DNA of 64,000 nucleotides from Solibacillus silvestris (GTDB taxonomy: Bacteria; Bacillota; Bacilli; Bacillales_A; Planococcaceae): contig CP014609.1 in NCBI GenBank assembly GCA_001586195.1, positions 2,020,001 through 2,084,000 of the forward strand. Reading direction: 5' to 3'. How positions within the stretch are numbered: position 1 is the first letter of the stretch; each line of letters opens with the position of its first letter. The notes under the pieces are model-generated. The model saw nothing but the letters and a program-made list of their open reading frames with translations, was not told the origin of the DNA and did not search any database. A program made the translations under genes and the position numbers. Below are positions 1 to 64,000 of the stretch, piece after piece.

Positions 1-649
1 AAGAAAGGTTTACTGTAAAGTTGCTAATCGCACCTTTTGTAGAAGCATAGTCCATTAAAAATGTGGATGGATTGTACGATTGAACCGATGTCGTCGTAAT
101 AATCGCACTGCCCGGTTCCAAATGTTCTTCAGCTGCTTTAACGGCTTCAAACATGCTGATAATGTTTACTTTGAACGTATCTTCAACTTGTTTGATTGTT
201 AAATCACTTAGTGTTGGCTGTGCAATCTGCTGTCCTGCATTCAGGACGAGTGTGTCCAATCCGCCAAACGCTTCTACTGTTTTTTTCACCATTTCAGTCG
301 CCACGCCATCTTCACGCAAGTCATATGGCAGCAGCAATGCTTTTGTTCCGGCTTCTTCAATTAATGCTTTCACTTCATTTGCATCTTCTTCTTCACCTGG
401 GAAGAACTGAATGGCTACATTTGAGCCTTCGCGTGCATAAGCAATCGCGGCAGCACGGCCAATTCCGGAATCGCCACCGGTAATTAAAGCATTACGTCCT
501 TTCAGACGATTATGCCCTTTATATGATTCTTCTCCACAATCAGGTTTTGGACTCATTTCATTTTGTAGCGCTGGAGTATTCTGTTCTTGATCCGGGAATT
601 TCTCCGTATGAAATTTTTTTCGTGGATCGTTTAGATTTGGGTTTCCCAT
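1..649 (-). CDS. SDR-family oxidoreductase, general stress protein 39-like (3' end outside window)
   Basis: This is a short-chain dehydrogenase/reductase that probably reduces or oxidises small carbonyls or alcohols with NAD(P)H; the substrate is unknown. The first ~216 codons are present and the C-terminus runs off the left edge. After a hydrophilic ~40-residue N-terminal extension typical of the YdaD/YhxD/GSP39 subgroup come the Rossmann motif TGGDSGIGRA, the NAG motif (LNAGQ), and the catalytic Ser (TTTSVQ) and Tyr/Lys (YASTKGA). The ATG at 649 follows an AGGAGA ribosome site. A sigma-B promoter lies about 110 bp upstream, matching the general-stress role of B. subtilis homologues. The family is certain; the paralogue is less so. 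Confidence 0.9.
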   Translation of the reverse strand, partial: MGNPNLNDPRKKFHTEKFPDQEQNTPALQNEMSPKPDCGEESYKGHNRLKGRNALITGGDSGIGRAAAIAYAREGSNVAIQFFPGEEEDANEVKALIEEAGTKALLLPYDLREDGVATEMVKKTVEAFGGLDTLVLNAGQQIAQPTLSDLTIKQVEDTFKVNIISMFEAVKAAEEHLEPGSAIITTTSVQSYNPSTFLMDYASTKGAISNFTVNLS

Positions 650-755
650 CAAAAATCATCTCCTATATAGTTAGTACAAAATTGCAAGGATAAATCCTGT
701 AAGGTTTATAAATGCTTAACAGATTTTCCTTCACAAAAATTGTTACATTTTTTGA

Positions 756-780
756 ATACCCTGTATGATTTACTTTAAAC
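756..780 (-). promoter_or_regulatory. sigma-B promoter of the SDR gene
   Basis: On the minus strand GTTTAA (-35, 775-780) is followed after 13 bases by GGGTAT (-10, 756-761). This matches the sigma-B consensus GTTTAA-N12-16-GGGWAW closely. It lies ~107 bases before the SDR start. The product family is a known general-stress protein, which supports the call. Confidence 0.8.
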
Positions 781-824
781 AGTTTCAGACTTTATTCTTC
801 GATTAAATCAATTGTGCTCATTTT

Positions 825-2441
825 TTATTGTGTTTCCGGGAAAAATACTTGGGCTGTGCTGATATCCACCAGAGTAGGACCATTCGTATTGAGTGCTTCT
901 TCCATCACGGACTCAAGCTCGGTATCTGAAGCAGGTCGTAATCCTTTCCAACCGCAAGCTTCTGCCAATTTCACAAAATCAGGGTTCGTTAAATCGACTC
1001 CAACTTCTTCCTTCTTCGCAACTTTTAGCTTGTCCCTTTCCATTTGCAGACTTTCATTATTCAAGACAACGACCGTAATATCAAGTTCATAACGAGTTGC
1101 TGTTAATAAATCTGCAAGCACCATTTGAAGCCCCCCGTCGCCTACAACCGCCACTACTTGCTTTTCTGGCTGGATGAGCTTCGCGGCCATCGCTGCTGGA
1201 AGGCCAAAGCCCATTGTCCGCCAGTAACCGGAAAATAATACAGATTGATCTTTTTGTTTGAAGTTACGATTCGTCCATACTGTATTATCCCCTGTATCCA
1301 GTGCGAGAATAGCATCCGGTGCTACTGTTCGGTCAATGGCGCGGATAATTCGGGAAGGATGAACAGGATAACCTTTCGTATTGCCCTCCTCCTCATTTTG
1401 CGCTGCCCATTTCTCTTTTGCTTGCTGTAAATGGGCTACCCAATCCTCGGAGCGGCTGAATTCTTGCAGGCTCTCCGTTAAAATTGGTATAACTTCCTCT
1501 GTTTTGCCAATGATTCCAAGTTCTGTCGGAATTTCTTTTACAAACTTATCAAATTGGCGGTCAATCTGAATAATTCGAGCATCCGTTGGCACAAACCCTT
1601 CCGGCCACCAAGTCGTGCCAGCAAGAAGTACTACATCTGCCTGCTTAAATACATCAGCTGCATAGGGATTCCCGCCTTCACCAATCCCTTGTAAAACAAG
1701 CGGTGAAGATTCATCAAACAAACCTTTTCCGCCCAGGCTTGTAAGAATGCCGGCTCCCCATAGATCCGCCAGTTTTTCCAAATCTGCTGATACAGACGTG
1801 GCACCTATACCAGCCAGGATCATTGGTCGCTTGGCCATTCTCATAATGTCTGCTGCGTGTTTCAGACTTTCATTAGTAAAGCTGGAAGTACCTTCTATTA
1901 CGTCAGGTAATCGACGCGGTTCCCCTTTAGCAGGCATCATTAAAATATCCTTTGGTATCGAGATATGAGTAACAACCCTCTGTCCGAGAGATGTCCGCGC
2001 TGCTTTTTGCAGGACTTCAATCGTCGCATCCGGGTTGGCAAGATTTGCAGAATAAGCAGCAAAAGGCTTAACAAGCTCCTGCTGGTCAATATATTGCGGA
2101 TATTCCGTTCCGATTTTATCGCTCTCGGCCTGTCCAGTGATTGCAAGTACAGGCGCTCTGTCTGCATATGCATCACCAAGTCCATTTATAAGATTTGCTG
2201 CACCTGGTCCCATTGTTGCGGTACACACACCAAGGCCACCAGTCAATTTAGCCTCTGCAGATGCCATAAAAGCAGCTGTCGACTCATGTTTTACAGCAAT
2301 GTATTTAATTTTATCCTGTTTCGCCAGTGCATCGATGATTCCAAATGTTGCATCACCAACTACCCCATATATCCGTCGTACACCGAACATATACAATTGA
2401 TCGAGCATCAATTCAGAAACTGTTCTTTCTGTTTTTCCCAT
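825..2441 (-). CDS. ydaP: Thiamine-diphosphate pyruvate oxidase (YdaP/CidC-like)
   Basis: This ThDP-dependent enzyme of the pyruvate oxidase/acetolactate synthase superfamily probably converts pyruvate to acetate plus CO2 at the membrane. It is 538 residues long, slightly short of B. subtilis YdaP. Three domains are visible. The N-terminal pyrimidine-binding domain has the activating Glu in VKHESTAAF (~residue 52). The central domain (~190-320) binds a nucleotide cofactor (FAD in this subfamily). The C-terminal PP domain has the ThDP motif from GDGGLQM (~432) to NN about 27 residues later. The ATG at 2441 sits 10 bases after AAGGAGG. Its own sigma-B promoter lies upstream, as for B. subtilis ydaP, so it pairs with the SDR as a general-stress unit. 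Acetolactate synthase is a less likely alternative. Confidence 0.85.
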   Translation of the reverse strand: MGKTERTVSELMLDQLYMFGVRRIYGVVGDATFGIIDALAKQDKIKYIAVKHESTAAFMASAEAKLTGGLGVCTATMGPGAANLINGLGDAYADRAPVLAITGQAESDKIGTEYPQYIDQQELVKPFAAYSANLANPDATIEVLQKAARTSLGQRVVTHISIPKDILMMPAKGEPRRLPDVIEGTSSFTNESLKHAADIMRMAKRPMILAGIGATSVSADLEKLADLWGAGILTSLGGKGLFDESSPLVLQGIGEGGNPYAADVFKQADVVLLAGTTWWPEGFVPTDARIIQIDRQFDKFVKEIPTELGIIGKTEEVIPILTESLQEFSRSEDWVAHLQQAKEKWAAQNEEEGNTKGYPVHPSRIIRAIDRTVAPDAILALDTGDNTVWTNRNFKQKDQSVLFSGYWRTMGFGLPAAMAAKLIQPEKQVVAVVGDGGLQMVLADLLTATRYELDITVVVLNNESLQMERDKLKVAKKEEVGVDLTNPDFVKLAEACGWKGLRPASDTELESVMEEALNTNGPTLVDISTAQVFFPETQ

Positions 2442-2522
2442 GACATATGAACCTCCTTGATAGATCTTCCTAACCTGCCAGTTAAAAAGTCCAATTTATA
2501 TTTTTTGTTCATATTTTTTAAC

Positions 2523-2547
2523 TTTCCCTAAATCATTCGAGTTAATC
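2523..2547 (-). promoter_or_regulatory. sigma-B promoter of the pyruvate oxidase gene
   Basis: On the minus strand GATTAA (2542-2547), a 13-base spacer and GGGAAA (2523-2528) fit a sigma-B promoter with one mismatch in the -35 box. It lies 82 bases before the start codon. The neighbouring SDR gene has the same architecture with the same 13-base spacer. Confidence 0.7.
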
Positions 2548-2685
2548 TTCCTTTTTTAATACAAGTTATCTAAATACTGCGTCGGGATGTTTTATTAAAA
2601 AATATAATGAATGCACTTTTGGAAATATCTTTTCTTCGTGGTTTTTTTGAGGTTGTGCTATATTCAAACTGTCAGGAGTGATTTG

Positions 2686-3111
2686 ATGAAGAAATTTTTA
2701 ACGATTACTGCAATAATCCTTGTTTTACTCGGAGCAGCCGGATATGCTGTTTGGCATTTTGGTACAAATATTGCTTCCGAAAAAATCGTACAACAAGTAG
2801 AAGCTAATTTAAATGATGAAGATAAAGAGGAAGTAAAATCCTATATTGCAAAAGATCCAAAGCTTCAGGAGATTGTAAACGAAGCAGCAACTACGGATCC
2901 CGATTCTCTTCCCTTCCAAACTAAAGAAGAAGCAACTCGTCTGTTAATAAAAAAAGTAGGCATTAATCGTTTACTTGCCATCCAGGAACAGGCTCAAAAT
3001 GGTTCCATGAGTATTGATGAAGTCGTATCCGAAATGGAAGGTACGCTTACCGAGGATGAAATTTCTGCGTTAAAATATGTTTTGTACAAGGAATTGTATA
3101 ATCAGAATTAG
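2686..3111 (+). CDS. Membrane-anchored hypothetical protein
   Basis: I do not recognise this 141-residue protein. The start at 2686 was chosen because CAGGAGTG lies 5-6 bases before it; the open frame extends 25 codons further upstream without a ribosome site. Residues 3-22 form one hydrophobic segment after MKK, so it is an uncleaved anchor or signal peptide. The rest is acidic and predicted helical, with many Glu, Asp and Lys, and no cysteines. It is one of the few plus-strand genes and is followed directly by a terminator, so it is probably monocistronic. Confidence 0.7.
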   Translation: MKKFLTITAIILVLLGAAGYAVWHFGTNIASEKIVQQVEANLNDEDKEEVKSYIAKDPKLQEIVNEAATTDPDSLPFQTKEEATRLLIKKVGINRLLAIQEQAQNGSMSIDEVVSEMEGTLTEDEISALKYVLYKELYNQN

Positions 3112-3150
3112 TCAGCATGTAATCTATAGCAGCAGGGAATACAAAAATAA

Positions 3151-3189
3151 AACTCGATTTCGAATAAACGGAATCGAGTTCTTTTTTTA
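3151..3189 (+). terminator. Rho-independent terminator
   Basis: AACTCGATT (3151-3159) pairs with AATCGAGTT (3172-3180) and is followed by CTTTTTTTAT. It ends the plus-strand hypothetical gene, and the A-rich left flank may also serve the convergent acetyltransferase. Confidence 0.8.
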
Positions 3190-3200
3190 TTAAATTATAT

Positions 3201-3680
3201 TTACATTATATTATGTATTTGCAGATTCTTTTGCATAGTAACAGTTGGGATTTCATCACCATTTTTATTAATGATGATTTCTTCCTTCACGATTTTATAT
3301 CCCATTTTTGAATAAAGCGCGATATTATTCTTTTCATTTTTTCGAACTTTGCATATTGAAACAAATATATTATTTTGCATAGCGTAGCGTTCTAAATATT
3401 TCACCAAATTAGTTGCTACGCCCTTCCCCTGGTGTGTAGGTAATACAGACAATCTTGAGAAATACATAAACTCATCATTTAAAACACATTTTACGAGTGC
3501 TATTAATTCATCGTTATCGTATACACCGATTATTTCTGTCCCTTGTTTTACCTCAGTAATAATGGATTCTGTTGTTTCATTTAAAGCACTGGACGGTTGT
3601 GGATCTGTTTCGTAACGCTTAAACGCTTGATGGATAACTTTAACCGCTTTTGCTGGTTCTATATTCATTTCAATTTTCAA
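3201..3680 (-). CDS. GNAT-family N-acetyltransferase
   Basis: This predicted acetyl-CoA-dependent acyltransferase has an unknown acceptor. The GNAT core is clear: an acetyl-CoA pyrophosphate loop in LPTHQGKGVATNLV (motif A), preceded by the beta strand FMYFSRLSVL, with a C-terminal NNIALYSKMGYKIV motif B. I placed the start at the TTG at 3680, which has GGAAGGGG at good distance. The frame continues 16 codons upstream with no ribosome site. The protein is ~159 residues, the usual family length, and stands alone on the minus strand. Confidence 0.8.
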   Translation of the reverse strand: MKIEMNIEPAKAVKVIHQAFKRYETDPQPSSALNETTESIITEVKQGTEIIGVYDNDELIALVKCVLNDEFMYFSRLSVLPTHQGKGVATNLVKYLERYAMQNNIFVSICKVRKNEKNNIALYSKMGYKIVKEEIIINKNGDEIPTVTMQKNLQIHNIM

Positions 3681-3750
3681 ATTAACACCCCTTCCAATAA
3701 ATATAAATCTATACTTATAATTATACATATATTACAAATTAAGTAAATTA

Positions 3751-3790
3751 AAAAAGAACACTTTCCTTATATCAGAAAAATGTTCTTTTT
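3751..3790 (-). terminator. Terminator hairpin after the 47-residue membrane protein gene
   Basis: A perfect 10-bp inverted repeat, AAAAAGAACA (3751-3760) and TGTTCTTTTT (3781-3790), has a 20-base loop and A/T tracts on both sides, so it could act in both directions. Confidence 0.6.
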
Positions 3791-3866
3791 AGTCATATTT
3801 ATTTAATCTCAAAATCACTTAGCGGTTGAAGCCCTTGTATAGTAATGCTTGGTGAATGACGAGAAT

Positions 3867-4010
3867 TCAATTCTTATAAAGAAATTCAGCGATCGAATAA
3901 ACTATAGAAATAAAGGGTAGCGCAACAAAAAAGAAAAACCAGAAGAAATCCGCATTATTAATTTTAAGCCTAGGTTTAATTTCTTTTTTTGCTTTTACAC
4001 CAATCTCCAT
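3867..4010 (-). CDS. Small single-pass membrane protein (47 aa)
   Basis: This is a short open frame of 47 codons. The ATG at 4010 sits 7 bases after AAAGGAG. A Lys-rich N-terminus (MEIGVKAKKEIKPRLK) precedes one strongly hydrophobic stretch (residues 21-39, with a run of Phe) and a short charged tail ending YKN. The ribosome site, the clear membrane topology and a downstream hairpin support a real gene; the function is unknown. It accounts for most of the 463-bp gap between the GNAT and lipoprotein genes. Confidence 0.6.
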   Translation of the reverse strand: MEIGVKAKKEIKPRLKINNADFFWFFFFVALPFISIVYSIAEFLYKN

Positions 4011-4143
4011 TACTACACTCCTTTACTACATAATTTTGAAGAAGATTCACTTCTTATTTATCCAAAACTGTAGTAAATCATATACCCTTTCTTTTAGGAA
4101 AGCAACCTATTTATCAAGATAATTTTAAATGCATTTTTTCGGA

Positions 4144-4554
4144 TTATCTTTCAATATAAATTACATCATTTGTAGGCTCAAGAACCTCTTTATCGCCTAA
4201 AGAAAATGTGGTATGTAAACGTTCAATTTCTGCATACTGAACAGCTTTACCCTCATTCACAAAAACCAATAGATATATATCATCTCTCGAACCAATGTTG
4301 CTTGGATCCGTGAATTTAACGCCGATCTGTTCTTCTATACCTGTTTGTGTCGTATATGGCTGAACTAAAAACGCCTTGTCCCATTCGAAATCGTCAAATG
4401 TGTTTAGATAAGTTTTGCTGGTACTATTATCGGATACCATAATAATTGATGAATGCAGTCTTTTTTCAATTTCTGTATTCCGTATCATATCGCTATTATT
4501 ACACCCGGTTATCATTTGTAAAGTCAACAACATAAATGCAATTTGTTTGAACAA
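4144..4554 (-). CDS. Small lipoprotein of unknown function
   Basis: This 136-residue exported protein begins with a lipoprotein signal peptide: MFKQ, a hydrophobic core, then the lipobox MITGC with Cys18 followed by NNSD. The mature part is mixed alpha/beta, with a possible stalk (residues 20-40) and no recognised domain. An AAGGAG ribosome site precedes the ATG. It sits upstream of the small membrane protein in the same direction, but whether they share a transcript is unclear. Confidence 0.75.
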   Translation of the reverse strand: MFKQIAFMLLTLQMITGCNNSDMIRNTEIEKRLHSSIIMVSDNSTSKTYLNTFDDFEWDKAFLVQPYTTQTGIEEQIGVKFTDPSNIGSRDDIYLLVFVNEGKAVQYAEIERLHTTFSLGDKEVLEPTNDVIYIER

Positions 4555-4633
4555 TATTAAATCTCCTTTTGGACCATTTCAGAACCACTTCGGCTTACTG
4601 ATTCACGTCTGTCACCTGTAATTTACGATGAGA

Positions 4634-5203
4634 TTAGTTCCCCTCATAATGATAAATGATTTGTACAACCCCTGAAGAGAATGTTCTTGTATTCAAGACT
4701 TTTAAATTTAACCTCTCTTTTATATCGATAAATAACGGTTTGCCTTCTCCCAATACAACTGGATGAATGGATAATCTAAATTCGTCAACAAGCCGTAAAT
4801 TGATAAAAGTAGTAATGAGGCTTGCTCCGCCATATAGCCAAATATCCTTACCAGGTTTGTTCTTTAATTTAATCACTTCTTCACGGATGTTATCATTTAT
4901 AAATATTGCCTCATGACCGGTCCCGTTTTGAGTTCTGGAGAAAACATATTTCTCTTTACTATGAACCAAATCCCACATTTCTTTTTCGGTTTCGGAGCCT
5001 CCTTCTTTAGGAATATATTGTCCCCATAAGTCGTAGCTTTTTCTACCGTAAAAAATTGTATCTACTTGATTCAAAAAATCGTTAAAGTTCATTTCCGGGT
5101 CCATAATACACCAATCTATTTCACCGTTTTTCCCTTCAATCAATCCATCTAAAGTAATTGCCAAATCTAAAATTACTTTTCTCTTAGTTGTATGATCTGC
5201 CAT
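4634..5203 (-). CDS. Dihydrofolate reductase/RibD C-terminal family protein
   Basis: This is a 189-residue member of the RibD_C/DHFR-like fold (YyaP/YwjB group). These proteins bind NADPH and reduce small molecules, but the substrate is unproven. Family marks are the N-terminal strand LDLAITLDGLIEG, FYGRKSYDLW, the cofactor-loop region KDIWLYGGASLIT with its Gly-Gly pair, and the C-terminal HPVVLGEGKPLF. The start ATG follows GAGGGAG at 7-8 bases. It lies 26 bases after the next upstream acetyltransferase gene, so the two may be co-transcribed. It is not a housekeeping folate DHFR. Confidence 0.8.
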   Translation of the reverse strand: MADHTTKRKVILDLAITLDGLIEGKNGEIDWCIMDPEMNFNDFLNQVDTIFYGRKSYDLWGQYIPKEGGSETEKEMWDLVHSKEKYVFSRTQNGTGHEAIFINDNIREEVIKLKNKPGKDIWLYGGASLITTFINLRLVDEFRLSIHPVVLGEGKPLFIDIKERLNLKVLNTRTFSSGVVQIIYHYEGN

Positions 5204-5229
5204 AATTTTTTCTCCCTCTTTGATGCTGC

Positions 5230-5742
5230 TTACTTCCAGTCTTCACTCAAAATCGCGTAATAGTATTCATCCCACCACTCATCACCGTTCGGAATACATT
5301 TCTTGAAACATCCTTCCCTTCTCATGCCAATTTTCTCCATTACACGATATGAAGGCGGATTTTGTGGCTGACAAGTTGCGATCACTCTATGTAGCTTCTT
5401 TTCTTCAAAGGCATATTGTAACATTGCTTTAGCCGCTTCAGTAGCATATCCTTTATTATAAAATTTCGGGTTGAATACCCAGCCTATCTCATAAGTATGA
5501 TCTCCAAAATATTTGCCGAAAAATATATGTCCAATCAAAGTATTTTCACCTTTCAATATGACCGCGAACTTCTCCGCTTCCTCCCCCAAGTTTTGTTCGA
5601 TAAAATCTTTTGCCATTTCTTCTTTAAAAACCCCTTCAGGTATATATTTCATGACATTGGCATCGGATGTATATTCATATACCGCTTGTAAATCTTCCAT
5701 ATTAAATTTTCGTATTAATAATCTTTCGGTTTCAGTGTGCAT
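5230..5742 (-). CDS. RimJ/RimL-type GNAT acetyltransferase
   Basis: This 170-residue GNAT of the ribosomal-protein-alanine acetyltransferase-like group (Acetyltransf_3) begins ETERLLIRKFNMEDL, the hallmark N-terminus. It has IGWVFNPKFYNKGYATEAA as the acetyl-CoA loop and a C-terminal NPPSYRVMEKIGMRREG. The acceptor is unknown; many relatives act on small amines or antibiotics. The start ATG is preceded by a G-rich ribosome site. It is probably the first gene of a pair with the RibD-like gene 26 bases downstream. Confidence 0.85.
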   Translation of the reverse strand: MHTETERLLIRKFNMEDLQAVYEYTSDANVMKYIPEGVFKEEMAKDFIEQNLGEEAEKFAVILKGENTLIGHIFFGKYFGDHTYEIGWVFNPKFYNKGYATEAAKAMLQYAFEEKKLHRVIATCQPQNPPSYRVMEKIGMRREGCFKKCIPNGDEWWDEYYYAILSEDWK

Positions 5743-5835
5743 TCCCTTCCCCCCATTTATAACTACTATTTTCTAGTTTCGACATTGCTTGATTGTTTAC
5801 CTTTTTAATAAAACGTTCTGATTACTTCAAACAGA

Positions 5836-5866
5836 AAATCCTCACCACACGAGTTGGCGAGGATTT
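5836..5866 (-). terminator. Terminator-like hairpin after alkaline phosphatase
   Basis: AAATCCTCACCA (5836-5847) and TGGCGAGGATTT (5855-5866) form a 12-bp stem with one mismatch, just past the phosphatase stop. The U-tract is short (TCTGTTT), so efficiency is uncertain. Confidence 0.55.
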
Positions 5867-5876
5867 CACTTAGCAT

Positions 5877-7532
5877 TTACTTAAGCATGTTGATTGTTTC
5901 TTTTGAAATATAGAAGCCACTTTCATTGTATACGCTGATTGTATTTGTCTGAATTTCATTTGTAGTCTCTTTGCCTGATTTATCCGTTGTTTTTTTAATG
6001 ATAACATCCTTATTTTCAGGGATTTCAAAAGTAGTCGTGCCTTTCTTCACTACAAGTACCGCATTTTCCTTATCCGAAAGGTCGATTGTAGTCGTCATTC
6101 CTTTGCCATTCAGTGCTGCTTCTGCGTTAGCGTAAAGATCTTTTGTTAATTTATCTAACTTAATGCCCATAAAGTTGGCCATTTCTATTGCTAAATCAGT
6201 ATTATCTACTAGTCCGGAAATGCGTTTTGGTCCATAAGAGTACAGGAATACGTCATCGCCTGTATGTCCTCCACTAGTGTAACCTAAATCCGCACGTTTT
6301 GATAAAAGATTGACGAATGTACCGGCAAGCTTCTTCGTTTCTGTTGCATTCAGGGCAGCCGTTTCCTCTGCAGTTAAATTATCCAGTCCATATAATTTAG
6401 CTACTTCCACTAAATTCGAACGGTCCGGCTTTAATTGACTTAGTGCACCTTCCACTGTCATCGTTGCCTTCTTCAATGGATTTATATAATTGGATATATT
6501 AATTTTGTCATATGTAGAGCTCGTGTTTTCATTACCAATCGTAATCCCGCTGTTGCCGTGATCTGTTACTGCTATAACCATCGTATTCTTGTCTTTTTTC
6601 GCAAATTTCAGCGCTTCATTTACCGCATCATCGAATGACAAAATATCCGTAACCATTCCGATTGGATCATTCGCATGAGCTGCCCAGTCAATTTTACTCC
6701 CTTCAATCATAAGGAAGAACCCATCTTTATCTTTGTTCAGCGTATCGATTGCTTTTGATGTCATTTCTGCCAGTGAAGGTTCATTTGAGTTTGTTTTCGT
6801 ACGATCTAGATTATACGCTAAAGAACTGCCGGCAAAACTACCGTAAATTTTATTGGAATTGGACGTTAGTAACTCATCACGCGTTGTAATTAGGTCATAT
6901 CCTTTATCTTCAATTACGCTAACTAGATTTTCGCCATCTTTCCGGTTTTCTGATTTTAAGTAATCATATCCGCCGCCAAGAATCACATCCATATTTTGAT
7001 ACACTTGTTGTTCTCCGATATCGTCATAATTACTGCGAGACGTTACGTGTGAAGAGAAACTGGCAGGTGTCGCATGCTGAATTTCAGAAGTTGACACGAT
7101 TCCTGTAGCCTTGCCTAATTGTTTTGCTCCTTCTAACACATTTGCAACTGGTGTAAATGCATTGTCCGGGTTTCCTTCTACGCCCGGCATATCAATTACG
7201 GATGGCAGTACCCCTACATACCCGCTGTTTGATTTATGGCCGGTAGCAAGTGCCGTTCCAGCTGGTGCCGAATCTGTAATAGCTGATTCTGCTGAATACG
7301 TTGTCACACCACCTGTTAAAATTTCATCCATTGCGAGACTTTCACCTTTGTACCAGCGAGCTAACGATACAGCGTTATTGCTGGAACCGTCCATCACGAG
7401 CATGATGACATTAGTTGGCTCCTTTTTTGCTTGTTTCGCTTCAGCTTCAGTATTGAACTGCATGACAGAAAGAGATGATACTGCCACTGTCCCCGCAAGT
7501 GCATATGTAAACCATTTTTTCTTGTTCTTCAT
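5877..7532 (-). CDS. phoA: Secreted alkaline phosphatase
   Basis: This extracellular phosphomonoesterase (about 551 residues) releases phosphate from organic esters, most likely under phosphate limitation. It starts with a signal peptide (MKNKKKW, a hydrophobic stretch, then AEAKQA). Visible metal and active-site elements are MLVMDGSSNN (Asp ligand), the nucleophile region ITDSAPAGTALATG with Ser at ~88, MIEGSKIDWAAHANDP (Glu, Asp, His), VTDHGNSG (Asp-His) and SGGHTGDDV (His). The C-terminal ~80 residues form an extra beta-rich tail beyond the catalytic core. The ATG at 7532 was chosen; a TTG three bases upstream has better ribosome-site spacing. The upstream region contains several TGTAAA/TTTACA hexamers resembling Pho boxes, but without a clean 11-base period. 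Confidence 0.9.
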   Translation of the reverse strand: MKNKKKWFTYALAGTVAVSSLSVMQFNTEAEAKQAKKEPTNVIMLVMDGSSNNAVSLARWYKGESLAMDEILTGGVTTYSAESAITDSAPAGTALATGHKSNSGYVGVLPSVIDMPGVEGNPDNAFTPVANVLEGAKQLGKATGIVSTSEIQHATPASFSSHVTSRSNYDDIGEQQVYQNMDVILGGGYDYLKSENRKDGENLVSVIEDKGYDLITTRDELLTSNSNKIYGSFAGSSLAYNLDRTKTNSNEPSLAEMTSKAIDTLNKDKDGFFLMIEGSKIDWAAHANDPIGMVTDILSFDDAVNEALKFAKKDKNTMVIAVTDHGNSGITIGNENTSSTYDKINISNYINPLKKATMTVEGALSQLKPDRSNLVEVAKLYGLDNLTAEETAALNATETKKLAGTFVNLLSKRADLGYTSGGHTGDDVFLYSYGPKRISGLVDNTDLAIEMANFMGIKLDKLTKDLYANAEAALNGKGMTTTIDLSDKENAVLVVKKGTTTFEIPENKDVIIKKTTDKSGKETTNEIQTNTISVYNESGFYISKETINMLK

Positions 7533-7694
7533 CAATGAAATTTCCTCCTAAGCAACTGCTAATTTGTAATTCGATTTCATTGTAAATTTCATTTGTAAAT
7601 CTAGAATGCTAGAATTGTTAAGAAATATTGAGTCATTGTGAAGATCAAAAAAAAGAGGGAAGCTCTCATGCCGCTTCACCACTTTAAAAATTGA

Positions 7695-8480
7695 TTATAG
7701 TAAAATATCTATCCATATTTTAATGGCCGTGGCACCAATCATAATTGCAAGCAGCCATTGCAGCATTTTTACATTCATTTTCTGACCGACTTTTGCACCA
7801 AGTGGCGCAGCGATGATACTAGCGATAATCATAATAAATGCCGGCCAATAGTCTACCTGGCCTGTCATCACTTTGCCGACACTACCACCGATCGAGGAGA
7901 TGAACGTAATTGCCAAGCTTGTCGCGATCGTGATTCGAGTTGGAATTTTTAACACCGTCAGCATAATCGGTACGAGTAAAAATCCGCCGGCTGCCCCGAC
8001 AATTCCTGACCCGATGCCGACAATCAGTGCAAGTGAGCTTGCCAATACTTTATTGAAGGTAATTTCTGTTGTATTTTCAACCGTTTTCTTTGGTATAAAC
8101 ATCATGACAGCTGCAATGGCGGCTAATAGACCATATACAATATTAACGGCATCTTCAGACAAAAATCCTGAACCGTAACTGCCGATGAAGCTACCGATTA
8201 AAATCGCCACACCCATATAGATAATGAGTTCTCTGTTTAACAACCCGCTTTTACGGTAAGCCCAAACCCCTGCAAGCGATGCAAATAGCACTTGTACAGC
8301 ACTAATTCCGGAAACTTCATGTGCGGTAAATGCCACCAAACCGAACATTGGCGGAATATAGAGCAGCAACGGGTATTTAATGATTGAACCGCCGACCCCT
8401 AGCATTCCGGATAGAAACGAGCCGATAAATCCAAGCCCGAATATGACCGCTATATACATAAATGATAAATCGATTTCCAT
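7695..8480 (-). CDS. yrkJ: TauE/SafE-family sulfite/sulfur anion exporter (YrkJ-like)
   Basis: This 261-residue polytopic membrane protein has about eight hydrophobic segments. Its duplicated Gly-rich helix pattern ([19 protein letters not shown] and [19 protein letters not shown]) is diagnostic of TauE/SafE (DUF81) permeases. It is the last gene of the sulfide operon and likely exports sulfite or another product of persulfide oxidation; the cargo is inferred from context and from S. aureus TauE. The ATG at 8480 follows AGAAGG; the frame also contains a TTG at 8498 that overlaps the ribosome site. A half CstR site (CAGGGTATAT) lies ~60 bp upstream. Confidence 0.85.
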
Positions 8481-8546
8481 ATGTTTTCCTTCTTTCAAAA
8501 ATTCAATTTATACCTCAGCTAAATAATTGTGACTTCGGCCAGGGTA

Positions 8547-8619
8547 TATCTTTATTCAACGGGCGTTTATATACACCCGCTGAATAAAGATATAGCGAGT
8601 AGAGCTTCATCTACCCGCT
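8547..8619. terminator. Double inverted repeat between tusA and the TauE gene
   Basis: Two stems lie in tandem. TATCTTTATTCA (8547-8558) pairs with TGAATAAAGATA (8581-8592), 12 bp perfect. AGCGAGTAGA (8594-8603) pairs with TCTACCCGCT (8610-8619). The second is followed on the plus strand by a T-run, and the first could attenuate readthrough from tusA into the exporter. Direction of action is uncertain. Confidence 0.5.
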
Positions 8620-8628
8620 ATTATTTTT

Positions 8629-8856
8629 TTATGCTTTTTGAATGTAGAAGTACAGGACGCCTGCTTCTTCTTTTTGTTCTACGATAGTGTGGCCGCCTGC
8701 ACCTGCCCATGCCTTGAAGTCATTTAATGCGCCTTTATCTGTTACTAAAACTTCTAGTACTTCACCAGAGTTTATTTTATCAATTGCCTTTTTCGTTTTT
8801 ACGATTGGCATTGGACATGCTAAGCCTTTTGCATCTAATGTTTGTGTAATATTCAT
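8629..8856 (-). CDS. yrkI: TusA-like sulfur carrier (YrkI-like)
   Basis: This is a 75-residue sulfurtransferase carrier. It carries the conserved LDAKGLACPMPIVKTKKA motif with the persulfide-bearing Cys at residue 14 and the CPMP signature. The start at 8856 (MNITQT) follows AGAGGAA; the open frame extends upstream but lacks a ribosome site. In this operon it would pass persulfide sulfur between rhodaneses, DsrE-like proteins and the dioxygenase. It resembles the N-terminal half of the fusion protein at 10550-11110, so the operon holds two TusA copies. Confidence 0.88.
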   Translation of the reverse strand: MNITQTLDAKGLACPMPIVKTKKAIDKINSGEVLEVLVTDKGALNDFKAWAGAGGHTIVEQKEEAGVLYFYIQKA

Positions 8857-8907
8857 TTGAAATTCCTCTATTCTTAAATTTGTTTGTTGTAAGCAATCTA
8901 TAAGTTT

Positions 8908-8949
8908 ACCGTGTAACACGGTTGCGTGCCTCTTGAGCGTGAGGCATGC
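8908..8949. other. Two hairpins between the dioxygenase and tusA genes
   Basis: ACCGTGTAACACGGT (8908-8922) is a perfect palindrome. GCGTGCCTC (8924-8932) pairs with GAGGCATGC (8941-8949) with one mismatch. They lie in the 123-bp gap between the two genes, with no U-tract, so mRNA processing or stability signals are more likely than termination. Confidence 0.45.
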
Positions 8950-8979
8950 ATTGGTGTAACATCTCATTGCTAAACTAAA

Positions 8980-10107
8980 TTAGCGTACTGCGCAACGGTT
9001 TGGACCGATTTCCATTTCTGTTTGTTCGTCGTTATCAGGTGTAATTTTCCCCATGTTAACGTGGCGAATTTCTTGGTATGCATTCGGTTGTGGTGGTAAG
9101 TTATCTGTTACCATTGAGCGGAATACTTCTTCGTCTTCCACGTTTAAACCGTGGTTTTCAGCGAATAAGTCGCCTAAACGTTTTGCCACTGTGCCGTCTT
9201 CGTTTAGCTCGTCAATGATCATAAAGTGAGCCGGTAATACGATTAAGTCTTCTGCTAATGTGCGGTAGCGAGAGTATAATGTTTCGCGTAAGTCACCAAC
9301 CCAGTCTTCAGCAAGTCCAGCTAAGTCTGGACGACCGATTGAATCGATGAACAGGATGTCACCTGTTAATAAATATTTACCATCGATGACAAATGATGTT
9401 GAACCAATTGTGTGACCAGGTGAATAAAGTGCGCCTACTTCGATTTCAGAAGCACCTAATTGTACTTTTAAACCGTCTTCAAGTGGTGCGTAGTCAAATA
9501 CCACTTCTTCTGCATCTTTCGGTGGTAAGTAGTATGTTGCACCTGTAGCAGCAGCGATGTGACGACCACCAGAAATGTGGTCAGCGTGCAAGTGTGTATC
9601 GAAAACGTGTTTAATCTCAACACCTTTATCTTCAGCGAACTTTGTGAATACATCTGTGAAGCGTACTGCGTCGATGATCGCTGCTTCGCCTTCAGAAATG
9701 GCCATGTAAGAAAGACAGCCTTTACCTAAACGTACGAATTGGTATAACTCTCCGCCGTTTGTAAGATCGCCGACTTTAATTGGCTCAAGGTACATTGACC
9801 AAGACTTCATACCGCCTTCTAAATAGCCAACTTCACGACCAGCATCAGCTAACATTTCTGCTACCATGATAGAAGAGCCTTCTTTTGCACACACAACTAA
9901 TACGTCTTTGTCTGTTGGAATTTGTGGTAAAATTTCATCTACGCCATCCAACAGATCAAAATAAGGAATATTTAAATAATCAAATTTGTGACCTTCGATT
10001 TTCCAGTCTTTAAATGCATCTTCATTACGAACATCTAAAATAAACAACTCTTTGTTTTCAATTACTTTGCGCGCAACTTGTGCGGCTGTCCATGCTGTTA
10101 CTGTCAT
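8980..10107 (-). CDS. yrkH: Rhodanese-metallo-beta-lactamase persulfide dioxygenase fusion (YrkH-like)
   Basis: This 375-residue enzyme should oxidise low-molecular-weight persulfides to sulfite. Residues 1-105 are a rhodanese domain with Cys73 in VVCAKEG. Residues ~115-330 are an ETHE1-type metallo-beta-lactamase domain with THLHADH (171-177), SPGHT (His232), the ligand Asp250 in LTGDILF, and His294. The remaining ~45 residues form a tail ending CAVR. The domain order, rhodanese first, is the reverse of S. aureus CstB as I recall it, where the lactamase domain is N-terminal. The ribosome site GGGGG overlaps a CstR-like operator immediately upstream. It is the key catabolic enzyme of the operon. 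Confidence 0.88.
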
Positions 10108-10112
10108 TTAAA

Positions 10113-10128
10113 TTACCCCCATCGGTAT
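10113..10128 (-). promoter_or_regulatory. CstR-like operator at the dioxygenase gene
   Basis: The minus-strand sequence ATACCG-ATGG-GGGTAA fits ATACCC-N4-GGGTAT with two mismatches. It overlaps the ribosome site of the dioxygenase gene, so part of the match could reflect the G-rich Shine-Dalgarno sequence. Confidence 0.45.
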
Positions 10129-10152
10129 ATTTTAGTTTAAAATTTTTTCTTG

Positions 10153-10548
10153 TTAAAACGTTAATGTTGGTGCAGCATCCTTCGCAAAATCCAGGAATGT
10201 AACGGCGCCACCTACTTCAATACCATCAACGAAATCTGTTTTTGTCAAACCCATCACGTCCATCGTCATTTGGCAGGCGATGAATTTCACTCCTAAATCC
10301 TGTGCCATTTCCACTAATTGCGGGATTGCCGGTACATTTGCGTTAGCAAAGCCTTCCGCAAAGTGTTCTTTGCCAGCAGGCATTTCAAGTGCATTCATCC
10401 CTTGTTTATGAATTAAATTTAGACCTTCAAATGTGAAAAAGATGGCTACTTCTTTTTCAGAAGCTGCTGCTGCCGTTGCAATATTAAATACTTTATAAGC
10501 ATCGAAAAGCCCACCGTTTGCTGCAATAATTGCTACTTTGTTTGTCAT
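10153..10548 (-). CDS. DsrE-family sulfur-transfer protein
   Basis: This 131-residue DsrE/DsrF/DsrH-fold protein has an N-terminal KVAIIAANGGLFDAYKVF nucleotide-binding-like loop, a conserved IFFTFEGLN strand, and one key Cys at ~92 in FIACQMTMDVMGL, the usual site of persulfide loading in this family. It likely shuttles sulfur between TusA/rhodanese and the dioxygenase. It is a paralogue of the gene at 11813-12289 but lacks the ~30-residue helical insert of that protein. Its ATG overlaps the TusA-rhodanese stop region (GAGTAATATG), so the two are translationally coupled. Confidence 0.87.
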   Translation of the reverse strand: MTNKVAIIAANGGLFDAYKVFNIATAAAASEKEVAIFFTFEGLNLIHKQGMNALEMPAGKEHFAEGFANANVPAIPQLVEMAQDLGVKFIACQMTMDVMGLTKTDFVDGIEVGGAVTFLDFAKDAAPTLTF

Positions 10549-10549
10549 A

Positions 10550-11110
10550 TTACTCTACCTCTTTCTTCAATTCGCCTTCATAACCTGTCATACCAGGCAA
10601 GACGTTGTATACTTTTGTAAATCCTGCTTCAGCCAATTGTTTGGCTGCCAAATCGGAGCGTGTTCCTGTACGGCAAATAACATAAATTGTTTCTTCTTTA
10701 TCAAGTTCACTCATTCGTGTTGCTAATTCGCCCATAGGAATTGATTTTGCTCCCGGGATATGGCCAAAAGCGTATTCCGCTGCTTCACGTACGTCCAAAA
10801 TCATTCCTTCTTGTTTCACGGCATCTTCATTCGAAATCGTTTGTTCAAATGATTTTTCCGCTGCATCACTGATTTCCGGATTGCACTTTCGGATATAGTG
10901 ATAAAACACACCATTTACTTCATTTGAGCCGATATATTGATGACCGACCGTTTTCGACCATGCAGCTAAATCCGCCACCGAGCCTTTGTCTGTCGCCTGA
11001 ATTTCAAGCACTTGTCCTTCTGGCACATCATTCATCGCTTTTTTTGTTCTGACAATCGGCATTGGACAAGCTAAACCTTTTGCATCAAGTTGTACGTCTG
11101 ATTTAATCAT
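10550..11110 (-). CDS. yrkF: TusA-rhodanese fusion sulfurtransferase (YrkF-like)
   Basis: This 186-residue two-domain protein has TusA in residues 1-75 with Cys15 in KGLACPMPIV, and rhodanese in ~85-186 with active-site loop ICRTGTRS (Cys146). It matches B. subtilis YrkF in length and order. It would take sulfane sulfur on one domain and relay it to the other, feeding the DsrE and dioxygenase steps. An extra Cys (residue 76, IRKCN) lies in the linker. AGGAGG is 6 bases before the ATG, and a degenerate CstR-like site overlaps this leader. Confidence 0.9.
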   Translation of the reverse strand: MIKSDVQLDAKGLACPMPIVRTKKAMNDVPEGQVLEIQATDKGSVADLAAWSKTVGHQYIGSNEVNGVFYHYIRKCNPEISDAAEKSFEQTISNEDAVKQEGMILDVREAAEYAFGHIPGAKSIPMGELATRMSELDKEETIYVICRTGTRSDLAAKQLAEAGFTKVYNVLPGMTGYEGELKKEVE

Positions 11111-11113
11111 CGT

Positions 11114-11129
11114 TATCCTCCTAAGGTAT
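11114..11129 (-). promoter_or_regulatory. Degenerate CstR-like operator upstream of yrkF
   Basis: The minus strand reads ATACCT-TAGG-AGGATA. The left half matches the operator and the right half coincides with the AGGAGG ribosome site, so this is the weakest of the internal sites. Confidence 0.3.
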
Positions 11130-11150
11130 AATCCTATTTAAATTTTTTAC

Positions 11151-11447
11151 TTACTTAACTTCACCATTCCATTCAAGCATACCGCCTGTCATATTCGTCA
11201 CGTCAAACCCTTGTGATTCCAAAAAGGCTGTTGCCTGACCGCTGCGGCCGCCTGAACGGCAAACCATAATGTATGGTGTTTTCTTATCCAATTCGTGCAT
11301 ACGGAATTCCAGTAATCCTAATGGAATATGGGTAATCCCCGGAATATGACCTGCTTCTACTTCCGATACTTCACGAACATCGATTAAATGAACCGCTTCA
11401 CCTGCTTCTAATTTTGCTTGTACTTGTTCTGGTAAAATTGTTTTCAT
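11151..11447 (-). CDS. Single-domain rhodanese sulfurtransferase
   Basis: This 98-residue rhodanese has HLIDVREVSEVEAGHIPG, IPLGLLEFRM and the active-site loop VCRSGGRS with Cys63. It is predicted to be cytosolic, since no hydrophobic leader is present. It transfers sulfane sulfur from persulfide donors. The start at 11447 is set by AAGGAGG in front of it; an in-frame extension to 11471 contains that ribosome site and overlaps the upstream gene. It is one of four rhodanese domains in the operon. Confidence 0.88.
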   Translation of the reverse strand: MKTILPEQVQAKLEAGEAVHLIDVREVSEVEAGHIPGITHIPLGLLEFRMHELDKKTPYIMVCRSGGRSGQATAFLESQGFDVTNMTGGMLEWNGEVK

Positions 11448-11460
11448 TCTTTCTTCCTCC

Positions 11461-11802
11461 TTAATAGGCACTCATGCCGCCACGTATATTCGTGACACGG
11501 CTATAGCCTAATTTTTTCAGTTGATTACATGCTTGTTTGGAACGCATGCCGCTTTGGCAAATGACCACAATTTCCTTATCCTTTGGCAGTTTTGAAAAAT
11601 CAGAGCCAAGTGGGATATTTTTAAATTGCTTCACATTGCGCGCTTTATACTCAGCAGGTGTGCGTACATCAATAAACAATTTGTCTTTGTCATTGATCAT
11701 TCTTTTGAGTTCTGTCGTCGAAATCGTGTTGACGCCTTTTGTCGGCTTCATGCGCCAGGCTAAAAATGCCACGATCACGGCGATTACTAGTATTGTTTCC
11801 AT
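11461..11802 (-). CDS. Membrane-anchored rhodanese
   Basis: This 113-residue protein has an N-terminal transmembrane segment (residues 2-16, ETILVIAVIVAFLAW) followed by a rhodanese domain: KLFIDVRTPAEY, and the active-site loop ICQSGMRS with Cys82. The anchor would place the domain on the cytoplasmic face, where it may receive sulfur near the quinone-linked sulfide oxidation step; that is an inference, and no SQR gene is in this window. It lies 10 bases after the YrkE-like gene, within the operon. Confidence 0.85.
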   Translation of the reverse strand: METILVIAVIVAFLAWRMKPTKGVNTISTTELKRMINDKDKLFIDVRTPAEYKARNVKQFKNIPLGSDFSKLPKDKEIVVICQSGMRSKQACNQLKKLGYSRVTNIRGGMSAY

Positions 11803-11812
11803 ATGTCACCTC

Positions 11813-12289
11813 TTATATGAATAGGTTGACGTTTCCGTCTTCAGCATCCGCTAAATAGGCCGCTACTCCGGCGTATTCGATGCCATCAAGCAATTCTTCT
11901 TTTTGAAGTCCCAATAAATCCATCGTCATCGTACATGTCACAAGTTTTATGTCTTGTTCCTGTGCCATTTCAACGAGTTGTGTTAACGTTAATGCGTTAT
12001 GCTTATTCATTACATGCTTGATCATTTTTGGTCCCATGCCAAGCATTTGCATTTTTGATAAGCCAAGTTTTTCTGCTCCGCGCGGCATCATTTTGGCGAA
12101 CATTTTTTCCAGGAACCCTTTCTTAACAGTTACCGGTTCTTGTTTTCGTAATGCATTGATACCCCAAAAGGTATGAAAAATTGTTACCTCATGATCATAT
12201 GCAGCCGCACCGTTTGCAATAATGTAAGCAGCCATTGCCTTGTCGTAATCACCGCTGAATAATACGATTGTTGTTCTTTTCTTTTCCAA
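11813..12289 (-). CDS. yrkE: DsrE/DsrF/DrsH-like sulfur-transfer protein (YrkE-like)
   Basis: This is a 158-residue DsrE-fold protein, close to the length of B. subtilis YrkE. It has TTIVLFSGDYDKAMAAYI, IFHTFWGINALR, a Met/Lys-rich helical insert (~55-95) and the conserved Cys in VTCTMTMDLLGL. I moved the start to the TTG at 12289, which has GGGGGA 7 bases upstream; the longer frame to 12328 runs through the operator and has no ribosome site. It is the second gene of the operon after cstR and probably accepts sulfur from rhodaneses. The paralogue is at 10153-10548. Confidence 0.85.
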   Translation of the reverse strand: MEKKRTTIVLFSGDYDKAMAAYIIANGAAAYDHEVTIFHTFWGINALRKQEPVTVKKGFLEKMFAKMMPRGAEKLGLSKMQMLGMGPKMIKHVMNKHNALTLTQLVEMAQEQDIKLVTCTMTMDLLGLQKEELLDGIEYAGVAAYLADAEDGNVNLFI

Positions 12290-12300
12290 CGAAAGTCCCC

Positions 12301-12316
12301 CTACCCCTATAGGTAT
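12301..12316 (-). promoter_or_regulatory. CstR-like operator between cstR and yrkE
   Basis: The minus strand reads ATACCT-ATAG-GGGTAG, two mismatches from ATACCC-N4-GGGTAT. It lies in the short cstR-yrkE gap just before the yrkE ribosome site. It might govern an internal promoter, though I see no clear -35/-10 pair. Confidence 0.5.
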
Positions 12317-12340
12317 AATGTATTTCAAAAATAAAAAGTC

Positions 12341-12601
12341 TTAGCGACTTTTTACTAGTAAATCTACTGCCTGTTTGACCATGGCATTTTTATCCATCGT
12401 TTCGGCATCTTCCTTTGAAAGACACTCCACTAAATTATCCGTTACGATGACACCGATTGTACGGTCAACAGCAGAACGGACAGCACTAAGTTGTGTGATA
12501 ACATCTTTGCAGTCCTTTTCTTCTTCCATCATCCGTAATATGCCGCGTAACTGACCTTCGACTTTTTTCATTCGTGCCAATACTTTTGGATCATACTGCA
12601 T
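12341..12601 (-). CDS. cstR: CstR-type persulfide-sensing repressor (CsoR family)
   Basis: This 86-residue all-helical CsoR/FrmR-family repressor (YrkD-like) has YDPKVLARMKKVEGQLRGI as the family signature. Cys31 (KDCKD) and Cys60 (VECLS) fall exactly at the two positions used by S. aureus CstR for di- to tetrasulfide crosslinks. The position that carries the Cu-ligand His in CsoR is Asn56 here, so persulfide sensing is far more likely than copper sensing. GAGGTG precedes the ATG. It is the first gene of the operon and should autoregulate through the two operators upstream. Confidence 0.9.
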   Translation of the reverse strand: MQYDPKVLARMKKVEGQLRGILRMMEEEKDCKDVITQLSAVRSAVDRTIGVIVTDNLVECLSKEDAETMDKNAMVKQAVDLLVKSR

Positions 12602-12635
12602 TTTCTCACCTCATTTGGAATGATTTATTAACCAA

Positions 12636-12664
12636 ACTATACTACCCCTCAGGGTATATGTCAA
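12636..12664 (-). promoter_or_regulatory. Proximal sigma-A promoter with CstR operator in the spacer
   Basis: TTGACA (12659-12664) and TATAGT (12636-12641) are separated by 17 bases. The spacer (12642-12658) contains ATACCC-TGAG-GGGTAG, a CstR-type palindrome with one substitution. Binding there would block RNA polymerase directly. The -10 lies 35 bases before the cstR start codon. Confidence 0.85.
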
Positions 12665-12716
12665 ATATTTAATTTTCTAGTAGTGTTGAGAATAGAAAAG
12701 CTTTCTCTCACTTTTT

Positions 12717-12744
12717 ATTATACCCTCGTAGGTATAAATGTCAA
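12717..12744 (-). promoter_or_regulatory. Distal sigma-A promoter with CstR operator
   Basis: TTGACA (12739-12744), a 16-base spacer and TATAAT (12717-12722) form a near-consensus promoter. The operator ATACCT-ACGA-GGGTAT (12720-12735) fills the spacer and overlaps the -10. It is a second, tandem start for the cstR operon, 80 bp upstream of the first. Confidence 0.8.
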
Positions 12745-12776
12745 CAAAAAGAAACTCGCACTTTTGTGCAAGTTTC
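12744..12776 (-). terminator. Terminator of the cupin gene
   Basis: GAAACTCGCAC (12751-12761) and GTGCAAGTTTC (12766-12776) form an 11-bp stem with one G:U pair. On the minus strand it is followed by TTTTTG. It insulates the cupin gene from the cstR promoters directly downstream. Confidence 0.8.
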
Positions 12777-12788
12777 CAAAACTAGTGC

Positions 12789-13172
12789 TCATGTCTTTCC
12801 GCATTGTTTTATTGGATGCACTGTTCCAAATGGAAAATTTGGTGGTGCATAGATGGAATATAACTTTAACGGAATATTTCCGGTATTGATTAAGTTATGC
12901 CATGTGCCAGCAGGGATGATGATGGCGCTATCATCAAAAACGATCCATTGCAAATTTAAATTATCTATACTTTTACCCATTTGAACAATTCCTTGACCTT
13001 GTTCAATCCGTAGAAACTGGTCGACATTCGGATGCATCTCCAACCCAAGTTTTTCACCTGGATGAAAACTTATGACAGTCAATTGCAGATGATTCCTGGT
13101 CCGTAAAACGGTCCGGAACGTACTATCGCTCTGTCGCTCCATGAATAATAATGACAAATGGGTTTTTGCCAT
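12789..13172 (-). CDS. Cupin-domain protein
   Basis: This 127-residue single-domain cupin has both conserved motifs: HPGEKLGLEMHPNVDQFLRI (motif 1, metal His and Gln/Asp region) and IIIPAGTWHNLINTG (motif 2, PAGxxH then N). It probably binds one divalent metal; the reaction or ligand is unknown. Start choice is uncertain because no good ribosome site precedes the ATG at 13172 or the internal ATG at 13142. It is monocistronic, ended by a clear hairpin. Small cupins of this type are common in Bacillales and often annotated as hypothetical dioxygenases. Confidence 0.8.
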   Translation of the reverse strand: MAKTHLSLLFMERQSDSTFRTVLRTRNHLQLTVISFHPGEKLGLEMHPNVDQFLRIEQGQGIVQMGKSIDNLNLQWIVFDDSAIIIPAGTWHNLINTGNIPLKLYSIYAPPNFPFGTVHPIKQCGKT

Positions 13173-13454
13173 AGTCCGTTATATCATTCATGCTGTTACC
13201 AAAATCCCACTATATATTGGGCATAAAATTCATGTTGATTTCATCCCTTAGCTTACAATGTATTCCATATAAATAGATTATGAAAAACTTACAGTTAACG
13301 TTCACTTTCTTTTAAGTTAATTTCATTTATTCCTTTAATAAAGGCGCATTTTTTTCGATTATTATACATTCCACAACAATCATCGATAAAACTATCGTTA
13401 ACCATGTAATCTCTTCTCCCAACAAGAAAACAGAGGGATAAATTAGTTTCTATG

Positions 13455-14777
13455 TCATGAAAGAACTTTATAAACAGCACGCTGATGCGAGAACGTTTTA
13501 AAACCATGAATTCCATGGAAATTGCCGCTTCCCGAGTTATTGACACCGCCAAATGGTAAATGAAGATGCGTATTGTGCATAAATATTCCGTTGACCGTCA
13601 CTCCGCCAGAAGACGTAGTACGGAGCACCTGCTGTTGGAAATGCTCATCCTCACTATAGATATATAGCGCTAAAGGCTTTGGATTCTGCTGGATATGGCG
13701 AATCGCTTCTGACACATCCTTATACGTTTTTACAAATGTGAGCGGTCCGAAGATTTCCTCATCCGCAATCCGCATGTCGGGTATAATATTTCCTAATAAA
13801 GTCGGCTCGATTAAACGATTTTCATCATCAAATATCCCTCCGCTTAATACGGTTGCTCCTTTTTCCATTGCATCCTCGAATAACCCCTTAATCCGATAAT
13901 AGTGTGCATCATTAACAATTTGAGTGCGCTCCGTTGTGCGTAATTTACCTTCATCATAGAGCATACCTAGCGTCATTTGCTGAAAAGCCCGTGCAAAACC
14001 TGTTAAATCGTCTTCATGAACAAATAAGTAATCTGGTGAAATACAAAACTGTCCAGCCATCATTACCTTTCCGAAAACGATTGTTTGCGCCGCTTTGAAA
14101 GGATTATACCCTTTATCGATAATAACCGGCGATTTACCGCCAAGCTCAAGCGTTACAGTTGCCAGATGCTCGGCCGCTTCACGCATGACTATTTTGCCGA
14201 CACGGGGACTGCCCGTAAAGAAGAAATGATCAAACGGCAGCTTCAGTAATTGCTCGGAAACATCGGCTTCCCCCTGAACGAACGCGACCTCCTGCTCATC
14301 AAATACCGATTCAATTATATCTTCCAGTATCTGATTATAGGCAGGATTAAACTCGCTTGGTTTAATTAATACACAGTTACCTGCAGCCAATGCATCCAAT
14401 AATGGATGAATTGTTACAGACATCGGAGAATTCCAAGTCCCGAAAATGCAAACACAGCCACGTGATTCATATAAAATATAGGCTTCTCCATCTTGAGTAT
14501 TTTCAACCCGATCAGGTTGCATCCATTGCTCCAGATGCTGAACAGTAAAATCTATCGCCGATGTAACGGAATAAATTTGTTGCTCGGCTGTCATAGTCGT
14601 CATGGCAAAATCCCTGTTCGCGGCCTCTACCAAATCCTGTGTACGCGTCAAAATCGCATTTTTCAAATTCAGCAGTTTTTTGATACGCTGTTGTGCTGTT
14701 GTTTGACGTGCCTGCCACTGAAAACATTTTTGCTTGTCAAAAATACTTTGTAGCTTGTTTATCGTAGAAAAACTCAT
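13455..14777 (-). CDS. Class 3-type aldehyde dehydrogenase
   Basis: This is a 440-residue NAD(P)-dependent aldehyde dehydrogenase of the ALDH3/coniferyl-aldehyde group (YwdH-like). The oxyanion Asn motif FGTWNSPM, the cofactor loop FTGSPRVGKIV, catalytic Glu in TLELGGKSP and catalytic Cys in GQFCISPDY are all present, as are EEIFGPL and PFGGVNNSGSG. The C-terminus ends soon after FKTFSHQRAVY, about ten residues shorter than many relatives that finish with a YPPY-like tail. The start at 14777 follows GGGAG. It lies 52 bp downstream of the MFS transporter gene and may be co-transcribed. It probably oxidises medium-chain or aromatic aldehydes; the substrate is not determined. Confidence 0.88.
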   Translation of the reverse strand: MSFSTINKLQSIFDKQKCFQWQARQTTAQQRIKKLLNLKNAILTRTQDLVEAANRDFAMTTMTAEQQIYSVTSAIDFTVQHLEQWMQPDRVENTQDGEAYILYESRGCVCIFGTWNSPMSVTIHPLLDALAAGNCVLIKPSEFNPAYNQILEDIIESVFDEQEVAFVQGEADVSEQLLKLPFDHFFFTGSPRVGKIVMREAAEHLATVTLELGGKSPVIIDKGYNPFKAAQTIVFGKVMMAGQFCISPDYLFVHEDDLTGFARAFQQMTLGMLYDEGKLRTTERTQIVNDAHYYRIKGLFEDAMEKGATVLSGGIFDDENRLIEPTLLGNIIPDMRIADEEIFGPLTFVKTYKDVSEAIRHIQQNPKPLALYIYSEDEHFQQQVLRTTSSGGVTVNGIFMHNTHLHLPFGGVNNSGSGNFHGIHGFKTFSHQRAVYKVLS

Positions 14778-14829
14778 CTTTCCCACTCCCTTTTATAAAA
14801 TTTAACTTACCTATTTCAAATCCTTTAAT

Positions 14830-16251
14830 TTAAACAAGCTGCTCTGTGACTGGTTCTTCTTCCTCTATTTTCAAATTGCGCTTTTGCAATGTGATGACAA
14901 AGATTCCAAGTGCAAGAACAACTGCGCCTAAGCATGCAAACAGTAAGTACGATAAGCCTTGACTTAAATTTGGAAGTCGTAAAAACAGTCCCAGGAAAGA
15001 TGTTGCCAATAACGACGATACTGCAACAGCTAACTGAATGACACTCATTGCAACACTAATATCTTTATCAGGTAAGTTCATTTGAATTCCTGTGTGGAAA
15101 ATTGAAATCAAAACACCGCTGGACGTTCCCCAAATTAAACAAATAATCGTTAAGGCTAATGTAGAAGCAGATGTTGTAAAGAACGTTAACGTGAAAATCA
15201 TAGAAGCAAAAATAACCATCGCAATGATTGCAACCAATTTGAAATCTTTCAATTTTACAACAAGGAATCCGCTCATTGCAGCAAATATGAAGGAAGTCGT
15301 CCCTCGAAACGTCATAAATAAGCCAGTTTCAGTTGGTGTAAAACCAAATAAATTTTGTAAGAACATCGGCAATAAAAAAATTAGCCCGGTTGCGGCAAAC
15401 ATAACGGCAAAAACACTTAACATGCAAACGACAAAAACCCGATATTTAAATAACCGTAATGGCACGACCGGATGTGCAACTTTCTTTTGGCTAGTAATAA
15501 AACCGAAAATCGACAATACAAAGACGGTTACCAACACGAACATCGGGACAGATAGCCAAGGAATTCTTGAGCCGCCAAATGTTGTAATCGCAACAAAAAC
15601 TAAAATAGCGGCACTTAAAATACTTATTCCCTTATAATCAAGTTTTGCATTTTCTGTCCTCGGAATATTCGGCATATATTTAACGACTAAATACAAGCCG
15701 ATCACTCCAATTGGAGCAATCGAATAAAATACCCAGTGCCAGGACATATACTGTACAAATATTCCACCCAATGTAGGTGCGACTATTGCTGTAATGGCAT
15801 TTAATGCCCCATAAAACCCTAAAAACTTCGCCCTGTTCGCCAAATCAAATATATCGCTGATGACGATCAGACCAACTACAGCCGCAAGTGCGCCGCCCAA
15901 GCCCTGTATCGCTCGGAAAATCATTAAATGGTAAATATTTGATACCAACAAAGGTGTTATTATTTCCGAGACTAAGATAACTAAAATACCGATAATCAAA
16001 ATTTGTCTGCGTCCATAAATATCACTCATTTTTCCCACTATTGGCGTCATTATTGCACTTACAGTCAAATTTACAGTGAATACGAGCGAGTAAAATTCGA
16101 TGCCGCCAATATCATCAATAATTTTAGGCAACGCGACTGAGAACTGGGAGGAAACCATAAGCCCCAATTCTATACACATAAAGACCCCAACCATTAATAA
16201 AACCTTTTGTTTATATGTTAGCGACTCAACAGTTTTAGACGTTTTTAACAT
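14830..16251 (-). CDS. MFS drug/solute transporter (DHA2, EmrB/QacA type)
   Basis: This 473-residue proton-linked efflux transporter has about 14 hydrophobic segments. MFS signatures visible are GKMSDIYGRRQIL (motif A loop 2-3), FRAIQGLGGALAAVVGLIV (motif B) and GFYGALNAITAIVAPTLGG (motif C of antiporters). The tail (EEEEPVTEQLV) is acidic and cytoplasmic. The ATG at 16251 was chosen after GAGGTG; the frame includes an upstream GTG inside the ribosome site. It sits just upstream of the aldehyde dehydrogenase, so the pair could expel and detoxify a common compound, but this is only positional inference. Confidence 0.85.
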   Translation of the reverse strand: MLKTSKTVESLTYKQKVLLMVGVFMCIELGLMVSSQFSVALPKIIDDIGGIEFYSLVFTVNLTVSAIMTPIVGKMSDIYGRRQILIIGILVILVSEIITPLLVSNIYHLMIFRAIQGLGGALAAVVGLIVISDIFDLANRAKFLGFYGALNAITAIVAPTLGGIFVQYMSWHWVFYSIAPIGVIGLYLVVKYMPNIPRTENAKLDYKGISILSAAILVFVAITTFGGSRIPWLSVPMFVLVTVFVLSIFGFITSQKKVAHPVVPLRLFKYRVFVVCMLSVFAVMFAATGLIFLLPMFLQNLFGFTPTETGLFMTFRGTTSFIFAAMSGFLVVKLKDFKLVAIIAMVIFASMIFTLTFFTTSASTLALTIICLIWGTSSGVLISIFHTGIQMNLPDKDISVAMSVIQLAVAVSSLLATSFLGLFLRLPNLSQGLSYLLFACLGAVVLALGIFVITLQKRNLKIEEEEPVTEQLV

Positions 16252-16398
16252 GAACAAAATCACCTCTTTGATTTTGATTATTTTGTTAGACTAAACTTTC
16301 CGCTCAATTAAACAAATAGCCCGAACTAAAACAATGTTGTGTCGTCGGATCAGACGTCTTAGCTATCGATTCGGACTAATTTTCTGAGTTTCATTAAA

Positions 16399-16454
16399 AT
16401 AGAGAGCGACTTGATTTAAATATTTCAAATATTTAAACGCAAATCACTCTCTAT
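16399..16454 (-). terminator. Terminator of the acyl-CoA operon
   Basis: ATAGAGAG.. (16399 on) pairs with ..CTCTCTAT (ending 16454). The two imperfect 27-28-base arms contain TTAAATATTT and AAATATTTAA at the apex. It is a long hairpin directly after the last gene of the seven-gene operon, without a strong U-run. Confidence 0.6.
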
Positions 16455-16464
16455 ATATCATCCT

Positions 16465-17637
16465 CTATTTATGCGCCATAATAGGTTGCTGCTCTGTTTG
16501 TACAGAATTTTGACTGGTCCAATTTAAAGCATTAATTGCCAGATCATAATATTGATCAATGCTTCCTAAATAATTTTCGTAGTATTTAGCCTGCTTTATA
16601 AATAAGTGGCAATCGATTTCCTCCGTGAATCCAATCCCGCCATGAATTTGGATATTATGGGACGCCAAACGAATGAATGCCTGCGTTGCAAAAATACGCG
16701 CACTGCAAATTGCCTCAATCCGGTCTTCTGAAAAAGTCTCCATTGCCCAGTTTGCATAATAGGAAAGCGAACGTGCAGTCTCCAAATCCAATTTCATATC
16801 TGCTAGACGATGTTTAATCGCCTGGAATCTGCCGATAGGGTTTCCGAATTGTTCACGGATTTTAGCGTACTCGCTGGCCATCTCCACTATATGCTCCATT
16901 GCACCTACCGCTACGGAAGATAACGCAGCATTATAATAAAGCAAACCCTCCTGCAACATTCCCCAGCCATCTCCTATTTGGCCAATAACATTTTCAGCCG
17001 GAACTTTCACTTGTTCAAATTCAACCATTGACAGTTTTCTCGTTTCAGCAAAATTATCCTGTGGTGTAATTGAAATTCCCGGTGTGCTAAGATCCACAGT
17101 GATTAATGTAATTTCATTGTGTATTCGTAGCGGAACTATAGCATGCTGTGCGAGCTCTAAATCTGGCACCTGTGTTTTCACACCATTTAAAATAATCTGC
17201 CCCTGACTCACTTCACCAGAAAGCCGGATTCCCTGCTCTTTATAGCTGCCACCTGGCTCTAACCATGCCACCGTTAAATTTAAATCCGAATCGGCTATTT
17301 CCTTTAAAAAATACTGCTTCTGCTCCTTCGTTCCGAAACGTTCAATCAAAGGAACTGCCAATGCATTTGTTTCAAGGTGTAAACCCGGAAGCAATACCCT
17401 GCCGAACTCTTCCATGATCGGCACTAAATCGAGCTGGCCTAAGCCCATTCCCTCGAATTCTTCCGGGATATTCAATTTTGTCCAGCCCAATTCCTTTAAA
17501 TCCGATAAAATATTTTTTACATGCTCTGTTTTGTTATCAATATAATCTCTTGCAATTTTCGTATGTTCCATATCCCCTAAAAATTTCTTTATATATTCCC
17601 GAAACATTTCCTGTTCCTGGCTTAGAGAAAAGTCCAT
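16465..17637 (-). CDS. Acyl-CoA dehydrogenase, non-canonical C-terminus (beta-type subunit?)
   Basis: This 390-residue acyl-CoA dehydrogenase homologue has the expected three-domain fold (MDFSLSQEQEMFREY start, middle domain with LTVAWLEPGG, C-terminal helix REQFGNPIGRFQAIKHRLADM). The last part is unusual. Where typical enzymes have the FAD-adenine and catalytic-Glu stretch (YEGTSEIQR-like), this protein reads NYLGSIDQYYDLA, so the catalytic base and FAD contact are not evident. Together with the neighbouring dehydrogenase, which keeps GTSEIQRN, this suggests an alpha2-beta2 heteromer as in steroid side-chain FadE pairs. It is the last gene of the operon, 19 bp after its partner. Confidence 0.85.
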   Translation of the reverse strand: MDFSLSQEQEMFREYIKKFLGDMEHTKIARDYIDNKTEHVKNILSDLKELGWTKLNIPEEFEGMGLGQLDLVPIMEEFGRVLLPGLHLETNALAVPLIERFGTKEQKQYFLKEIADSDLNLTVAWLEPGGSYKEQGIRLSGEVSQGQIILNGVKTQVPDLELAQHAIVPLRIHNEITLITVDLSTPGISITPQDNFAETRKLSMVEFEQVKVPAENVIGQIGDGWGMLQEGLLYYNAALSSVAVGAMEHIVEMASEYAKIREQFGNPIGRFQAIKHRLADMKLDLETARSLSYYANWAMETFSEDRIEAICSARIFATQAFIRLASHNIQIHGGIGFTEEIDCHLFIKQAKYYENYLGSIDQYYDLAINALNWTSQNSVQTEQQPIMAHK

Positions 17638-17656
17638 CTATTCACCTTCTTCTCAT

Positions 17657-18853
17657 TTATTTGCCAATATCCTTTGGCAGGCCTAAAATGCGCTCCGCAA
17701 TTGTATTTCTCTGGATTTCACTCGTACCGCCTCCGATTGTTTGACCAAAGGCATAGAGATAATTCCTTTGCCAATACGAGTCGCCATACACGGCATCCTT
17801 TTTCCATAACAGTCCTTGGTGCCCCTGAATTGAAATGGCTTCTGCGAACAGTTCTTTTGTATTTTCGCTGACTAAGAGTTTATCCATTGAGCCTTCCACT
17901 CCAGGATGACCCACTTTTAGCTGCTTAGTTAAATTGCGGTAATAGTTCAGCAAGGACCCGCGCGACTTAATATACAAATCCAGCAGTCTTTTGCGGACAT
18001 CCGGCTTTTCTATTACAGGCACATGATCCTCCGTAACATTGCGGGCCAGTTCCACCAGCTCATCAAATTGCTGTTCCAATGAGAACACCTGTGCACCAAT
18101 GCCCGTTCTTTCATGCATGAGCAACGCAATTGTTACACGCCATCCATCATCGACAGCACCGATAATTTCACTTTCATAGGCAACCGCATCATTCAAATAA
18201 ACCTCATTGAAATCATGCTCTCCATCCATTTGAATAATTGGTCTAACCTCGACGCCCGGCTGATTCATATCCAATAAAAAACATGTAATCCCATGGTGCT
18301 TTTTCTCGCCCTTACTCGTTCGGGCTACTAAAAAGCAGCGATCTGCAAAATGGGCAAAGCTTGTCCAGATTTTCTGCCCATTTATAATCCACTTATCGCC
18401 GTCTTTCACCGCTGTCGTTTGAACAGCAGCCAAATCCGAGCCTGCGTTTGGTTCAGAATAACCTTGGCACCATACTTCCTCACCGGTAATAATTTTTGAT
18501 ATATATTTCTCCTGCTGTTCCTTGCTGCCGATCTGCATGAGCGTGGGACCTACCATATGTAAGCCCACATAGTTAACAAGTGGCGGTGCCTTCACACGAA
18601 CCATTTCCTGATGATAAATGATTTCTTCCATCAGCGTCGCATTGCGGCCGCCTTGCTTTTCCGGCCAAGCAATCGCTGCCCATCTTCCCTCTGAAAGTTT
18701 TCTTTGCCAATTCCGTAAAAATTGGCCTAGCTCTTGTTGATTTTCCGGCATTTTAAATGTGCCATCCAGCCAGCCCTCCGGCAGATTATTTTCCAGCCAT
18801 TCGCGAAGCTCCAGACGAAACTGCTCCTCCTGACTTGTGTACGAAAAGTCCAT
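17657..18853 (-). CDS. Acyl-CoA dehydrogenase (alpha-type subunit)
   Basis: This 398-residue FAD-dependent dehydrogenase forms the 2,3-double bond in an acyl-CoA. Visible are the N-terminal helices, CQGYSEPNAGSDLAAVQT (FAD/substrate loop), GQKIWTSFAHFADRCFLVARTS, and the C-terminal TIGGGTSEIQRNTIAERILG. The residue before GTSEIQ is Gly rather than the catalytic Glu of short/medium-chain enzymes, so the base may lie elsewhere or be supplied differently, as in bile-acid/steroid and long-chain CoA dehydrogenases. GGAGGG precedes the ATG. The same start motif (MDFS) in the adjacent gene suggests an old duplication. Confidence 0.88.
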   Translation of the reverse strand: MDFSYTSQEEQFRLELREWLENNLPEGWLDGTFKMPENQQELGQFLRNWQRKLSEGRWAAIAWPEKQGGRNATLMEEIIYHQEMVRVKAPPLVNYVGLHMVGPTLMQIGSKEQQEKYISKIITGEEVWCQGYSEPNAGSDLAAVQTTAVKDGDKWIINGQKIWTSFAHFADRCFLVARTSKGEKKHHGITCFLLDMNQPGVEVRPIIQMDGEHDFNEVYLNDAVAYESEIIGAVDDGWRVTIALLMHERTGIGAQVFSLEQQFDELVELARNVTEDHVPVIEKPDVRKRLLDLYIKSRGSLLNYYRNLTKQLKVGHPGVEGSMDKLLVSENTKELFAEAISIQGHQGLLWKKDAVYGDSYWQRNYLYAFGQTIGGGTSEIQRNTIAERILGLPKDIGK

Positions 18854-18877
18854 CCATATCCCTCCTTCTAAAAGAAT

Positions 18878-19312
18878 TTAGACCATTACCCACTGTGGAA
18901 TCGCTCGCTCCTCAGTAGCCTCTATCCATACCATTTTTACCTTTGTTCCGATGGAAACAGTTTCTGTATTGCCATGGAGTACATTACCAATGATCTTGAT
19001 GTCAGGGTATTCCTCCAATTGGACAACAGCGATCACTGTTGGTAGTTCATTTTGGAAGCCCGGTAAAAATGGTCTATTTGAAACGATATAGGTGTAGACC
19101 TCACCGGTAATTGTTGAACCTAAGTTTTCCCAGAATACATCGATGCTTCCGCAGTTTGCGCAGCTCGGTCCAGGGGGGTGATTATAATTGCTGCATGTAT
19201 TGCATTTTTGCACATTCAGCTCATGTCGATCTGCCGCATCCCAGTAAGGTGCATTATAGGTGTTTTTCAAAGGAATAGGCTTTTCGTAAATTACTTTCGT
19301 CTCTTCTTTCAT
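18878..19312 (-). CDS. Zn-ribbon/OB-fold protein (DUF35)
   Basis: This 144-residue DUF35 protein has an N-terminal rubredoxin-like zinc ribbon (CNTC and CANC pairs, residues ~27-48) followed by an OB-fold with TGEVYTYIVSNRPFLPGF and KVKMVWIEA. DUF35 proteins partner thiolase-like enzymes and acyl-CoA hydratases. In actinobacterial cholesterol catabolism the DUF35 of ChsH2 binds the aldolase Ltp2. Here it directly follows a thiolase-like gene (11 bp), so it should be that enzyme's obligate partner. The start at 19312 (second ATG) has better spacing from GGAGG than the ATG at 19318. Confidence 0.87.
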   Translation of the reverse strand: MKEETKVIYEKPIPLKNTYNAPYWDAADRHELNVQKCNTCSNYNHPPGPSCANCGSIDVFWENLGSTITGEVYTYIVSNRPFLPGFQNELPTVIAVVQLEEYPDIKIIGNVLHGNTETVSIGTKVKMVWIEATEERAIPQWVMV

Positions 19313-19323
19313 TGTCATTCCTC

Positions 19324-20487
19324 CTATTTACATAAAATCATGGCACCGGCAACATCCGGTCCTGTCCAACCTGTACAAATTGCCAGTTCTGTATCTTTTA
19401 CCTGACGTTCTGTTCCCTCATATTCACGTCGAACTTGGCGGACAATTTCCAATACATTGTTCATGCCGTGTGTATAGCCTTCCGAAAGCATGCCACCCGC
19501 TGTATTTGTAGGAAGCTTGCCATCCATTCGCAAGTTTCCAGCACTTACAAAATCCCCCACTTCGCCTTTTGGTACAAGTCCGTATGCCTCGAGCTGACGT
19601 AAAACAACCCAGCTGAAACAGTCATAAATCGATGCAACCTTAATATCCTCAGGTGAAACGCCCGCATTCTCGTATAATCGTGGCGCAACATAATCTGCTG
19701 CAACTTCATCGATATTTTTCCAGTAATGGGCGTGGGATACTACTTCTCTTGCAGCCATGCCTAAAATTTTTACAGGAACGGATTTGCAGTCTTTGGCACG
19801 CTCTGTGGAAGTTACAATAATCGCGTTTGCCTCATCCGACTCCAAACAGTAGTCATGCTTTGTAAATGGTGAACTTAAATGTGCCGTGCTCATATATTCT
19901 TCCATCGTCAATGGCTTCCCGTAAAAAAATGCTTTCGGATTCCGCTGTGCATGCTCGTAAAAGCTTGTGCAAACATGCCCTAAATGCTCCTGTGTCAAGC
20001 CGTTCAAATGCATATGGCGAGTGGCAAACAACCCGAACCATTGCCCTGGACTGCCTGCCCCATAAGGAATAATAAAGCTCCCGCCATCAAAACCGTTTTG
20101 AAGGGCATCAATACTGAATCCGCCCCCACCCATGCGGACACCGGAGCGTCCATTCATCGAGCGGAAAATAAGCACGGTATTTGCCTGTCCTGTTTCAATC
20201 AAACCAATGGCCTCTGCGATTAAGAGCTCGGTACTGCTCCCCCCGCCGAACATTTCTTTCACAACTTTAGGCCGAACCCCTAAATATGTTGCCACCTGAT
20301 GCGGATTACAAGAATCCATCTCCGAATAGCTCATGAACCCATCAATGTCTTTTGCTTCCAAACCTGCATCTGCTAGTGCAGCCCGTGCTGCTTCCAACGC
20401 CAATTCCAATGGGGTAACCCCGGAATTTTTCGAACGATTACTTTCGCCTACACCAACAATGGCATATTTTTCCCTGATTTTTTCCAT
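19324..20487 (-). CDS. Thiolase-superfamily protein, Ltp2/SCPx-like, lacking the nucleophilic Cys (possible retro-aldolase)
   Basis: This 387-residue thiolase-fold protein has the duplicated thiolase core (IDGFMSYSEMD, FGGGSSTELLIAEAIGLIETG, YDCFSWVVLRQLE, TAGGMLSEGYTHGMNNVLEIV, CTGWTGPDVAGAMIL). The position of the acyl-accepting Cys in true thiolases is occupied by Gly (MFGGGSST). The usual GHPxG His motif is replaced by SEGYTHGMN. This pattern belongs to lipid-transfer-protein-type thiolases such as Ltp2, which cleave beta-hydroxy acyl-CoAs by retro-aldol reaction with a DUF35 partner. The DUF35 gene is next to it. A carbon-carbon cleaving role is inferred, not shown. Confidence 0.85.
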   Translation of the reverse strand: MEKIREKYAIVGVGESNRSKNSGVTPLELALEAARAALADAGLEAKDIDGFMSYSEMDSCNPHQVATYLGVRPKVVKEMFGGGSSTELLIAEAIGLIETGQANTVLIFRSMNGRSGVRMGGGGFSIDALQNGFDGGSFIIPYGAGSPGQWFGLFATRHMHLNGLTQEHLGHVCTSFYEHAQRNPKAFFYGKPLTMEEYMSTAHLSSPFTKHDYCLESDEANAIIVTSTERAKDCKSVPVKILGMAAREVVSHAHYWKNIDEVAADYVAPRLYENAGVSPEDIKVASIYDCFSWVVLRQLEAYGLVPKGEVGDFVSAGNLRMDGKLPTNTAGGMLSEGYTHGMNNVLEIVRQVRREYEGTERQVKDTELAICTGWTGPDVAGAMILCK

Positions 20488-20506
20488 TCAGCCCACTCCC
20501 TCTATG

Positions 20507-20920
20507 TTAAAATTGGATAATGGCTTCGCCAGATCCAACAACCTCGCCTATGTCCTTAACTGCATATAATTTCAAAACAACCTCTGTCCTACCGTCAATT
20601 TTCGTTTTTTCCTTGACGATTCCTTTACACACAATTTCATCCTCCGGAACGGTCATGGCACCAAAGCGCATTTTAAAATCGGTTACTGTACCTTCATTCG
20701 ATACAATTTTATTCACGTATTCTCCTAAAAAACCCATGATTAGCATTCCGTGTGCAATCACACCATTTAACCCGATTTTCTGGGCGAAAGCATCATCTGT
20801 ATGCAAAGGATTAAAATCACCTGAAGCTCCTGCATATTTTACAAGCTGAACCTTTGTTACCTTTTCTTTTTTATATTCCGGCAGATTCAGCCCTTCCACT
20901 AATTGGCTAAGATCAATCAT
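20507..20920 (-). CDS. MaoC-like enoyl-CoA hydratase, catalytic subunit
   Basis: This 137-residue single hot-dog protein carries the R-specific hydratase motif YAGASGDFNPLHTDDAFA with both the catalytic Asp and His, then IAHGMLIMGFLGE and a C-terminal VVGSGEAIIQF. It would add water to a 2-enoyl-CoA. Single-domain MaoC proteins work as dimers, and the neighbour at 20949-21398 lacks the His, so a heteromer with one active site per pair is likely. AGGACAG precedes the ATG. It lies 19 bp before the thiolase-like gene in the operon order. Confidence 0.88.
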   Translation of the reverse strand: MIDLSQLVEGLNLPEYKKEKVTKVQLVKYAGASGDFNPLHTDDAFAQKIGLNGVIAHGMLIMGFLGEYVNKIVSNEGTVTDFKMRFGAMTVPEDEIVCKGIVKEKTKIDGRTEVVLKLYAVKDIGEVVGSGEAIIQF

Positions 20921-20948
20921 ATTAATCTGTCCTTTCTGTATAAGAAAT

Positions 20949-21398
20949 TTAGTTCAGCACTAACGGGCGGTATACAATATTAGTTCGGCTTGTTACTATG
21001 TGCCCGCCGTTTTCGTCTTTTATTTCTGTATCGAATAAAATGAATTCCATCATGCCGTTTTTTCCTTCTTTTTCATATACATCCGTCACCTTCATCTGGC
21101 AGTACAGCATCTCTCCCACACGAATCGGACGAGTATAGAAAAATTGCTGTTCACCATGAAGCATTCGTCTGTAATCCAACCCTAAATCCAAAGCGTCATT
21201 TTCATTGTCGGGTGTCACGGCAACAGGAAACGTCAACGGTGCAACGATCCCTTTATGAGGTGTATTTTTGGCATATTCTTCATCCGTATAAAGCGGGTTC
21301 GCATCGCCAATCGCCTGCGCAAATTGTCTAATATGACGCTGCTCCACCTTGAAGGTAAAGGGTTTACCTGTTTTACCGATTAAATGTGCAAGCTCCAT
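20949..21398 (-). CDS. MaoC-like/FAS1-type dehydratase subunit without catalytic His
   Basis: This 149-residue hot-dog fold protein has the motif FAQAIGDANPLYTDEEYAK, which aligns with the hydratase motif of the next gene but has Tyr where the catalytic His should be. A longer N-terminal strand (KTGKPFTFKVEQRHIRQ) and MLHGEQQFFYTRPIRVGE follow the N-terminal MaoC dehydratase (MaoC_dehydrat_N) group. It probably stabilises or shapes the substrate pocket of the partner, as ChsH1/ChsH2 do. The start at 21398 was chosen because GGAGG lies 8 bases upstream. It is the second gene of the operon. Confidence 0.85.
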   Translation of the reverse strand: MELAHLIGKTGKPFTFKVEQRHIRQFAQAIGDANPLYTDEEYAKNTPHKGIVAPLTFPVAVTPDNENDALDLGLDYRRMLHGEQQFFYTRPIRVGEMLYCQMKVTDVYEKEGKNGMMEFILFDTEIKDENGGHIVTSRTNIVYRPLVLN

Positions 21399-21402
21399 CG
21401 CT

Positions 21403-23568
21403 TTATCCTCCAATCAATTCCTTTTTAATACTCTCTTCAGTCACTACAAGCATGGCATCTGCAGCCTTGATTCCATTTTCATAAACAATCAGCGGATTAA
21501 TATCCAATTCCTTGATTTGGTCTCTATAATCAAGCATTAACTGGGAAACTCTTAAAAGCACATCGATAATCGCTTCTTTATCTACCGCTACCTGACCCCG
21601 AGCCCCGTCCAAAATGGCCTTTGCCTGCAGTTCGTCCAATAGTGTCCCGGCATCCTGTCTGCTTAATGGTGCAATCTTGAAGGCGATATCCTTAAACACC
21701 TCAACAAAAATGCCACCTAAACCAGCCATAATAACCGGTCCGAATACTTCATCATTTTTTGCGCCGATAATCACTTCTGTCCCCTGCGGCAGCATTTCCT
21801 GTACAGAAACACCATTTAAAATAGCAGTAGGATTGTAGTTCCTTGCATTTTTCATAATTTCCATGAATGCTTCCTTCACTTCTTCTTCAGAAGAGACATT
21901 TAAACGAATTGCATCTGCCTCTGTTTTGTGAGGGATTTGCTGCGAATCGATTTTCAGCACAACCGGAAACCCAATCTGCAATGCTCTTTCCACAGCTTCT
22001 TCCGCAGAAAGTGTTACATAGCGCTTAGTGATTGGAATGCCATACCTCGCTAGAACTTCACTCGCCTCTGACTCACTTAAAACAGCACCTGGTGTTAACA
22101 AATCATCAATATTCTCATGTTCATAACGTTCTTCCATCCCATCTGTTTGAACGGTATTTAAAAACTGACTGTATTCTACTAATTGTGATAATGCCCGCAC
22201 CGGGTTTAATGCGCCTGATACTACCGCTATTTCATTTTCAATTAAGATCGGAGTCGTTTGTGGGTATGTGATCTCTCCTAATGGAAACGGGAAAAAACCA
22301 ATAAATTTTTCACTGTTTTTTGCGACGGTTATAAACTCTTTGAAATACTCGTTATGCTCATCCCAGCTATGCGGAAACTCTGTCAGCAGGATGTTATCAA
22401 CCTCAGGACTATTCACAAGCACCTTTAGGGTATCCAGGAAAAATTCCGGATTTGTGAAAGAGGCTGCGGCAGTCAAGTCAATTGGGTTCGTAACACTTGC
22501 GTAATCCGGTAAAGTCTTGCGCATTTCCGCCATTGTCTCATCAGAAAGTCTGACAATATTCAATCCATATGCCTCACAGCGATCCGCTTCATTAATGCCC
22601 CGGCCGCCGGAGCTTGTAATAATCGCCGTGTTTTTGCCCTTTGGCAATCGATTTGGATTAAACAATTTTGAAAAGGCAATGACATCCTCTGCATCTTCTA
22701 CACGAATAATGCCGTGCTGCCTGAAAAACGCATCGTAGATTTTATCCGATCCAGCGAGTGCTCCCGTATGAGAGGCAGCTGCTCTGCTCCCGGCATCACT
22801 ACGCCCGGTTTTCATTAATACAATCGGCTTTTTCTTTTCCAAAGCCTTATGTGCTGCCTGTTTCAGCTTTTCAGGGTTTTTTGCTCCTTCGATATAGCCG
22901 CTGATCACTTCAATCTCATCATCATGGACCATATAGTCGATATAATCTTCCATTGTTGTATCCATTTCATTTCCGCTGCTGATAAAATAGTTGAAGTTGA
23001 TGCCATACTGGGCTGCTGCCATATATGTTAAAACACCGAATGCACCGCTCTGTGACACATAGCCAACTCCTCGCTTACCACTCATTGGAACGTCTAACAC
23101 AGAAGATGAGAAGGTGCCGATTAAACCATTCGATGTATTGACTAAACCGACACAGTTTGGACCCAGCAATCGAATATTATTTAATTTGGCATATTCCGCC
23201 AACTCCAGCTGTAGTTTCTTTCCTTCTTCACCAGCCTCCGAAAAACCGGAAGCAAAAATGATCGCAGCTTTTACCTTTTTTTCTGCGCAGGCGATTAGGC
23301 CATTTTTAATCTGATCGTAGGCTACACAGAAAATAACGAGATCAATAGAATTCGGGACATCTGTCAATGACGGGTAGCTTTTCAGGCCCGCAATTTGCTC
23401 CGCTTTCGGATGGATCGGATAGATTTCGCCTTGAAATTTACCGTCAATCAGTGCCTGGAGCTGAATGTTGCCGATTTTGTACTTATTCTCTGATGCGCCT
23501 AAAATCGCGACCGATTCAGGATAAAGTAATGGCCTAATGGATTCATAGCTTTCTACATTTTGAGTCAT
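21403..23568 (-). CDS. ADP-forming acyl-CoA synthetase (acetate-CoA ligase family)
   Basis: This 721-residue fused NDP-forming acyl-CoA ligase has an N-terminal CoA-binding domain (VAILGASENKYKIGNIQ, ~residue 20-130), a ligase_CoA/succinyl-CoA-synthetase-like region with the phosphohistidine-type motif SHTGALAGSDKIYDA, and a C-terminal ATP-grasp domain (~500-721) with YGIPITKRYVTLSAEEAV and ELDINPLIVY. It would activate the carboxylate that the rest of the operon degrades, or conserve energy by the reverse reaction. The start at 23568 follows AGGAGG by 7 bases; the frame is open 18 codons further up. It is the first gene of the operon, and its stop nearly abuts the next start. Confidence 0.88.
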   Translation of the reverse strand: MTQNVESYESIRPLLYPESVAILGASENKYKIGNIQLQALIDGKFQGEIYPIHPKAEQIAGLKSYPSLTDVPNSIDLVIFCVAYDQIKNGLIACAEKKVKAAIIFASGFSEAGEEGKKLQLELAEYAKLNNIRLLGPNCVGLVNTSNGLIGTFSSSVLDVPMSGKRGVGYVSQSGAFGVLTYMAAAQYGINFNYFISSGNEMDTTMEDYIDYMVHDDEIEVISGYIEGAKNPEKLKQAAHKALEKKKPIVLMKTGRSDAGSRAAASHTGALAGSDKIYDAFFRQHGIIRVEDAEDVIAFSKLFNPNRLPKGKNTAIITSSGGRGINEADRCEAYGLNIVRLSDETMAEMRKTLPDYASVTNPIDLTAAASFTNPEFFLDTLKVLVNSPEVDNILLTEFPHSWDEHNEYFKEFITVAKNSEKFIGFFPFPLGEITYPQTTPILIENEIAVVSGALNPVRALSQLVEYSQFLNTVQTDGMEERYEHENIDDLLTPGAVLSESEASEVLARYGIPITKRYVTLSAEEAVERALQIGFPVVLKIDSQQIPHKTEADAIRLNVSSEEEVKEAFMEIMKNARNYNPTAILNGVSVQEMLPQGTEVIIGAKNDEVFGPVIMAGLGGIFVEVFKDIAFKIAPLSRQDAGTLLDELQAKAILDGARGQVAVDKEAIIDVLLRVSQLMLDYRDQIKELDINPLIVYENGIKAADAMLVVTEESIKKELIGG

Positions 23569-23591
23569 TTGCATTCCTCCTAAAATGTTTT

Positions 23592-23606
23592 TAGATGATT
23601 CATCTA
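23592..23606 (-). promoter_or_regulatory. 15-bp palindrome in the leader of the acyl-CoA operon
   Basis: TAGATGATTCATCTA is a perfect inverted repeat with a one-base centre. It lies 24 bp before the first start codon of the operon. It looks like a repressor operator near the transcription start; the regulator is unknown and no regulator gene adjoins the operon. Confidence 0.5.
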
Positions 23607-23801
23607 TGAACCCATCATACATTTCCTTATTTATTTACACTGAAAATTCTGACTAGTAAATTAATAGAGTTATTATGTTGTCAATATACTGGAATAATTC
23701 ATTTAGAGCCTTGTAACTGCTGCTATTTGAATAGGGTGGAAAAAATCTTATGTACATACTAACCCCGACTTTCATTCAATATAATCTCGACTTCGTATCT
23801 A

Positions 23802-23815
23802 TGTAAGCGCATTCA
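23802..23815 (-). promoter_or_regulatory. Putative CcpA cre site upstream of the acyl-CoA operon
   Basis: TGTAAGCGCATTCA on the plus strand matches the cre consensus TGWAANCGNTNWCA at all but one position. It lies ~235 bp upstream of the operon start and just beyond the stop of the upstream 673-residue protein gene. Catabolite repression of such an operon is plausible, but the distance is long. Confidence 0.45.
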
Positions 23816-23829
23816 TATAATGTAGAGAC

Positions 23830-23865
23830 AAAAATAAAAAGCCTCCGAATAATTTCAGAAGCTTT
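23830..23865 (-). terminator. Terminator overlapping the stop of the 673-residue protein gene
   Basis: AAAGCCTCCGA (23838-23848) pairs with TCAGAAGCTTT (23855-23865), with A-runs at 23830-23837 giving a U-tract on the minus strand. The stop codon (23855-23857) lies inside the right arm, so translation and termination signals overlap. Confidence 0.75.
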
Positions 23866-25876
23866 GGTCAAATCGCTCTAGCCATTCCCATATTTTCTTT
23901 TGAATTTTAGAGGAACCTACAACAAGCCCTCTCTCGATTTTATTTAAATACGAAGCAGAAACTTCAATTTCCTCCGCGATATTCGTTAGCGTAAGGTTAT
24001 GATTCCTGCGTACTCGATTCATACGCTGGATGAGCTCTGTCTGGAGACTGCTCTGCATATCCTTACTAGTCGCAACAGACTTGGCGGGCTTCTTCACTCT
24101 CTCAATCGACCGGTAATGTTCTTTTATTTCAGGAGAAGGATCGATAACGATGGAAGTATTTAGCCAATATTTGGCCCAGCCCTTTCCTTCCGCTCTATTT
24201 TCATCCCAGTTGATATAGTACCAGTCGGCAATAATTTTATCCTCCACTAATTTATCCAGCGCCTTTTCAAACCGCTCCCTTGTTCTGATTGGTAGACGAT
24301 TATTTAGCCCATGCCCGCAAACTTCCAATAGCGTATTCACTTTGTTTAATTGCTGGTAGTCCCCTTTATATGCCTGTGTCCTCCATCTCCAGCTTAAATA
24401 GCGGCATAATTTTTTCTCAAGGTTAAATCGTGCCGGATGATAGTGCATTGCTTTTAACGGAAGTAATGCCATCTGCCGCTTGGACGAGACTAAATATTTC
24501 GCGAATACTTTATCGACCGTAAATGTTATGGACTTACCGCAAGTCTCCTCATTCACTTCATATTCCTCACCGTTTGCATTTTTGAATAAAAAGGTCCTGC
24601 CTTGGACTTCTACCTGAATTGGCTTGTTATTTTTGTACATCACGGTTTTATCAATGGTTAGCCACAGACTTTGAATCACCTTTAAGGAATGGATGACCTG
24701 TTCCCTCTGTTTTGTTTCAAAGCCCCCACGCCGCCCATCTCCATTGAGTTTAGGCCGGAGCCCCCTCATTGTTAAAATATCCCTTAATTCAATTTCAACA
24801 ATATCGTCTAGATTTTTTGCCAGCTGTAAATAAAGATGACAAAGAATATCTAGTACATCCACATCGATAATGGACATTTGCCGGACTAAATTTGACGCAA
24901 TTTGTTGCATATTTTCATAAGCAGAATTAAAGTTCCGGTTCTCCTTAATAAACGGAATGATTTGAAGATTACCGCTCGTATTTCCCTTCTCAAAAATATA
25001 TTTAGGCCAAATACCTTCATCACCTATCACAAATTTCTTTTTATAAATCGATTCTCTCACTACATGATAGGCTACATTATTCAGAACATTTGCATAGTTG
25101 GACATGTATTTCGGTTGAAGTGCATCACTGCCTGCCCCACCATTTTCAGGCTGTTCGATGACACTACCAAGTTGTAAAGAGGCGGAAACATTATTATTTA
25201 TTTCATTGATCAGTCTTCTTTGCCATTCTTTAAGATAATGATCGACATTATGACTGAACTTCCTAATAAATGATTTATTAGTTGCCAGATTAAAGCGCAG
25301 TAATTCAAAAAATTTCACATTTAACTCTTCTATCGTTAATTCTTTGATACCTCTGATTCCGTCCAGCAGAATCATTTCCTCTAAAATAAAGATTTTTAAT
25401 TGATTCTGGAGCCAAATATAAAAATTATCCCACGTATCCTCTTTACCTATAAATGTTTCATTCTGTATAATTGCCTTCGTTTCCTCAATAGAATTCTCTA
25501 GCAATTGATCGTTATTTAATATTGCATTACTTCCCTGAGTGCTATGGGCTACAATATAAAAGTTAATGGAAATCGCCATCTTTTCAATTATTCTTTTTCG
25601 CAGCTGTAACCGAATTTTATAATATAACTCCTTATTTCTAGCATACTCCTCCTCATCAATAATATAACTTGGAGTATTCGTATTGCCTTCATCCTGTTCC
25701 AGATCGACAATGGAGCCCTCCTCAATATGTCTGTCGAAAAAGAGACTGTAATTCATTTTTTCAATAGGAGCATCATTGACCGAAAGAACATAAAAATTTT
25801 TTATTCTGTGCTTTTCTTCCTCCATTGTACGTTCCAAATATACCTGCGTAGATTCATTAGTTATATAATTAAACAT
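23855..25876 (-). CDS. Large protein of unknown function with C-terminal XRE-type HTH
   Basis: I do not recognise this 673-residue protein. Residues 1-~600 show no familiar motif: an acidic N-terminus, long predicted helices, and a basic segment near 500-560 (KKLCRYLSWRWRTQAY, then NRLPIRTRERFEKALDKLV) that reads like a winged-helix or DNA-binding region. The last ~55 residues are a clear XRE/lambda-repressor HTH (NHNLTLTNIAEEIEVSASYL, then NKIERGL). The overall plan resembles replication-initiator-like or phage/plasmid regulators more than a metabolic repressor. It is monocistronic, with a GGGAGGG ribosome site, a terminator, and AT-rich codons. It lies between the acyl-CoA operon and a reductase gene. 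Confidence 0.75.
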   Translation of the reverse strand: MFNYITNESTQVYLERTMEEEKHRIKNFYVLSVNDAPIEKMNYSLFFDRHIEEGSIVDLEQDEGNTNTPSYIIDEEEYARNKELYYKIRLQLRKRIIEKMAISINFYIVAHSTQGSNAILNNDQLLENSIEETKAIIQNETFIGKEDTWDNFYIWLQNQLKIFILEEMILLDGIRGIKELTIEELNVKFFELLRFNLATNKSFIRKFSHNVDHYLKEWQRRLINEINNNVSASLQLGSVIEQPENGGAGSDALQPKYMSNYANVLNNVAYHVVRESIYKKKFVIGDEGIWPKYIFEKGNTSGNLQIIPFIKENRNFNSAYENMQQIASNLVRQMSIIDVDVLDILCHLYLQLAKNLDDIVEIELRDILTMRGLRPKLNGDGRRGGFETKQREQVIHSLKVIQSLWLTIDKTVMYKNNKPIQVEVQGRTFLFKNANGEEYEVNEETCGKSITFTVDKVFAKYLVSSKRQMALLPLKAMHYHPARFNLEKKLCRYLSWRWRTQAYKGDYQQLNKVNTLLEVCGHGLNNRLPIRTRERFEKALDKLVEDKIIADWYYINWDENRAEGKGWAKYWLNTSIVIDPSPEIKEHYRSIERVKKPAKSVATSKDMQSSLQTELIQRMNRVRRNHNLTLTNIAEEIEVSASYLNKIERGLVVGSSKIQKKIWEWLERFDQSF

Positions 25877-26046
25877 AGCACCCTCCCACCGTACAAAGAA
25901 AAAGTAGTATAATTAAGAATAATTTCATCATAATGCAAGAATTTTCTTAATATTCATATTTATTATACATGACTTTGTGGATTTTTTGACTTATTCTATA
26001 TATTTTAAGTGATTTGTTATTCTTGATTGGTAGATGTCTAGAATAT

Positions 26047-26088
26047 AAAAAAGCGCTTCTCTTTCATTGAAGAAAAGCACTCATTTTT
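26047..26088 (-). terminator. Terminator after the YhfP-like gene
   Basis: GCGCTTCTCTT (26053-26063) and AAGAAAAGCAC (26070-26080) form an 11-bp stem with two G:U pairs, flanked by A-run and T-run. It works best on the minus strand, ending the reductase gene. Confidence 0.75.
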
Positions 26089-26099
26089 TGATACGCTAT

Positions 26100-27086
26100 T
26101 TAATTTTTAATAATTGTTCTTCCTAAATGCTGACCATTTTTAATTGCTTCAATCGTGTGAGGTAATTCTTCAAGTGAAATTTCACTTATTATAGTAGTTT
26201 GAGCAATATTCCATTCATTCGCTATTTTATCCCAAATATAACCTCGATCTTTAATTGGCACATTTACTGAATCAATTCCTAAAAGGTTAATTCCTCTAAG
26301 AATGAACGGCAGTACTGTCGTTGTTAGTTTGATCCCGCCTGCATTTCCGCACATACTCATACTTCCGCCATAAGAAATTTGAGGGATTACTACAGAAGCA
26401 ATTTCTCCTCCAACAGTATCTAGGACAAAATCAAACTTTTGCTTATTTAACGGTTTATTGAGTTCTCCTAATTCGTCTGCAAAAATGACATCAGTAGCTC
26501 CTAAAGATTTTGCTACGTCAATCTGATTTTCTTTCCGAACTAACGCAGCAATATTTTTGTAACCAATTTTTGATAAAATTTGCACAGCTATACTACCTAC
26601 TCCGCCAGTTGAACCAGTGACCAGAATCCTCGGATCTTTGTTTAAATCCATACCCTTATCCTCTAATGCCATGATAGAAAGGGCAGCCGTAAATCCGGCT
26701 GTTCCAAAAACCATCGCATCTTTTAAAGATAAATTATCCGGTAAAGGAACAATCCAATCTGCGGGAACTCTGGCATATTCCGCAAAACCTCCTGTATGGC
26801 TCATACCCATAGCAAAACCTGTCACAATTACTTTCTGTCCTTCTGTATAGCGATTATCTGTTGAATGAACAATCGTTCCGCTTAAATCTATTCCAGGGAT
26901 AAGCGGATAATTCCGGATAACGCCTCCATTTTTTTGAACAGCTAACATATCTTTATAGTTTATTGAAGAATAGGAAACCTTAATTAAAACTTCGCCATCT
27001 GAAAGACTGTCGAGATTAACATTCTCCAAACCGTAAATCACCTGATCTTGTTCTTCTTTTACAATAATTGCCTTGAATTGATCCAT
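26100..27086 (-). CDS. yhfP: Zinc-independent MDR oxidoreductase (YhdH/YhfP, acrylyl-CoA reductase-like)
   Basis: This 328-residue medium-chain dehydrogenase/reductase has an N-terminal GroES-like domain (SSINYKDMLAVQKNGG, PLIPGIDLSGTIV) and a Rossmann domain (VTGSTGGVGSIAVQILSKIGY). Structural-zinc cysteines are absent, as in the quinone-oxidoreductase/AcuI subgroup. It uses NADPH to reduce enones or acrylyl-CoA-type substrates; the specific one is unknown. The start at 27086 has GGGGG upstream, and the longer frame adds a Cys-rich stretch without a ribosome site. It is divergent from a marR gene with a palindrome between them, suggesting local regulation. Confidence 0.88.
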   Translation of the reverse strand: MDQFKAIIVKEEQDQVIYGLENVNLDSLSDGEVLIKVSYSSINYKDMLAVQKNGGVIRNYPLIPGIDLSGTIVHSTDNRYTEGQKVIVTGFAMGMSHTGGFAEYARVPADWIVPLPDNLSLKDAMVFGTAGFTAALSIMALEDKGMDLNKDPRILVTGSTGGVGSIAVQILSKIGYKNIAALVRKENQIDVAKSLGATDVIFADELGELNKPLNKQKFDFVLDTVGGEIASVVIPQISYGGSMSMCGNAGGIKLTTTVLPFILRGINLLGIDSVNVPIKDRGYIWDKIANEWNIAQTTIISEISLEELPHTIEAIKNGQHLGRTIIKN

Positions 27087-27109
27087 AACAATCTGCCCCC
27101 TTCTGCAAC

Positions 27110-27136
27110 AAAACATTTCTATACCAAAAATGTTTT
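27110..27136. promoter_or_regulatory. Palindromic operator between the yhfP-like and marR genes
   Basis: AAAACATTT (27110-27118) and AAATGTTTT (27128-27136) form a perfect 9-bp inverted repeat with a 9-base spacer. It sits 24 bases from the reductase start and 53 from marR, typical of a MarR-family operator serving both divergent genes. Confidence 0.6.
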
Positions 27137-27188
27137 ATTACAAAAACTTACATGATATGATAGGTAATGTCAATATGGGGGAGATAAA

Positions 27189-27608
27189 ATGGAATTAAAA
27201 GATTGCATGAATTTTTTGCTGAGCGCCAGTCAGAATAAGGTTTTTAAATATTTCAGCAAACTTTTGGAGGATTATGGCGTAACACCTGCCCAATATGGTG
27301 TGCTGAATTGTTTGTGGAGAGAAGGGCAATTATCGCCTAAACAAATTGGTGAAATGGTATATTTAGAAGCCCCTACTGTCTCGGGGATCTTAGATAAAAT
27401 GCAAAAAGCCGGACTAATAGAACGTTCAATCGATCCAAACAACCGTAGAAATGTTTTAGTAATGGCGACTCAAAAATCGGAAGAAATCAGAGATGAAGTG
27501 GAAGCTGCAACAATTGTGTTGAATAATCAAGTTCTCGAAAACTTGACAGATAGCGATACAGAAGTGCTGAAAAGGGCATTGGAAATAATAATTAAGTCTG
27601 ATTTTTAA
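27189..27608 (+). CDS. MarR-family transcriptional regulator
   Basis: This is a 139-residue winged-helix dimeric repressor. It contains the recognition region GQLSPKQIGEMVYLEAPTVS followed by the wing GLIERSIDPNNRRNVLVMAT with the conserved D-x-R-R signature. Cys6 (KDCMNF) near the N-terminus and Cys41 could allow redox sensing of the OhrR type, though the N-terminal sequence is not diagnostic. It is divergent from the YhfP-like reductase and probably controls it and itself through the palindrome between them. GGGGGAG precedes the ATG. Confidence 0.88.
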   Translation: MELKDCMNFLLSASQNKVFKYFSKLLEDYGVTPAQYGVLNCLWREGQLSPKQIGEMVYLEAPTVSGILDKMQKAGLIERSIDPNNRRNVLVMATQKSEEIRDEVEAATIVLNNQVLENLTDSDTEVLKRALEIIIKSDF

Positions 27609-27670
27609 TTATAGATACAATTTTCATCGGGTAATCGCTTAATGTGCCCGACAGATTAATCCAACCAATA

Positions 27671-27711
27671 AAAACACCGAAACGCAAAATCTAACCGCGT
27701 CTCGGTGTTTT
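27671..27711. terminator. Bidirectional terminator between marR and metQ
   Basis: AAAACACCGAAACGC (27671-27685) pairs with GCGTCTCGGTGTTTT (27697-27711): 15 bp with one mismatch. It separates the converging marR and methionine-transport transcripts. Confidence 0.85.
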
Positions 27712-27723
27712 CAGGTTATTCAT

Positions 27724-28545
27724 CTATTCGAACGCAGGAGTAGCCGTTTCGTCGTAGTTTTCTTTCAGGAAATTACGCACTTCTTCACTCGTCATCGCTT
27801 CCGCAAGCTTTTTGATTGCTTCGTCGTCTTTGTTGTCTTCACGCGCAACTAAAGTAATGGCAAAGTCGTTTTCTACACCTTCAGTTAACAGTGCATCACT
27901 TTTCGGCGTTAAGCCAAGTGGTGCCGCATAGGCAGGTGTCATAACAACCGCATCCGCATCATCGTACATACGTGCTAGCATTAACAGGTCAACTTCTTTA
28001 AACTGAAGATTTTTCGGGTTGTCCTCGATGCTTGCTAATGTGTAATACACATCCGTTTTTTCCTTTAATGTGATTACACCATGCTGGGCAAGCAGCATTA
28101 ACGAACGGTCAACGTTTGAAATATCGTTGGCAATCGCAACAGTTGCCCCGTCAGGCAATTCTTCGATTGTATCATAATTTTTTGCATACACACCGTAATT
28201 TGCAAAGTAAATTGGCTGGATCGGCACTAAATTCGCATCATTATTCCGATTGAATTCCTCCATATACGGCACGTGCTGGAAGAAGTTTGCATCAACTTCC
28301 TTTGCAGCTAGTGCACTGTTTGGCTGTACATTATCGCCTAATACGACAATTTCCAGATCAATGCCCTGCTCTTCTAATTTAGGCTCGACTAGCTCCAGAA
28401 TATCTGTCATCGGTGAAATTAATGAGGCAACTTTTAATGTTGTCTCTTCCTTTTCTGCTTCTTTATTCGTTTCTTTTTCTTCATTCTGTCCGCAGCCAAC
28501 TAAAGCTAATACTGCCGCCACACTTAACATCCATCTTTTTTTCAC
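27724..28545 (-). CDS. metQ: Methionine ABC transporter substrate-binding lipoprotein
   Basis: This 273-residue NlpA/MetQ-family lipoprotein binds methionine outside the membrane. The signal peptide KKRWMLSVAAVLALVGCGQ has the lipobox LVGC with Cys ~18. The mature protein shows the family's LKVASLISPMTDILELVEP, ANFFQHVPYMEEFN, NDISNVDRSLMLLAQHGVI and NDFAITLVAREDN. The GTG at 28545 was taken as the start, 6 bases after AGGAGA; an ATG two codons up is too close. It is the last gene of metNIQ. Confidence 0.92.
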   Translation of the reverse strand: MKKRWMLSVAAVLALVGCGQNEEKETNKEAEKEETTLKVASLISPMTDILELVEPKLEEQGIDLEIVVLGDNVQPNSALAAKEVDANFFQHVPYMEEFNRNNDANLVPIQPIYFANYGVYAKNYDTIEELPDGATVAIANDISNVDRSLMLLAQHGVITLKEKTDVYYTLASIEDNPKNLQFKEVDLLMLARMYDDADAVVMTPAYAAPLGLTPKSDALLTEGVENDFAITLVAREDNKDDEAIKKLAEAMTSEEVRNFLKENYDETATPAFE

Positions 28546-28555
28546 AATCATTCTC

Positions 28556-29218
28556 CTATCTTTTGTCCAACCATCTTGCTGCAGCCGTACCAATCATTTG
28601 AATGAGCTGCACCAAAATAATCATAATGAAAATCATGTAAAGCATTAGATCTGTCTTGAATTGCTGATACCCGTAGCGAATTGCAAAGTCACCGATACCG
28701 CCGCCCCCGACAACACCCATAATTGTGGAATACGAAATAAAACTGACTATTGAAGTCGTCAGGCCGAGCACTAGTCCTGAACGCGCTTCCACAAAAAGAA
28801 AACTAAAAATAATACGTCGAACCGAAGCCCCCATTGAAACAGCAGCCTCAATTACACCTTTTGGCACATCAAGCAGTGACTGTTCGACAAGCCTTGCATA
28901 ATGGGCAATGGCAATAATCGATAACGGAACTGTTGCCGCAACCGTACCGATTGCCGTACCGACAATGAGCCTTGTAAAGGGAATCAAGAATACGACTAGC
29001 AGCAGGAATGGAAACGAACGGATCGTATTCACCGCTAAGTTTAGTATGTTGTAAACGACACGGTTTTCAAGCAACTTTTCTTTCCCGCAAAGAAATAAAT
29101 ATGTACCGATTGGTAATCCGATTAATACGGCAGCTACAATTGACACACCGACCATGAAAAACGTTTCACTGATGGCCCGCCAAATTTCGGCTTCATATTG
29201 ACGCAATACATCAGGCAT
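28556..29218 (-). CDS. metP: Methionine ABC transporter permease
   Basis: This 220-residue inner-membrane permease (MetI/MetP) has five or so hydrophobic segments and the EAA loop EAAVSMGASVRRIIFSFLF that contacts the ATPase. VSFISYSTIMGVVGGGGIGD is a typical MetI signature. The start at 29218 overlaps the metN stop by 8 bases, so the two are translationally coupled. Confidence 0.92.
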   Translation of the reverse strand: MPDVLRQYEAEIWRAISETFFMVGVSIVAAVLIGLPIGTYLFLCGKEKLLENRVVYNILNLAVNTIRSFPFLLLVVFLIPFTRLIVGTAIGTVAATVPLSIIAIAHYARLVEQSLLDVPKGVIEAAVSMGASVRRIIFSFLFVEARSGLVLGLTTSIVSFISYSTIMGVVGGGGIGDFAIRYGYQQFKTDLMLYMIFIMIILVQLIQMIGTAAARWLDKR

Positions 29219-29957
29219 GTCCGATTCCACCTTTCACGAGCTGATCGACGAAGCTTTGCGGATGATGGCTCGTATCAATTATGCCATTAGGTGTTAACTC
29301 AACTGTTTCGTATATTTGCCCTGCATCCAGTACAGTAGCCCGATGGCAAATACTTTTAACGACTTCAAGCTCATGACTGACAAGCACAATCGTCACACCA
29401 AGCTCCTTATTAACCTTCTGTAAAACACGCAATATTTCCGCAGAGGTGTTTGCATCGAGCGCAGAGGTTGGCTCATCACAGAGCAGGACTGCAGTTTCAT
29501 TCGCAAGTGCTCTTGCAATCGCCACACGCTGCTTTTGCCCGCCGCTCAGCTGGGCCGGATATTGACCTGCAAACTGTTCAAGCCCGACAAATTTTAGGCA
29601 TTCGATAACACGTGCTTTCCGCAGCTTTTTCGGATAGTTTGCCAGGACAAGTGCAATTTCTACATTATCATGGACGGTTTTATTTGCGACAAGGTGAAAA
29701 TGTTGGAAGATCATCCCGATTGATTTTCTCGCTTCTCGAAGTTCAGCATTTTTTAAAGCTGTTAGTTGCTGGCCATTGATGAAAATATTGCCGCTGTCCG
29801 GTACTTCCAGCAAATTCATCAAACGCAATAACGTCGATTTCCCTGCACCGCTTGCCCCGATCAAACCATGAATTTCCCCTTTAGCAACCGTTAATGTCAC
29901 ATCTTGAACGGCCATGAAAGAGCCAAACTTTCTTGTAACTTGCTGTAATTGAATCAC
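29211..29957 (-). CDS. metN: Methionine ABC transporter ATP-binding protein
   Basis: This 248-residue ABC ATPase has Walker A GASGAGKST, Q-loop MIFQHFHLVANKTV, signature LSGGQKQR, Walker B VLLCDEPTSALD and H-loop LVSHE. It lacks most of the C-terminal ACT-like NIL domain (~90 residues) found in longer MetN proteins (~340 residues), so trans-inhibition by methionine may be absent. The GTG at 29957 fits the family N-terminus (IQLQQVTRKF). No SAM riboswitch or T-box was found in the 200-bp leader. Confidence 0.9.
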   Translation of the reverse strand: MIQLQQVTRKFGSFMAVQDVTLTVAKGEIHGLIGASGAGKSTLLRLMNLLEVPDSGNIFINGQQLTALKNAELREARKSIGMIFQHFHLVANKTVHDNVEIALVLANYPKKLRKARVIECLKFVGLEQFAGQYPAQLSGGQKQRVAIARALANETAVLLCDEPTSALDANTSAEILRVLQKVNKELGVTIVLVSHELEVVKSICHRATVLDAGQIYETVELTPNGIIDTSHHPQSFVDQLVKGGIGHA

Positions 29958-30166
29958 CTGTAAAAACACCTCCACTGCATACCCAATCGATTTCTAATTA
30001 TAGTAGAAATTGCATCAGCTACCAAGAGAAATGTTTAATGTAAAAAATACCAGGTTCCTTAAATTTGCAAGTTATCGATTATGTACAATCCATACAATAA
30101 AAAAGACTGCCGCAAAGTCAGAATTTATTTCTAACTTCCCGAACAGCCGATTAGTATGATTAAAAC

Positions 30167-30691
30167 TTAATAAGGGACTTCATCTAATTTAATTGGTGTT
30201 GTTTTTTTGTCCTTCCAATCATCATAGATAGAAGCATATAAAACAGTATCTGAGATTGATCCGTCTTCATTTTCCCATGCATTTCGTAAATAGCCTTCTT
30301 TTACGAAGCCTGCCTTTGTAAAACATTTTCTCATCGCTAAATTATCTGCTCTTGTATACCCTTCAATTCGGATCTTACCTTTTTCACCATACAAATAATC
30401 TTGTAGCCAACTTAACGATTTTTGACCGATGCCTATTCCTCTTGCTTCTTCCGTTAACCTAAGATCAAACAATGGAATTGTATCTTCAATGTCATCGATT
30501 ATTATTATTCCAACTTTTTGTTCTTTTTCAATAATCCAAAACGTTTCTTTTCCCTCAGAGTAATAGCCTTTGTCAATCGCTCTTTTTATCGCTGCCGGAT
30601 CTAACTGAATCTTCGCATGAAAAGGCCAATGATTGGAACATAGTAAATCAATCAGTTCTTCATTTTCCAATTTATATTTCTTAATTTCCAA
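30167..30691 (-). CDS. GNAT acetyltransferase
   Basis: This 174-residue GNAT protein contains ETFWIIEKEQKVGIIIIDDI, the acetyl-CoA loop LTEEARGIGIGQKSLSWL and the C-terminal AMRKCFTKAGFVKEGYLRNAW motif of RimJ/RimL-like enzymes. The acceptor is unknown. A TTG start at 30691 is supported by GGGAG 8 bases upstream; a GTG at 30700 overlaps that site. It is the last of three closely spaced genes with HIT and GrpB. Confidence 0.8.
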   Translation of the reverse strand: MEIKKYKLENEELIDLLCSNHWPFHAKIQLDPAAIKRAIDKGYYSEGKETFWIIEKEQKVGIIIIDDIEDTIPLFDLRLTEEARGIGIGQKSLSWLQDYLYGEKGKIRIEGYTRADNLAMRKCFTKAGFVKEGYLRNAWENEDGSISDTVLYASIYDDWKDKKTTPIKLDEVPY

Positions 30692-30696
30692 AACAA

Positions 30697-31092
30697 TCAC
30701 TCCCTTTCAAATTGAAGCTGCTTCACAAGTTCTGAAATCAATAAAGGATGGCAGTTGACCTTCTGGTATGTCCAAAAGTCATCCCCTTTATATCGTGGAA
30801 CTATATGTATATGAAAATGTGTACCCTCATCCATAATGGCGCCGTTATTTTGAATAATGGTTAGCCCGTCTACCGGAAAGTGCGTTTCATATACATTTAT
30901 TATTTGTTTCTGCAGTTTGAATAGCTCCATTAATGCTGAATCAGAAAGCTCGCGGATATCCATAAAATGTTGTTTTGATATAATTAATAAGTGACCGGAC
31001 TGAATCGGATTGATATCTAAAACTACTTTAAAATTATCGGTTTGGATTAGTATTTGTTTCGTTTCTATCCCCTCACAGAAAATACAAGTCAT
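30697..31092 (-). CDS. HIT-family nucleotide hydrolase
   Basis: This 131-residue histidine-triad protein hydrolyses or transfers nucleotides (Ap4A- or AMP-conjugate-type substrates in the family). The triad HFHIHIVPR lies near residue 95, preceded by the core strand VVLDINPIQSGHLLIISKQH. N-terminal Cys3 and Cys6 (TCIFC) match the zinc-binding pair of many HIT proteins, though the matching His ligands are not obvious. Its ATG overlaps the stop of the GrpB-like gene by four bases, indicating coupling. Confidence 0.88.
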   Translation of the reverse strand: MTCIFCEGIETKQILIQTDNFKVVLDINPIQSGHLLIISKQHFMDIRELSDSALMELFKLQKQIINVYETHFPVDGLTIIQNNGAIMDEGTHFHIHIVPRYKGDDFWTYQKVNCHPLLISELVKQLQFERE

Positions 31093-31628
31093 AAAATCCC
31101 CTCATTCATTTTCTTAAATATCGACTGCACAAATTGTTCTTTATAGGTTGTGTAATCTGCAATTCCTTGCATATCTGTTGAGAAAAATCCATTTTTAAGC
31201 GCTTCGTATTCTTTCTTTACCGCTTCATTTGCATTCAAATAATCTCTAAAAAAGCGCATTTGATGCCACTTTTCCTTATTGAATTCTACAAGATGGATGA
31301 AATGAGTTTTCGTTTCAAATGAAGCACCTGTAAATTTTGCGCAAATAATTTCATCAGGTCTTTCAACTTGTAAGCGATAAAAACCAGCTTCCTTGAGTCC
31401 CATGAAAAAGGCTTTATCCAGCAAGTTAAAATTTTCAACACCTATTACAATATCAATTACCGGCTTTGCCGAAATCCCTTCAATAGATGTGCTACCGATA
31501 TGTTCAATCTGATACGACTGCAAATTCGTGTGCTCCATGATTTTTTTCTTCGTGTCAGCAAATTCCCTTTTCCAGCCTACTTCATACGGCACAAGTACAA
31601 CTTCATTCTTTTTTAATCCGAGTTTCAT
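31089..31628 (-). CDS. GrpB/UPF0157 nucleotidyltransferase-fold protein
   Basis: This 179-residue GrpB-like protein has the nucleotidyltransferase-fold motif IEHIGSTSIEGISAKPVIDIVIGV with GS and the D-x-D-like acidic pair (KPVIDIVI), then HLVEFNKEKWHQMRFFRDYL, typical of the family. Relatives include dephospho-CoA kinase C-terminal domains; the activity is uncertain. The start at 31628 was chosen because AAAGGA precedes it by 9 bases. Confidence 0.85.
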   Translation of the reverse strand: MKLGLKKNEVVLVPYEVGWKREFADTKKKIMEHTNLQSYQIEHIGSTSIEGISAKPVIDIVIGVENFNLLDKAFFMGLKEAGFYRLQVERPDEIICAKFTGASFETKTHFIHLVEFNKEKWHQMRFFRDYLNANEAVKKEYEALKNGFFSTDMQGIADYTTYKEQFVQSIFKKMNEGIL

Positions 31629-31670
31629 CAAATCCAATCCTTTCGAACCAATTTTGGGGAGAATTTTTCC

Positions 31671-32207
31671 TTACTGATGCCATTCAAATAGTAAAATGCG
31701 ATTTTCGGTTTGCTGATAAATTGCCGTGAATGTATCTGACTGACCATTTTCTGATTGTTGGAAGTAGAAATCGCCAGGTTCTACTTTACTGGAGTATGCT
31801 TCAATTGTAATTTTGAATTCTTCATCTTGCTGGATTTTATACATATTTTGACCTCGGCTTATAAAATGGGAAACGGGTCGATTTGCCTCTATTAAATTAC
31901 CCTCTGTCACTTTTATAAAATCATGAAGTTGTTCAGGGTTAACCTTGCTATCATATATTACCCATTCCCCATCTCCACGAGCGGGATATTTTGTTGACCG
32001 CACATTGATAATTTCATTTGGAACCGGTAACTCTACACCCCAGCGTTCTTTATAATGAGCCGTAATTTCTTCTGGTGTTGTCGATAACCTGTAGAGGGAA
32101 ATAAAGAGCAATAACATGATAAATAGTACAATAAAAAAGATCCAAATTTTTTTATAGATTCTTTTCCCACTGATACTATTTGTCTGTCCTCTAGATATAT
32201 ATTTCAT
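31671..32207 (-). CDS. Membrane-anchored hypothetical protein
   Basis: This 178-residue protein has a basic N-terminus (residues 1-23), one transmembrane helix (24-42, IWIFFIVLFIMLLLFISLY) and an extracytoplasmic domain of ~135 residues rich in beta strands (DGEWVIYDSKVNPEQLHDFI, EEFKITIEAYSSKVEPGDFY). I do not recognise the family. It may be the first gene before the GrpB-HIT-GNAT group, with a 42-bp gap. No catalytic motif is visible. Confidence 0.7.
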   Translation of the reverse strand: MKYISRGQTNSISGKRIYKKIWIFFIVLFIMLLLFISLYRLSTTPEEITAHYKERWGVELPVPNEIINVRSTKYPARGDGEWVIYDSKVNPEQLHDFIKVTEGNLIEANRPVSHFISRGQNMYKIQQDEEFKITIEAYSSKVEPGDFYFQQSENGQSDTFTAIYQQTENRILLFEWHQ

Positions 32208-32304
32208 TCAACTGTCGCCACTTTCAAAAAAGCTGATGTTAACTTCATATACGTCTCTTCTAAGTATTATTTCATAACACTTCTCTTTTCAAGGTTCTCT
32301 TTTA

Positions 32305-32349
32305 CTAAAAAACTGCCCAATTATTCGAGGGGGCAATAACAGCAGTTTT
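32305..32349 (-). terminator. Terminator after the M23 peptidase gene
   Basis: AAAACTGC (32309-32316) pairs with GCAGTTTT (32342-32349). On the minus strand the stem runs into TTTTTTAG. The loop contains CCCCC/GGGGG-rich sequence that may pair internally. Confidence 0.65.
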
Positions 32350-32387
32350 CCAGACAAAATAGATTTTGCAACTTTATCAAACGTATT

Positions 32388-33266
32388 TCACTGTGGTTTG
32401 CTTGCTGAGCTAGGCTTCACAAAATCACCTTGGATTGGTTCTGTGCCCCCATGAAATTTGATACGCAGTGATTTTGCTTGCAGGAAATCCTGATGATCCA
32501 TTACTTGAAAATGAATATGTGCTTCCGAGGAATTGCCAGAATTCCCGCATAAGCCGAGCAGTTGACCTGCTTTCACTTTATCTCCTGTTTTCACACAAAT
32601 AGAATCCTTCTTAAAATGGGCAATCATGCTGAATTCATTGTGTTCATGTGCAATGATGCAATAGTTTCCTGCTAGATTTTCTTCATCCATCTCACCAGGA
32701 ACATTGTCTGAAATACCGTCAATCACTTCGACAACTACACCATCAGCTGGTGCTACGACTTCGTCTCCAAATGCATAGTAATTTTCATTTTGCTGTGTCG
32801 AGTTTTTATATGTTTCGTTATTGACCATTTTGACTAAATCGTAAGCATAACGCTGCTGTTCATACGGATAATGATAGTTGATAAACTCGTTCGTGCCGCC
32901 CCAAAAAACATACCATTCATCATTAATCGGCATGTTGTATGTATTTTTCGTCCATATTTGATCGCTGTTTGGATAAGTTGCAAACGGTTTTAAATAGATT
33001 GCCTGAATAATATCCTGCCTGTCATACGCTATTACAACTGCTTTGGAATAAGTTTCATCAACCCAAATATGCCGGTCAAGCCCTTGAAATGTATTGGACA
33101 CGATACACGTATAACTACTCACATTTGAATTATAGTCTAAAGAAAGCTGGCGAAATTGTTCAAACGATACAAGGTTCTGAAACGACTTTGCTGTTTTCTC
33201 GTAGATTTCCTCAAATTCACCGGCTAAAAAATACCGACCGAACTGTTCTTTAAATTGATTATTCAT
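32388..33266 (-). CDS. M23-family peptidase with N-terminal NTF2-like domain, no signal peptide
   Basis: This 292-residue protein is split in two. Residues 1-~105 resemble a DUF3887/NTF2-like domain (EQFGRYFLAGEFEEIYEKTA). Residues ~150-280 form a LytM beta-barrel: FGDEVVAPADGVVVEVID, GNYCIIAHEHNEFSMIAHF and the zinc HxH motif SSEAHIHFQVMD. The first zinc motif is only partly kept (QQRYAYDL, Asp present, no His four residues before). No signal peptide or transmembrane segment is seen. It may act inside the cell, be exported by other means, or be non-catalytic. A strong AGGAGG site supports the start. Confidence 0.82.
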   Translation of the reverse strand: MNNQFKEQFGRYFLAGEFEEIYEKTAKSFQNLVSFEQFRQLSLDYNSNVSSYTCIVSNTFQGLDRHIWVDETYSKAVVIAYDRQDIIQAIYLKPFATYPNSDQIWTKNTYNMPINDEWYVFWGGTNEFINYHYPYEQQRYAYDLVKMVNNETYKNSTQQNENYYAFGDEVVAPADGVVVEVIDGISDNVPGEMDEENLAGNYCIIAHEHNEFSMIAHFKKDSICVKTGDKVKAGQLLGLCGNSGNSSEAHIHFQVMDHQDFLQAKSLRIKFHGGTEPIQGDFVKPSSASKPQ

Positions 33267-33362
33267 TCAAATGCCTCCTCTTCCTTGCCTGTTTATTTAT
33301 ACGAATTTTCAGATAAAAGGTTTCAAAAAAATTCCTTTCCCATCGTAAGTATCTGCGCACGC

Positions 33363-33396
33363 AAAAGCATGGCCGCTTCTTTATGAACGGCCATGC
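33363..33396 (-). terminator. Terminator after the sigma/anti-sigma operon
   Basis: GCATGGCCG (33367-33375) and CGGCCATGC (33388-33396) form a perfect GC-rich 9-bp stem, followed by TTTTGC on the minus strand, 18 bases beyond the anti-sigma stop. Confidence 0.75.
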
Positions 33397-33413
33397 CTGT
33401 GCATTTTCAATAT

Positions 33414-34289
33414 TTACGCCATAGCAATCCACATAAGGAACAACAGGACAACAAATATAATTTTGTACTTTTCCACTTTCAATATGGTCAAGTTTGTAAT
33501 CTCTCTTTTAATTGGCCACCAAATGCTTAATCCATACCCAAGCACTAATAACAAGAGCAATGGCTTGTAATGTGGTCCAAACCAGTAGTAATAGGCGGCC
33601 AAAACAGCGAGGATGATTAAGCTAATTGTCATTGCAATTCCTAATCCGCGAATTTTTTTCGGCCTTTCAATTTGACGGCGACTGTAGTAGCTGGTGGACA
33701 TCAAGTTCATCACAATAACGCCTAGCGCAATAAAAATTACAGGAAATTGTAGTCGATCATGCGCATTTTCCAAGTGAGCTAAAACAGTGGATGGATATTG
33801 TTCATATCCTGGATAATATGCATTGTTGGTGACGTCATATAAATAGTTCCATGCCAATTCGAATTTTCGAAGTTCTCCGTTTTTATACCGCACGACAATA
33901 TCATAATGCAAGTCACTCTTTGGAGGTGCCATGACAGAAGGGAGCTCTGAAATATTTTCGAATAAAGAAGTCAATTCATCTGTCGTAACATTTTCCACGC
34001 CTACGAAAAGTGTCGAAGTTCTGCCTCTAAACCCCTTTTCTCCGTTATTTTCATATGAGGTAATTTTAGCAATCTCTCCTGATGCTGCCTGGTTGTTTTG
34101 AATGTCCGATGTGAACAGTAAAAACAGGCCGATGAAACAGATTGCCACCATTACACCTAATTCACGGAATGTCTTCATTGACTTACGGGGTTTCGCAGGT
34201 TTTTTATGAATGTTGGTGTAAATGGATTTTTTTAATGATTCATTTTCAGGGAGTTCATTTAACTGTTTTAATTGATCATCAAACTTCAT
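33414..34289 (-). CDS. Putative membrane anti-sigma factor
   Basis: This 291-residue protein overlaps the sigma-factor gene by 11 bases. Residues 1-40 are hydrophilic and cytosolic (FDDQLKQLNELPENESLKKSIY) and could bind the sigma factor. One transmembrane helix (46-64) is followed by an exported ~100-residue domain and then about four more hydrophobic segments (180-290). No zinc-finger (HxxxCxxC) is present. The partner role is inferred from the position and overlap. The start has AGGAGGTG 5 bases upstream. Confidence 0.7.
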   Translation of the reverse strand: MKFDDQLKQLNELPENESLKKSIYTNIHKKPAKPRKSMKTFRELGVMVAICFIGLFLLFTSDIQNNQAASGEIAKITSYENNGEKGFRGRTSTLFVGVENVTTDELTSLFENISELPSVMAPPKSDLHYDIVVRYKNGELRKFELAWNYLYDVTNNAYYPGYEQYPSTVLAHLENAHDRLQFPVIFIALGVIVMNLMSTSYYSRRQIERPKKIRGLGIAMTISLIILAVLAAYYYWFGPHYKPLLLLLVLGYGLSIWWPIKREITNLTILKVEKYKIIFVVLLFLMWIAMA

Positions 34290-34779
34290 CGATTACACCT
34301 CCTAAAATTTTCTGCAATGCCTGCATCGCACTCCGCTGTGTGTTAGCAACCTTCATCGAAGTTAACCCCATAATGTCACACGTTTCCTGAATTGAAAGCT
34401 CCTCGATTTTTCGGTAAATGATAACTTCACGTTGGATTGGTTTTAACTTTTGCAGTGCCTCGTATAATTGTTTTCGGACCTCTTCCTGGATAAGCCACTC
34501 ATGCGGTACATAACCAAAATCCTGCTGCTCCGGGGCATTGGTAAATGGAAGCCACTTTATTAATGTTTTCTTTCGATAATAGTCATAAACAAGATTCCGT
34601 GCGACTTGCCTCGTATAAGTTTGGCCATTGGTTACTTTGGTCAAGTCCGTTTTATAAATTCGCACAAACGTATCCTGCGTTAAATCTTCGGCAACTTGTG
34701 CGTGAGATACCATGTAGCGTATGTACTGATAAGTTTTGCGGAACTCCTGCTCATAAAGCTCATCAAAATCCAAATCCAT
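34279..34779 (-). CDS. ECF-type RNA polymerase sigma factor
   Basis: This ~166-residue sigma-70 family regulator has region 2 (FRKTYQYIRYMVSHAQVAED with LTQDTFVRIYK) and region 4 (LKPIQREVIIYRKIEELSIQ then ETCDIMGLTSMKVANTQRSA), with the HTH recognition helix near the C-terminus. It would direct polymerase to a small stress or envelope regulon held off by the membrane anti-sigma gene that overlaps its 3' end. Start: ATG at 34779, or TTG at 34773, which has better spacing from AGAGG. Confidence 0.87.
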   Translation of the reverse strand: MDLDFDELYEQEFRKTYQYIRYMVSHAQVAEDLTQDTFVRIYKTDLTKVTNGQTYTRQVARNLVYDYYRKKTLIKWLPFTNAPEQQDFGYVPHEWLIQEEVRKQLYEALQKLKPIQREVIIYRKIEELSIQETCDIMGLTSMKVANTQRSAMQALQKILGGVIDEV

Positions 34780-34852
34780 CACCTCTCTTACTTGTATAGA
34801 CGAACGAAATACAAAAATATGTAATTTTCTTTCAATAAATTTTTGCACACTG

Positions 34853-34882
34853 AAAAAAGCACCTCCTTTATGAGATGCTTTA
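34853..34882 (-). terminator. Terminator of the DUF1648 transcript
   Basis: AAAGCACCTC (34857-34866) and GAGATGCTTT (34872-34881) pair with one G:U. The minus-strand U-run is at 34853-34859. It lies beyond the repeat tract downstream of the DUF1648 gene, so that tract is transcribed as a 3' UTR. Confidence 0.75.
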
Positions 34883-34896
34883 GTTATTCGATAGGG

Positions 34897-35140
34897 ATTC
34901 TACTTTTCTATCCGATTGTTCTACTTTTTTCGAGTTCAGTTCTCCATTCGTAGCCGTAAGTTCTACTTTCATACCGGTGCGTTCCACCTTACCCGCGAAA
35001 TTTTCTAATTTCCGCTTGCCGTGTTCTACTTTATGAGCGGCATTCTACTTTTGCCTTGAAATATTCTACTTTTCTCTTTCCAAGTTCTAATTTACATCGG
35101 AGAGTTCCACTTTACCAGCGAAATTTTCCACTTTCCGCTC
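34897..35140. repeat. Irregular array of about 12 TTCTACTTT-like repeats
   Basis: This ~245-base non-coding stretch repeats the core TTCTACTTT (minus strand AAAGTAGAA) about a dozen times at 18-27-base intervals, with variants such as TTCCACTTT, TTCTAATTT and TTCCACCTT. Between cores are diverse 10-15-base segments; GCGAAATTTTC recurs twice, and CCGC/GCGG pieces recur. No frame is open through it. It lies in the 375-bp gap between the sigma gene and the DUF1648 gene, upstream of that gene's terminator. Confidence 0.7.
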
Positions 35141-35154
35141 ACAATCTTTTAAAT

Positions 35155-35655
35155 TCACTTAATCCTCATTATCTTAATCATCTTCCAAATCAGCACACCA
35201 AACAGCGCTGCCATTATGACGAAAAATGGCCAGCCGATTGTTGCCGCATCTCCTAATGCAATCGTGACAGACCGGTATACGATATAAGCGAATAATATAT
35301 TAATGATATTGCGCATATAATTTAATGTTTGACGACTATTTCGGTAAAACACCTCGGCATTGGATTCATTAATTCGGGCCGGATAGTTGTGTGTTTCGGG
35401 GAATTTTTCGAAAATCATTAAAAAGAAATGCATCACAATTCCAATGCCCGGTAAAATTAACAGCTCCCATCTAGAGCCCCAGCGGTCGACATTGCCGCTG
35501 CCGTCAAAATGGGCAGGCACTTCATTCGGCAGTTCTCGCCAGTTCATGAATAGCACAATGAGCATAATTGCTAATGCTATATAGCCGATCATATCCATCA
35601 GCCATTCAGATTTTGTTTTTGAAATTTCAATTTTAGGGCGCTTTGTCAAACTCAT
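35155..35655 (-). CDS. DUF1648 membrane protein
   Basis: This 166-residue polytopic protein has the DUF1648 signature in LPNEVPAHFDGSGNVDRWGSR (split here by residue limits; P-x-H-F-x-x-x-G core) right after the first helix, and about four transmembrane segments. Proteins with this domain include SdpI-like immunity/signal factors, but the function here is unknown. The start at 35655 was chosen by spacing from AGAGG. The transcript appears to continue through the repeat array to the terminator at 34853-34882. Confidence 0.8.
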   Translation of the reverse strand: MSLTKRPKIEISKTKSEWLMDMIGYIALAIMLIVLFMNWRELPNEVPAHFDGSGNVDRWGSRWELLILPGIGIVMHFFLMIFEKFPETHNYPARINESNAEVFYRNSRQTLNYMRNIINILFAYIVYRSVTIALGDAATIGWPFFVIMAALFGVLIWKMIKIMRIK

Positions 35656-35760
35656 TTCCATCACCTCTTTAGTTTTTTTTAGTCAGCACTTTTTATAGCA
35701 ATGTTCAGCAAATATCCGCTATACTTGAATTTAATCATCCTCTTGATAGGAGAACTACTT

Positions 35761-36411
35761 ATGCTACTTGAAATTATTCAATTTTTACGGGAAATCGACC
35801 AAGTCATATTTTATTACATAAAAGAACTCGGACTGTATATTTATATTCTGTTATTTGCGGTTGTTTTCACGAAAACAGCCTTTGTGATTTTAACGTTTTT
35901 ACCAGGAGACAGTACGGTGTTTACAAGTGGTACATTAGCGGCTATCGATAAGCTTGATTTTATGACATTGCTCATCATCTTTATCATTGCGACAACGCTA
36001 GCTGACAGCAGCAACTATTTTATTGGTAAATCGATACGGAAAATTCCGCCGAAGCGCAATCTCTTTAGGCGTTTTTTATCAGAGGAAACTAATGAAAAAG
36101 CTCTGAACTTCCTGGAAAACTATGACCGGGTTGCCATTACGTTTTCACGGTTTGTACCGTTGATGCGGACAATGACACCATTTATATGCGGATATTCCGG
36201 CTTTTCGTATGGGACATTTTTGCGCTATAACTTCATGGGGGCCGTACTTTGGACAGTTGTCTGGCTTGGCGGTGGCTTTTTACTTGGAAATATTCCATGG
36301 GTTGAAGAAAATCTCGTTTTGACACTCACAATCATTTCCATCTTTGTATTTAGCTTCACAGGTTATGCGTACGTTAAACAATTCAAAAAAAAGGCAGTTA
36401 CTGCCGATTGA
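35761..36411 (+). CDS. DedA-family membrane protein
   Basis: This 216-residue polytopic protein of the DedA/SNARE-associated (VTT) family is linked in other bacteria to undecaprenyl-phosphate or phospholipid flipping. Family marks are TFLPGDSTVFTSGTLAA, DSSNYFIGKSI, and the Arg-rich FSRFVPLMRTMTPFICGYSG loop with the FxRF/R-P-x-x-R-T pattern, then FLRYNFMGAVLWTVVWLGGG. The ATG at 35761 has AGGAG 8 bases upstream; the frame starts 20 codons earlier without a ribosome site. It is one of few plus-strand genes, with its own terminator. Confidence 0.9.
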   Translation: MLLEIIQFLREIDQVIFYYIKELGLYIYILLFAVVFTKTAFVILTFLPGDSTVFTSGTLAAIDKLDFMTLLIIFIIATTLADSSNYFIGKSIRKIPPKRNLFRRFLSEETNEKALNFLENYDRVAITFSRFVPLMRTMTPFICGYSGFSYGTFLRYNFMGAVLWTVVWLGGGFLLGNIPWVEENLVLTLTIISIFVFSFTGYAYVKQFKKKAVTAD

Positions 36412-36417
36412 AAAAAT

Positions 36418-36454
36418 GGAGCCTATCACGATCAGATGATAAGCTCCTTTTTTT
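36418..36454. terminator. Bidirectional terminator between dedA and cheW-like genes
   Basis: GGAGCCTATC (36418-36427) pairs with GATAAGCTCC (36438-36447), followed by TTTTTTT (plus strand) and preceded by AAAAAA. It overlaps the stop of the converging cheW-like gene. Confidence 0.85.
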
Positions 36455-36935
36455 AGTTTGTTTGATTTTCCTGCTGATTCATTTCATGTAAATATTCAAT
36501 AATTTCACGGATGCCGTCTAACGAATGAACGAGAATATTCGGGTCAATACAAGAAATCATGCGGTCTTCCAAATTGGCAACCGCCGTAAAATATTTCGTC
36601 TTTTCATAATTGACTAGCCCCATCTGCTTTAATACGCCTTCTTCAAAATCGATAATTTCTTTCGCATCGGCAACGACCAATCCATAATTAATCAACTCTG
36701 TCTTCAATACAATAATTTTAGACGTTGGTGTATTTGTCGGGCGATTGTATAAAATGGTCTGAAAATCGATTATTGGTGTAAGTTCCCCTCGAATTCGCGT
36801 AAAGCCGAGCAAGTAGTTCGGTAAATGAGGAATCGGAGTTACACGCTCCAGCTTTTCAATCGAAACAACCTGCTCAACCGGCACAGCATATTGTTCTGTG
36901 CCGCATAAAAATACGACTGCTTTTTCAATGCTCAT
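36453..36935 (-). CDS. CheW-like chemotaxis coupling protein
   Basis: This 160-residue single-domain CheW protein has VVFLCGTEQYAVPVEQVVSI, the conserved IPHLPNYLLGFTRIRGELTPIIDF stretch (loop plus N-R-G-like motif), and LVVADAKEIIDFEE. It should link receptors to CheA. It lies away from any chemotaxis cluster in this window, next to a peptidase gene 11 bp upstream, so it may be an extra copy serving a specific receptor. CheV is excluded because no receiver domain follows. Confidence 0.88.
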   Translation of the reverse strand: MSIEKAVVFLCGTEQYAVPVEQVVSIEKLERVTPIPHLPNYLLGFTRIRGELTPIIDFQTILYNRPTNTPTSKIIVLKTELINYGLVVADAKEIIDFEEGVLKQMGLVNYEKTKYFTAVANLEDRMISCIDPNILVHSLDGIREIIEYLHEMNQQENQTN

Positions 36936-36946
36936 ATGGATACCTC

Positions 36947-38056
36947 TTATTTCGTTGTTTGAACAACGATTTCTTCCAATAGATCCGCCAGTTTTTCTAG
37001 TTCTTCAACCGGCATTCTTTCGTTTGTTGTATGAATTTCCTCATAGCCAACCGATAAGTTTACAGTAGGAATACCGAACCCAGCGATAACGTTCGCATCA
37101 CTACCGCCGCCTGAAATACCGAGCTGTGGTGTACGACCAATTGCTTCAACCGCTGCTTTAGCAACTTTCACAACTTGATCTTCTTCTGTCGCACGGAAAC
37201 CTGGGTACATTAACTTCACTTCAACTTCAGCACGCGCACCCATCTCTTGTGCCACACGTTCAAATGTTTCTTTCATATGATCAGTTTGAGCATTCAGTTT
37301 TGTTTCATCAATCGAACGAGCTTCCGCAAGAATTGATACTTCATCACATACGATATTTGTTGCTTTACCACCTTCAAAACGACCGATATTCGCTGTCGTT
37401 TCTTCATCGAGACGACCTAATTTCATTTGGGCAACAGCTTTTGCTGCAACAGTAATCGCCGAAATCCCTTTTTCAGGTGCAACGCCAGCATGTGCGGTTT
37501 TACCGATAATTTTTGTAAATACTTTTGCCTGGAATGGTGCTGCAACTACAATACCGCCCACTTTGCCGTCACTATCAACCGCAAAACCGTATTTGGCGAT
37601 GATTTTTGAAGGATCGAGTTCCTTAGCGCCAACTAATCCGCTTTCTTCGCCTGCTGTAATGATGAACTGGATTGTACCATGTACGCTATCCTTTTCTTTT
37701 AAACGACGTGCCATTTCAAATAATGCTGCGATACCTGCTTTATCATCCGCGCCAAGAATCGTTGTGCCGTCAGAATAAATATAGCCATCTTCACGAATTT
37801 CCGGTTTAATGCCTTTGCCCGGCACGACTGTATCCATATGTACTGTAAAATAAATCGGCTCAACCCGCTCATCGCCTTTTAATGTTGCGATAATATTGCC
37901 TGCACCGTGGCCGTTACGTGTATGTGCATCATCCTGAAAAACATCAAAGCCCATTTCTTCTAATTTTTTTACTAAAATAGGTGCAATCACTTGTTCATGT
38001 TTAGTTTCTGAATCAATTTGCACTAATTCTAAAAACTCTTCTACTACTCGGTTCAT
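36947..38056 (-). CDS. yqjE: M20-family tripeptidase/PepT-like (YqjE)
   Basis: This 369-residue zinc aminopeptidase of the M20 (PepT-like) family is cytosolic. Metal and active-site motifs are VHMDTVVPGKG (His, Asp), ILGADDKAGIAA (bridging Asp), AGEESGLVGA (Glu-Glu), AVDSDGKVG and the C-terminal TNERMPVEEL with the last His in EEIHTTNE. Position in the yqjA-C-D-E order agrees with B. subtilis YqjE, although about 4 kb of other genes separates it from yqjD here. Regulation is not evident. Confidence 0.9.
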   Translation of the reverse strand: MNRVVEEFLELVQIDSETKHEQVIAPILVKKLEEMGFDVFQDDAHTRNGHGAGNIIATLKGDERVEPIYFTVHMDTVVPGKGIKPEIREDGYIYSDGTTILGADDKAGIAALFEMARRLKEKDSVHGTIQFIITAGEESGLVGAKELDPSKIIAKYGFAVDSDGKVGGIVVAAPFQAKVFTKIIGKTAHAGVAPEKGISAITVAAKAVAQMKLGRLDEETTANIGRFEGGKATNIVCDEVSILAEARSIDETKLNAQTDHMKETFERVAQEMGARAEVEVKLMYPGFRATEEDQVVKVAKAAVEAIGRTPQLGISGGGSDANVIAGFGIPTVNLSVGYEEIHTTNERMPVEELEKLADLLEEIVVQTTK

Positions 38057-38103
38057 AATCGATAACTCCTTTAAATAACTAGTTTACGCTTTATTGTACG
38101 CCT

Positions 38104-39084
38104 CTATTTTTGAAAAAACAATGATTGATCATCGGCATTTAAAATGCTTTCTTTTTCTATTAGAAGTGCCTGTTCTTTTTCGATTGTCATGCTCAATTTT
38201 TGCTTTAAATCGCGAAGTGTATTCGCCACATCGTCCTGCACGCGCGAAATTTGATCGATTGCTGTTGTAATTTTAGAGTGAATTGACCAATCAGTGAAAA
38301 TATTATCGAAAAAGTAATCCGTAAACATCACAAAACCATCCGTATGAACTTCCAGTGTATTTTGACGCATCTCTTTAATATCCAGCAGTTCATTTTGGAA
38401 ACGTTGTAGGGCCATTTGCGCTTCATGCAAATAGCTGTTCGTTTCTTCGAGTTTGTCGTGCTTTAACGCTGTTGCGATAAAGCCCCCGCCTAAAAATGTA
38501 TCCCATGTTGAGTAGGATTTGGCGTCCTGCAATTGGGAGCCGGCATCTGTCAGCTTATTAAATGCCTGTTTACCCGCATCGATCGCTTCATGGATCTCGG
38601 TTTTCAGCTGTTTGCATAAAAGCTCCTGTTCAGTAATGACCGTCAATTCCTTCGCTGCTGCAGGTGCATTCGCCATTAGCCACACTTGCTTTTCGTCTTC
38701 TATTTTCTTTAGCTGTTCACGGATTGCGGAAACATTTATCGTGCTCAATTGTTGAACAAGTTTAATCCGGTCTTCTTGTAAATCTTTAAACGTTAACTGA
38801 GCTTCTACCAGCTTCAGCTCGGTAACTGCTACAGAGTCCATATTTTGCTCGATTAGCTCATCCTTTTTCCCGGACCAGCCGCGGAAAAGATTGACGAAAG
38901 AAAATTCCTCGAGTTTATTCAATTGTTGGCGTGTGTTTTGCAAATCTCGTTCATGCTGCTCAACATTCTGCTTTACATGTTGAATTTGAAGTTCAAGACT
39001 TTCGATTTTTTTGCTCAGTTTTTCCGCTTCCAATAGTTGAATGTGATATTGCTCTGCTTGCTGTTGCAATTGCTGCCATCCCAT
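38104..39084 (-). CDS. Coiled-coil protein of unknown function
   Basis: This 326-residue protein is almost entirely helical and has long heptad-like coiled-coil segments (residues 5-70, 90-150, 225-260 and 270-320), rich in Gln, Glu, Lys and Leu. A short Gly-rich interruption lies at WDTFLGGGFIATALKH. There is no signal peptide. Its position directly after an SMC-like AAA ATPase gene (66 bp) suggests they work together. The start at 39084 is preceded by GGGAG. The family was not recognised. Confidence 0.75.
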   Translation of the reverse strand: MGWQQLQQQAEQYHIQLLEAEKLSKKIESLELQIQHVKQNVEQHERDLQNTRQQLNKLEEFSFVNLFRGWSGKKDELIEQNMDSVAVTELKLVEAQLTFKDLQEDRIKLVQQLSTINVSAIREQLKKIEDEKQVWLMANAPAAAKELTVITEQELLCKQLKTEIHEAIDAGKQAFNKLTDAGSQLQDAKSYSTWDTFLGGGFIATALKHDKLEETNSYLHEAQMALQRFQNELLDIKEMRQNTLEVHTDGFVMFTDYFFDNIFTDWSIHSKITTAIDQISRVQDDVANTLRDLKQKLSMTIEKEQALLIEKESILNADDQSLFFQK

Positions 39085-39150
39085 TTTATTCACTCCCTTG
39101 TTTATACATGCTGCTAAGCAGCCGTGCAATCTGCATCACTTCGATTGATA

Positions 39151-39891
39151 TTACAGTTCATCCTCATCTTCCTCGAACAGATCCTGCAGCATTTTTTCAC
39201 GGTGCTGCAAAAAGTATGAGGTAATTTGATAATGTTCGGTTTCTTCGTATTCAACTTGCTCGATGCCATCTTCATCAAATTGATAAATGACCGCTCCTGG
39301 GTACCCGAGTAAAATCGGTGAATGGGTTGCGATAATGAATTGGACATTGCCCTGTTTCACCAAATCATTCATCAATGTTAAAAACGCTAGCTGTCTTGTC
39401 GGGGATAACGCGGCTTCCGGCTCATCCAGTAAATAAATCGCTTGACCTGTGAACCGATGCTGGAACAGTGAGAAAAATGATTCCCCGTGTGATTGATGAT
39501 GAAGTGATTTCCCCCCGTATGCTTTGTAGCCATTTTCATCGGTATCATCCAAATGCGAGGCAAACTGGTAAAATGTTTCCGCGCGAAGAAAAAATCCGTT
39601 CGTTACTTTTGGCCACCAGGAGAGTTTCACATAATCTCCAAGTGCGGATTCGGATTGATGCACTTCATATGCCTTATAGTTTTGTGTGCTCCCCCCTGCC
39701 GGATTGAAACCGATCTGATCCGCAATGGCTTCTAGCAATGTTGATTTACCTGCACCGTTTTCTCCAACAAAAAACGTGACCCGTGCATCCACATCCAGCT
39801 CATCCATATGGCGAATAAATGGAATTGAGAACGGGTACTCGCTATAGTCCAATATTTGTTCTTTTTTTAGTTTGACTGATTTTAAAAACAT
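39151..39891 (-). CDS. AAA/ABC-type ATPase (RecF/SMC-like head)
   Basis: This 246-residue cytosolic ATPase has Walker A GENGAGKSTLLEAIADQI, a Gly/Ser-rich segment GESFFSLFQHRF in place of a strict ABC signature, Walker B AIYLLDEPEAALSPTRQ and a H-loop IIATHSPIL. It is a short ABC-like ATPase of the RecF/Rad50-like predicted-ATPase group, without a long coiled coil of its own. The coiled-coil protein encoded next could fill that role. The start at 39891 has AAGGAG; a 43-residue upstream extension overlaps the AIM24 gene in another frame. Confidence 0.85.
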   Translation of the reverse strand: MFLKSVKLKKEQILDYSEYPFSIPFIRHMDELDVDARVTFFVGENGAGKSTLLEAIADQIGFNPAGGSTQNYKAYEVHQSESALGDYVKLSWWPKVTNGFFLRAETFYQFASHLDDTDENGYKAYGGKSLHHQSHGESFFSLFQHRFTGQAIYLLDEPEAALSPTRQLAFLTLMNDLVKQGNVQFIIATHSPILLGYPGAVIYQFDEDGIEQVEYEETEHYQITSYFLQHREKMLQDLFEEDEDEL

Positions 39892-39919
39892 CTGGTTTCT
39901 CCTTACTTTACCGCAACTA

Positions 39920-40612
39920 TTATGAATCCGACGATAAATACACTTCTTCAAATGGTTGAATGATGACAAATCCCTCACCGGAAAAGGCCATTTGAATAGA
40001 TTCATTGCTGCCGCGTCCAATGAGTGTGCGGAACGTAATATCCGTTACAAACTCTGGTTTCAAATTCCCGGACCACGCAACTGTGGCATTCGGGTCCGTA
40101 TACACAGTTTCACCCGGCTTCACGATTAATGTTAACGGTTCAAAATGGGTTGTAATCGCCACTTTTCCTTTGCCGTCCAGCATCACATTGAATAAGCCGC
40201 CTGCCATCATACCAGCCATCTTGCGCATAAGACGAATATCCCAATTTATCGATGGCTCAAACGCGAGCAGATCATTGCCGTTCACGCACAAGCTTTCGTT
40301 CTGCAAATCAAAAATTGTAATCTTTTTCCCTTGGTCCGCTAAATATAACCGGCCTTTGCCTTTCGCTTTCATTAGTTGAGTTCCTTCACCTGTCAATGCT
40401 TTCTTGAACATTTTCGATACGCCATGTTCCAGAATCCGTTCACGCTCAAATTTGATCGAACCGACATAGGCGATCATCGCGCCCATTTTTGACCATACTT
40501 CCCCATTAAGATTCACTTCGAGTACGCGATCAGTTTCCAATTCAAAATAATCGTTTTCATTCTGGTCTTGCTGCGTCTTGTTTACAAAATCGCGAATGGA
40601 ATAGTTCCCCAT
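39920..40612 (-). CDS. AIM24-family protein
   Basis: This 230-residue protein of the AIM24 (DUF124) beta-barrel family has FELETDRVLEVNLNGEVWSK, MIAYVGSIKFER, the Gly-rich MMAGGLFNVMLDGKGKVAI and GRGSNESIQMAFSGEGFVII. The family's molecular function is not settled; the mitochondrial namesake affects inner-membrane organisation. It is the first gene of a minus-strand set with the ATPase and coiled-coil genes (28 and 66 bp gaps). GGGAGG precedes the ATG. Confidence 0.88.
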   Translation of the reverse strand: MGNYSIRDFVNKTQQDQNENDYFELETDRVLEVNLNGEVWSKMGAMIAYVGSIKFERERILEHGVSKMFKKALTGEGTQLMKAKGKGRLYLADQGKKITIFDLQNESLCVNGNDLLAFEPSINWDIRLMRKMAGMMAGGLFNVMLDGKGKVAITTHFEPLTLIVKPGETVYTDPNATVAWSGNLKPEFVTDITFRTLIGRGSNESIQMAFSGEGFVIIQPFEEVYLSSDS

Positions 40613-40760
40613 AAGTAAAACCTCCCTTTTTATGTTCTACGGATTAATTACTGTATAGGTTTCGAATTTTCTGCATTTTACAATTGTATTAATGCATGAT
40701 TGATTTTTATCACTACTATCTCATGAAAAATTCCATTACAATAAAAAAGAGGTGATCATG

Positions 40761-41147
40761 ATGGAGTATCGACGTGAAATTGCTTTAGTGTACAGTATTG
40801 AGGAAGCTATGACAAAACTGAACATGATTAGGGGGCACGGTTTTTACGAGCATGAAATCCATGTGTTTTCAAAAGATAACCATCCTCTACAATCACTGAA
40901 AATGTATACCGATATTCAAGTCCACCTTGCCGGCAATTGGTTTGACAAACTTATCAGTTTTATAACACGCCAAAATGTATATGAAGTGAGCTTACGCATA
41001 TTGCACCTAACCCCTGAAGAAACTGCCCATTACGGTCATGGCATTGATCTCGGGGCAATCTTCCTTTTTGCCGAGCACGAACACCCGTATGAAAAGGAGA
41101 AGAAAAAACAGCAAGCGGCTTTCAATCTGTCTAAAGCAGTAGAGTAA
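40761..41147 (+). CDS. General stress protein 17M-like (YflT domain)
   Basis: This 128-residue protein has the N-terminal heat-induced/YflT pattern: EIALVYSIEEAMTKLNMIRG, HGFYEHEIHVFSKD, then helical HLTPEETAHYGHGIDLGAI. Relatives are sigma-B-controlled general-stress proteins of unknown activity. I did not find a convincing sigma-B promoter upstream. Three possible starts (GTG 40752, ATG 40758, ATG 40761) share one AGAGG site; the last has the best spacing. Confidence 0.75.
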   Translation: MEYRREIALVYSIEEAMTKLNMIRGHGFYEHEIHVFSKDNHPLQSLKMYTDIQVHLAGNWFDKLISFITRQNVYEVSLRILHLTPEETAHYGHGIDLGAIFLFAEHEHPYEKEKKKQQAAFNLSKAVE

Positions 41148-41149
41148 TT

Positions 41150-41533
41150 TTATAAAAAACTGCCGTTGATGATAATGAATTTTAAAATTAACGCACCAGT
41201 GACCAAACTAATGACAATTAAATTTAAAATGAAGATAAATCGCTTTGGAAACGGTATGTTCAGAAGCGATGCAATGCTCCAATGAACAATGCTGTAAATA
41301 AGTAGCACAATGAACGTTCCAAAAGCTTGAAAGGCAATGGTCAGCAATCTGCCTGAATTCGAAATATCTCCCGGTGGCGCATCTGCTGCAGTAAACAGCA
41401 TAGAACCAATAAACAACATCGATATGAAATAACAGCTATAGCCGATCAGGCTGACCATCCCTGTATAGACTAAGTAGTTTACAACCTTAGTTAATTTCAT
41501 CCTAAAAGGTGCAAACTCAATATTTTGCCTCAA
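41150..41533 (-). CDS. Small polytopic membrane protein
   Basis: This 127-residue protein has about four hydrophobic helices (roughly 18-40, 52-72, 77-95 and 100-122), with a short loop rich in Ala, Asp and Pro (FTAADAPPGDISNS) between the first two. It is not recognised. The TTG start at 41533 has GAGG 8 bases upstream, inside the stop region of the TPR gene, which suggests coupling with it. Its 3' end almost meets the converging stress-protein gene, with no terminator hairpin visible. Confidence 0.6.
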   Translation of the reverse strand: MRQNIEFAPFRMKLTKVVNYLVYTGMVSLIGYSCYFISMLFIGSMLFTAADAPPGDISNSGRLLTIAFQAFGTFIVLLIYSIVHWSIASLLNIPFPKRFIFILNLIVISLVTGALILKFIIINGSFL

Positions 41534-41545
41534 TTATTTGATTCC

Positions 41546-42037
41546 TCACTTCCACACTTCATTCAGTTTATCACTATAAAATATTATAGATTTTTTGTAT
41601 GTCTGAATTTGAGGGTCAGAGGAAGTGCTCGCTAAATTTTTTAATAGAAGCTCCATGGAGCGCTCGTGTTCATTCAAGTTAAACAACGTCATCGCATAAA
41701 ATACTTGAATGGCTAAATTGTGTGGAAACTTCTCTACCCCTTTTTCAAGCATATGTTTTGAATTTTCGTACTCCCCTAATGTTCTATATGTACTTCCAAG
41801 ACCTAAATAAGCATTCGCTAAATCTTCTTCATTCAAATTACCTTGAATTGCCTCTTTATAATACGTTACAGCTTTGGACTCTTCTCCAAGCACATCGAAG
41901 CTCCAAGCACACTGGTAATTTACATAGGCATCGTTAGGATGTTGTTCAACTAGATCCAATAATAGCTGATTGGATTGCTGTAATTCTCCATTACTTCTTA
42001 AATCTATTGCTCTCTGTAGTTGATTCCTTTCATTCAT
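41546..42037 (-). CDS. Tetratricopeptide-repeat protein
   Basis: This 163-residue soluble protein has about three TPR units: AYVNYQCAWSFDVLGEESKA, LANAYLGLGSTYRTLGEYEN and LAIQVFYAMTLFNLNEHERS. It probably mediates protein-protein contact; partners are unknown. AGGAGG lies 9 bases upstream of the ATG. The downstream membrane protein gene starts 13 bases on. Confidence 0.85.
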   Translation of the reverse strand: MNERNQLQRAIDLRSNGELQQSNQLLLDLVEQHPNDAYVNYQCAWSFDVLGEESKAVTYYKEAIQGNLNEEDLANAYLGLGSTYRTLGEYENSKHMLEKGVEKFPHNLAIQVFYAMTLFNLNEHERSMELLLKNLASTSSDPQIQTYKKSIIFYSDKLNEVWK

Positions 42038-42245
42038 CCATCAAGTCCTCCTGTCACTCTGTGTAAGTATTCAATGAAAATCCCGTTAATTTTTTACAGT
42101 CTTTCCCTTTCTTTAGCATAATGGCTTTTTGTAAATTTCACTATAATAAAAAAGGAGTATTTACATTTAATAGGTGGTTAATTTTTGATAAATTCCTAAT
42201 ATTTTATCCTTCTTTTTCTGTTCTGTTTCCTTCTGAACTTTTAAA

Positions 42246-42301
42246 AACAAAAAACACCTCAAAAATGATTGTATAGTATACAAATCATTTAAGAGATGTT
42301 T
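42246..42301 (-). terminator. Long terminator hairpin after yqjD
   Basis: Arms 42252-42275 (AAACACCTC...) and 42277-42301 (...GAGATGTTT) form a 24-bp imperfect stem around a GTATA centre. The minus-strand U-run is at 42246-42252. It ends the yqjC-yqjD transcript. Confidence 0.8.
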
Positions 42302-42323
42302 CTTAGGGTACTTTACTTAAAAA

Positions 42324-43892
42324 TTAGAGTGGAATGTTCCCGTGCTTTTTGTAAGGACGGTCTTCCTGCTTTGTTGATAGCATATCCAATGCTTGAATTA
42401 ACTTGATACGTGTTTCACGTGGATCGATAACATCGTCAACCATACCGCGTGATGCCGCTACATAAGGATTTGCAAATTTTTCTTTGTATTCTTCAATTTT
42501 CGCTGCTCGTGTTGCTTCCGGATCAGCCGATTTCGCAATTTCACCTGCATGAATGATGTTTGCCGCACCAGCAGCACCCATTACTGCAATTTCCGCATTT
42601 GGCCAAGCAAATACTAAATCCGCGCCGATTGCTTTTGAGTTCAATGCTACGTACGCACCGCCGTATGCTTTGCGTAAAATAACTGTAATTTTCGGTACAG
42701 TTGCTTCTGAGTAAGCATACAAAATTTTCGCACCATGACGGATAATCCCACCATGTTCTTGTTTAACACCCGGGAAGAAGCCGGATACGTCTTCAAATGT
42801 AATAACAGGCACGTTAAATGCGTCACATGTACGTACGAAACGAGCTAATTTATCAGATGAATCAATATCTAATCCGCCCGCTAAGAACTTCGGCTGGTTA
42901 CATACTAAACCAACTGATTCTCCCGCGATACGTGCAAAACCAACAACGATGTTTTTCGCGAATTCTTTTTGCACTTCCATGAATGAACCTTCATCTACTA
43001 CTTGCTCTACTACTTTACGAACATCATAAGATTTTGTTTGGTCAATCGGTACCACATCAACAAGCTCTGAACGGAAGTTATCGCCTTCTGGAGCAGCTTG
43101 TTTTGGTGCTTTTTCTCGGTTGTTCTGTGGTAAGTAAGAAAGTAATTGCTGAATTTGCGCAATTGCAGCTTCTTCGTTCTCAGCACGGAAGTGGGCATTT
43201 CCTGAAGTTGCATTGTGCACTTTAGATCCGCCAAGGCCTTCAGCAGAAATTTTCTCACCCGTTACTGTTTCAATTACTTTAGGGCCTGTAATGAACATTT
43301 GAGATGTTTTATCAACCATTAAAATAAAGTCAGTAATCGCTGGTGAATAAACGGCACCACCAGCACATGGCCCCATAATTACCGAGATTTGCGGAATAAC
43401 ACCAGAATAGATTGAGTTACGGTAGAAAATATGACCGTATCCGTCAAGAGACAATACACCCTCTTGAATACGCGCACCGCCAGAATCGTTAATACCAATA
43501 AATGGTGTACCGTTTTTCGCTGCCAAGTCCATTACCGCTGCGATTTTTTTCGCATGCATTTCACCAAGCGCACCACCGAATACTGTGAAGTCTTGTGCGA
43601 ATAGATATACATTACGGCCATTGATTTTACCGAAACCAGTAACTACGCCGTCACCAGGACCTTCCAGTTTATCCATACCAAAGTCAACAGTACGGTGTGT
43701 GATGAAAGGATTGATTTCAACGAATGACCCGTCATCCAATAACATATCAATACGTTCACGGGCAGTCATTTTCCCTTTTTCATGTTGCTTTTCGATACGC
43801 GCATCTCCGCCACCAAGCTGGATCGCTTCTTTACGGTCATAAAGCTCATTAATTTTATCAAACATATCTGGAGTTACTGTCATTGTTGTCAT
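42324..43892 (-). CDS. yqjD: Acyl-CoA carboxyltransferase subunit (YqjD; MmdA/PccB-like)
   Basis: This 522-residue crotonase-fold carboxyltransferase moves a carboxyl group between biotin and propionyl/methylmalonyl-CoA. N-terminal half motifs are GGGDARIEKQHEKGKMTARER and GINDSGGARIQEGVLSLDGYG (acyl-CoA oxyanion hole). The C-terminal half has FARIAGESVGLVCNQPKFLAGG (biotin-binding side), VPGFFPG-like SGFFPGVKQEHGGII and RKAYGGAYVALNSK. No biotin carboxylase or carrier gene is in this window, so the partners are elsewhere, or it works as a decarboxylase. It lies 2 bp after the epimerase gene, matching methylmalonyl-CoA metabolism and the B. subtilis yqjC-yqjD order. Confidence 0.92.
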   Translation of the reverse strand: MTTMTVTPDMFDKINELYDRKEAIQLGGGDARIEKQHEKGKMTARERIDMLLDDGSFVEINPFITHRTVDFGMDKLEGPGDGVVTGFGKINGRNVYLFAQDFTVFGGALGEMHAKKIAAVMDLAAKNGTPFIGINDSGGARIQEGVLSLDGYGHIFYRNSIYSGVIPQISVIMGPCAGGAVYSPAITDFILMVDKTSQMFITGPKVIETVTGEKISAEGLGGSKVHNATSGNAHFRAENEEAAIAQIQQLLSYLPQNNREKAPKQAAPEGDNFRSELVDVVPIDQTKSYDVRKVVEQVVDEGSFMEVQKEFAKNIVVGFARIAGESVGLVCNQPKFLAGGLDIDSSDKLARFVRTCDAFNVPVITFEDVSGFFPGVKQEHGGIIRHGAKILYAYSEATVPKITVILRKAYGGAYVALNSKAIGADLVFAWPNAEIAVMGAAGAANIIHAGEIAKSADPEATRAAKIEEYKEKFANPYVAASRGMVDDVIDPRETRIKLIQALDMLSTKQEDRPYKKHGNIPL

Positions 43893-43894
43893 CG

Positions 43895-44308
43895 TTATTT
43901 ATCCCCTTTTCCGCTTTTATCGCATAATTCGTAAAGTACACCATATGAGTCTTTCGGGTGTAAAAATGCTACTTCTGCGCCGCCAGCACCTGGTCCCGGC
44001 TCTTCAGATAATAGTCGTACACCTTTGTCACGAAGTTCAGCCATGCGCTCACGAATACCAGTTACGCCGAATGCAACATGGTGAATGCCTTCTCCGCGCT
44101 TTTCCAAAAATCCATGAATCGCGCTTTTTTCACTCATTGGCTCAAGCAGCTCAATTTTTACATTGCCTGCATCGATAAAAGCAACTTTTACTTGCTGTGA
44201 TTCTACTTCTTCCATCTTTAATAATTTCAAGCCTAGCGTTTCTGTGTAATATGTAATACGTTCTTCAATATTACGAACGGCAATGCCGATATGATCCACT
44301 TTTTCCAC
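43895..44308 (-). CDS. mce: Methylmalonyl-CoA epimerase (YqjC)
   Basis: This 137-residue VOC-fold enzyme interconverts (R)- and (S)-methylmalonyl-CoA. Metal ligands fit the family: VDHIGIAVRNIE (His), QVKVAFIDAGN region, GIHHVAFGV (His) and GVLYELCD (Glu). The GTG at 44308 has GGGAG 8 bases upstream. With the mutase genes (47.7-51.5 kb) and YqjD it completes propionyl-CoA to succinyl-CoA conversion. Confidence 0.92.
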   Translation of the reverse strand: MEKVDHIGIAVRNIEERITYYTETLGLKLLKMEEVESQQVKVAFIDAGNVKIELLEPMSEKSAIHGFLEKRGEGIHHVAFGVTGIRERMAELRDKGVRLLSEEPGPGAGGAEVAFLHPKDSYGVLYELCDKSGKGDK

Positions 44309-44513
44309 GGTACTGACTCCCTTTTGAATAAAATTATTAATTCCTCCACATCTGAAGCGTGTCCGGACATCTGTTGGAGGCTTCTTTTTTTATTGGGTAT
44401 TTGGAATCCCGATAAAAAAATTTTAAAATTTCGAAAATGTAAAATCTAATGTACTTGAGAATTCCTTCAAATTTGATAAACTAGTACTAGTTCATATTGA
44501 AGGAGCGAAAAGA

Positions 44514-44609
44514 ATGAGCAACAAAAAGTTTCAAAAAATAGTCGTTTATTCAATGGTTGTTATCATGTTAATCTCAACTGTTGCAATGGGTGTCGCAGCA
44601 ATTATGTAA
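44514..44609 (+). CDS. prli42: Stressosome-associated micropeptide Prli42
   Basis: This 31-residue protein (MSNKKFQKIVVYSMVVIMLI.. ending AIM) has a Lys-rich N-terminus and one transmembrane helix, matching in size and sequence pattern the Prli42 miniprotein of Listeria, which anchors the stressosome to the membrane and helps activate sigma-B. GAAGGAG lies 8 bases before the ATG and a perfect terminator begins at the stop codon. The gene agrees with the two sigma-B promoters seen at the left end of the window. Identification is from recalled family features. Confidence 0.8.
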   Translation: MSNKKFQKIVVYSMVVIMLISTVAMGVAAIM

Positions 44610-44634
44610 TGGATGTTTATGCATCCATTTTTTT
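44609..44634 (+). terminator. Terminator of prli42
   Basis: ATGGATG (44609-44615) and CATCCAT (44622-44628) form a perfect 7-bp stem followed by TTTTTTT. Confidence 0.85.
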
Positions 44635-44649
44635 AATTCATCCGGTTTC

Positions 44650-44820
44650 TGAAGTTGATTTCCATTCCGGGTCGGACGCTTTCCGCGGGCCCGAGGCCAA
44701 CACTATGTTGGTCTCAAAAGCGTTGCCACAAGACGTGGCGTTCTTAGCTTTTGTTCCTATTGCTCTCCCTCGGGCTGTTCCCGCTGGAGTCGCCTCCCCT
44801 TCATTCCAATCAATTTGCAT
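44650..44820. repeat. Intergenic repeat element with imperfect inverted ends
   Basis: About 170 bases, GC-richer than the flanks, starting near GTTGATTTCCATTCCGGG and ending near CCTTCATTCCAATCAATTT; the ends are imperfect inverted copies (TTGATT..ATTC). Inside are GGACGCTTTCCGCGGG and CCCGCTGGAGTCGCC. From memory, near-identical blocks recur in intergenic regions of many Bacillaceae/Planococcaceae genomes. It has no good ribosome site or conserved frame, and lies between prli42 and yqjA. Confidence 0.65.
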
Positions 44821-44855
44821 TTAAATCAAAAGTTGCCGTCCCATCATGTTCCGTA

Positions 44856-45812
44856 TTATTTCATCCCCTTGAACGATTGCTTGATGACCAGGTATTCATC
44901 CATTTCTTCAATAAACTGGTACAATGCCGCCATGGCGAGGAATGTTTCGTGATCGGTTGGCAATGGCATTTTGGCGAACTCTTCTTTTACTTTGTCGAGC
45001 TTTTCCAAAAAGCGGCTTGCTGTGTTTCCTGAATGGACGTGCTCGCTCAAGTCTTCCATAAACGCTGCAATTAAAGTAGCCTGCTCCGTCATTACCGGCA
45101 GTGAAGTAATTTTCGGCAACACGCGCTCAATAATTTCCAGCTGTCTTTCACGCATATCAAAATACAAGTAATATGTATTTTCTTTACGAGTCACGTGGTT
45201 TTCAACATCTTGGAATGCCAGTGCTTTTCCTGCTTCGACCACTTTCGCCGCCTCAATCAGTTCATGACCGTCCCATAATGTATCGCCATCTCTTAGATAC
45301 CCTGCAATTTCTGCAAGAATTTTCTTCAATAACGACTCCATTTTCTCACGGTGGTAATACAGGCCTTGCTGAATATCCGGCATATACATATTAACGACTA
45401 AACCAACCCCATAACCGATTGCCATTAAGTAAAACTCATTAATTAGCAAATCTGCCGTAAAATTGGCGGTCAAATAAATATGCATCATAATAACCGAACT
45501 TGAGATAAAACCTTCCACAACTCTCAGCGAAACGATTGTCGGAATGAAAAGAATCATGACAACTCCCAAAACAACCGGTGAATAACCGAATATTTCGAAA
45601 AATATAAATGCATAAGCGATCCCGATAAATGTTGAAACAATCCGGGTATACACTGCATGGAGAGATTTACGTTTTGTTGGTTGAATGCTTAAAATCGTCA
45701 GAATACCAGCTGCCGTGAAAAACTGCAAATCAAAATATTGGGCAATTGCTATCGCAACAGCAGCACCAATGGCTGTTTTTAATGTACGATAGCCGATTGA
45801 AAATTTCTTCAT
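44856..45812 (-). CDS. yqjA: FUSC/aromatic-acid exporter-family membrane protein (YqjA)
   Basis: This 318-residue protein has an N-terminal block of about four or five membrane helices (residues 8-145) that includes GYRTLKTAIGAAVAIAIAQY and ILSIQPTKRKSLHAVYTRI (the ArAE_1 core signature), then a cytosolic helical C-terminal half (~150-318). Length and order match B. subtilis YqjA. An exporter role is assumed from the family; no substrate is known. GGGGGAG precedes the ATG. Confidence 0.88.
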   Translation of the reverse strand: MKKFSIGYRTLKTAIGAAVAIAIAQYFDLQFFTAAGILTILSIQPTKRKSLHAVYTRIVSTFIGIAYAFIFFEIFGYSPVVLGVVMILFIPTIVSLRVVEGFISSSVIMMHIYLTANFTADLLINEFYLMAIGYGVGLVVNMYMPDIQQGLYYHREKMESLLKKILAEIAGYLRDGDTLWDGHELIEAAKVVEAGKALAFQDVENHVTRKENTYYLYFDMRERQLEIIERVLPKITSLPVMTEQATLIAAFMEDLSEHVHSGNTASRFLEKLDKVKEEFAKMPLPTDHETFLAMAALYQFIEEMDEYLVIKQSFKGMK

Positions 45813-45889
45813 ATCGGTTGAACTCCCCCGTTATAGGTGTGCAGCGGGTACGTTCAATACGCACCCGTTACACAATAACTCTAGTAGTA

Positions 45890-46330
45890 TTAGATTTCTT
45901 CGCAGTTTTCCTCGAAGTGACCTTGAAGGTTTGTTACAACGCTCATTGGGTCATGTCCTTCGATTTCAAAGCGGCCAACTTCTCCTACAACTTGTCCATC
46001 TTTCAATAATATGAATGATGGTGATGATGGAATGTGATCTTCACCGAAATAATAACGTGCTGCTGCTGTTGCTTCTTTATCTTGACCAGCAAATACTGTT
46101 ACTAAATAGTCAGGACGTTTATCATAATGTACAGCATGTGTTGCTGCAGGACGTGCAATACCACCAGCACAGCCACATACAGAATTCACCATAACAAGAG
46201 TTGTTCCTTTACGAGCAAACGCTGCTTCCACATCTTCCGGAGTGCGCAGTTGCTCATAACCTGCTGCTTCCATCTCTGCACGTGCAGTCGTTGTAATTTG
46301 TTGCATAAATAAATCATAATCCATGTTCAT
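45890..46330 (-). CDS. brxB: Bacilliredoxin BrxB (YqiW)
   Basis: This 146-residue thioredoxin-like bacilliredoxin (BrxA/BrxB family) removes bacillithiol from protein thiols. The atypical active site [14 protein letters not shown] has the CGC motif; [16 protein letters not shown] is the cis-Pro strand. The family is specific to bacillithiol-using Firmicutes, so it indicates that low-molecular-weight thiol. That fits the persulfide operon earlier in the window. AAGGGG precedes the ATG. Confidence 0.92.
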
Positions 46331-46408
46331 AAGCTTTTAGCCCCTTTCTATGTTCCTTTTTATCATAGCAAGGTTACGAAAGATGTGCAAAGACTCTTGA
46401 TTATCATT

Positions 46409-46569
46409 ATTTTCATTCAGCGGAAACTCCCGCTGAATGAAAATAAGCCTCCGGCGGATGTCACAGATTTTTTAAAGGAATTATAGAGATTTCCAGCCTA
46501 AAAGCGTCGCATCATGCGAACGGCTGACTGACCCACTTCGTGTGGGTCCAAACTCAAAAAATCTGGACA
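46409..46569. repeat. Structured intergenic element with nested hairpins
   Basis: The element has two main stems. ATTTTCATTCAGCGG (46409-46423) pairs perfectly with 46430-46444, 15 bp with a six-base loop. TGTCACAGATTTTTT (46459-46473) pairs with AAAAAATCTGGACA (46556-46569), 14 bp with one bulged A, closing an ~80-base interior. That interior holds CGCATCATGCG (46508-46518) and ACCCACTTCGTGTGGGT (46531-46547) hairpins. It lies between brxB and meaB. It is not coding, and its role is unknown. Confidence 0.65.
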
Positions 46570-46591
46570 CAATTACGCCTTGGCGTAATTG
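46570..46591 (-). terminator. Terminator after meaB
   Basis: CAATTACGCC (46570-46579) and GGCGTAATTG (46582-46591) form a perfect 10-bp stem with a two-base loop. It is followed on the minus strand by TGTCCAGATTTTTT, whose U-run is also the right arm of the larger structured element. Confidence 0.7.
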
Positions 46592-46593
46592 AT

Positions 46594-47676
46594 TTATTCA
46601 TTTTTTTCGCCAAATAATGCATTAACCCCTTGTGTAACCGTTAGCTGGCCATGCAATATTTCTTCCTCAAGTGACCGGACCTGCTTTTTACGTTCCGGAT
46701 TATTATAGAACGAATCTATTAAATGATCGGTAATCATTGTATGGAACCAGTCGCGCGTTTGTTCATGGCGACGTGTCGTCCAATAATTCGATTGCTTAAT
46801 CGTCTGCTCAAATTCCATCAGCATATCCCATACTATGTCGAGCCCCTTTTTTTCAAGGGACGATACGGTCAGTGACGTACTGAGCCAGCCAGGAGTAGAT
46901 GGCTGAAGGAAATGAAGGATCTGCTTGTATTCCTGCATTGTCCGGCGTGCAGGACGCACATTGTCCCCATCCGCTTTATGGACGATAATGCCGTCTGCAA
47001 GCTCCATAATGCCCTTCTTCATCCCTTGAAGCTCATCTCCCGCACCTGTTAAGACAAGCAGCAGGAAGAAGTCGACCATGCCGCGCACATACGTTTCACT
47101 TTGACCGACACCGACTGTTTCAATCAAAATGACGTCATAGCCTGCTGCTTCGCATAAAAGCATTGTTTCGCGGGACTTTTTGTGGACGCCGCCTAATGTA
47201 CCGGCACTCGGCGAAGGACGGACAAATGCATTTTCCTGGCGCACCAGTTCTTCCATCCGGGTTTTATCCCCTAAAATACTGCCGCCTGAAAGCGACGAGC
47301 TCGGGTCGATTGCAAGAACCGCAACGCGCTTGCCCATTTTGCACAGCATCGTACCGAATGCTTCAATAAACGAACTTTTCCCTGCACCCGGTACACCGGT
47401 GATGCCAATACGGATTGAATTGCCCGTAAAAGGCAACAACTCCTGCAGCAGCTTCTGTGCTTCTTCTTTATGGGCATTGTTCGAGCTTTCAATGAGCGTT
47501 ATCGCTTTAGCGAGAGAAGTACGATTACCCGCACGCACTTCGCCAGCCAGCGTCTGTAAATCAAGTGCTTCCTGCTTTTTTTTACGGAATTTCTTTGGGT
47601 TTGAATAGCTCATACCATCATGACCACCCTTCACACCATCCATGACAAATAAAGCGCTTTTCTCGTCTTGTGGCAT
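46594..47676 (-). CDS. meaB: MeaB/ArgK-type G3E GTPase, methylmalonyl-CoA mutase chaperone
   Basis: This 360-residue SIMIBI-class GTPase loads and protects adenosylcobalamin on methylmalonyl-CoA mutase. Walker A GVPGAGKSSFIEAFG, switch region VLAIDPSSSLSGGSILGDKTRM, VRPSPSAGTLGGVHKK, the G3 ETVGVGQSE and the base motif IVHKADGDN are all present. The first ~25 residues are unlike the usual family start; a later ATG may be the true one. It overlaps/abuts the mutase large subunit stop, so it is in the same operon. Confidence 0.92.
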   Translation of the reverse strand: MPQDEKSALFVMDGVKGGHDGMSYSNPKKFRKKKQEALDLQTLAGEVRAGNRTSLAKAITLIESSNNAHKEEAQKLLQELLPFTGNSIRIGITGVPGAGKSSFIEAFGTMLCKMGKRVAVLAIDPSSSLSGGSILGDKTRMEELVRQENAFVRPSPSAGTLGGVHKKSRETMLLCEAAGYDVILIETVGVGQSETYVRGMVDFFLLLVLTGAGDELQGMKKGIMELADGIIVHKADGDNVRPARRTMQEYKQILHFLQPSTPGWLSTSLTVSSLEKKGLDIVWDMLMEFEQTIKQSNYWTTRRHEQTRDWFHTMITDHLIDSFYNNPERKKQVRSLEEEILHGQLTVTQGVNALFGEKNE

Positions 47677-47678
47677 CA

Positions 47679-49829
47679 CTACTCTGCCACTTCCTCATAA
47701 CCTAACTTTTTATAAATTTCTTCTATAATGCGAATTGCCGATACTGGAATCACAGTACCTGGCCCGAAGATAGCCGCTGCACCTGCTTCATATAGGAACT
47801 CATAGTCTTGAGCTGGGATTACCCCACCGCAAATGACGATAATGTCCTCACGACCTAATTTCTTCAATTCAGCTACAAGTTCAGGCACTAATGTTTTATG
47901 ACCCGCAGCTAAAGAAGATACTCCGATACAGTGTACGTCGTTTTCGTTTGCCATTTGTGCTGTTTCTTCTGGTGTCATGAACAATGGAGAAATATCGACA
48001 TCGAAACCTAAGTCCGCATAACCAGTTGCAACAACCTTCGCACCACGGTCATGTCCGTCTTGTCCCATCTTCGCCACTAAAATACGTGGACGGCGACCTT
48101 CTGCTTCCAGGAAGTCTTCTGTCATTTGCTTCACTTCTGATATCATTTCATCATCCGAGAAGTTTGCAGAGTAGACACCTGAAATTGAGCGGATAACCGC
48201 TTTATGACGGCCAGATACTGCTTCAATCGCATCCGAAATTTCACCTAATGATGCACGTGCTCTTGCTGCATCCACTGCAACGGCCAATAAGTTTTCAGAG
48301 CCGTCTTCAGCCGCCATCGTTAAGCGTGCTAAATGTTTTTGCACCTCTGCTTCATCACGTGTTGCCTTCATTTTTTCAAGGCGGGCAATTTGTGATTCAC
48401 GTACGATCGCATTGTCGATATCTAAAATGTCGATTGGATCTTCTTCAGCAAGACGGTATTTGTTTACACCGACAATCGTTTCTGTTTTTGAGTCGATTTT
48501 CGCCTGACGTTTAGCCGCTGCTTCTTCAACTTTCATTTTTGGAAGTCCTGTCTCAATCGCTTTCGCCATTCCGCCAAGAGCTTCGATTTCTTCGATTAAT
48601 GCCCACGCTTTCTCTGTCAGTTCATCTGTCAGTTTTTCAACATAGTACGAGCCGCCCCATGGATCGATTACTTTTGTCATTCCTGTTTCTTCTTGCAGGA
48701 ATAGCTGAGTATTACGTGCAATACGAGCAGAGAAGTCCGTTGGTAAAGCAATTGCTTCATCCAGTGCGTTTGTATGAAGCGACTGAGTATGGCCCATTGC
48801 TGCCGCGTTCGCTTCGATCAATGTACGTGTTACGTTATTGAATGGATCTTGTTCCGTTAAACTCCAGCCTGATGTTTGCGAGTGTGTACGCAATGCAAGA
48901 GACTTCGAGTTTTTCGGATTGAATGTAGACATCATTTGTGCCCAGATGCGACGTGCTGCACGCATTTTCGCAACTTCCATGTAATAGTTCATACCGATCG
49001 CCCAGAAGAACGATAAACGCGGTGCAAATGCATCAATGTCAATACCTGCTTTTAAACCTGTACGTACATATTCAAGACCGTCTGCCAATGTATACGCAAG
49101 CTCGATATCATTTGTCGCACCCGCTTCTTGAATATGGTAACCCGAAATGGAAATCGAGTTGAATTTCGGCATAAATTTCGCCGTATATTCAAAAATATCT
49201 GCAATGATTTTCATCGACATTGCCGGTGGGTAAATATATGTGTTACGTACCATGTATTCTTTTAAAATGTCGTTTTGGATCGTACCGGCCAATTTATCAG
49301 GCGATACTCCTTGTTCTTCTGCTGCAACGATGTAGAATGCAAGAATCGGTAATACTGCACCGTTCATCGTCATCGATACCGACATTTGATCAAGTGGAAT
49401 GCCGTCGAATAAAATTTTTGCATCTTCAACTGAATCGATTGCAACGCCGGCTTTTCCGACATCCCCTGTTACACGAGGATGATCCGAGTCATAACCGCGG
49501 TGTGTTGCCAAGTCGAATGCTACTGAAAGCCCTTTTTGACCCATTGCCAAGTTACGACGGTAAAAAGCATTTGATTCTTCCGCAGTTGAGAAACCTGCAT
49601 ATTGACGTACTGTCCACGGACGCGCTACATACATTGTCGGGTATGGGCCACGTGTATTCGGCGCGATACCAGCCACATCTTTTAAATGTTTTGCATCTTG
49701 AATATCTTCTTTATTGTAAACCGAATTTACTTCAATGCCTTCATTTGTGACGTACGAGCCTGTAGAAGTAAGTTGCTCTTGTTTTAATACATCTTCAATG
49801 ACAACTGTTGCGAAATTTGCTTTGCTCAT
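47679..49829 (-). CDS. mutB: Methylmalonyl-CoA mutase, large (B12-binding) subunit
   Basis: This 716-residue adenosylcobalamin enzyme isomerises (R)-methylmalonyl-CoA to succinyl-CoA. The N-terminal TIM barrel contains [20 protein letters not shown] and [16 protein letters not shown]. The C-terminal Rossmann-like domain (~580-716) has the B12 motif [12 protein letters not shown] (His ligand in D-x-H-x-x-G), SSLAAGHK and [11 protein letters not shown]. The start at 49829 follows GGGGG. Its ATG overlaps the mutA stop by four bases, so the heterodimer subunits are coupled. Confidence 0.95.
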
Positions 49830-51514
49830 TGTTGTACCCCCTTCACGCTCATCACGACATCCGATAGCTTGCGGGCGATGTTTTGACCTGCATAAATAAA
49901 GCCGTTTAAGCCTGCTGCAGTCCACGCCGCTTCTTCTTCTTTATATTTACCCGCTGCATCCAATACAGCTGTTTGCTTTTTGTTTTCAAGTAATGCCGGA
50001 ATAATGGCCTTTGTATCTTCATCCGTTGCTGCTACTACTACATAGTCATAGTCTGCACTTGCCAGCCAAGTTGTTGCATCCTCAATTGTTTGGAAGCCTG
50101 CTGTTTGGTATGCGACGATGCCTGCTGTCGCAAAGAATCCTTGTACAAAATCTGCGCGCGGCTTATAATTTTTCAGCTCGCCGAATGTTAAAATCGCTGC
50201 TTTGATGCCAGTTTGTGCATAAGTAGCACGCAGGTTTTCAAATGGAATAGCAAGACGTTTTACACCTGCAAATTGAGCATTTTCACTAGTTGCTACCCCA
50301 TCTTGCGGGTTTGCATAAATATTTGTACCGATTAATGAATGCTTGCGTGTTTCCACTTGCTTCATGCGTGTCGCATACACTTCCTCAATATGAGCATTGA
50401 TGTCGTATGCTTCCAATCCACCAGCAATTTCGATTTCCAAAAACAGTGCCCATGCTTCTTTTACATAGTCTGCTGTTAATGATTCGATAAAGTACGAACC
50501 GCCTGATGGATCGATTACATTTGTTACATGCGACTCTTCTTTCGTCACAAGGGAGACATTGCGCGCAATACGGACCGACTGACCTGTCACACCTGTCAAT
50601 GCATCATGCGGATGTACCGTAATAACATCTGCACCACCGATTGCCGCTGAGAATGCTTCATTGCCTGCACGTAATAAATTTACATAAACATCATATTTCG
50701 AGAAGCTGCGTACCGAAGTTTCCACTACGACCGGGACAGCGCTTGCTTCATTGCCGAATGCTGAAGCAAACGCTTTCCATAATACTTTGAAGGCACGAAG
50801 TTTTGCTACTTCTGCAAAGAATTGTGTATCGACAGCGAACTGTACGAAAAACTTCTGTTCAAATGCTTTAAAATCTTCTACCGTATTAGCAAGTTTAGCT
50901 GCTTGTGCAAGCGCAATAGCAAGCTCTTGTACCGCATTAGCGCCGTCATTATGGAATGGAATCGTATTTGCACAAAACGTGCGGACATTTGGATAGTTAG
51001 CTAATTCTATTGTTTCAGGTGAAACAATATAGCCTACAACGTCTTTACGTTTAGCTTCGTCAATATATTTGAATACATCCAGCACTGCATCTTCAGCAGA
51101 AGCGACGATAAATTTAAATGAATTTTCCGATAAATAAGAAGCGAGTTTTTCGCTGTCTTGTTCAGACCAGTCAAATGCAATCGGGCTGTTGATTGTAATC
51201 ATTTCATTGCCGCGCGATAAGCTATCCTCGATATTGGCAAAAAAGCTGGCTGCATCATTGCCAGCGATTTGCTGTGCAACAGTGAAGCTTGTCTGTTTTG
51301 TTAAAGAACGGATTGTTGATACTTGTTTCTCCAGTTGCTCTCCCAATTTTTCGATTAAGCTTTCTTCTGTATAAAGTGGGTCAAGCGTGATATTTTCAAT
51401 TGTCTTTGTAAATAAGGATTCAAACGGTTTTCCTTTTAATGCTTTAATCGCTTCTTCCTTCCACTGCTCATAGCTGGCTGTTTGAAATTCGATCTCTTTC
51501 ATATTCATTGACAT
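49826..51514 (-). CDS. mutA: Methylmalonyl-CoA mutase, small subunit
   Basis: This 562-residue subunit is homologous to the large subunit ([41 protein letters not shown]), but its C-terminal domain lacks the D-x-H-x-x-G cobalamin motif, as expected for the non-catalytic partner of the heterodimeric enzyme. The ATG at 51514 has no ribosome site at normal distance; GGGGGG lies about 18 bases upstream. ATGs at codons 3 and 5 do no better. A good sigma-A promoter and the bkdB terminator lie just upstream, so this begins the mutA-mutB-meaB operon. Confidence 0.92.
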
Positions 51515-51553
51515 GTGGTCGCTAAGTAGCTTCCCCCCTTGTTATATTTCTGT

Positions 51554-51583
51554 ACTATAGTTTACACGAGAATGTTCTGACAA
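51554..51583 (-). promoter_or_regulatory. sigma-A promoter of mutA-mutB-meaB
   Basis: TTGTCA (51578-51583), an 18-base spacer and TATAGT (51554-51559) on the minus strand. It sits directly after the bkdB terminator and ~40 bases before the mutA start. Confidence 0.65.
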
Positions 51584-51590
51584 TAAAGAG

Positions 51591-51628
51591 AAAAAAAACG
51601 TGAAAGCCTTATTTTACAGGCTTTCACG
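51591..51628 (-). terminator. Terminator of the bkd operon
   Basis: CGTGAAAGCC (51599-51608) and GGCTTTCACG (51619-51628) form a perfect 10-bp stem with an 8-base U-run on the minus strand (51591-51598), 6 bases after the bkdB stop. Confidence 0.9.
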
Positions 51629-51634
51629 GCATTT

Positions 51635-52987
51635 TCAGTAGACTGACATCTTCTCTTTATCGACATTTTCGAGAATTTCTTTCACACGAGATAAGAATTT
51701 CCCACAAATCATACCATCTAAAATTCTATGATCTAATGATAAACATAAATTCACCATAGAGCGTGGAGCAATCATATTACCCTGTACTATTACAGGTCTT
51801 TTTACAATACTTTCCACCTGCAAAATTGCTGCCTGTGGATGATTGATAATGCCCATTGACTGAACAGAACCAAATGATCCGGTATTGTTGACTGTAAATG
51901 TACCACCTTGCATATGCTCCAATTTCAGTTTTCCGTTGCGTACAAGATGTGCATATTCATGAATTTCTTTCGCAATGCCTTTAATCGATTTTTCATCGAC
52001 ATTTTTGATAACCGGCACGAATAATGCATCATCAGTAGCTACAGCAATCGATAAATTAATATCCTTCTTTTGAATAATTTTATCTTCCGCCCAAACAGAA
52101 TTGATGATCGGGAATTCTTTTAGCGCCTGGGAGACCGCTTTTAGGAAAAATGCAAAATACGTCAGATTAAATCCTTCTTTTTTCTTGAAATCTTCTTTTA
52201 TGCTATCGCGGTATTCAACAAGCTCTGTCACATCCACTTCCATCATCATCCATGCATGCGGAATTTCATGTGTGCTGCGCAGCATATTTTTTGCAATTGC
52301 TTTACGCACTTGTGTAACCGGAATTTCAATGTCTCCAGCAGCAACTGGAACCTCTTGTTTCGGCTGAGAAGCCGGTACTTGTGTCGCGCCTTGCGTGGAC
52401 GCTTGTGCTGACGCTTCCTGTTTTGGCTCAGCAAATGCTGTTGGTTGTTCGTCATTCGAAATATCCTGACTTGTCGGCTTACCTGCTGCAACATATGCTT
52501 CAACATCTTTTCTTGTAATCCGATTGCCGACACCTGTGCCGGTAATTTGGGCCAAGTCGACATCGTGTTCATTTGCCAATGCTAAAACTGCAGGTGAAAA
52601 ACGACCCGGCTTGCGTTCTGTGCGCACCGGTTTGTCTTCTTTTTTCGCTGCCGGTTCGTCTTCTTCTTTTTTCTGTGAGCCGGCATTTAGAATTGCTGAG
52701 CTGACATTCGAGCTTTTTTCAACTGGAGCTGGCGGCATTTCGGAGCCTTCCACTTCAATTGCGCATACAACCGCGCCTACCGGCAACGTTTCACCTTCGT
52801 TTGCGATTAACTCTGTAATTACCCCTGCAAACGAAGAAGGGATTTCGGCATTAACTTTATCTGTTGTTACTTCTGCTAATGGATCATATTTATTTACTTT
52901 ATCTCCCACTTGGACAAGCCAGCGTTCAATCTTACCTTCTGTCACACTTTCTCCAAGTTGCGGCATGACGATATTTTGAATTGTCAT
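51635..52987 (-). CDS. bkdB: Branched-chain 2-oxoacid dehydrogenase E2 (dihydrolipoyl acyltransferase)
   Basis: This 450-residue E2 core forms the branched-chain dehydrogenase complex and transfers the acyl group to CoA. Residues 1-80 are one lipoyl domain with the lipoyl-lysine in AEVTTDKVNAE. A Lys/Glu/Ala-rich linker follows. The peripheral subunit-binding domain is at ~130-165 (GRFSPAVLALANEHDVDLAQ), followed by an Ala/Gln/Pro-rich linker (~175-215). The catalytic domain (~220-450) ends with SLDHRILDG, containing the active His and Asp. It is the last gene of the operon. Confidence 0.94.
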   Translation of the reverse strand: MTIQNIVMPQLGESVTEGKIERWLVQVGDKVNKYDPLAEVTTDKVNAEIPSSFAGVITELIANEGETLPVGAVVCAIEVEGSEMPPAPVEKSSNVSSAILNAGSQKKEEDEPAAKKEDKPVRTERKPGRFSPAVLALANEHDVDLAQITGTGVGNRITRKDVEAYVAAGKPTSQDISNDEQPTAFAEPKQEASAQASTQGATQVPASQPKQEVPVAAGDIEIPVTQVRKAIAKNMLRSTHEIPHAWMMMEVDVTELVEYRDSIKEDFKKKEGFNLTYFAFFLKAVSQALKEFPIINSVWAEDKIIQKKDINLSIAVATDDALFVPVIKNVDEKSIKGIAKEIHEYAHLVRNGKLKLEHMQGGTFTVNNTGSFGSVQSMGIINHPQAAILQVESIVKRPVIVQGNMIAPRSMVNLCLSLDHRILDGMICGKFLSRVKEILENVDKEKMSVY

Positions 52988-53059
52988 TAAACAATCCCCC
53001 TTTAACTAATAGGCCTTTGCTGTTTATTTAGGATTCTTATACAACCCCAATTCTAATAA

Positions 53060-54043
53060 CTAGAATTCTGCAAGTTCGCGAATTGCTTTTTCTACTTTAT
53101 CAGGATTAATCATAAAGAACTTTTCCATTGTTGGTGAATATGGCATTGCGGGAACATCCGGACCTGCGAGGCGCTTGATCGGTGCATCCAGTTCAAATAA
53201 GCAATGCTCAGCAATGATGGCCGCCACTTCACCCATAATGCTGCCTTCTTTATTATCCTCAGTAATCAGTAGAATTTTTCCTGTTTTTCTTGCAGCTTCA
53301 ATAATGGCTTCTTGATCTAACGGGTAAACAGTACGTAAATCTAGAATATGCGTTTCGATACCGTCTTTTGCTAGACGCTCTGCTGCCTGCAATGCAAAAT
53401 GTACTGCAAGGCCATACGTAATAACTGTCACATCATCGCCTTCACGCTTCACATCGGCTTTTCCGATCGGCAATGTATAATCATCTGTCGGCACTTCCCC
53501 TTTAATAAGACGGTATGCACGTTTATGCTCGAAAAACAGAACCGGATCTGGGTCGCGAATGGCTGCTTTTAACAACCCTTTCGCATCATACGGTGTGGAC
53601 GGAATGACAATCTTCAAGCCAGGAGTACCTGCAAACATCGCTTCAACCGATTGCGAGTGATAAAGGGCACCATGAATTCCCCCACCAAATGGTGCACGCA
53701 CAACTAAAGGACAGCTCCAGTCATTGTTTGAACGGTAACGGATTTTCGCCGCTTCCGAAACAATCTGGTTTACAGCAGGCATAATAAAGTCCGCAAACTG
53801 CATTTCAGCAATTGGACGCATGCCGTACATCGCTGCACCAATTGCAACACCGGCAATCGCACTTTCAGCTAACGGTGTATCCAATACGCGCGCTTCCCCG
53901 AATTGGTCATACAGGCCTGTTGTCGCTTTGAACACCCCGCCTTTCAATCCAACATCTTCACCTAATACGAAGACACTGTCATCTCGCTCCATTTCTTCTT
54001 TCATTGCTAAGTTAATCGCATCAATATAAGAAATTACCGGCAT
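53060..54043 (-). CDS. bkdAB: Branched-chain 2-oxoacid dehydrogenase E1 beta
   Basis: This 327-residue beta subunit of the ThDP-dependent E1 decarboxylates Val/Leu/Ile keto acids. It has the N-terminal AINLAMKEEMERDDSVFVLGEDVG with the ThDP-activating Glu, RPIAEMQFADFIMPAVNQI and APFGGGIHGALYHSQSVEA, and a C-terminal transketolase-C domain (DGIETHILDLRTVYPLDQEA). Its ATG shares bases with the bkdAA stop (TAATG). Confidence 0.94.
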   Translation of the reverse strand: MPVISYIDAINLAMKEEMERDDSVFVLGEDVGLKGGVFKATTGLYDQFGEARVLDTPLAESAIAGVAIGAAMYGMRPIAEMQFADFIMPAVNQIVSEAAKIRYRSNNDWSCPLVVRAPFGGGIHGALYHSQSVEAMFAGTPGLKIVIPSTPYDAKGLLKAAIRDPDPVLFFEHKRAYRLIKGEVPTDDYTLPIGKADVKREGDDVTVITYGLAVHFALQAAERLAKDGIETHILDLRTVYPLDQEAIIEAARKTGKILLITEDNKEGSIMGEVAAIIAEHCLFELDAPIKRLAGPDVPAMPYSPTMEKFFMINPDKVEKAIRELAEF

Positions 54044-55056
54044 TACGCATCTTCTCCTTCCGCATACACAAAACGCAATGCATGTTCTGGCGGGGCATAA
54101 GCTGCATTTTCTGCATAATCTGTCGCTTCATTGACAGTATCCATAATTTTTTTGTTCATTTGTTCCAATAACGCATCGTCTGCTACACCACAGTCTTTTA
54201 AGTATGTTTCAAATAAAATAATCGGGTCTTTTGCTTTTCCTTCTGCAATATCCTCAGCTGTTCTATATTGACGATCGTCATCATCAGAAGAATGGGCTGT
54301 CAGTCGGAACGAAACCGTTTCGATCAGTGAAGGCCCTTCACCGCGTCGAGCACGATCAGCCGCTTCTTTCACCACTTTGTATACTTCCAGCGGATTTTTG
54401 CCGTCTACCGTTACACCAGGCATCCCGTAGCCGATTGCACGGTCAGATACTTGTGCACAGCCCAGTTGTCGCTCAACCGGAACAGAAATGGCATATTGGT
54501 TGTTTTCTACCATGATAATAACCGGCAGTTTATGCACTCCCGCAAAGTTTGCCCCTTCATGGAAGTCTCCTTGGTTTGACGAACCTTCACCGAGTGTTAC
54601 AAATGTGATAAAGTCCTTTTGCTGCATTTTCCCTGCAAGTGCGACACCGACCGCATGCGGTACTTGTGTCGTTACAGGAGAAGAACCCGTAAGTATACGA
54701 TTTTTCTTTTGCCCGAAGTGTCCCGGCATTTGACGCCCGCCAGAGTTTGGGTCTTCCGCTTTCGCAAACGCCGAAAGCATTAAATCTTTTGCCGTCATCC
54801 CAAAATGAAGTACAACCCCCATATCACGATAGTACGGCGCAATATAATCCTTTGTATGATCAAGGGCAAAGGCAGCACCTACTTGAGCTGCCTCTTGTCC
54901 TTGGCATGAAATAACAAACGGTATTTTTCCTGCACGGTTTAACAGCCACATCCGCTCATCAATGCGGCGTGCCATTAACATCGTTTCGTACATTTTCAGT
55001 ACATCTTCATCCGTTAACCCAAGTTGTTCATGTGTTATTGTTGTAATGTCAGTCAT
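54043..55056 (-). CDS. bkdAA: Branched-chain 2-oxoacid dehydrogenase E1 alpha
   Basis: This 337-residue alpha subunit of E1 carries the ThDP motif GEGSSNQGDFHEGANFAGVH ending MVENNQYAI (GDG-type start with Glu-Gly-Ser here). It also has PYYRDMGVVLHFG and the phosphorylation-loop equivalent RLTAHSSDDDDRQYR. It works with BkdAB as a heterotetramer. The start at 55056 follows AAGGGGG by six bases; the longer frame has no ribosome site. Confidence 0.94.
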   Translation of the reverse strand: MTDITTITHEQLGLTDEDVLKMYETMLMARRIDERMWLLNRAGKIPFVISCQGQEAAQVGAAFALDHTKDYIAPYYRDMGVVLHFGMTAKDLMLSAFAKAEDPNSGGRQMPGHFGQKKNRILTGSSPVTTQVPHAVGVALAGKMQQKDFITFVTLGEGSSNQGDFHEGANFAGVHKLPVIIMVENNQYAISVPVERQLGCAQVSDRAIGYGMPGVTVDGKNPLEVYKVVKEAADRARRGEGPSLIETVSFRLTAHSSDDDDRQYRTAEDIAEGKAKDPIILFETYLKDCGVADDALLEQMNKKIMDTVNEATDYAENAAYAPPEHALRFVYAEGEDA

Positions 55057-55076
55057 AAAATACCCCCTTGTCACTC

Positions 55077-56486
55077 TTAAAAATGAATCGCTTTCCCTTC
55101 AATCGCCAGCGCGGCTTCCCCGATGATTTCGCTTAATGAAGGATGCAAATGCACCATCTGTCCAACTTCCCATGGCGAGGCATTTAAAAACAAGCCTAGT
55201 GCAGCTTCAGATATTAAATCCGTTGCATGCGGTCCAATTAAATGGACGCCGACAACATCATTCGAACTTTCATCCGCAACTACTTTCACAAAGCCTGCTG
55301 TTTCACCATACACAATCGCTTTACCGATCGCTTTAAACGGAAATGTCGTTGTCACAACTTTATAGCCGTTGTTTTTTGCTTGCTCTTCTGTAAGTCCGAC
55401 ACTTGCGACTTCCGGATTACTGTAGACGCCTCGTGCAATATTTGCATAATGTAGAGGAATCGAATTCTGTCCCGCAATATGTTCGACAGCACGAATTCCT
55501 TCATGTGAAGCAACATGTGCCAACTGCATACCGCCGATGACGTCTCCTATAGCATATATATGACGTTCTTTCGTCTGGAAATGTTCGTTTACTGAAATAT
55601 ATCCATTGTTCAGTTCGATTTCTGTGTTTTCCAAGCCGATATTTGACGTGTTTGCTACCCTTCCAACTGAAAGTAAAAGTGCTTCCGCTGAAATGGTTTC
55701 ATCATTTACTTGAAGCGATACATTTTCCTTTGTATCAATTGCCGAAGGATCGAGTTTTACATTGAAATGAACGTTCACTCCGCGCTTTTTCAAAGATTTC
55801 AGCATCTCCGCTGAAATTGCTGCATCTTCAGTCGGCAGCAGACGGTCACCTAACTCTATGATCGTGACTTCGACATCAAAATCAGTGAGCATTGACGCCC
55901 ACTCGACACCGATTACACCACCACCGATAATAATGGCTGACTTCGGAAGCTTTTCAATCGTCAGAAATTCATCTGACGTGAACACCTTTTTCCCATCAAC
56001 TTTCAAACCGTCCAATGTACGGGGGCGAGAACCGGTCGCAACGATGACGTTTTGCGGCACAAGCATCTCATTTTCTGTGCCATCATTCATTTCCACCGAT
56101 ATTGTACCTGGCATCGGGGAGAAAATAGATGGTCCTAAAATACGGCCGAAACCATCATATACATCAATTTTCCCTTTTTTCATCAAGTGCTGAACGCCTT
56201 TGTAAAGTTTATCAACAACGGTAGCCTTTCTTTGTTGGACACGTTCAAAGTCGATTTTGACGTCGTTTACTTCCACCCCAAAATCAAGTGCCTTTTTTGA
56301 TTGCACATATACTTCCGCACTTCGGAGCAATGCTTTTGTCGGAATACAGCCCGCATGCAGGCATGTACCCCCCATTTTATTTTTTTCGACGATTGCCGTT
56401 TTCAATCCTAGCTGTGACGCACGGATCGCGGCTACATAACCGCCTGTGCCTCCGCCTAAAATAACGACATCATAATCTTTTGCCAT
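55077..56486 (-). CDS. lpdV: Dihydrolipoyl dehydrogenase (E3) of the branched-chain complex
   Basis: This 469-residue FAD enzyme reoxidises the dihydrolipoyl arm with NAD+. Motifs: FAD GGGTGGYVAAIRASQLG, redox disulfide GGTCLHAGCIPTK, second FAD motif IYAIGDVIGGMQLAH, NAD-binding GGGVIGVEWASMLTDF and the C-terminal HLHPSLSEIIGEA (His/Glu base pair of the partner subunit). It is the second gene of the operon, between bcd and bkdAA, as in B. subtilis apart from the missing buk. Confidence 0.94.
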   Translation of the reverse strand: MAKDYDVVILGGGTGGYVAAIRASQLGLKTAIVEKNKMGGTCLHAGCIPTKALLRSAEVYVQSKKALDFGVEVNDVKIDFERVQQRKATVVDKLYKGVQHLMKKGKIDVYDGFGRILGPSIFSPMPGTISVEMNDGTENEMLVPQNVIVATGSRPRTLDGLKVDGKKVFTSDEFLTIEKLPKSAIIIGGGVIGVEWASMLTDFDVEVTIIELGDRLLPTEDAAISAEMLKSLKKRGVNVHFNVKLDPSAIDTKENVSLQVNDETISAEALLLSVGRVANTSNIGLENTEIELNNGYISVNEHFQTKERHIYAIGDVIGGMQLAHVASHEGIRAVEHIAGQNSIPLHYANIARGVYSNPEVASVGLTEEQAKNNGYKVVTTTFPFKAIGKAIVYGETAGFVKVVADESSNDVVGVHLIGPHATDLISEAALGLFLNASPWEVGQMVHLHPSLSEIIGEAALAIEGKAIHF

Positions 56487-56541
56487 AACCGACACCCCTT
56501 TTTCCAGTTACAAAATCAATTTCTTCTTTCGTAATCGCTTT

Positions 56542-57636
56542 TTAGCGACCGTTTAAAATATTTTTTTCGTTTTGAAGGAACTGACTGCGGGATTTCGCTA
56601 CACGAGCAATACGCTCTTCTGCTAAACGGTTTGCTGCCAAATAAGTCGGAATATCTTCTTCTTTTGATATTGCAAAAATCTTTTCCAAGCTTGTGTAAAT
56701 CGTTTCAACACGCTTCATTGCACGCTCGCGATTATAGCCGTATAACTCGTCTGCTACGTTAATAACCCCGCCTGCATTAATCACGTAATCCGGTGCATAA
56801 ACAATCCCTAAATCATGCAGTACTTTACCATGTCTTGATTCTGCCAGCTGATTGTTTGCAGATCCAGCGATAACCTTCGCTTTGAACGTCGGAATCGTTT
56901 GATCATTAACAATTGCGCCAAGAGCACACGGCGAGAAAATGTCCACATCTTGTGCGTAAATCTCGTCAGGTGCTACAGCTACCGCTCCAAAGTCTGCAAC
57001 AACACGGTCGATTGCTTGCTGATTAATGTCAGTTACGATTAATTTCGCTCCTTCATTATACAAGTATTCACATAATGTGTACGCAACATTCCCTAGACCT
57101 TGAACTGCTACTTTACGGCCTGCCAGCGAGTCATCTCCAAAAGCTTCTTTCGCTGCTGCCTTCATCCCTAAAAATACACCATATGCTGTAATTGGCGATG
57201 GATTGCCAGAGCTGCCGAATGCCGGTGAAATACCTGTTACATAATTTGTTTCTTCATGGATTAAATCCATATCGGCAACCGTTGTACCTACATCTTCTGC
57301 CGTAATATATCGACCATTCAGACCTTGAATGAAACGTCCTAATGCACGGAACATTTCTTCGTTTTTATCCTTGAACGGATCTCCAATAATAACTGTTTTA
57401 CCGCCACCTAGATTTAATCCTGCCGCCGCATTTTTATAAGTCATACCGCGTGCTAGACGTAGTGCATCTTCAATAGCTGCTTCCTCCGAGGCATATGTCC
57501 ACATGCGCGAACCCCCAAGAGCTGGACCCAATGTTGTATCATGAATAGCAATGACCGCTTTTAACCCCGATGCCTCATCTTGGCAAAAGACTACTTGTTC
57601 AAAATCATATTTCTGCATGTACTTGAAAATTTCCAT
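56542..57636 (-). CDS. bcd: Leucine/branched-chain amino acid dehydrogenase
   Basis: This 364-residue NAD-dependent Glu/Leu/Phe/Val dehydrogenase deaminates Leu, Val and Ile to keto acids that feed BkdA. Active-site elements: [40 protein letters not shown] (catalytic Lys) and [12 protein letters not shown]. The Rossmann domain has [20 protein letters not shown]. The start at 57636 follows GAGGGG. It is the first gene of the operon, with a cre site just upstream. Confidence 0.94.
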
Positions 57637-57657
57637 AACACTATACCCCTCCACTCA

Positions 57658-57671
57658 AGAAAGCGCTTACT
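57658..57671 (-). promoter_or_regulatory. CcpA cre site upstream of bcd
   Basis: AGAAAGCGCTTACT agrees with cre consensus TGWAANCGNTNWCA at 12 of 14 positions and has the perfect AAGCGCTT core. It is 22 bases upstream of the bcd start, between the likely promoter and the ribosome site, where CcpA would act as a roadblock. Confidence 0.65.
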
Positions 57672-57723
57672 TTCTCGTATATTATTATTTTCTGTTAATT
57701 AGAGATAATAAATACTTAAATTT

Positions 57724-57752
57724 GTATAATTTTATTATCGTTATTTTTACAA
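57724..57752 (-). promoter_or_regulatory. Weak candidate sigma-A promoter of the bcd-bkd operon
   Basis: TTGTAA (57747-57752), a 17-base spacer and TTATAC (57724-57729) on the minus strand. The rest of the 404-bp bcd-yqzF gap (57637-58040) is very AT-rich and holds no open frame or hairpin that I can support. No -24/-12 sigma-L promoter was seen. Confidence 0.35.
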
Positions 57753-58040
57753 TACTTATAAATCTAAAAGGATGCAACTAGAAATCCCTAATTTGATTTA
57801 AATTAGAATATTCGGACAATTTTTACCTATAACTGCACTTGAAAACCGGATAAAATTACTTTTGAATAAACTATTCTAATATAGTTATTTAAGTATTTTT
57901 TTGCGCAAAGCCTATATTTCCATTCTATGAATCTATACCCCTTTATTGACTTTCTCTACCTGCATTGTAAAATTAAGTGATACTAAAATAATCAGAGACA
58001 TTGTTTCATTCACTGTTTTTAGTCTGAAGGAGGTTTGAAA

Positions 58041-58274
58041 ATGGCACGTATGGCTGCATTTATCGTACTAGTCATTCCCGCAATTTTAATGGCTGCAGGG
58101 ATAAAATTTATGCGGGATACATTATTCGGGATTTTAATTTCACCATTTCCATGGATTTGGTTACAATTCATTGTTGGTGCCATCTTTTTTGCCGTTTCAT
58201 TTTTATTTTTTGCAGGTTTTTTACTGCATCGGGATCGCAAGCGCGGCAAAGTATCCGAACGCTGGCAGAAATAG
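58041..58274 (+). CDS. yqzF: DUF2627 membrane protein (YqzF)
   Basis: This 77-residue protein has two transmembrane helices (about 5-24 and 36-60) with the conserved LISPFPWIWLQF linker and a basic C-terminus (LLHRDRKRGKVSERWQK) that identifies the YqzF family. Function is unknown. AGGAGG lies 7 bases before the ATG. Its place next to the bkd block matches B. subtilis order. Confidence 0.88.
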   Translation: MARMAAFIVLVIPAILMAAGIKFMRDTLFGILISPFPWIWLQFIVGAIFFAVSFLFFAGFLLHRDRKRGKVSERWQK

Positions 58275-58285
58275 GTCTACAATAA

Positions 58286-58324
58286 AAAAATCAAATTTTT
58301 CTCTAGGAGGAAATTTGATTTTTT
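58286..58324 (+). terminator. Terminator of yqzF
   Basis: AAAAATCAAATTT (58286-58298) and AAATTTGATTTTT (58311-58323) form a perfect 13-bp A/T-rich stem. It is likely bidirectional. Confidence 0.85.
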
Positions 58325-58442
58325 TCGTATATTCAGTTAACTCTTTTTTCAGGAAGAGTAAAGTTATTGTAACATGACACTAAATTATTAACGTGAAAGT
58401 AAATTGGCGAAAATTGTAATATTCCCCCATAACAAATCAAAC

Positions 58443-59162
58443 TTACCGATTCACCTGGGCTTCCCGAACTAAATGGGGGAAATCCGTAATCCACCCTTTT
58501 ACAATTGAATGGGGATTTTTCAGAAAAGATTCATTACCCTGAATTCCGTAAAAACGCATGCCGATATTGGCTGTTTTACAAGCCTCTAAATATTGACCTT
58601 TATAGTACCGTTTATGTGCATGTATCGCATCAAAAAAATTTTGCTCCTCTAATGTTCCCCAATAGAATTTTCTCGTTATAATAAACCCCGTCTCGATGTC
58701 CGGCCGAATTTCTTTCACAATTTTTAATAAAGATTCGTGAAATGACGAGAAATGACTGTTTTCAGGTAAAGTAATTGTATGCAATAATTCCTTCAGCACA
58801 TTTTCGTTCGTTATTAGCGATTCTTTTAGCTCCACATTCAACGCAATATTTTCTGCATTCGCCCACTCCAGTACATCGGCAAAAGCAATCATCCGGTCAC
58901 GACGAAACAGCCGTTTAAACCGCGGACCTAATTTATAGTGAATGAGTTCGTCATAAGAACACTGATTAATCATTTTATTAATGCCGGCCAGTCTTTTTAA
59001 GTCATTGTCGTGAAACACCACTAAAATACCATCATTTGAAACTTGGAGATCCAGTTCAATGCCATCTGCCCCAAGTTCTTTCGCTTTTTTAAAGGCAGCA
59101 AATGTATTTTCTAAGTGAAAGCTCGATGCCCCTCGATGGGCAAAAATGGGTATGTCATTCAT
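58443..59162 (-). CDS. yqiK: Glycerophosphodiester phosphodiesterase (YqiK/GlpQ-like)
   Basis: This 239-residue GDPD-family TIM-barrel enzyme hydrolyses glycerophosphodiesters to glycerol-3-phosphate plus an alcohol. Catalytic residues are IFAHRGASSFHLENT (His-Arg, Glu-Asn), GADGIELDLQVSNDG (Glu-x-Asp) and VVFHDNDLKRL (second His). No signal peptide, so it is cytosolic. It overlaps the FapA-family gene by one base. A yqiK homologue lies in the same neighbourhood in B. subtilis. Confidence 0.9.
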   Translation of the reverse strand: MNDIPIFAHRGASSFHLENTFAAFKKAKELGADGIELDLQVSNDGILVVFHDNDLKRLAGINKMINQCSYDELIHYKLGPRFKRLFRRDRMIAFADVLEWANAENIALNVELKESLITNENVLKELLHTITLPENSHFSSFHESLLKIVKEIRPDIETGFIITRKFYWGTLEEQNFFDAIHAHKRYYKGQYLEACKTANIGMRFYGIQGNESFLKNPHSIVKGWITDFPHLVREAQVNR

Positions 59163-60733
59163 TATACATTCAACTCTCCATTTTCTATTAAAAATCGCCC
59201 ATTTGTAATAGACGTCAAAACAGTGGACTTTTTGCCAATCTGTATATATGTACCAGGATATGCTTCTTTCGTCACATGAATCTCTGCTTTACTAACTTCA
59301 CGTAAATCGTTCATTAATTGTTTAATTTCTCGATCTAAATTTTGCGCTGTTTCCTTAGTGGAAGCGAGCTTTTGCTTTGTTATCTCCAGTGCTGCCAATT
59401 GTCGTTGTGTTAACGTATGTATAACGGGTAGGATGCGATCTATTTGACTCTCTAGCTGCACCATATCTTCCTGCATTGATTTTAGCAGAGATGCCTTGTA
59501 TTGAATAACCTCAAGACTTTGTGCTTTATTTATGCTATTAATAATTAATTCAGTCGGTCTTTCCAATCGATTTCCGGTACATGCCGTAACGATAGTACTT
59601 TTTGCGATTGCTGTACCACCGATAATTTTCCCTTTCCGCTCATCGACCAATATGGAATGTGCGGATAAGTTGGATCCTAATGAATAAAATCCAATATTCA
59701 GATTTTGACCTGCAACTAAATGGGCGTCATTCACATGTTTAACGAATATATCCCCGGCAGCTTCAACAAGCGTTTCGCATAACCCGAATATGCCCCCTCG
59801 AATGAAAATATCTCCATATAAGGATTTGATCAATTTTGCGCCGGATACACCTTCTGGACCTTCAATTGAAATATCTCCATTTGCAATAACCGAAAAACCT
59901 GGCTGGACTGTTCCCTTAATCGAGACAGACCCATTAAATTCAATATTACCGGTTTCTATGCCGACATCACCAACAATCGGTAAATGGTGGTTAACACTTA
60001 CCATTCCTTCATGTTCTTCAACTACTCCGCTAATTTTCGATCGAAGTACCGTTTTTCCATCTTCCTCGACTTCATATGCCGATTTCCGATCATACTTTAA
60101 CGGCAAATCTCGCCCAAAAGAAGCAGGAATTGACTCTCCAAAAATATTTATTCCCGGAGTACCTGGCTGTGCATGAATTTTCTCACCAAGCCATGCGCCT
60201 TCTTCAATTTCATAAATGAAGTTCATGTCATAATAATCCGCTTTACCATCTTCTCTTATGACCGGTTTCCGCTCAGGTAATTCTAAATAGGTAATTTGTG
60301 CATCATTTCCTTGGACAGGTGGGGTACCTTGCGCAATTAATGTTGCCTTCGAAGTGACAATGGATTCCATATTTACATTTAAAATCCCATGCGTTATGTT
60401 ATTTTCAGCTAAAAGTATCTGAACTCTATTCTGAATGGACTGTACGTTTTCTTTTATATACTCCGCTGTCTCATATACAAAAAGTGATGCTGACATTTTA
60501 TCTCGTGAAATTTCGATCATTATTGATGGGAGCCATATTCCGATTTCTATCGATTTGTCGGTAACTTCATTCAATTCTTTTTTTAATAATGCGAAATTTG
60601 TAAGTTTAATACGAGGATGTTGGCGCAATATCGTTTCAAAATCTTTTAGCATGAAGCCTGGTTTTCGTGTGTGGATATATACTTTCCTATCTTCTTTTAT
60701 TATTTCAAAAAAATGATTTTCATAAATAACCAT
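59162..60733 (-). CDS. FapA/DUF342-family polymer-forming protein
   Basis: This 523-residue DUF342 protein has an N-terminal region (~1-150), a Gly-rich beta-helical core (~200-390, repeated strands such as VSIKGTVQPGFSVIANGDIS and GDIFIRGGIFGLCETLVEAA) and a coiled coil (~410-480), then a short beta tail. Relatives in B. subtilis and Vibrio influence flagellar/chemotaxis signalling or membrane-associated assembly; function here is unknown. The start at 60733 has AGGAGG 9 bases upstream. It is coupled to yqiK. Confidence 0.85.
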   Translation of the reverse strand: MVIYENHFFEIIKEDRKVYIHTRKPGFMLKDFETILRQHPRIKLTNFALLKKELNEVTDKSIEIGIWLPSIMIEISRDKMSASLFVYETAEYIKENVQSIQNRVQILLAENNITHGILNVNMESIVTSKATLIAQGTPPVQGNDAQITYLELPERKPVIREDGKADYYDMNFIYEIEEGAWLGEKIHAQPGTPGINIFGESIPASFGRDLPLKYDRKSAYEVEEDGKTVLRSKISGVVEEHEGMVSVNHHLPIVGDVGIETGNIEFNGSVSIKGTVQPGFSVIANGDISIEGPEGVSGAKLIKSLYGDIFIRGGIFGLCETLVEAAGDIFVKHVNDAHLVAGQNLNIGFYSLGSNLSAHSILVDERKGKIIGGTAIAKSTIVTACTGNRLERPTELIINSINKAQSLEVIQYKASLLKSMQEDMVQLESQIDRILPVIHTLTQRQLAALEITKQKLASTKETAQNLDREIKQLMNDLREVSKAEIHVTKEAYPGTYIQIGKKSTVLTSITNGRFLIENGELNV

Positions 60734-60882
60734 GCCCTTCCACCTCCTCATACATTACAGTATATACAAATAGTCGATATTTGTTTAGTTAAATATTGGA
60801 TGAATAGGAGGTTTTTTAGCATGTCCATCAATTAATACGAAAAGCATCTGACTCATAAGTTATAAATACCTAAAATATTTTA

Positions 60883-61317
60883 TTATAGTGAACGTTGAAA
60901 TTGGAGTAAATTATGGTACATATCTGACAGGTCAGTTAAGTACCTTTCGTCTTGTGTCTCAATAGCCATAAGTGTTCTATTGATCATCAAAATATCTAGT
61001 TCGATTGAATTGGTTAAGTTTTGATGGTGTATATTATTTTCGATGATCTCGTTTCTTAATATTCCCAGTTCATTTAAATAATTCTCAAGCTCCATTTCCA
61101 TCGTTTGAAGCTGTGAGTTGCTTAATGTACCGAGCAGCAATATATCGTTATAACATGTCTCACGTTGTACATATAATTCTTCTTTATATTTTTTTACAAC
61201 CTCATCAGGAGAATTGGCTGTTATCGTAGAGGATGCATCTAAATCATACGGAAATCTTACTAGAAGAACAAATGTCAGGACGCCGAGCAGGATTATTATG
61301 AATTTCCATCGTTTCAT
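60883..61317 (-). CDS. Exported or membrane-anchored hypothetical protein
   Basis: This 144-residue protein begins MKRWKFIIILLGVLTFVLLV, an uncleaved anchor or signal peptide. The remainder is helical with an acidic bias (ELYVQRETCYNDILLLGTLS, MEMELENYLNELGILRNEII). Single Cys at ~54. No family recognised. An AGGAGC site precedes the ATG. It stands alone upstream of the FapA-family gene. Confidence 0.65.
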   Translation of the reverse strand: MKRWKFIIILLGVLTFVLLVRFPYDLDASSTITANSPDEVVKKYKEELYVQRETCYNDILLLGTLSNSQLQTMEMELENYLNELGILRNEIIENNIHHQNLTNSIELDILMINRTLMAIETQDERYLTDLSDMYHNLLQFQRSL

Positions 61318-61403
61318 TTATCATCGCTCCTTATTGTTGTCCCCCTATTTTACTTCGAAATTGTATTAATAATATGAAATTAATATTAAAATCCTATGAC
61401 AAC

Positions 61404-61432
61404 AAAAAAAGTGTCCAGCAACAGCTAGACAC
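61404..61432 (-). terminator. Terminator-like hairpin upstream of the 144-residue protein gene
   Basis: GTGTCCAGC (61411-61419) and GCTAGACAC (61424-61432), 9 bp with one G:U, with a 7-base U-run on the minus strand. No minus-strand gene precedes it, so it may end an unannotated small RNA from 61440-61660 or be a relic. Confidence 0.5.
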
Positions 61433-61439
61433 AAATAGA

Positions 61440-61662
61440 ACAATACGTTTTCAAACATATTATCCAAAGAAAGGAGGTAAAAACGAAGACGAAGAATTTC
61501 TTAGCCTTGCTACCTAATTTTACCCTTTGTTATTTTTTGTTAAACGTAAATTACAAATATTTTAAGTCAAAATTCAATTTATATGATCACAAAGACTAAA
61601 AAATCTCTTTTTAGGTTAGAATACTCATAAATTATCAATGAATGTAAAAGGATGATTATGTA
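61440..61662. other. AT-rich intergenic stretch with an orphan ribosome-site sequence
   Basis: AAAGGAGGTAAAAACG at 61469-61484 on the plus strand looks like a strong ribosome site, but no ATG, GTG or TTG follows within 15 bases. The frame behind it is open for ~37 codons without an obvious start. I see nothing else supportable here apart from the promoter region expected for the plus-strand gene at 61663. Confidence 0.35.
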
Positions 61663-62139
61663 ATGAGTGTTATTGTATTAGATAACAAAAGACTTTTTCT
61701 AAAAAGAATTAAAAGTTATGAGCTGAATACAGAAGAAATATATTATAGAAATGATAAAACAGAGGAACGATTTCTTTTCCTATTCCTTATGAATGAGGAG
61801 GAACTATGGAGTGAATATAAGTTCGAATATTTATATATTAAGATGTTTGACGGCAGCGAATATAAGTATTTCTCTGATAAAAAATTAGATAATATTTTAA
61901 AGAAAATGGATAACTACTTTAAAGAAATCGGCATTGACAGTGAAGTAGAAGATTGCTCTTATGATCTTTCTAACGATTGTTACTATGTTAGTGAAAAATT
62001 AAAAGATATACTAGAAAATAATGAGTATTTAGCGCAAGCTGTTGATAGTTATATAATAACGAAGGATACGTTCATATTCGTTGATGAAGACATTTCAAGT
62101 ATAGCGACTAGAATGGATAATTCCTTTGGATTGGTATAA
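61663..62139 (+). CDS. Hypothetical acidic protein
   Basis: This 158-residue protein has no recognised domain. It is acidic and rich in Tyr, Asp, Glu and Lys, with predicted alternating strands and helices (FLFLFLMNEEELWSEYKFEY, KKLDNILKKMDNYFKEIGID). No signal peptide. Its codons are more AT-rich than those of the flanking conserved genes, which may point to acquisition. GGATGA is a weak ribosome site ~10 bases upstream. It lies on the plus strand, converging on spo0A with a shared terminator. Confidence 0.65.
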   Translation: MSVIVLDNKRLFLKRIKSYELNTEEIYYRNDKTEERFLFLFLMNEEELWSEYKFEYLYIKMFDGSEYKYFSDKKLDNILKKMDNYFKEIGIDSEVEDCSYDLSNDCYYVSEKLKDILENNEYLAQAVDSYIITKDTFIFVDEDISSIATRMDNSFGLV

Positions 62140-62184
62140 GAGCATTGAATGATCAATTCTTACTAAGAATGGGCATAAAGCATT

Positions 62185-62226
62185 AAAAAACGCCTTCTGA
62201 ACAATTGTTCTAGGAGGCGTTTTTAT
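62185..62226. terminator. Bidirectional terminator between the hypothetical gene and spo0A
   Basis: AAAAACGCCTTCTGAACA (62186 on) pairs with TGTTCTAGGAGGCGTTTTT (ending 62225) with a few mismatches, flanked by A- and T-runs. Confidence 0.8.
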
Positions 62227-62286
62227 AAAGTAATATTCTCGTAATAAGTAATAAGTTTCCGAGGCGAAATGAACTCAAGTAAGTTC

Positions 62287-63078
62287 TTAACTCGCCACCA
62301 TTTCAATACGAATCTTATCTGCAATCATCGCAATGAACTCTGAGTTTGTCGGTTTTGATTTCATATGGTGCACTGTATAGCCGAACAGTTCTGAGATATT
62401 CTCATAGCTGCCGCGGTTCCAGGCTACTTCAATGGCATGGCGAATTGCACGTTACACACGTGACGGTGTTGTCCCGAATTTTTTCGCGATTTCCGGATAT
62501 AAAATTTTTGTAACTGAGCTTAATAATTCAATGTCATTGTAAACCATCTGGATCGCTTCACGTAAATAAGCATATCCTTTTATATGTGCAGGTACACCAA
62601 TCTCTTTAATTATGCCTGTAATCGTTGTATCCAATAAGCGTGTATCCATTTTTGCAGGGGTGTTCGTTGATAAAACCGGTACACGTTTTTCCTGTTCGAC
62701 TTTCTTTCCTGCACAATGCAGAATTTTTTGAACTAGCTGCTCAAACTCAAAAGGTTTCAACATGAAGTAAGAAGCACCGTAATTCACGGCCTGCTTCATT
62801 ACATCTTCTTGTCCGAATGCAGTTAGCATAATGACTTGTGTCTGTGTATAACGCTCATCGTTATACATTTCTTCCAATACAGCCAGTCCATCCAAATGCG
62901 GCATAATGATATCCAATAGTAGAACATCGATTTTATGCTCTTCCAACATTTTAATACAGATTTTTCCGTTGGATGCTGTAGCAACAATTTCAATTTGCGG
63001 ATGATTTGTAAAATACACTTCCATCATTTTTACTAATTCGCGATTATCATCTGCAATCGCAATTTTCACCTTTGACAA
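62287..63078 (-). pseudogene. spo0A: spo0A interrupted by an in-frame TAA (codon 209)
   Basis: This is the response regulator that governs entry into sporulation. The receiver domain is intact (Asp10, Asp11, phosphoacceptor Asp56 in [11 protein letters not shown], Thr85, Lys107). The effector domain begins normally ([48 protein letters not shown]) and then meets TAA at 62452-62454. Reading on in the same frame gives [40 protein letters not shown].. ending MVAS with TAA at 62287-62289: 54 intact codons. The stop replaces the Glu of the near-invariant [12 protein letters not shown] (GAA to TAA, one base). The 208-residue product would lose most of the DNA-recognition helix and all later helices. 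The start is a TTG with GGGGG 7 bases upstream. A sequencing error cannot be excluded. Confidence 0.9.
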
Positions 63079-63238
63079 ACAAAATCCCCCTTTAAATTCT
63101 ATTTCTTATATATTCATTACAATAGCAAATTGTATGAGTTTTCTTACAAATGTCTAAACTTCTTTTGTAATACAATTGTAACAAAAATGAACGACAGTTG
63201 TCCTTCGATCTCTCTTATTTTGCATTGTCCTTTAGTGA

Positions 63239-63268
63239 AGTTTCGACAGAATTACTAAATTTCCTTTT
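63239..63268 (-). promoter_or_regulatory. Candidate sigma-H promoter and 0A boxes of spo0A
   Basis: On the minus strand AAAAGGAAAT (sigma-H -35 like) is followed after 11 bases by GTCGAAACT (-10 like). It overlaps a 0A box TGTCGAAA (63241-63248). Two further 0A-like TGTCGAT sites lie at 63312-63318 (minus) and 63340-63346 (plus). The rest of the 344-bp spo0A-spoIVB gap is AT-rich with no gene. Confidence 0.45.
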
Positions 63269-63379
63269 CTTACACAAAAAATGAGCAACAAGTATTATCT
63301 TTTCTTACTTTATCGACAAGGAAATTTATGGTTCTACATTTGTCGATTTATCTTTATATACTATTGTAATGAAAAAAGC

Positions 63380-63414
63380 AAAAAAAGACTACACTTTATT
63401 AAAAAGTATAGTCT
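63380..63414 (-). terminator. Terminator of spoIVB
   Basis: AGACTACACTTT (63387-63398) and AAAGTATAGTCT (63403-63414) form a 12-bp stem with one G:U pair, followed by a 7-base U-run on the minus strand, just after the spoIVB stop. Confidence 0.85.
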
Positions 63415-63422
63415 AAAGTATT

Positions 63423-64000
63423 TTAGTACGGGCTCTTTTTCAGCATTTCAATAACAAGAATACCGGCACCTTTTGTTGGTTCTTCGATAAACATATGTGT
63501 TACCGCACCCACAAACTGGTTATTCTGTATAATAGGACTACCGCTCATCCCCTGAACAATACCGCCCGTTTTCTTTATAAGACGCTCATCGACGACATTG
63601 AATGTAAACGTATTATCCGTTTGTTTGTCAATTTCAATATCAAATAAATTGACTTCTTCTCCGTCGATTGCCGTTAAGATTTGTGCTTTACCCTTTTTTA
63701 ATTCATTTGCATGTATAATTTCCAGCGGTGGATGCAAACTGTCATGTAATGATTGTTTCCAATTTCCAAAAATTCCGTAGACATCATTGGTTTTTACTGA
63801 ACCGAGTGGCATTTGTGATTTATCTACAACTGAAATTTTATACCCTGGTTGTCCAGGCGTACTTTTCTTCACTTGTGAGATTGATGCTTCAAAGATTGCA
63901 CCATCATTAAATTTTGGAGGCTGCTTCATTGTAGAATCTACAATTTGATGTCCAAGCGCTCCGTATTCCATCGTTTCAGGATCGATATACGTTAAAGTAC
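63423..64000 (-). CDS. spoIVB: SpoIVB peptidase, C-terminal part (5' end outside window)
   Basis: This S55-family serine peptidase signals from the forespore to activate pro-sigma-K processing. The visible ~192 residues cover the catalytic domain: LTYIDPETMEYGALGHQIVD with the catalytic His region, and GGIVQGMSGSPIIQNNQFVG with the catalytic Ser in GMSGSP, then AVTHMFIEEPTKG. The frame is open to the window edge, so the PDZ domain and N-terminal anchor lie beyond 64000. Adjacency to spo0A is conserved across Bacillales. The gene itself looks intact here. Confidence 0.92.
   Translation of the reverse strand, partial: TLTYIDPETMEYGALGHQIVDSTMKQPPKFNDGAIFEASISQVKKSTPGQPGYKISVVDKSQMPLGSVKTNDVYGIFGNWKQSLHDSLHPPLEIIHANELKKGKAQILTAIDGEEVNLFDIEIDKQTDNTFTFNVVDERLIKKTGGIVQGMSGSPIIQNNQFVGAVTHMFIEEPTKGAGILVIEMLKKSPY

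Follow-up and report, generated by a model that had tools for sequence, protein, structure and literature searches.

The window, a stretch of 64,000 nucleotides of Solibacillus silvestris DNA, was found to contain a closely packed operon on the minus strand with the following genes and neighbouring features.

16465..23568, minus strand: seven-gene operon (ORF list, family profiles)
21403..23568, minus strand: ADP-forming acyl-CoA ligase, predicted to activate the acid (CoA-binding, Succ_CoA_lig and ATP-grasp_5 domains)
20949..21413, minus strand: MaoC1, HadA/ChsH2-like hydratase partner, predicted non-catalytic acyl-binding subunit (Asp37/Tyr42)
20507..20920, minus strand: MaoC2, HadB-like, predicted catalytic hydratase subunit (Asp35/His40)
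19324..20487, minus strand: LTP, putative thiolase-fold retro-aldolase (predicted active site Tyr288, Cys290, Tyr338; Gly83)
18878..19318, minus strand: DUF35 protein, predicted partner of LTP, with a C-x2-C-x10-C-x2-C zinc ribbon and an OB fold (zf-ChsH2 and OB_ChsH2_C)
17657..18853, minus strand: ACAD1, acyl-CoA dehydrogenase predicted to be the catalytic alpha subunit of a heteromer (Glu248, Pro90)
16465..17637, minus strand: ACAD2, predicted non-catalytic beta subunit (without Glu at residues 233-240; Leu357)
16399..16454, minus strand: terminator-like hairpin of the intrinsic type, closing the seven-gene unit (-27.3 kcal/mol, z -6.86)
14830..16263, minus strand: MFS transporter (DHA2/EmrB type), accessory, behind the terminator (family profiles)
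13455..14786, minus strand: class-3-type aldehyde dehydrogenase (ALDH), for which oxidation of the LTP aldehyde product is predicted (family matches)
23855..25876, minus strand: UPS, 673 aa, candidate regulator dedicated to the operon (replication-initiator fold predicted for residues 257-586; HTH of XRE type at the C-terminus)

The seven families (an ADP-forming acyl-CoA ligase, two MaoC/FAS1_DH proteins, a thiolase-like protein, a DUF35 protein and two acyl-CoA dehydrogenases) are those that a preliminary description of this DNA had named as seven adjacent genes, and all were found. The six intergenic gaps measure -11 to +28 bp. The ligase start was taken as the ATG at 23568, which is preceded by AGGAGG, while the listed start of MaoC1 is a TTG at 21413, with an ATG five codons further in as a possible start. 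The gene-neighbourhood survey that the preliminary description had called for revealed that the order and strand of MaoC1-MaoC2-LTP-DUF35-ACAD1-ACAD2 were kept in 44 of 45 Bacilli loci in one scan; these loci, which are related to each other and do not give independent counts, came from the best 80 of 223 confirmed candidates, the other 35 of the 80 being non-Bacilli. In the sole exception, L080, the two MaoC genes lie on the far side instead. Sporosarcina ureae DSM 2281 (L114) also carries the operon. Because order and strand are kept in this way, the six-gene arrangement is more than chance. The ligase was ADP-forming at 30 of the 45 loci and AMP-forming at 14, with both types at one and neither at two. 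When positions 16465-23622 were searched by blastn against PLSDB for plasmid copies of the whole operon, only three records were returned, each with short pieces. No description of the operon in Bacilli was found in the literature searched (open-licence PMC papers), in agreement with the earlier statement that no such pathway was known to be described in this group.

The best matches of ACAD1 were ChsE4 and Tcur3483. Its Glu248 aligns with ChsE4 Glu247 and its Pro90, a ChsE4-type bulky-substrate (large-cavity) proline, with ChsE4 Pro89, and both residues were present in 46/46 sequences. ACAD2 has no Glu at residues 233-240, the helix-G base position, nor at 357, in all 46 sequences; Leu357 sits where 1ukw has its MCAD-type Glu, and the Acyl-CoA_dh_M domain scored below the Pfam cut-off. 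As had been reported, the GTSEIQRN motif occurs in ACAD1 and is absent from ACAD2. The two genes thus show the ChsE4-ChsE5-type composition, in which one subunit has the helix-G Glu and its partner is without the catalytic Glu, and they are predicted to pair as an alpha2beta2-type dehydrogenase in which only one type of subunit is catalytic. By sequence, ACAD2 was not nearest to steroid beta subunits; ordinary MCAD-like 1ukw matched best (1.5e-42), with 6wy8_A (4.2e-23) and 4x28_D (1.9e-22) ranking lower. The two single-domain MaoC proteins carry the Asp/His and Asp/Tyr pairs earlier ascribed to them: Asp and His of MaoC2 were kept in 46/46 sequences, and position 42 of MaoC1 was Tyr in 45/46 and Phe in one, so that a chain with Asp/His stands beside one with the His replaced, as in heteromeric hydratases. 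Both proteins are closer to HadA/HadB-type chains than to ChsH1/ChsH2; a His-to-Tyr change as in MaoC1 is reported for ChsH2 (PMC11321319).

Thiolase_C_1 was the only domain recognised in LTP. The position of the nucleophile is taken by Gly83, with no Cys in any of the 46 sequences, as expected from the earlier reading of this gene as a thiolase homologue without the nucleophilic Cys. Both catalytic tyrosines of TcLtp2 (Tyr294 and Tyr344) are kept as Tyr288 and Tyr338 in 46/46, and the Sal-type Tyr-Asp-Cys dyad is formed by Tyr288 and Cys290, also in 46/46. The motif reads YDCF (YDC[FY] in 46/46) and not YDHF with His296 as in Ltp2, while the TcLtp2 Tyr344 position, Gln in Sal, is Tyr338 in every sequence. 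The predicted LTP active site combines residues of the two characterised steroid aldolases. A low probability of some thiolase-like chemistry is left by Cys371, close to the C-terminal thiolase motif in 38/46. In DUF35, the four zinc-ribbon Cys were found in 46/46, giving a C4 pattern instead of the Sal-type C3H1, and the gene is separate from both MaoC genes, with no MaoC-DUF35 fusion of the ChsH2 kind. Encoded next to LTP and with a C4 zinc site as in the Ltp2 type, DUF35 is the predicted LTP partner. LTP and DUF35 each found their best structural match in one chain of 6ok1, the aldolase made up of TcLtp2 and ChsH2(DUF35).

The large LTP tree was built without three thiolase rows that were distant or odd. 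In a set thinned to 39 rows for AU tests, LTP fell on the Ltp2 side (30 rows) with support 99/97; it formed its own clade beside Ltp2. The AU tests, with groups named after viewing the first tree, rejected an exclusive clade of LTP, TcLtp2 and a Vibrio homologue (p 4.7e-5), a clade with Sal, which is a long branch (p 1.3e-8), and a grouping with two Cys-bearing SCP2-type thiolases (p 2e-4). The last result bears on the placement with Cys-dependent thiolases that the preliminary description had named as its refutation, which for these two rows was not observed. Since both the TcLtp2 and the Sal groupings were rejected, we infer activity from the residues only, by which LTP looks like an Ltp2/Sal-type retro-aldolase. 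The reading of LTP as a canonical thiolase was rejected on the basis of Gly83, the tree and the fold scores.

The Solibacillus ALDH lies behind the terminator and is a unit separate from the operon. Fatty-aldehyde and class-3 enzymes headed its matches, and a steroid aldehyde dehydrogenase, 9nxl (E 5.9e-75), ranked 11th of the 12 listed. An ALDH was present in 36/45 Bacilli loci, lying downstream, at the 3' end of the operon past the aldolase genes, in 33/45 and at most 60 bp from the last operon gene in 22/45; it was on the opposite strand, 11-13 kb from ACAD2, in 3/45, and missing from the fetched flank in 9/45 (one of them, L106, a 7.6-kb contig). The downstream placement and close spacing therefore favour an aldehyde product, pointing to Sal/Sad logic rather than the ketone of igr. 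Because ALDH is absent or on the other strand at some loci and stands behind the terminator in Solibacillus, it may serve another step. The MFS cluster of the window was found in 4/45 loci and another MFS cluster in 23/45, and because transporter clusters vary among loci, the substrate is not inferable from them.

We consider it probable that the operon serves the catabolism of a bulky carboxylic acid, whether branched, cyclic or aryl-substituted, through an aldol-type cut instead of thiolysis, most likely releasing an aldehyde, with UPS as the likely regulator. The ADP-forming ligase would make the acyl-CoA, which ACAD1-ACAD2 would convert to the 2-enoyl-CoA. MaoC2 would then hydrate this to the 3-hydroxyacyl-CoA while MaoC1 holds the bulky chain. 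Retro-aldol cleavage by the LTP-DUF35 complex would yield acetyl- or propionyl-CoA and a carbonyl compound, the beta-OH proton passing to Tyr288 and the enolate being protonated by Cys290 and/or Tyr338. Finally, the carbonyl product, most likely an aldehyde, would be oxidised by the neighbouring ALDH to a shortened acid. Propionyl-CoA disposal does not discriminate between the acetyl and propionyl products, because PrpD-type and methylmalonyl-CoA mutase genes are both in the genome.

Under strict igr logic the beta carbon would be branched and its tertiary hydroxyl would give a ketone plus acetyl- or propionyl-CoA, with ALDH feeding the pathway by producing the starting acid from an aldehyde. 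This is unlikely, although it agrees with both retained TcLtp2 tyrosines, the position on the Ltp2 side of the tree, the separate ALDH unit of the window and the flanks without ALDH. Genes resembling short-chain dehydrogenases were met repeatedly, in 8/45 flanks, and an alcohol dehydrogenase could be among them, but these genes are scattered over both strands, and no other alcohol dehydrogenase was recognised by eye in the first 50 residues of the 30 recurrent flank clusters listed. Furthermore, the Sal-type Cys of LTP is invariant and ALDH commonly follows the aldolase genes, a gene order that is only suggestive. A role in breaking down the side chain of a steroid or bile acid seems improbable. 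LTP, DUF35 and ACAD1 all have steroid enzymes as their nearest solved relatives, the ACAD1 proline suits a large cavity and the ALDH matches include a steroid aldehyde dehydrogenase; however, the steroid-ring marker HsaC (TIGR03213), the sole marker searched, gave five sub-threshold hits and none over cut-off in the genome. Exogenous bile acids may still have their side chains trimmed in part. Ordinary beta-oxidation with LTP as a true thiolase or biosynthetic acyl-condensing enzyme is very improbable: the fold, Cys290 and Cys371 would suit it, and thiolases and acyltransferases can likewise have a DUF35 partner (6esq among the structure matches; PhlABC and benzoylsuccinyl-CoA thiolase in PMC12329534), but the nucleophile is Gly throughout, the SCP2-type grouping was rejected and the six-gene core has no 3-hydroxyacyl-CoA dehydrogenase, the short-chain-dehydrogenase-like flank genes notwithstanding.

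The preliminary description had likened the set to the igr operon (ChsE1-ChsE2, ChsH1-ChsH2, Ltp2). The analogy held for a dehydrogenase pair with one catalytic subunit, a catalytic/inert MaoC pair with the His-to-Tyr change of ChsH2, an Ltp2-side aldolase with both catalytic Tyr and a C4 DUF35 partner, and the protein-by-protein comparison it had proposed supported LTP, DUF35 and ACAD1. It failed for the MaoC pair, nearer HadA/HadB, and for the MCAD-like ACAD2. The Bacilli operon is not an igr operon: it has DUF35 as its own gene, YDCF, a separate LTP clade, an ADP-forming ligase and an associated ALDH, in a genome with no HsaC over cut-off. The igr-type set belongs to Actinobacteria and also to Comamonas testosteroni TA441 (ORF40-44, PMC12502768). 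Because an ALDH is associated with the operon, the Sal/Shy/Sad bile-acid module is an equally good functional model. This module of Proteobacteria shares the aldolase Tyr-x-Cys dyad, the DUF35 association and an ALDH for the aldehyde product, as described in PMC12329534 and PMC11321319, and differs in Gln352 against Tyr338, a C3H1 against a C4 zinc site, one fused Shy against two MaoC genes, and the rejected clade with Sal.

HadAB, a (3R)-hydroxyacyl-ACP dehydratase, is among the best solved relatives of the hydratases (HadB for MaoC2, HadA-type and fused MaoC-like chains for MaoC1), in a biosynthetic context as opposed to the predicted catabolic CoA operon. IpfE is a DUF35 protein, and IpfD-IpfE acts after ring dioxygenation. 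By description, thiolase-like ipfDE of ibuprofen-degrading Sphingomonadaceae releases propionyl-CoA in non-steroid catabolism (PMC9195938). The SCP2-thiolase-like protein TbSLP, whose function is unclear in PMC12329534, has the YDCF motif of LTP but is eukaryotic, without an operon, and 24% identical over the aligned part. For steroids, cleavage of the side chain by an aldol-type enzyme with a DUF35 partner is already known from Actinobacteria and Proteobacteria; a self-contained form conserved in many genera of Bacilli, with no HsaC hit over cut-off in the Solibacillus genome, would suggest a more general route for acids poorly handled by thiolysis and offer new hosts for studying aldolytic chemistry.

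Of 25 genomes that carry the operon, 22 have UPS, and it was found in none of 126 genomes lacking the operon, with at most seven candidates scored per genome; five of the 22 full-length matches had one in-frame stop within the matched stretch. UPS is likely the operon's dedicated regulator, in which case a replication-initiator fold would be put to an unusual use. Tentatively, and with less confidence than in the catabolic role itself, we propose a steroid-independent aldolytic beta-oxidation of Bacilli, in which a composite Tyr-Cys-Tyr aldolase would carry the acid groups of both Sal and Ltp2, the aldehyde would be oxidised and recycled, and the regulator tied to the operon in many genera would be a plasmid replication initiator, with a Rep fold and an XRE HTH, that has been domesticated. 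The associations of UPS and of ALDH with the operon were both absent from the preliminary description.

ORF calls and family assignment resolved seven ORFs on the minus strand of the window, running from 23568 to 16465 in the transcription order ADP-forming acyl-CoA ligase, MaoC1, MaoC2, LTP (the thiolase-fold protein), DUF35, ACAD1 and ACAD2, and the seven-gene set claimed in the preliminary description was thus recovered in full. Intergenic distances were −11 to +28 bp, and purine-rich stretches lay close to the gene starts, weakest at MaoC1, whose listed start is TTG. Upstream the operon adjoins UPS and downstream a hairpin, beyond which the same strand carries genes for an MFS transporter and an aldehyde dehydrogenase; the genome is a single 3.99-Mb contig.

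23855-25876, minus strand: UPS, 673 aa, predicted plasmid-replication-initiator fold with a C-terminal HTH
3′ of ACAD2, minus strand: hairpin, −27.3 kcal/mol, z −6.86, equal stability in 0 of 200 shuffles

One scan of named genomes retained the best 80 of 223 candidate loci, 45 of them from Bacilli. The gene-neighbourhood survey revealed a six-gene core common to the Bacilli loci, identical in order and strand in 44/45; in the exception, L080 (Lysinibacillus odysseyi), the MaoC pair is located on the far side. Of these loci, 30 have an ADP-forming ligase and 14 an AMP-forming-type cluster (type verified by Pfam for L080, L087 and L100); both occur together in one locus, and two have neither, one of these a 7.6-kb contig. 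Because ligase type varies while core order holds, the entry enzyme, unlike the core, is exchangeable. The distribution across genomes is patchy: an orthologue (at least 68% identity) occurred in 25/151 sampled genomes of the family and 5/16 of the genus, and in 9/398 genomes of a class-wide sample at E 1e-120.

The three best solved matches of ACAD1 were ChsE4 (4x28_A) and Tcur3483 (6wy8_B, 6wy9_A), with the next at 3.8e-33. Glu248 aligned with ChsE4 Glu247, the base of that enzyme, and Pro90 with ChsE4 Pro89 (positions counted on the alignment); both are invariant (46/46). According to one source, the catalytic Glu of α2β2 acyl-CoA dehydrogenases is located in the α subunit, and the helix-E proline (Pro89 in ChsE4) is tied to bulky substrates (PMC11153573). 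ACAD2 lacks any Glu across its helix-G base region (residues 233-240) in 46/46, and residue 357, which aligns with the MCAD-type Glu of 1ukw, is Leu, Phe, Met or Val. The best solved match of ACAD2 was the ordinary enzyme 1ukw, ahead of the steroid β subunits 6wy8_A and 4x28_D, which counts against the analogy with steroid α2β2 dehydrogenases.

The proposed ChsH1/ChsH2 resemblance of the MaoC pair was borne out in part. MaoC2 has Asp/His in 46/46, and MaoC1 has Asp in 46/46 with Tyr in 45 and Phe in one; the same His-to-Tyr change is reported for non-catalytic ChsH2 (PMC11321319). In sequence comparison, HadA/HadB-type and fused MaoC-like chains are closer to the pair than ChsH1/ChsH2 are.

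LTP was placed with a 39-row IQ-TREE analysis and AU tests, whose groups were named after seeing a first 108-row quick tree; the two trees agree. The nine Bacilli rows and one betaproteobacterial MAG formed a single group (100/100), sharing a 30-row side with TcLtp2 (99/97), outside which Sal, 4u4e and Cys-type rows fell. The preliminary description had named a position among Cys-dependent biosynthetic thiolases as counting against it; grouping with two SCP2-type rows, so labelled from ACASG and HDCF motifs, was rejected (p 2e-4). Two further groupings were also rejected, one with Sal (p 1.3e-8) and one joining the group exclusively to TcLtp2 and its Vibrio homologue (p 4.7e-5). Sal and several plasmid rows have long branches in this analysis. 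Judged by LTP, the closest named relative among the best 80 of 223 loci was Solibacillus merdavium (97%), which points to a Solibacillus as the probable host.

Gene set, order, residues and partners are thus established at the level of sequence, from which a route can be proposed: an acid would be activated, dehydrogenated and hydrated, then cleaved by retro-aldol reaction, and the aldehyde oxidized, with subunits presumably pairing within the operon. The parallel drawn with igr holds partially: the operon would work partly like igr but also like Sal/Shy/Sad, resembling a mix without all the defining features of either. PMC12502768 indicates that igr-like sets of low identity can be functional in Comamonas, and PMC9195938 that the non-steroid ipfDE thiolase step releases propionyl-CoA. 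The substrate is probably bulky, because of Pro90 and the heteromeric-type MaoC and ACAD; a steroid for full degradation is probably not the substrate, since TIGR03213 (HsaC family), the one steroid-ring marker searched, had no match above its cut-off in this genome. The open-access literature searched yielded no account of such an operon in Bacilli; the preliminary description also knew of no such pathway in this group. UPS may control the operon; it was found in 22/25 operon-bearing genomes versus 0/126 others (at most seven candidates scored per genome), and weak homologues occur on plasmids, mostly those of Bacilli.

Related loci were also observed, among them a second operon.

L059:7394-14009, minus strand: igr-like operon distinct from that of the window, in a genome (G134) of the Sporosarcina genus group

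It comprises a ligase-like gene, an ACAD, two MaoC-like genes, a thiolase-like protein, DUF35 and another ACAD (several identified by eye only), with CoA-transferase-like genes coming after it. Its thiolase-like protein has a YDAF motif, groups with TcLtp2 (99/96, 39-row tree) and is present in 5/261 genomes of the order. On a betaproteobacterial MAG contig (L111:6765-11600, plus strand), a homologue of LTP (58%) is accompanied by DUF35 and an ADP-forming ligase (33%), with no MaoC or ACAD match within the examined stretch. The igr-like set of a Vibrio alfacsensis plasmid (L150:5494-12704, plus strand) consists of an OB-fold protein, ACADs, MaoC and a YDHF lipid-transfer protein; genes for ETF lie close to it. 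In the LTP-DUF35 gene pairs at L115-L148, which come from Chloroflexota, Rokubacteria, Proteobacteria and others, the LTP rows form a sister clade in which Ala (YDAF) replaces the Ltp2 His or Sal Cys and the second Tyr is kept.

Elsewhere in the window, 8980-12328 (minus strand) holds clustered genes that resemble those for rhodanese, DsrE/TusA and metallo-hydrolase proteins (by eye, from ORF translations), apparently for persulfide handling. At 46594-56495 (minus strand), 23 kb from the operon, methylmalonyl-CoA mutase genes are adjoined by an apparent branched-chain 2-oxoacid dehydrogenase complex (by eye).
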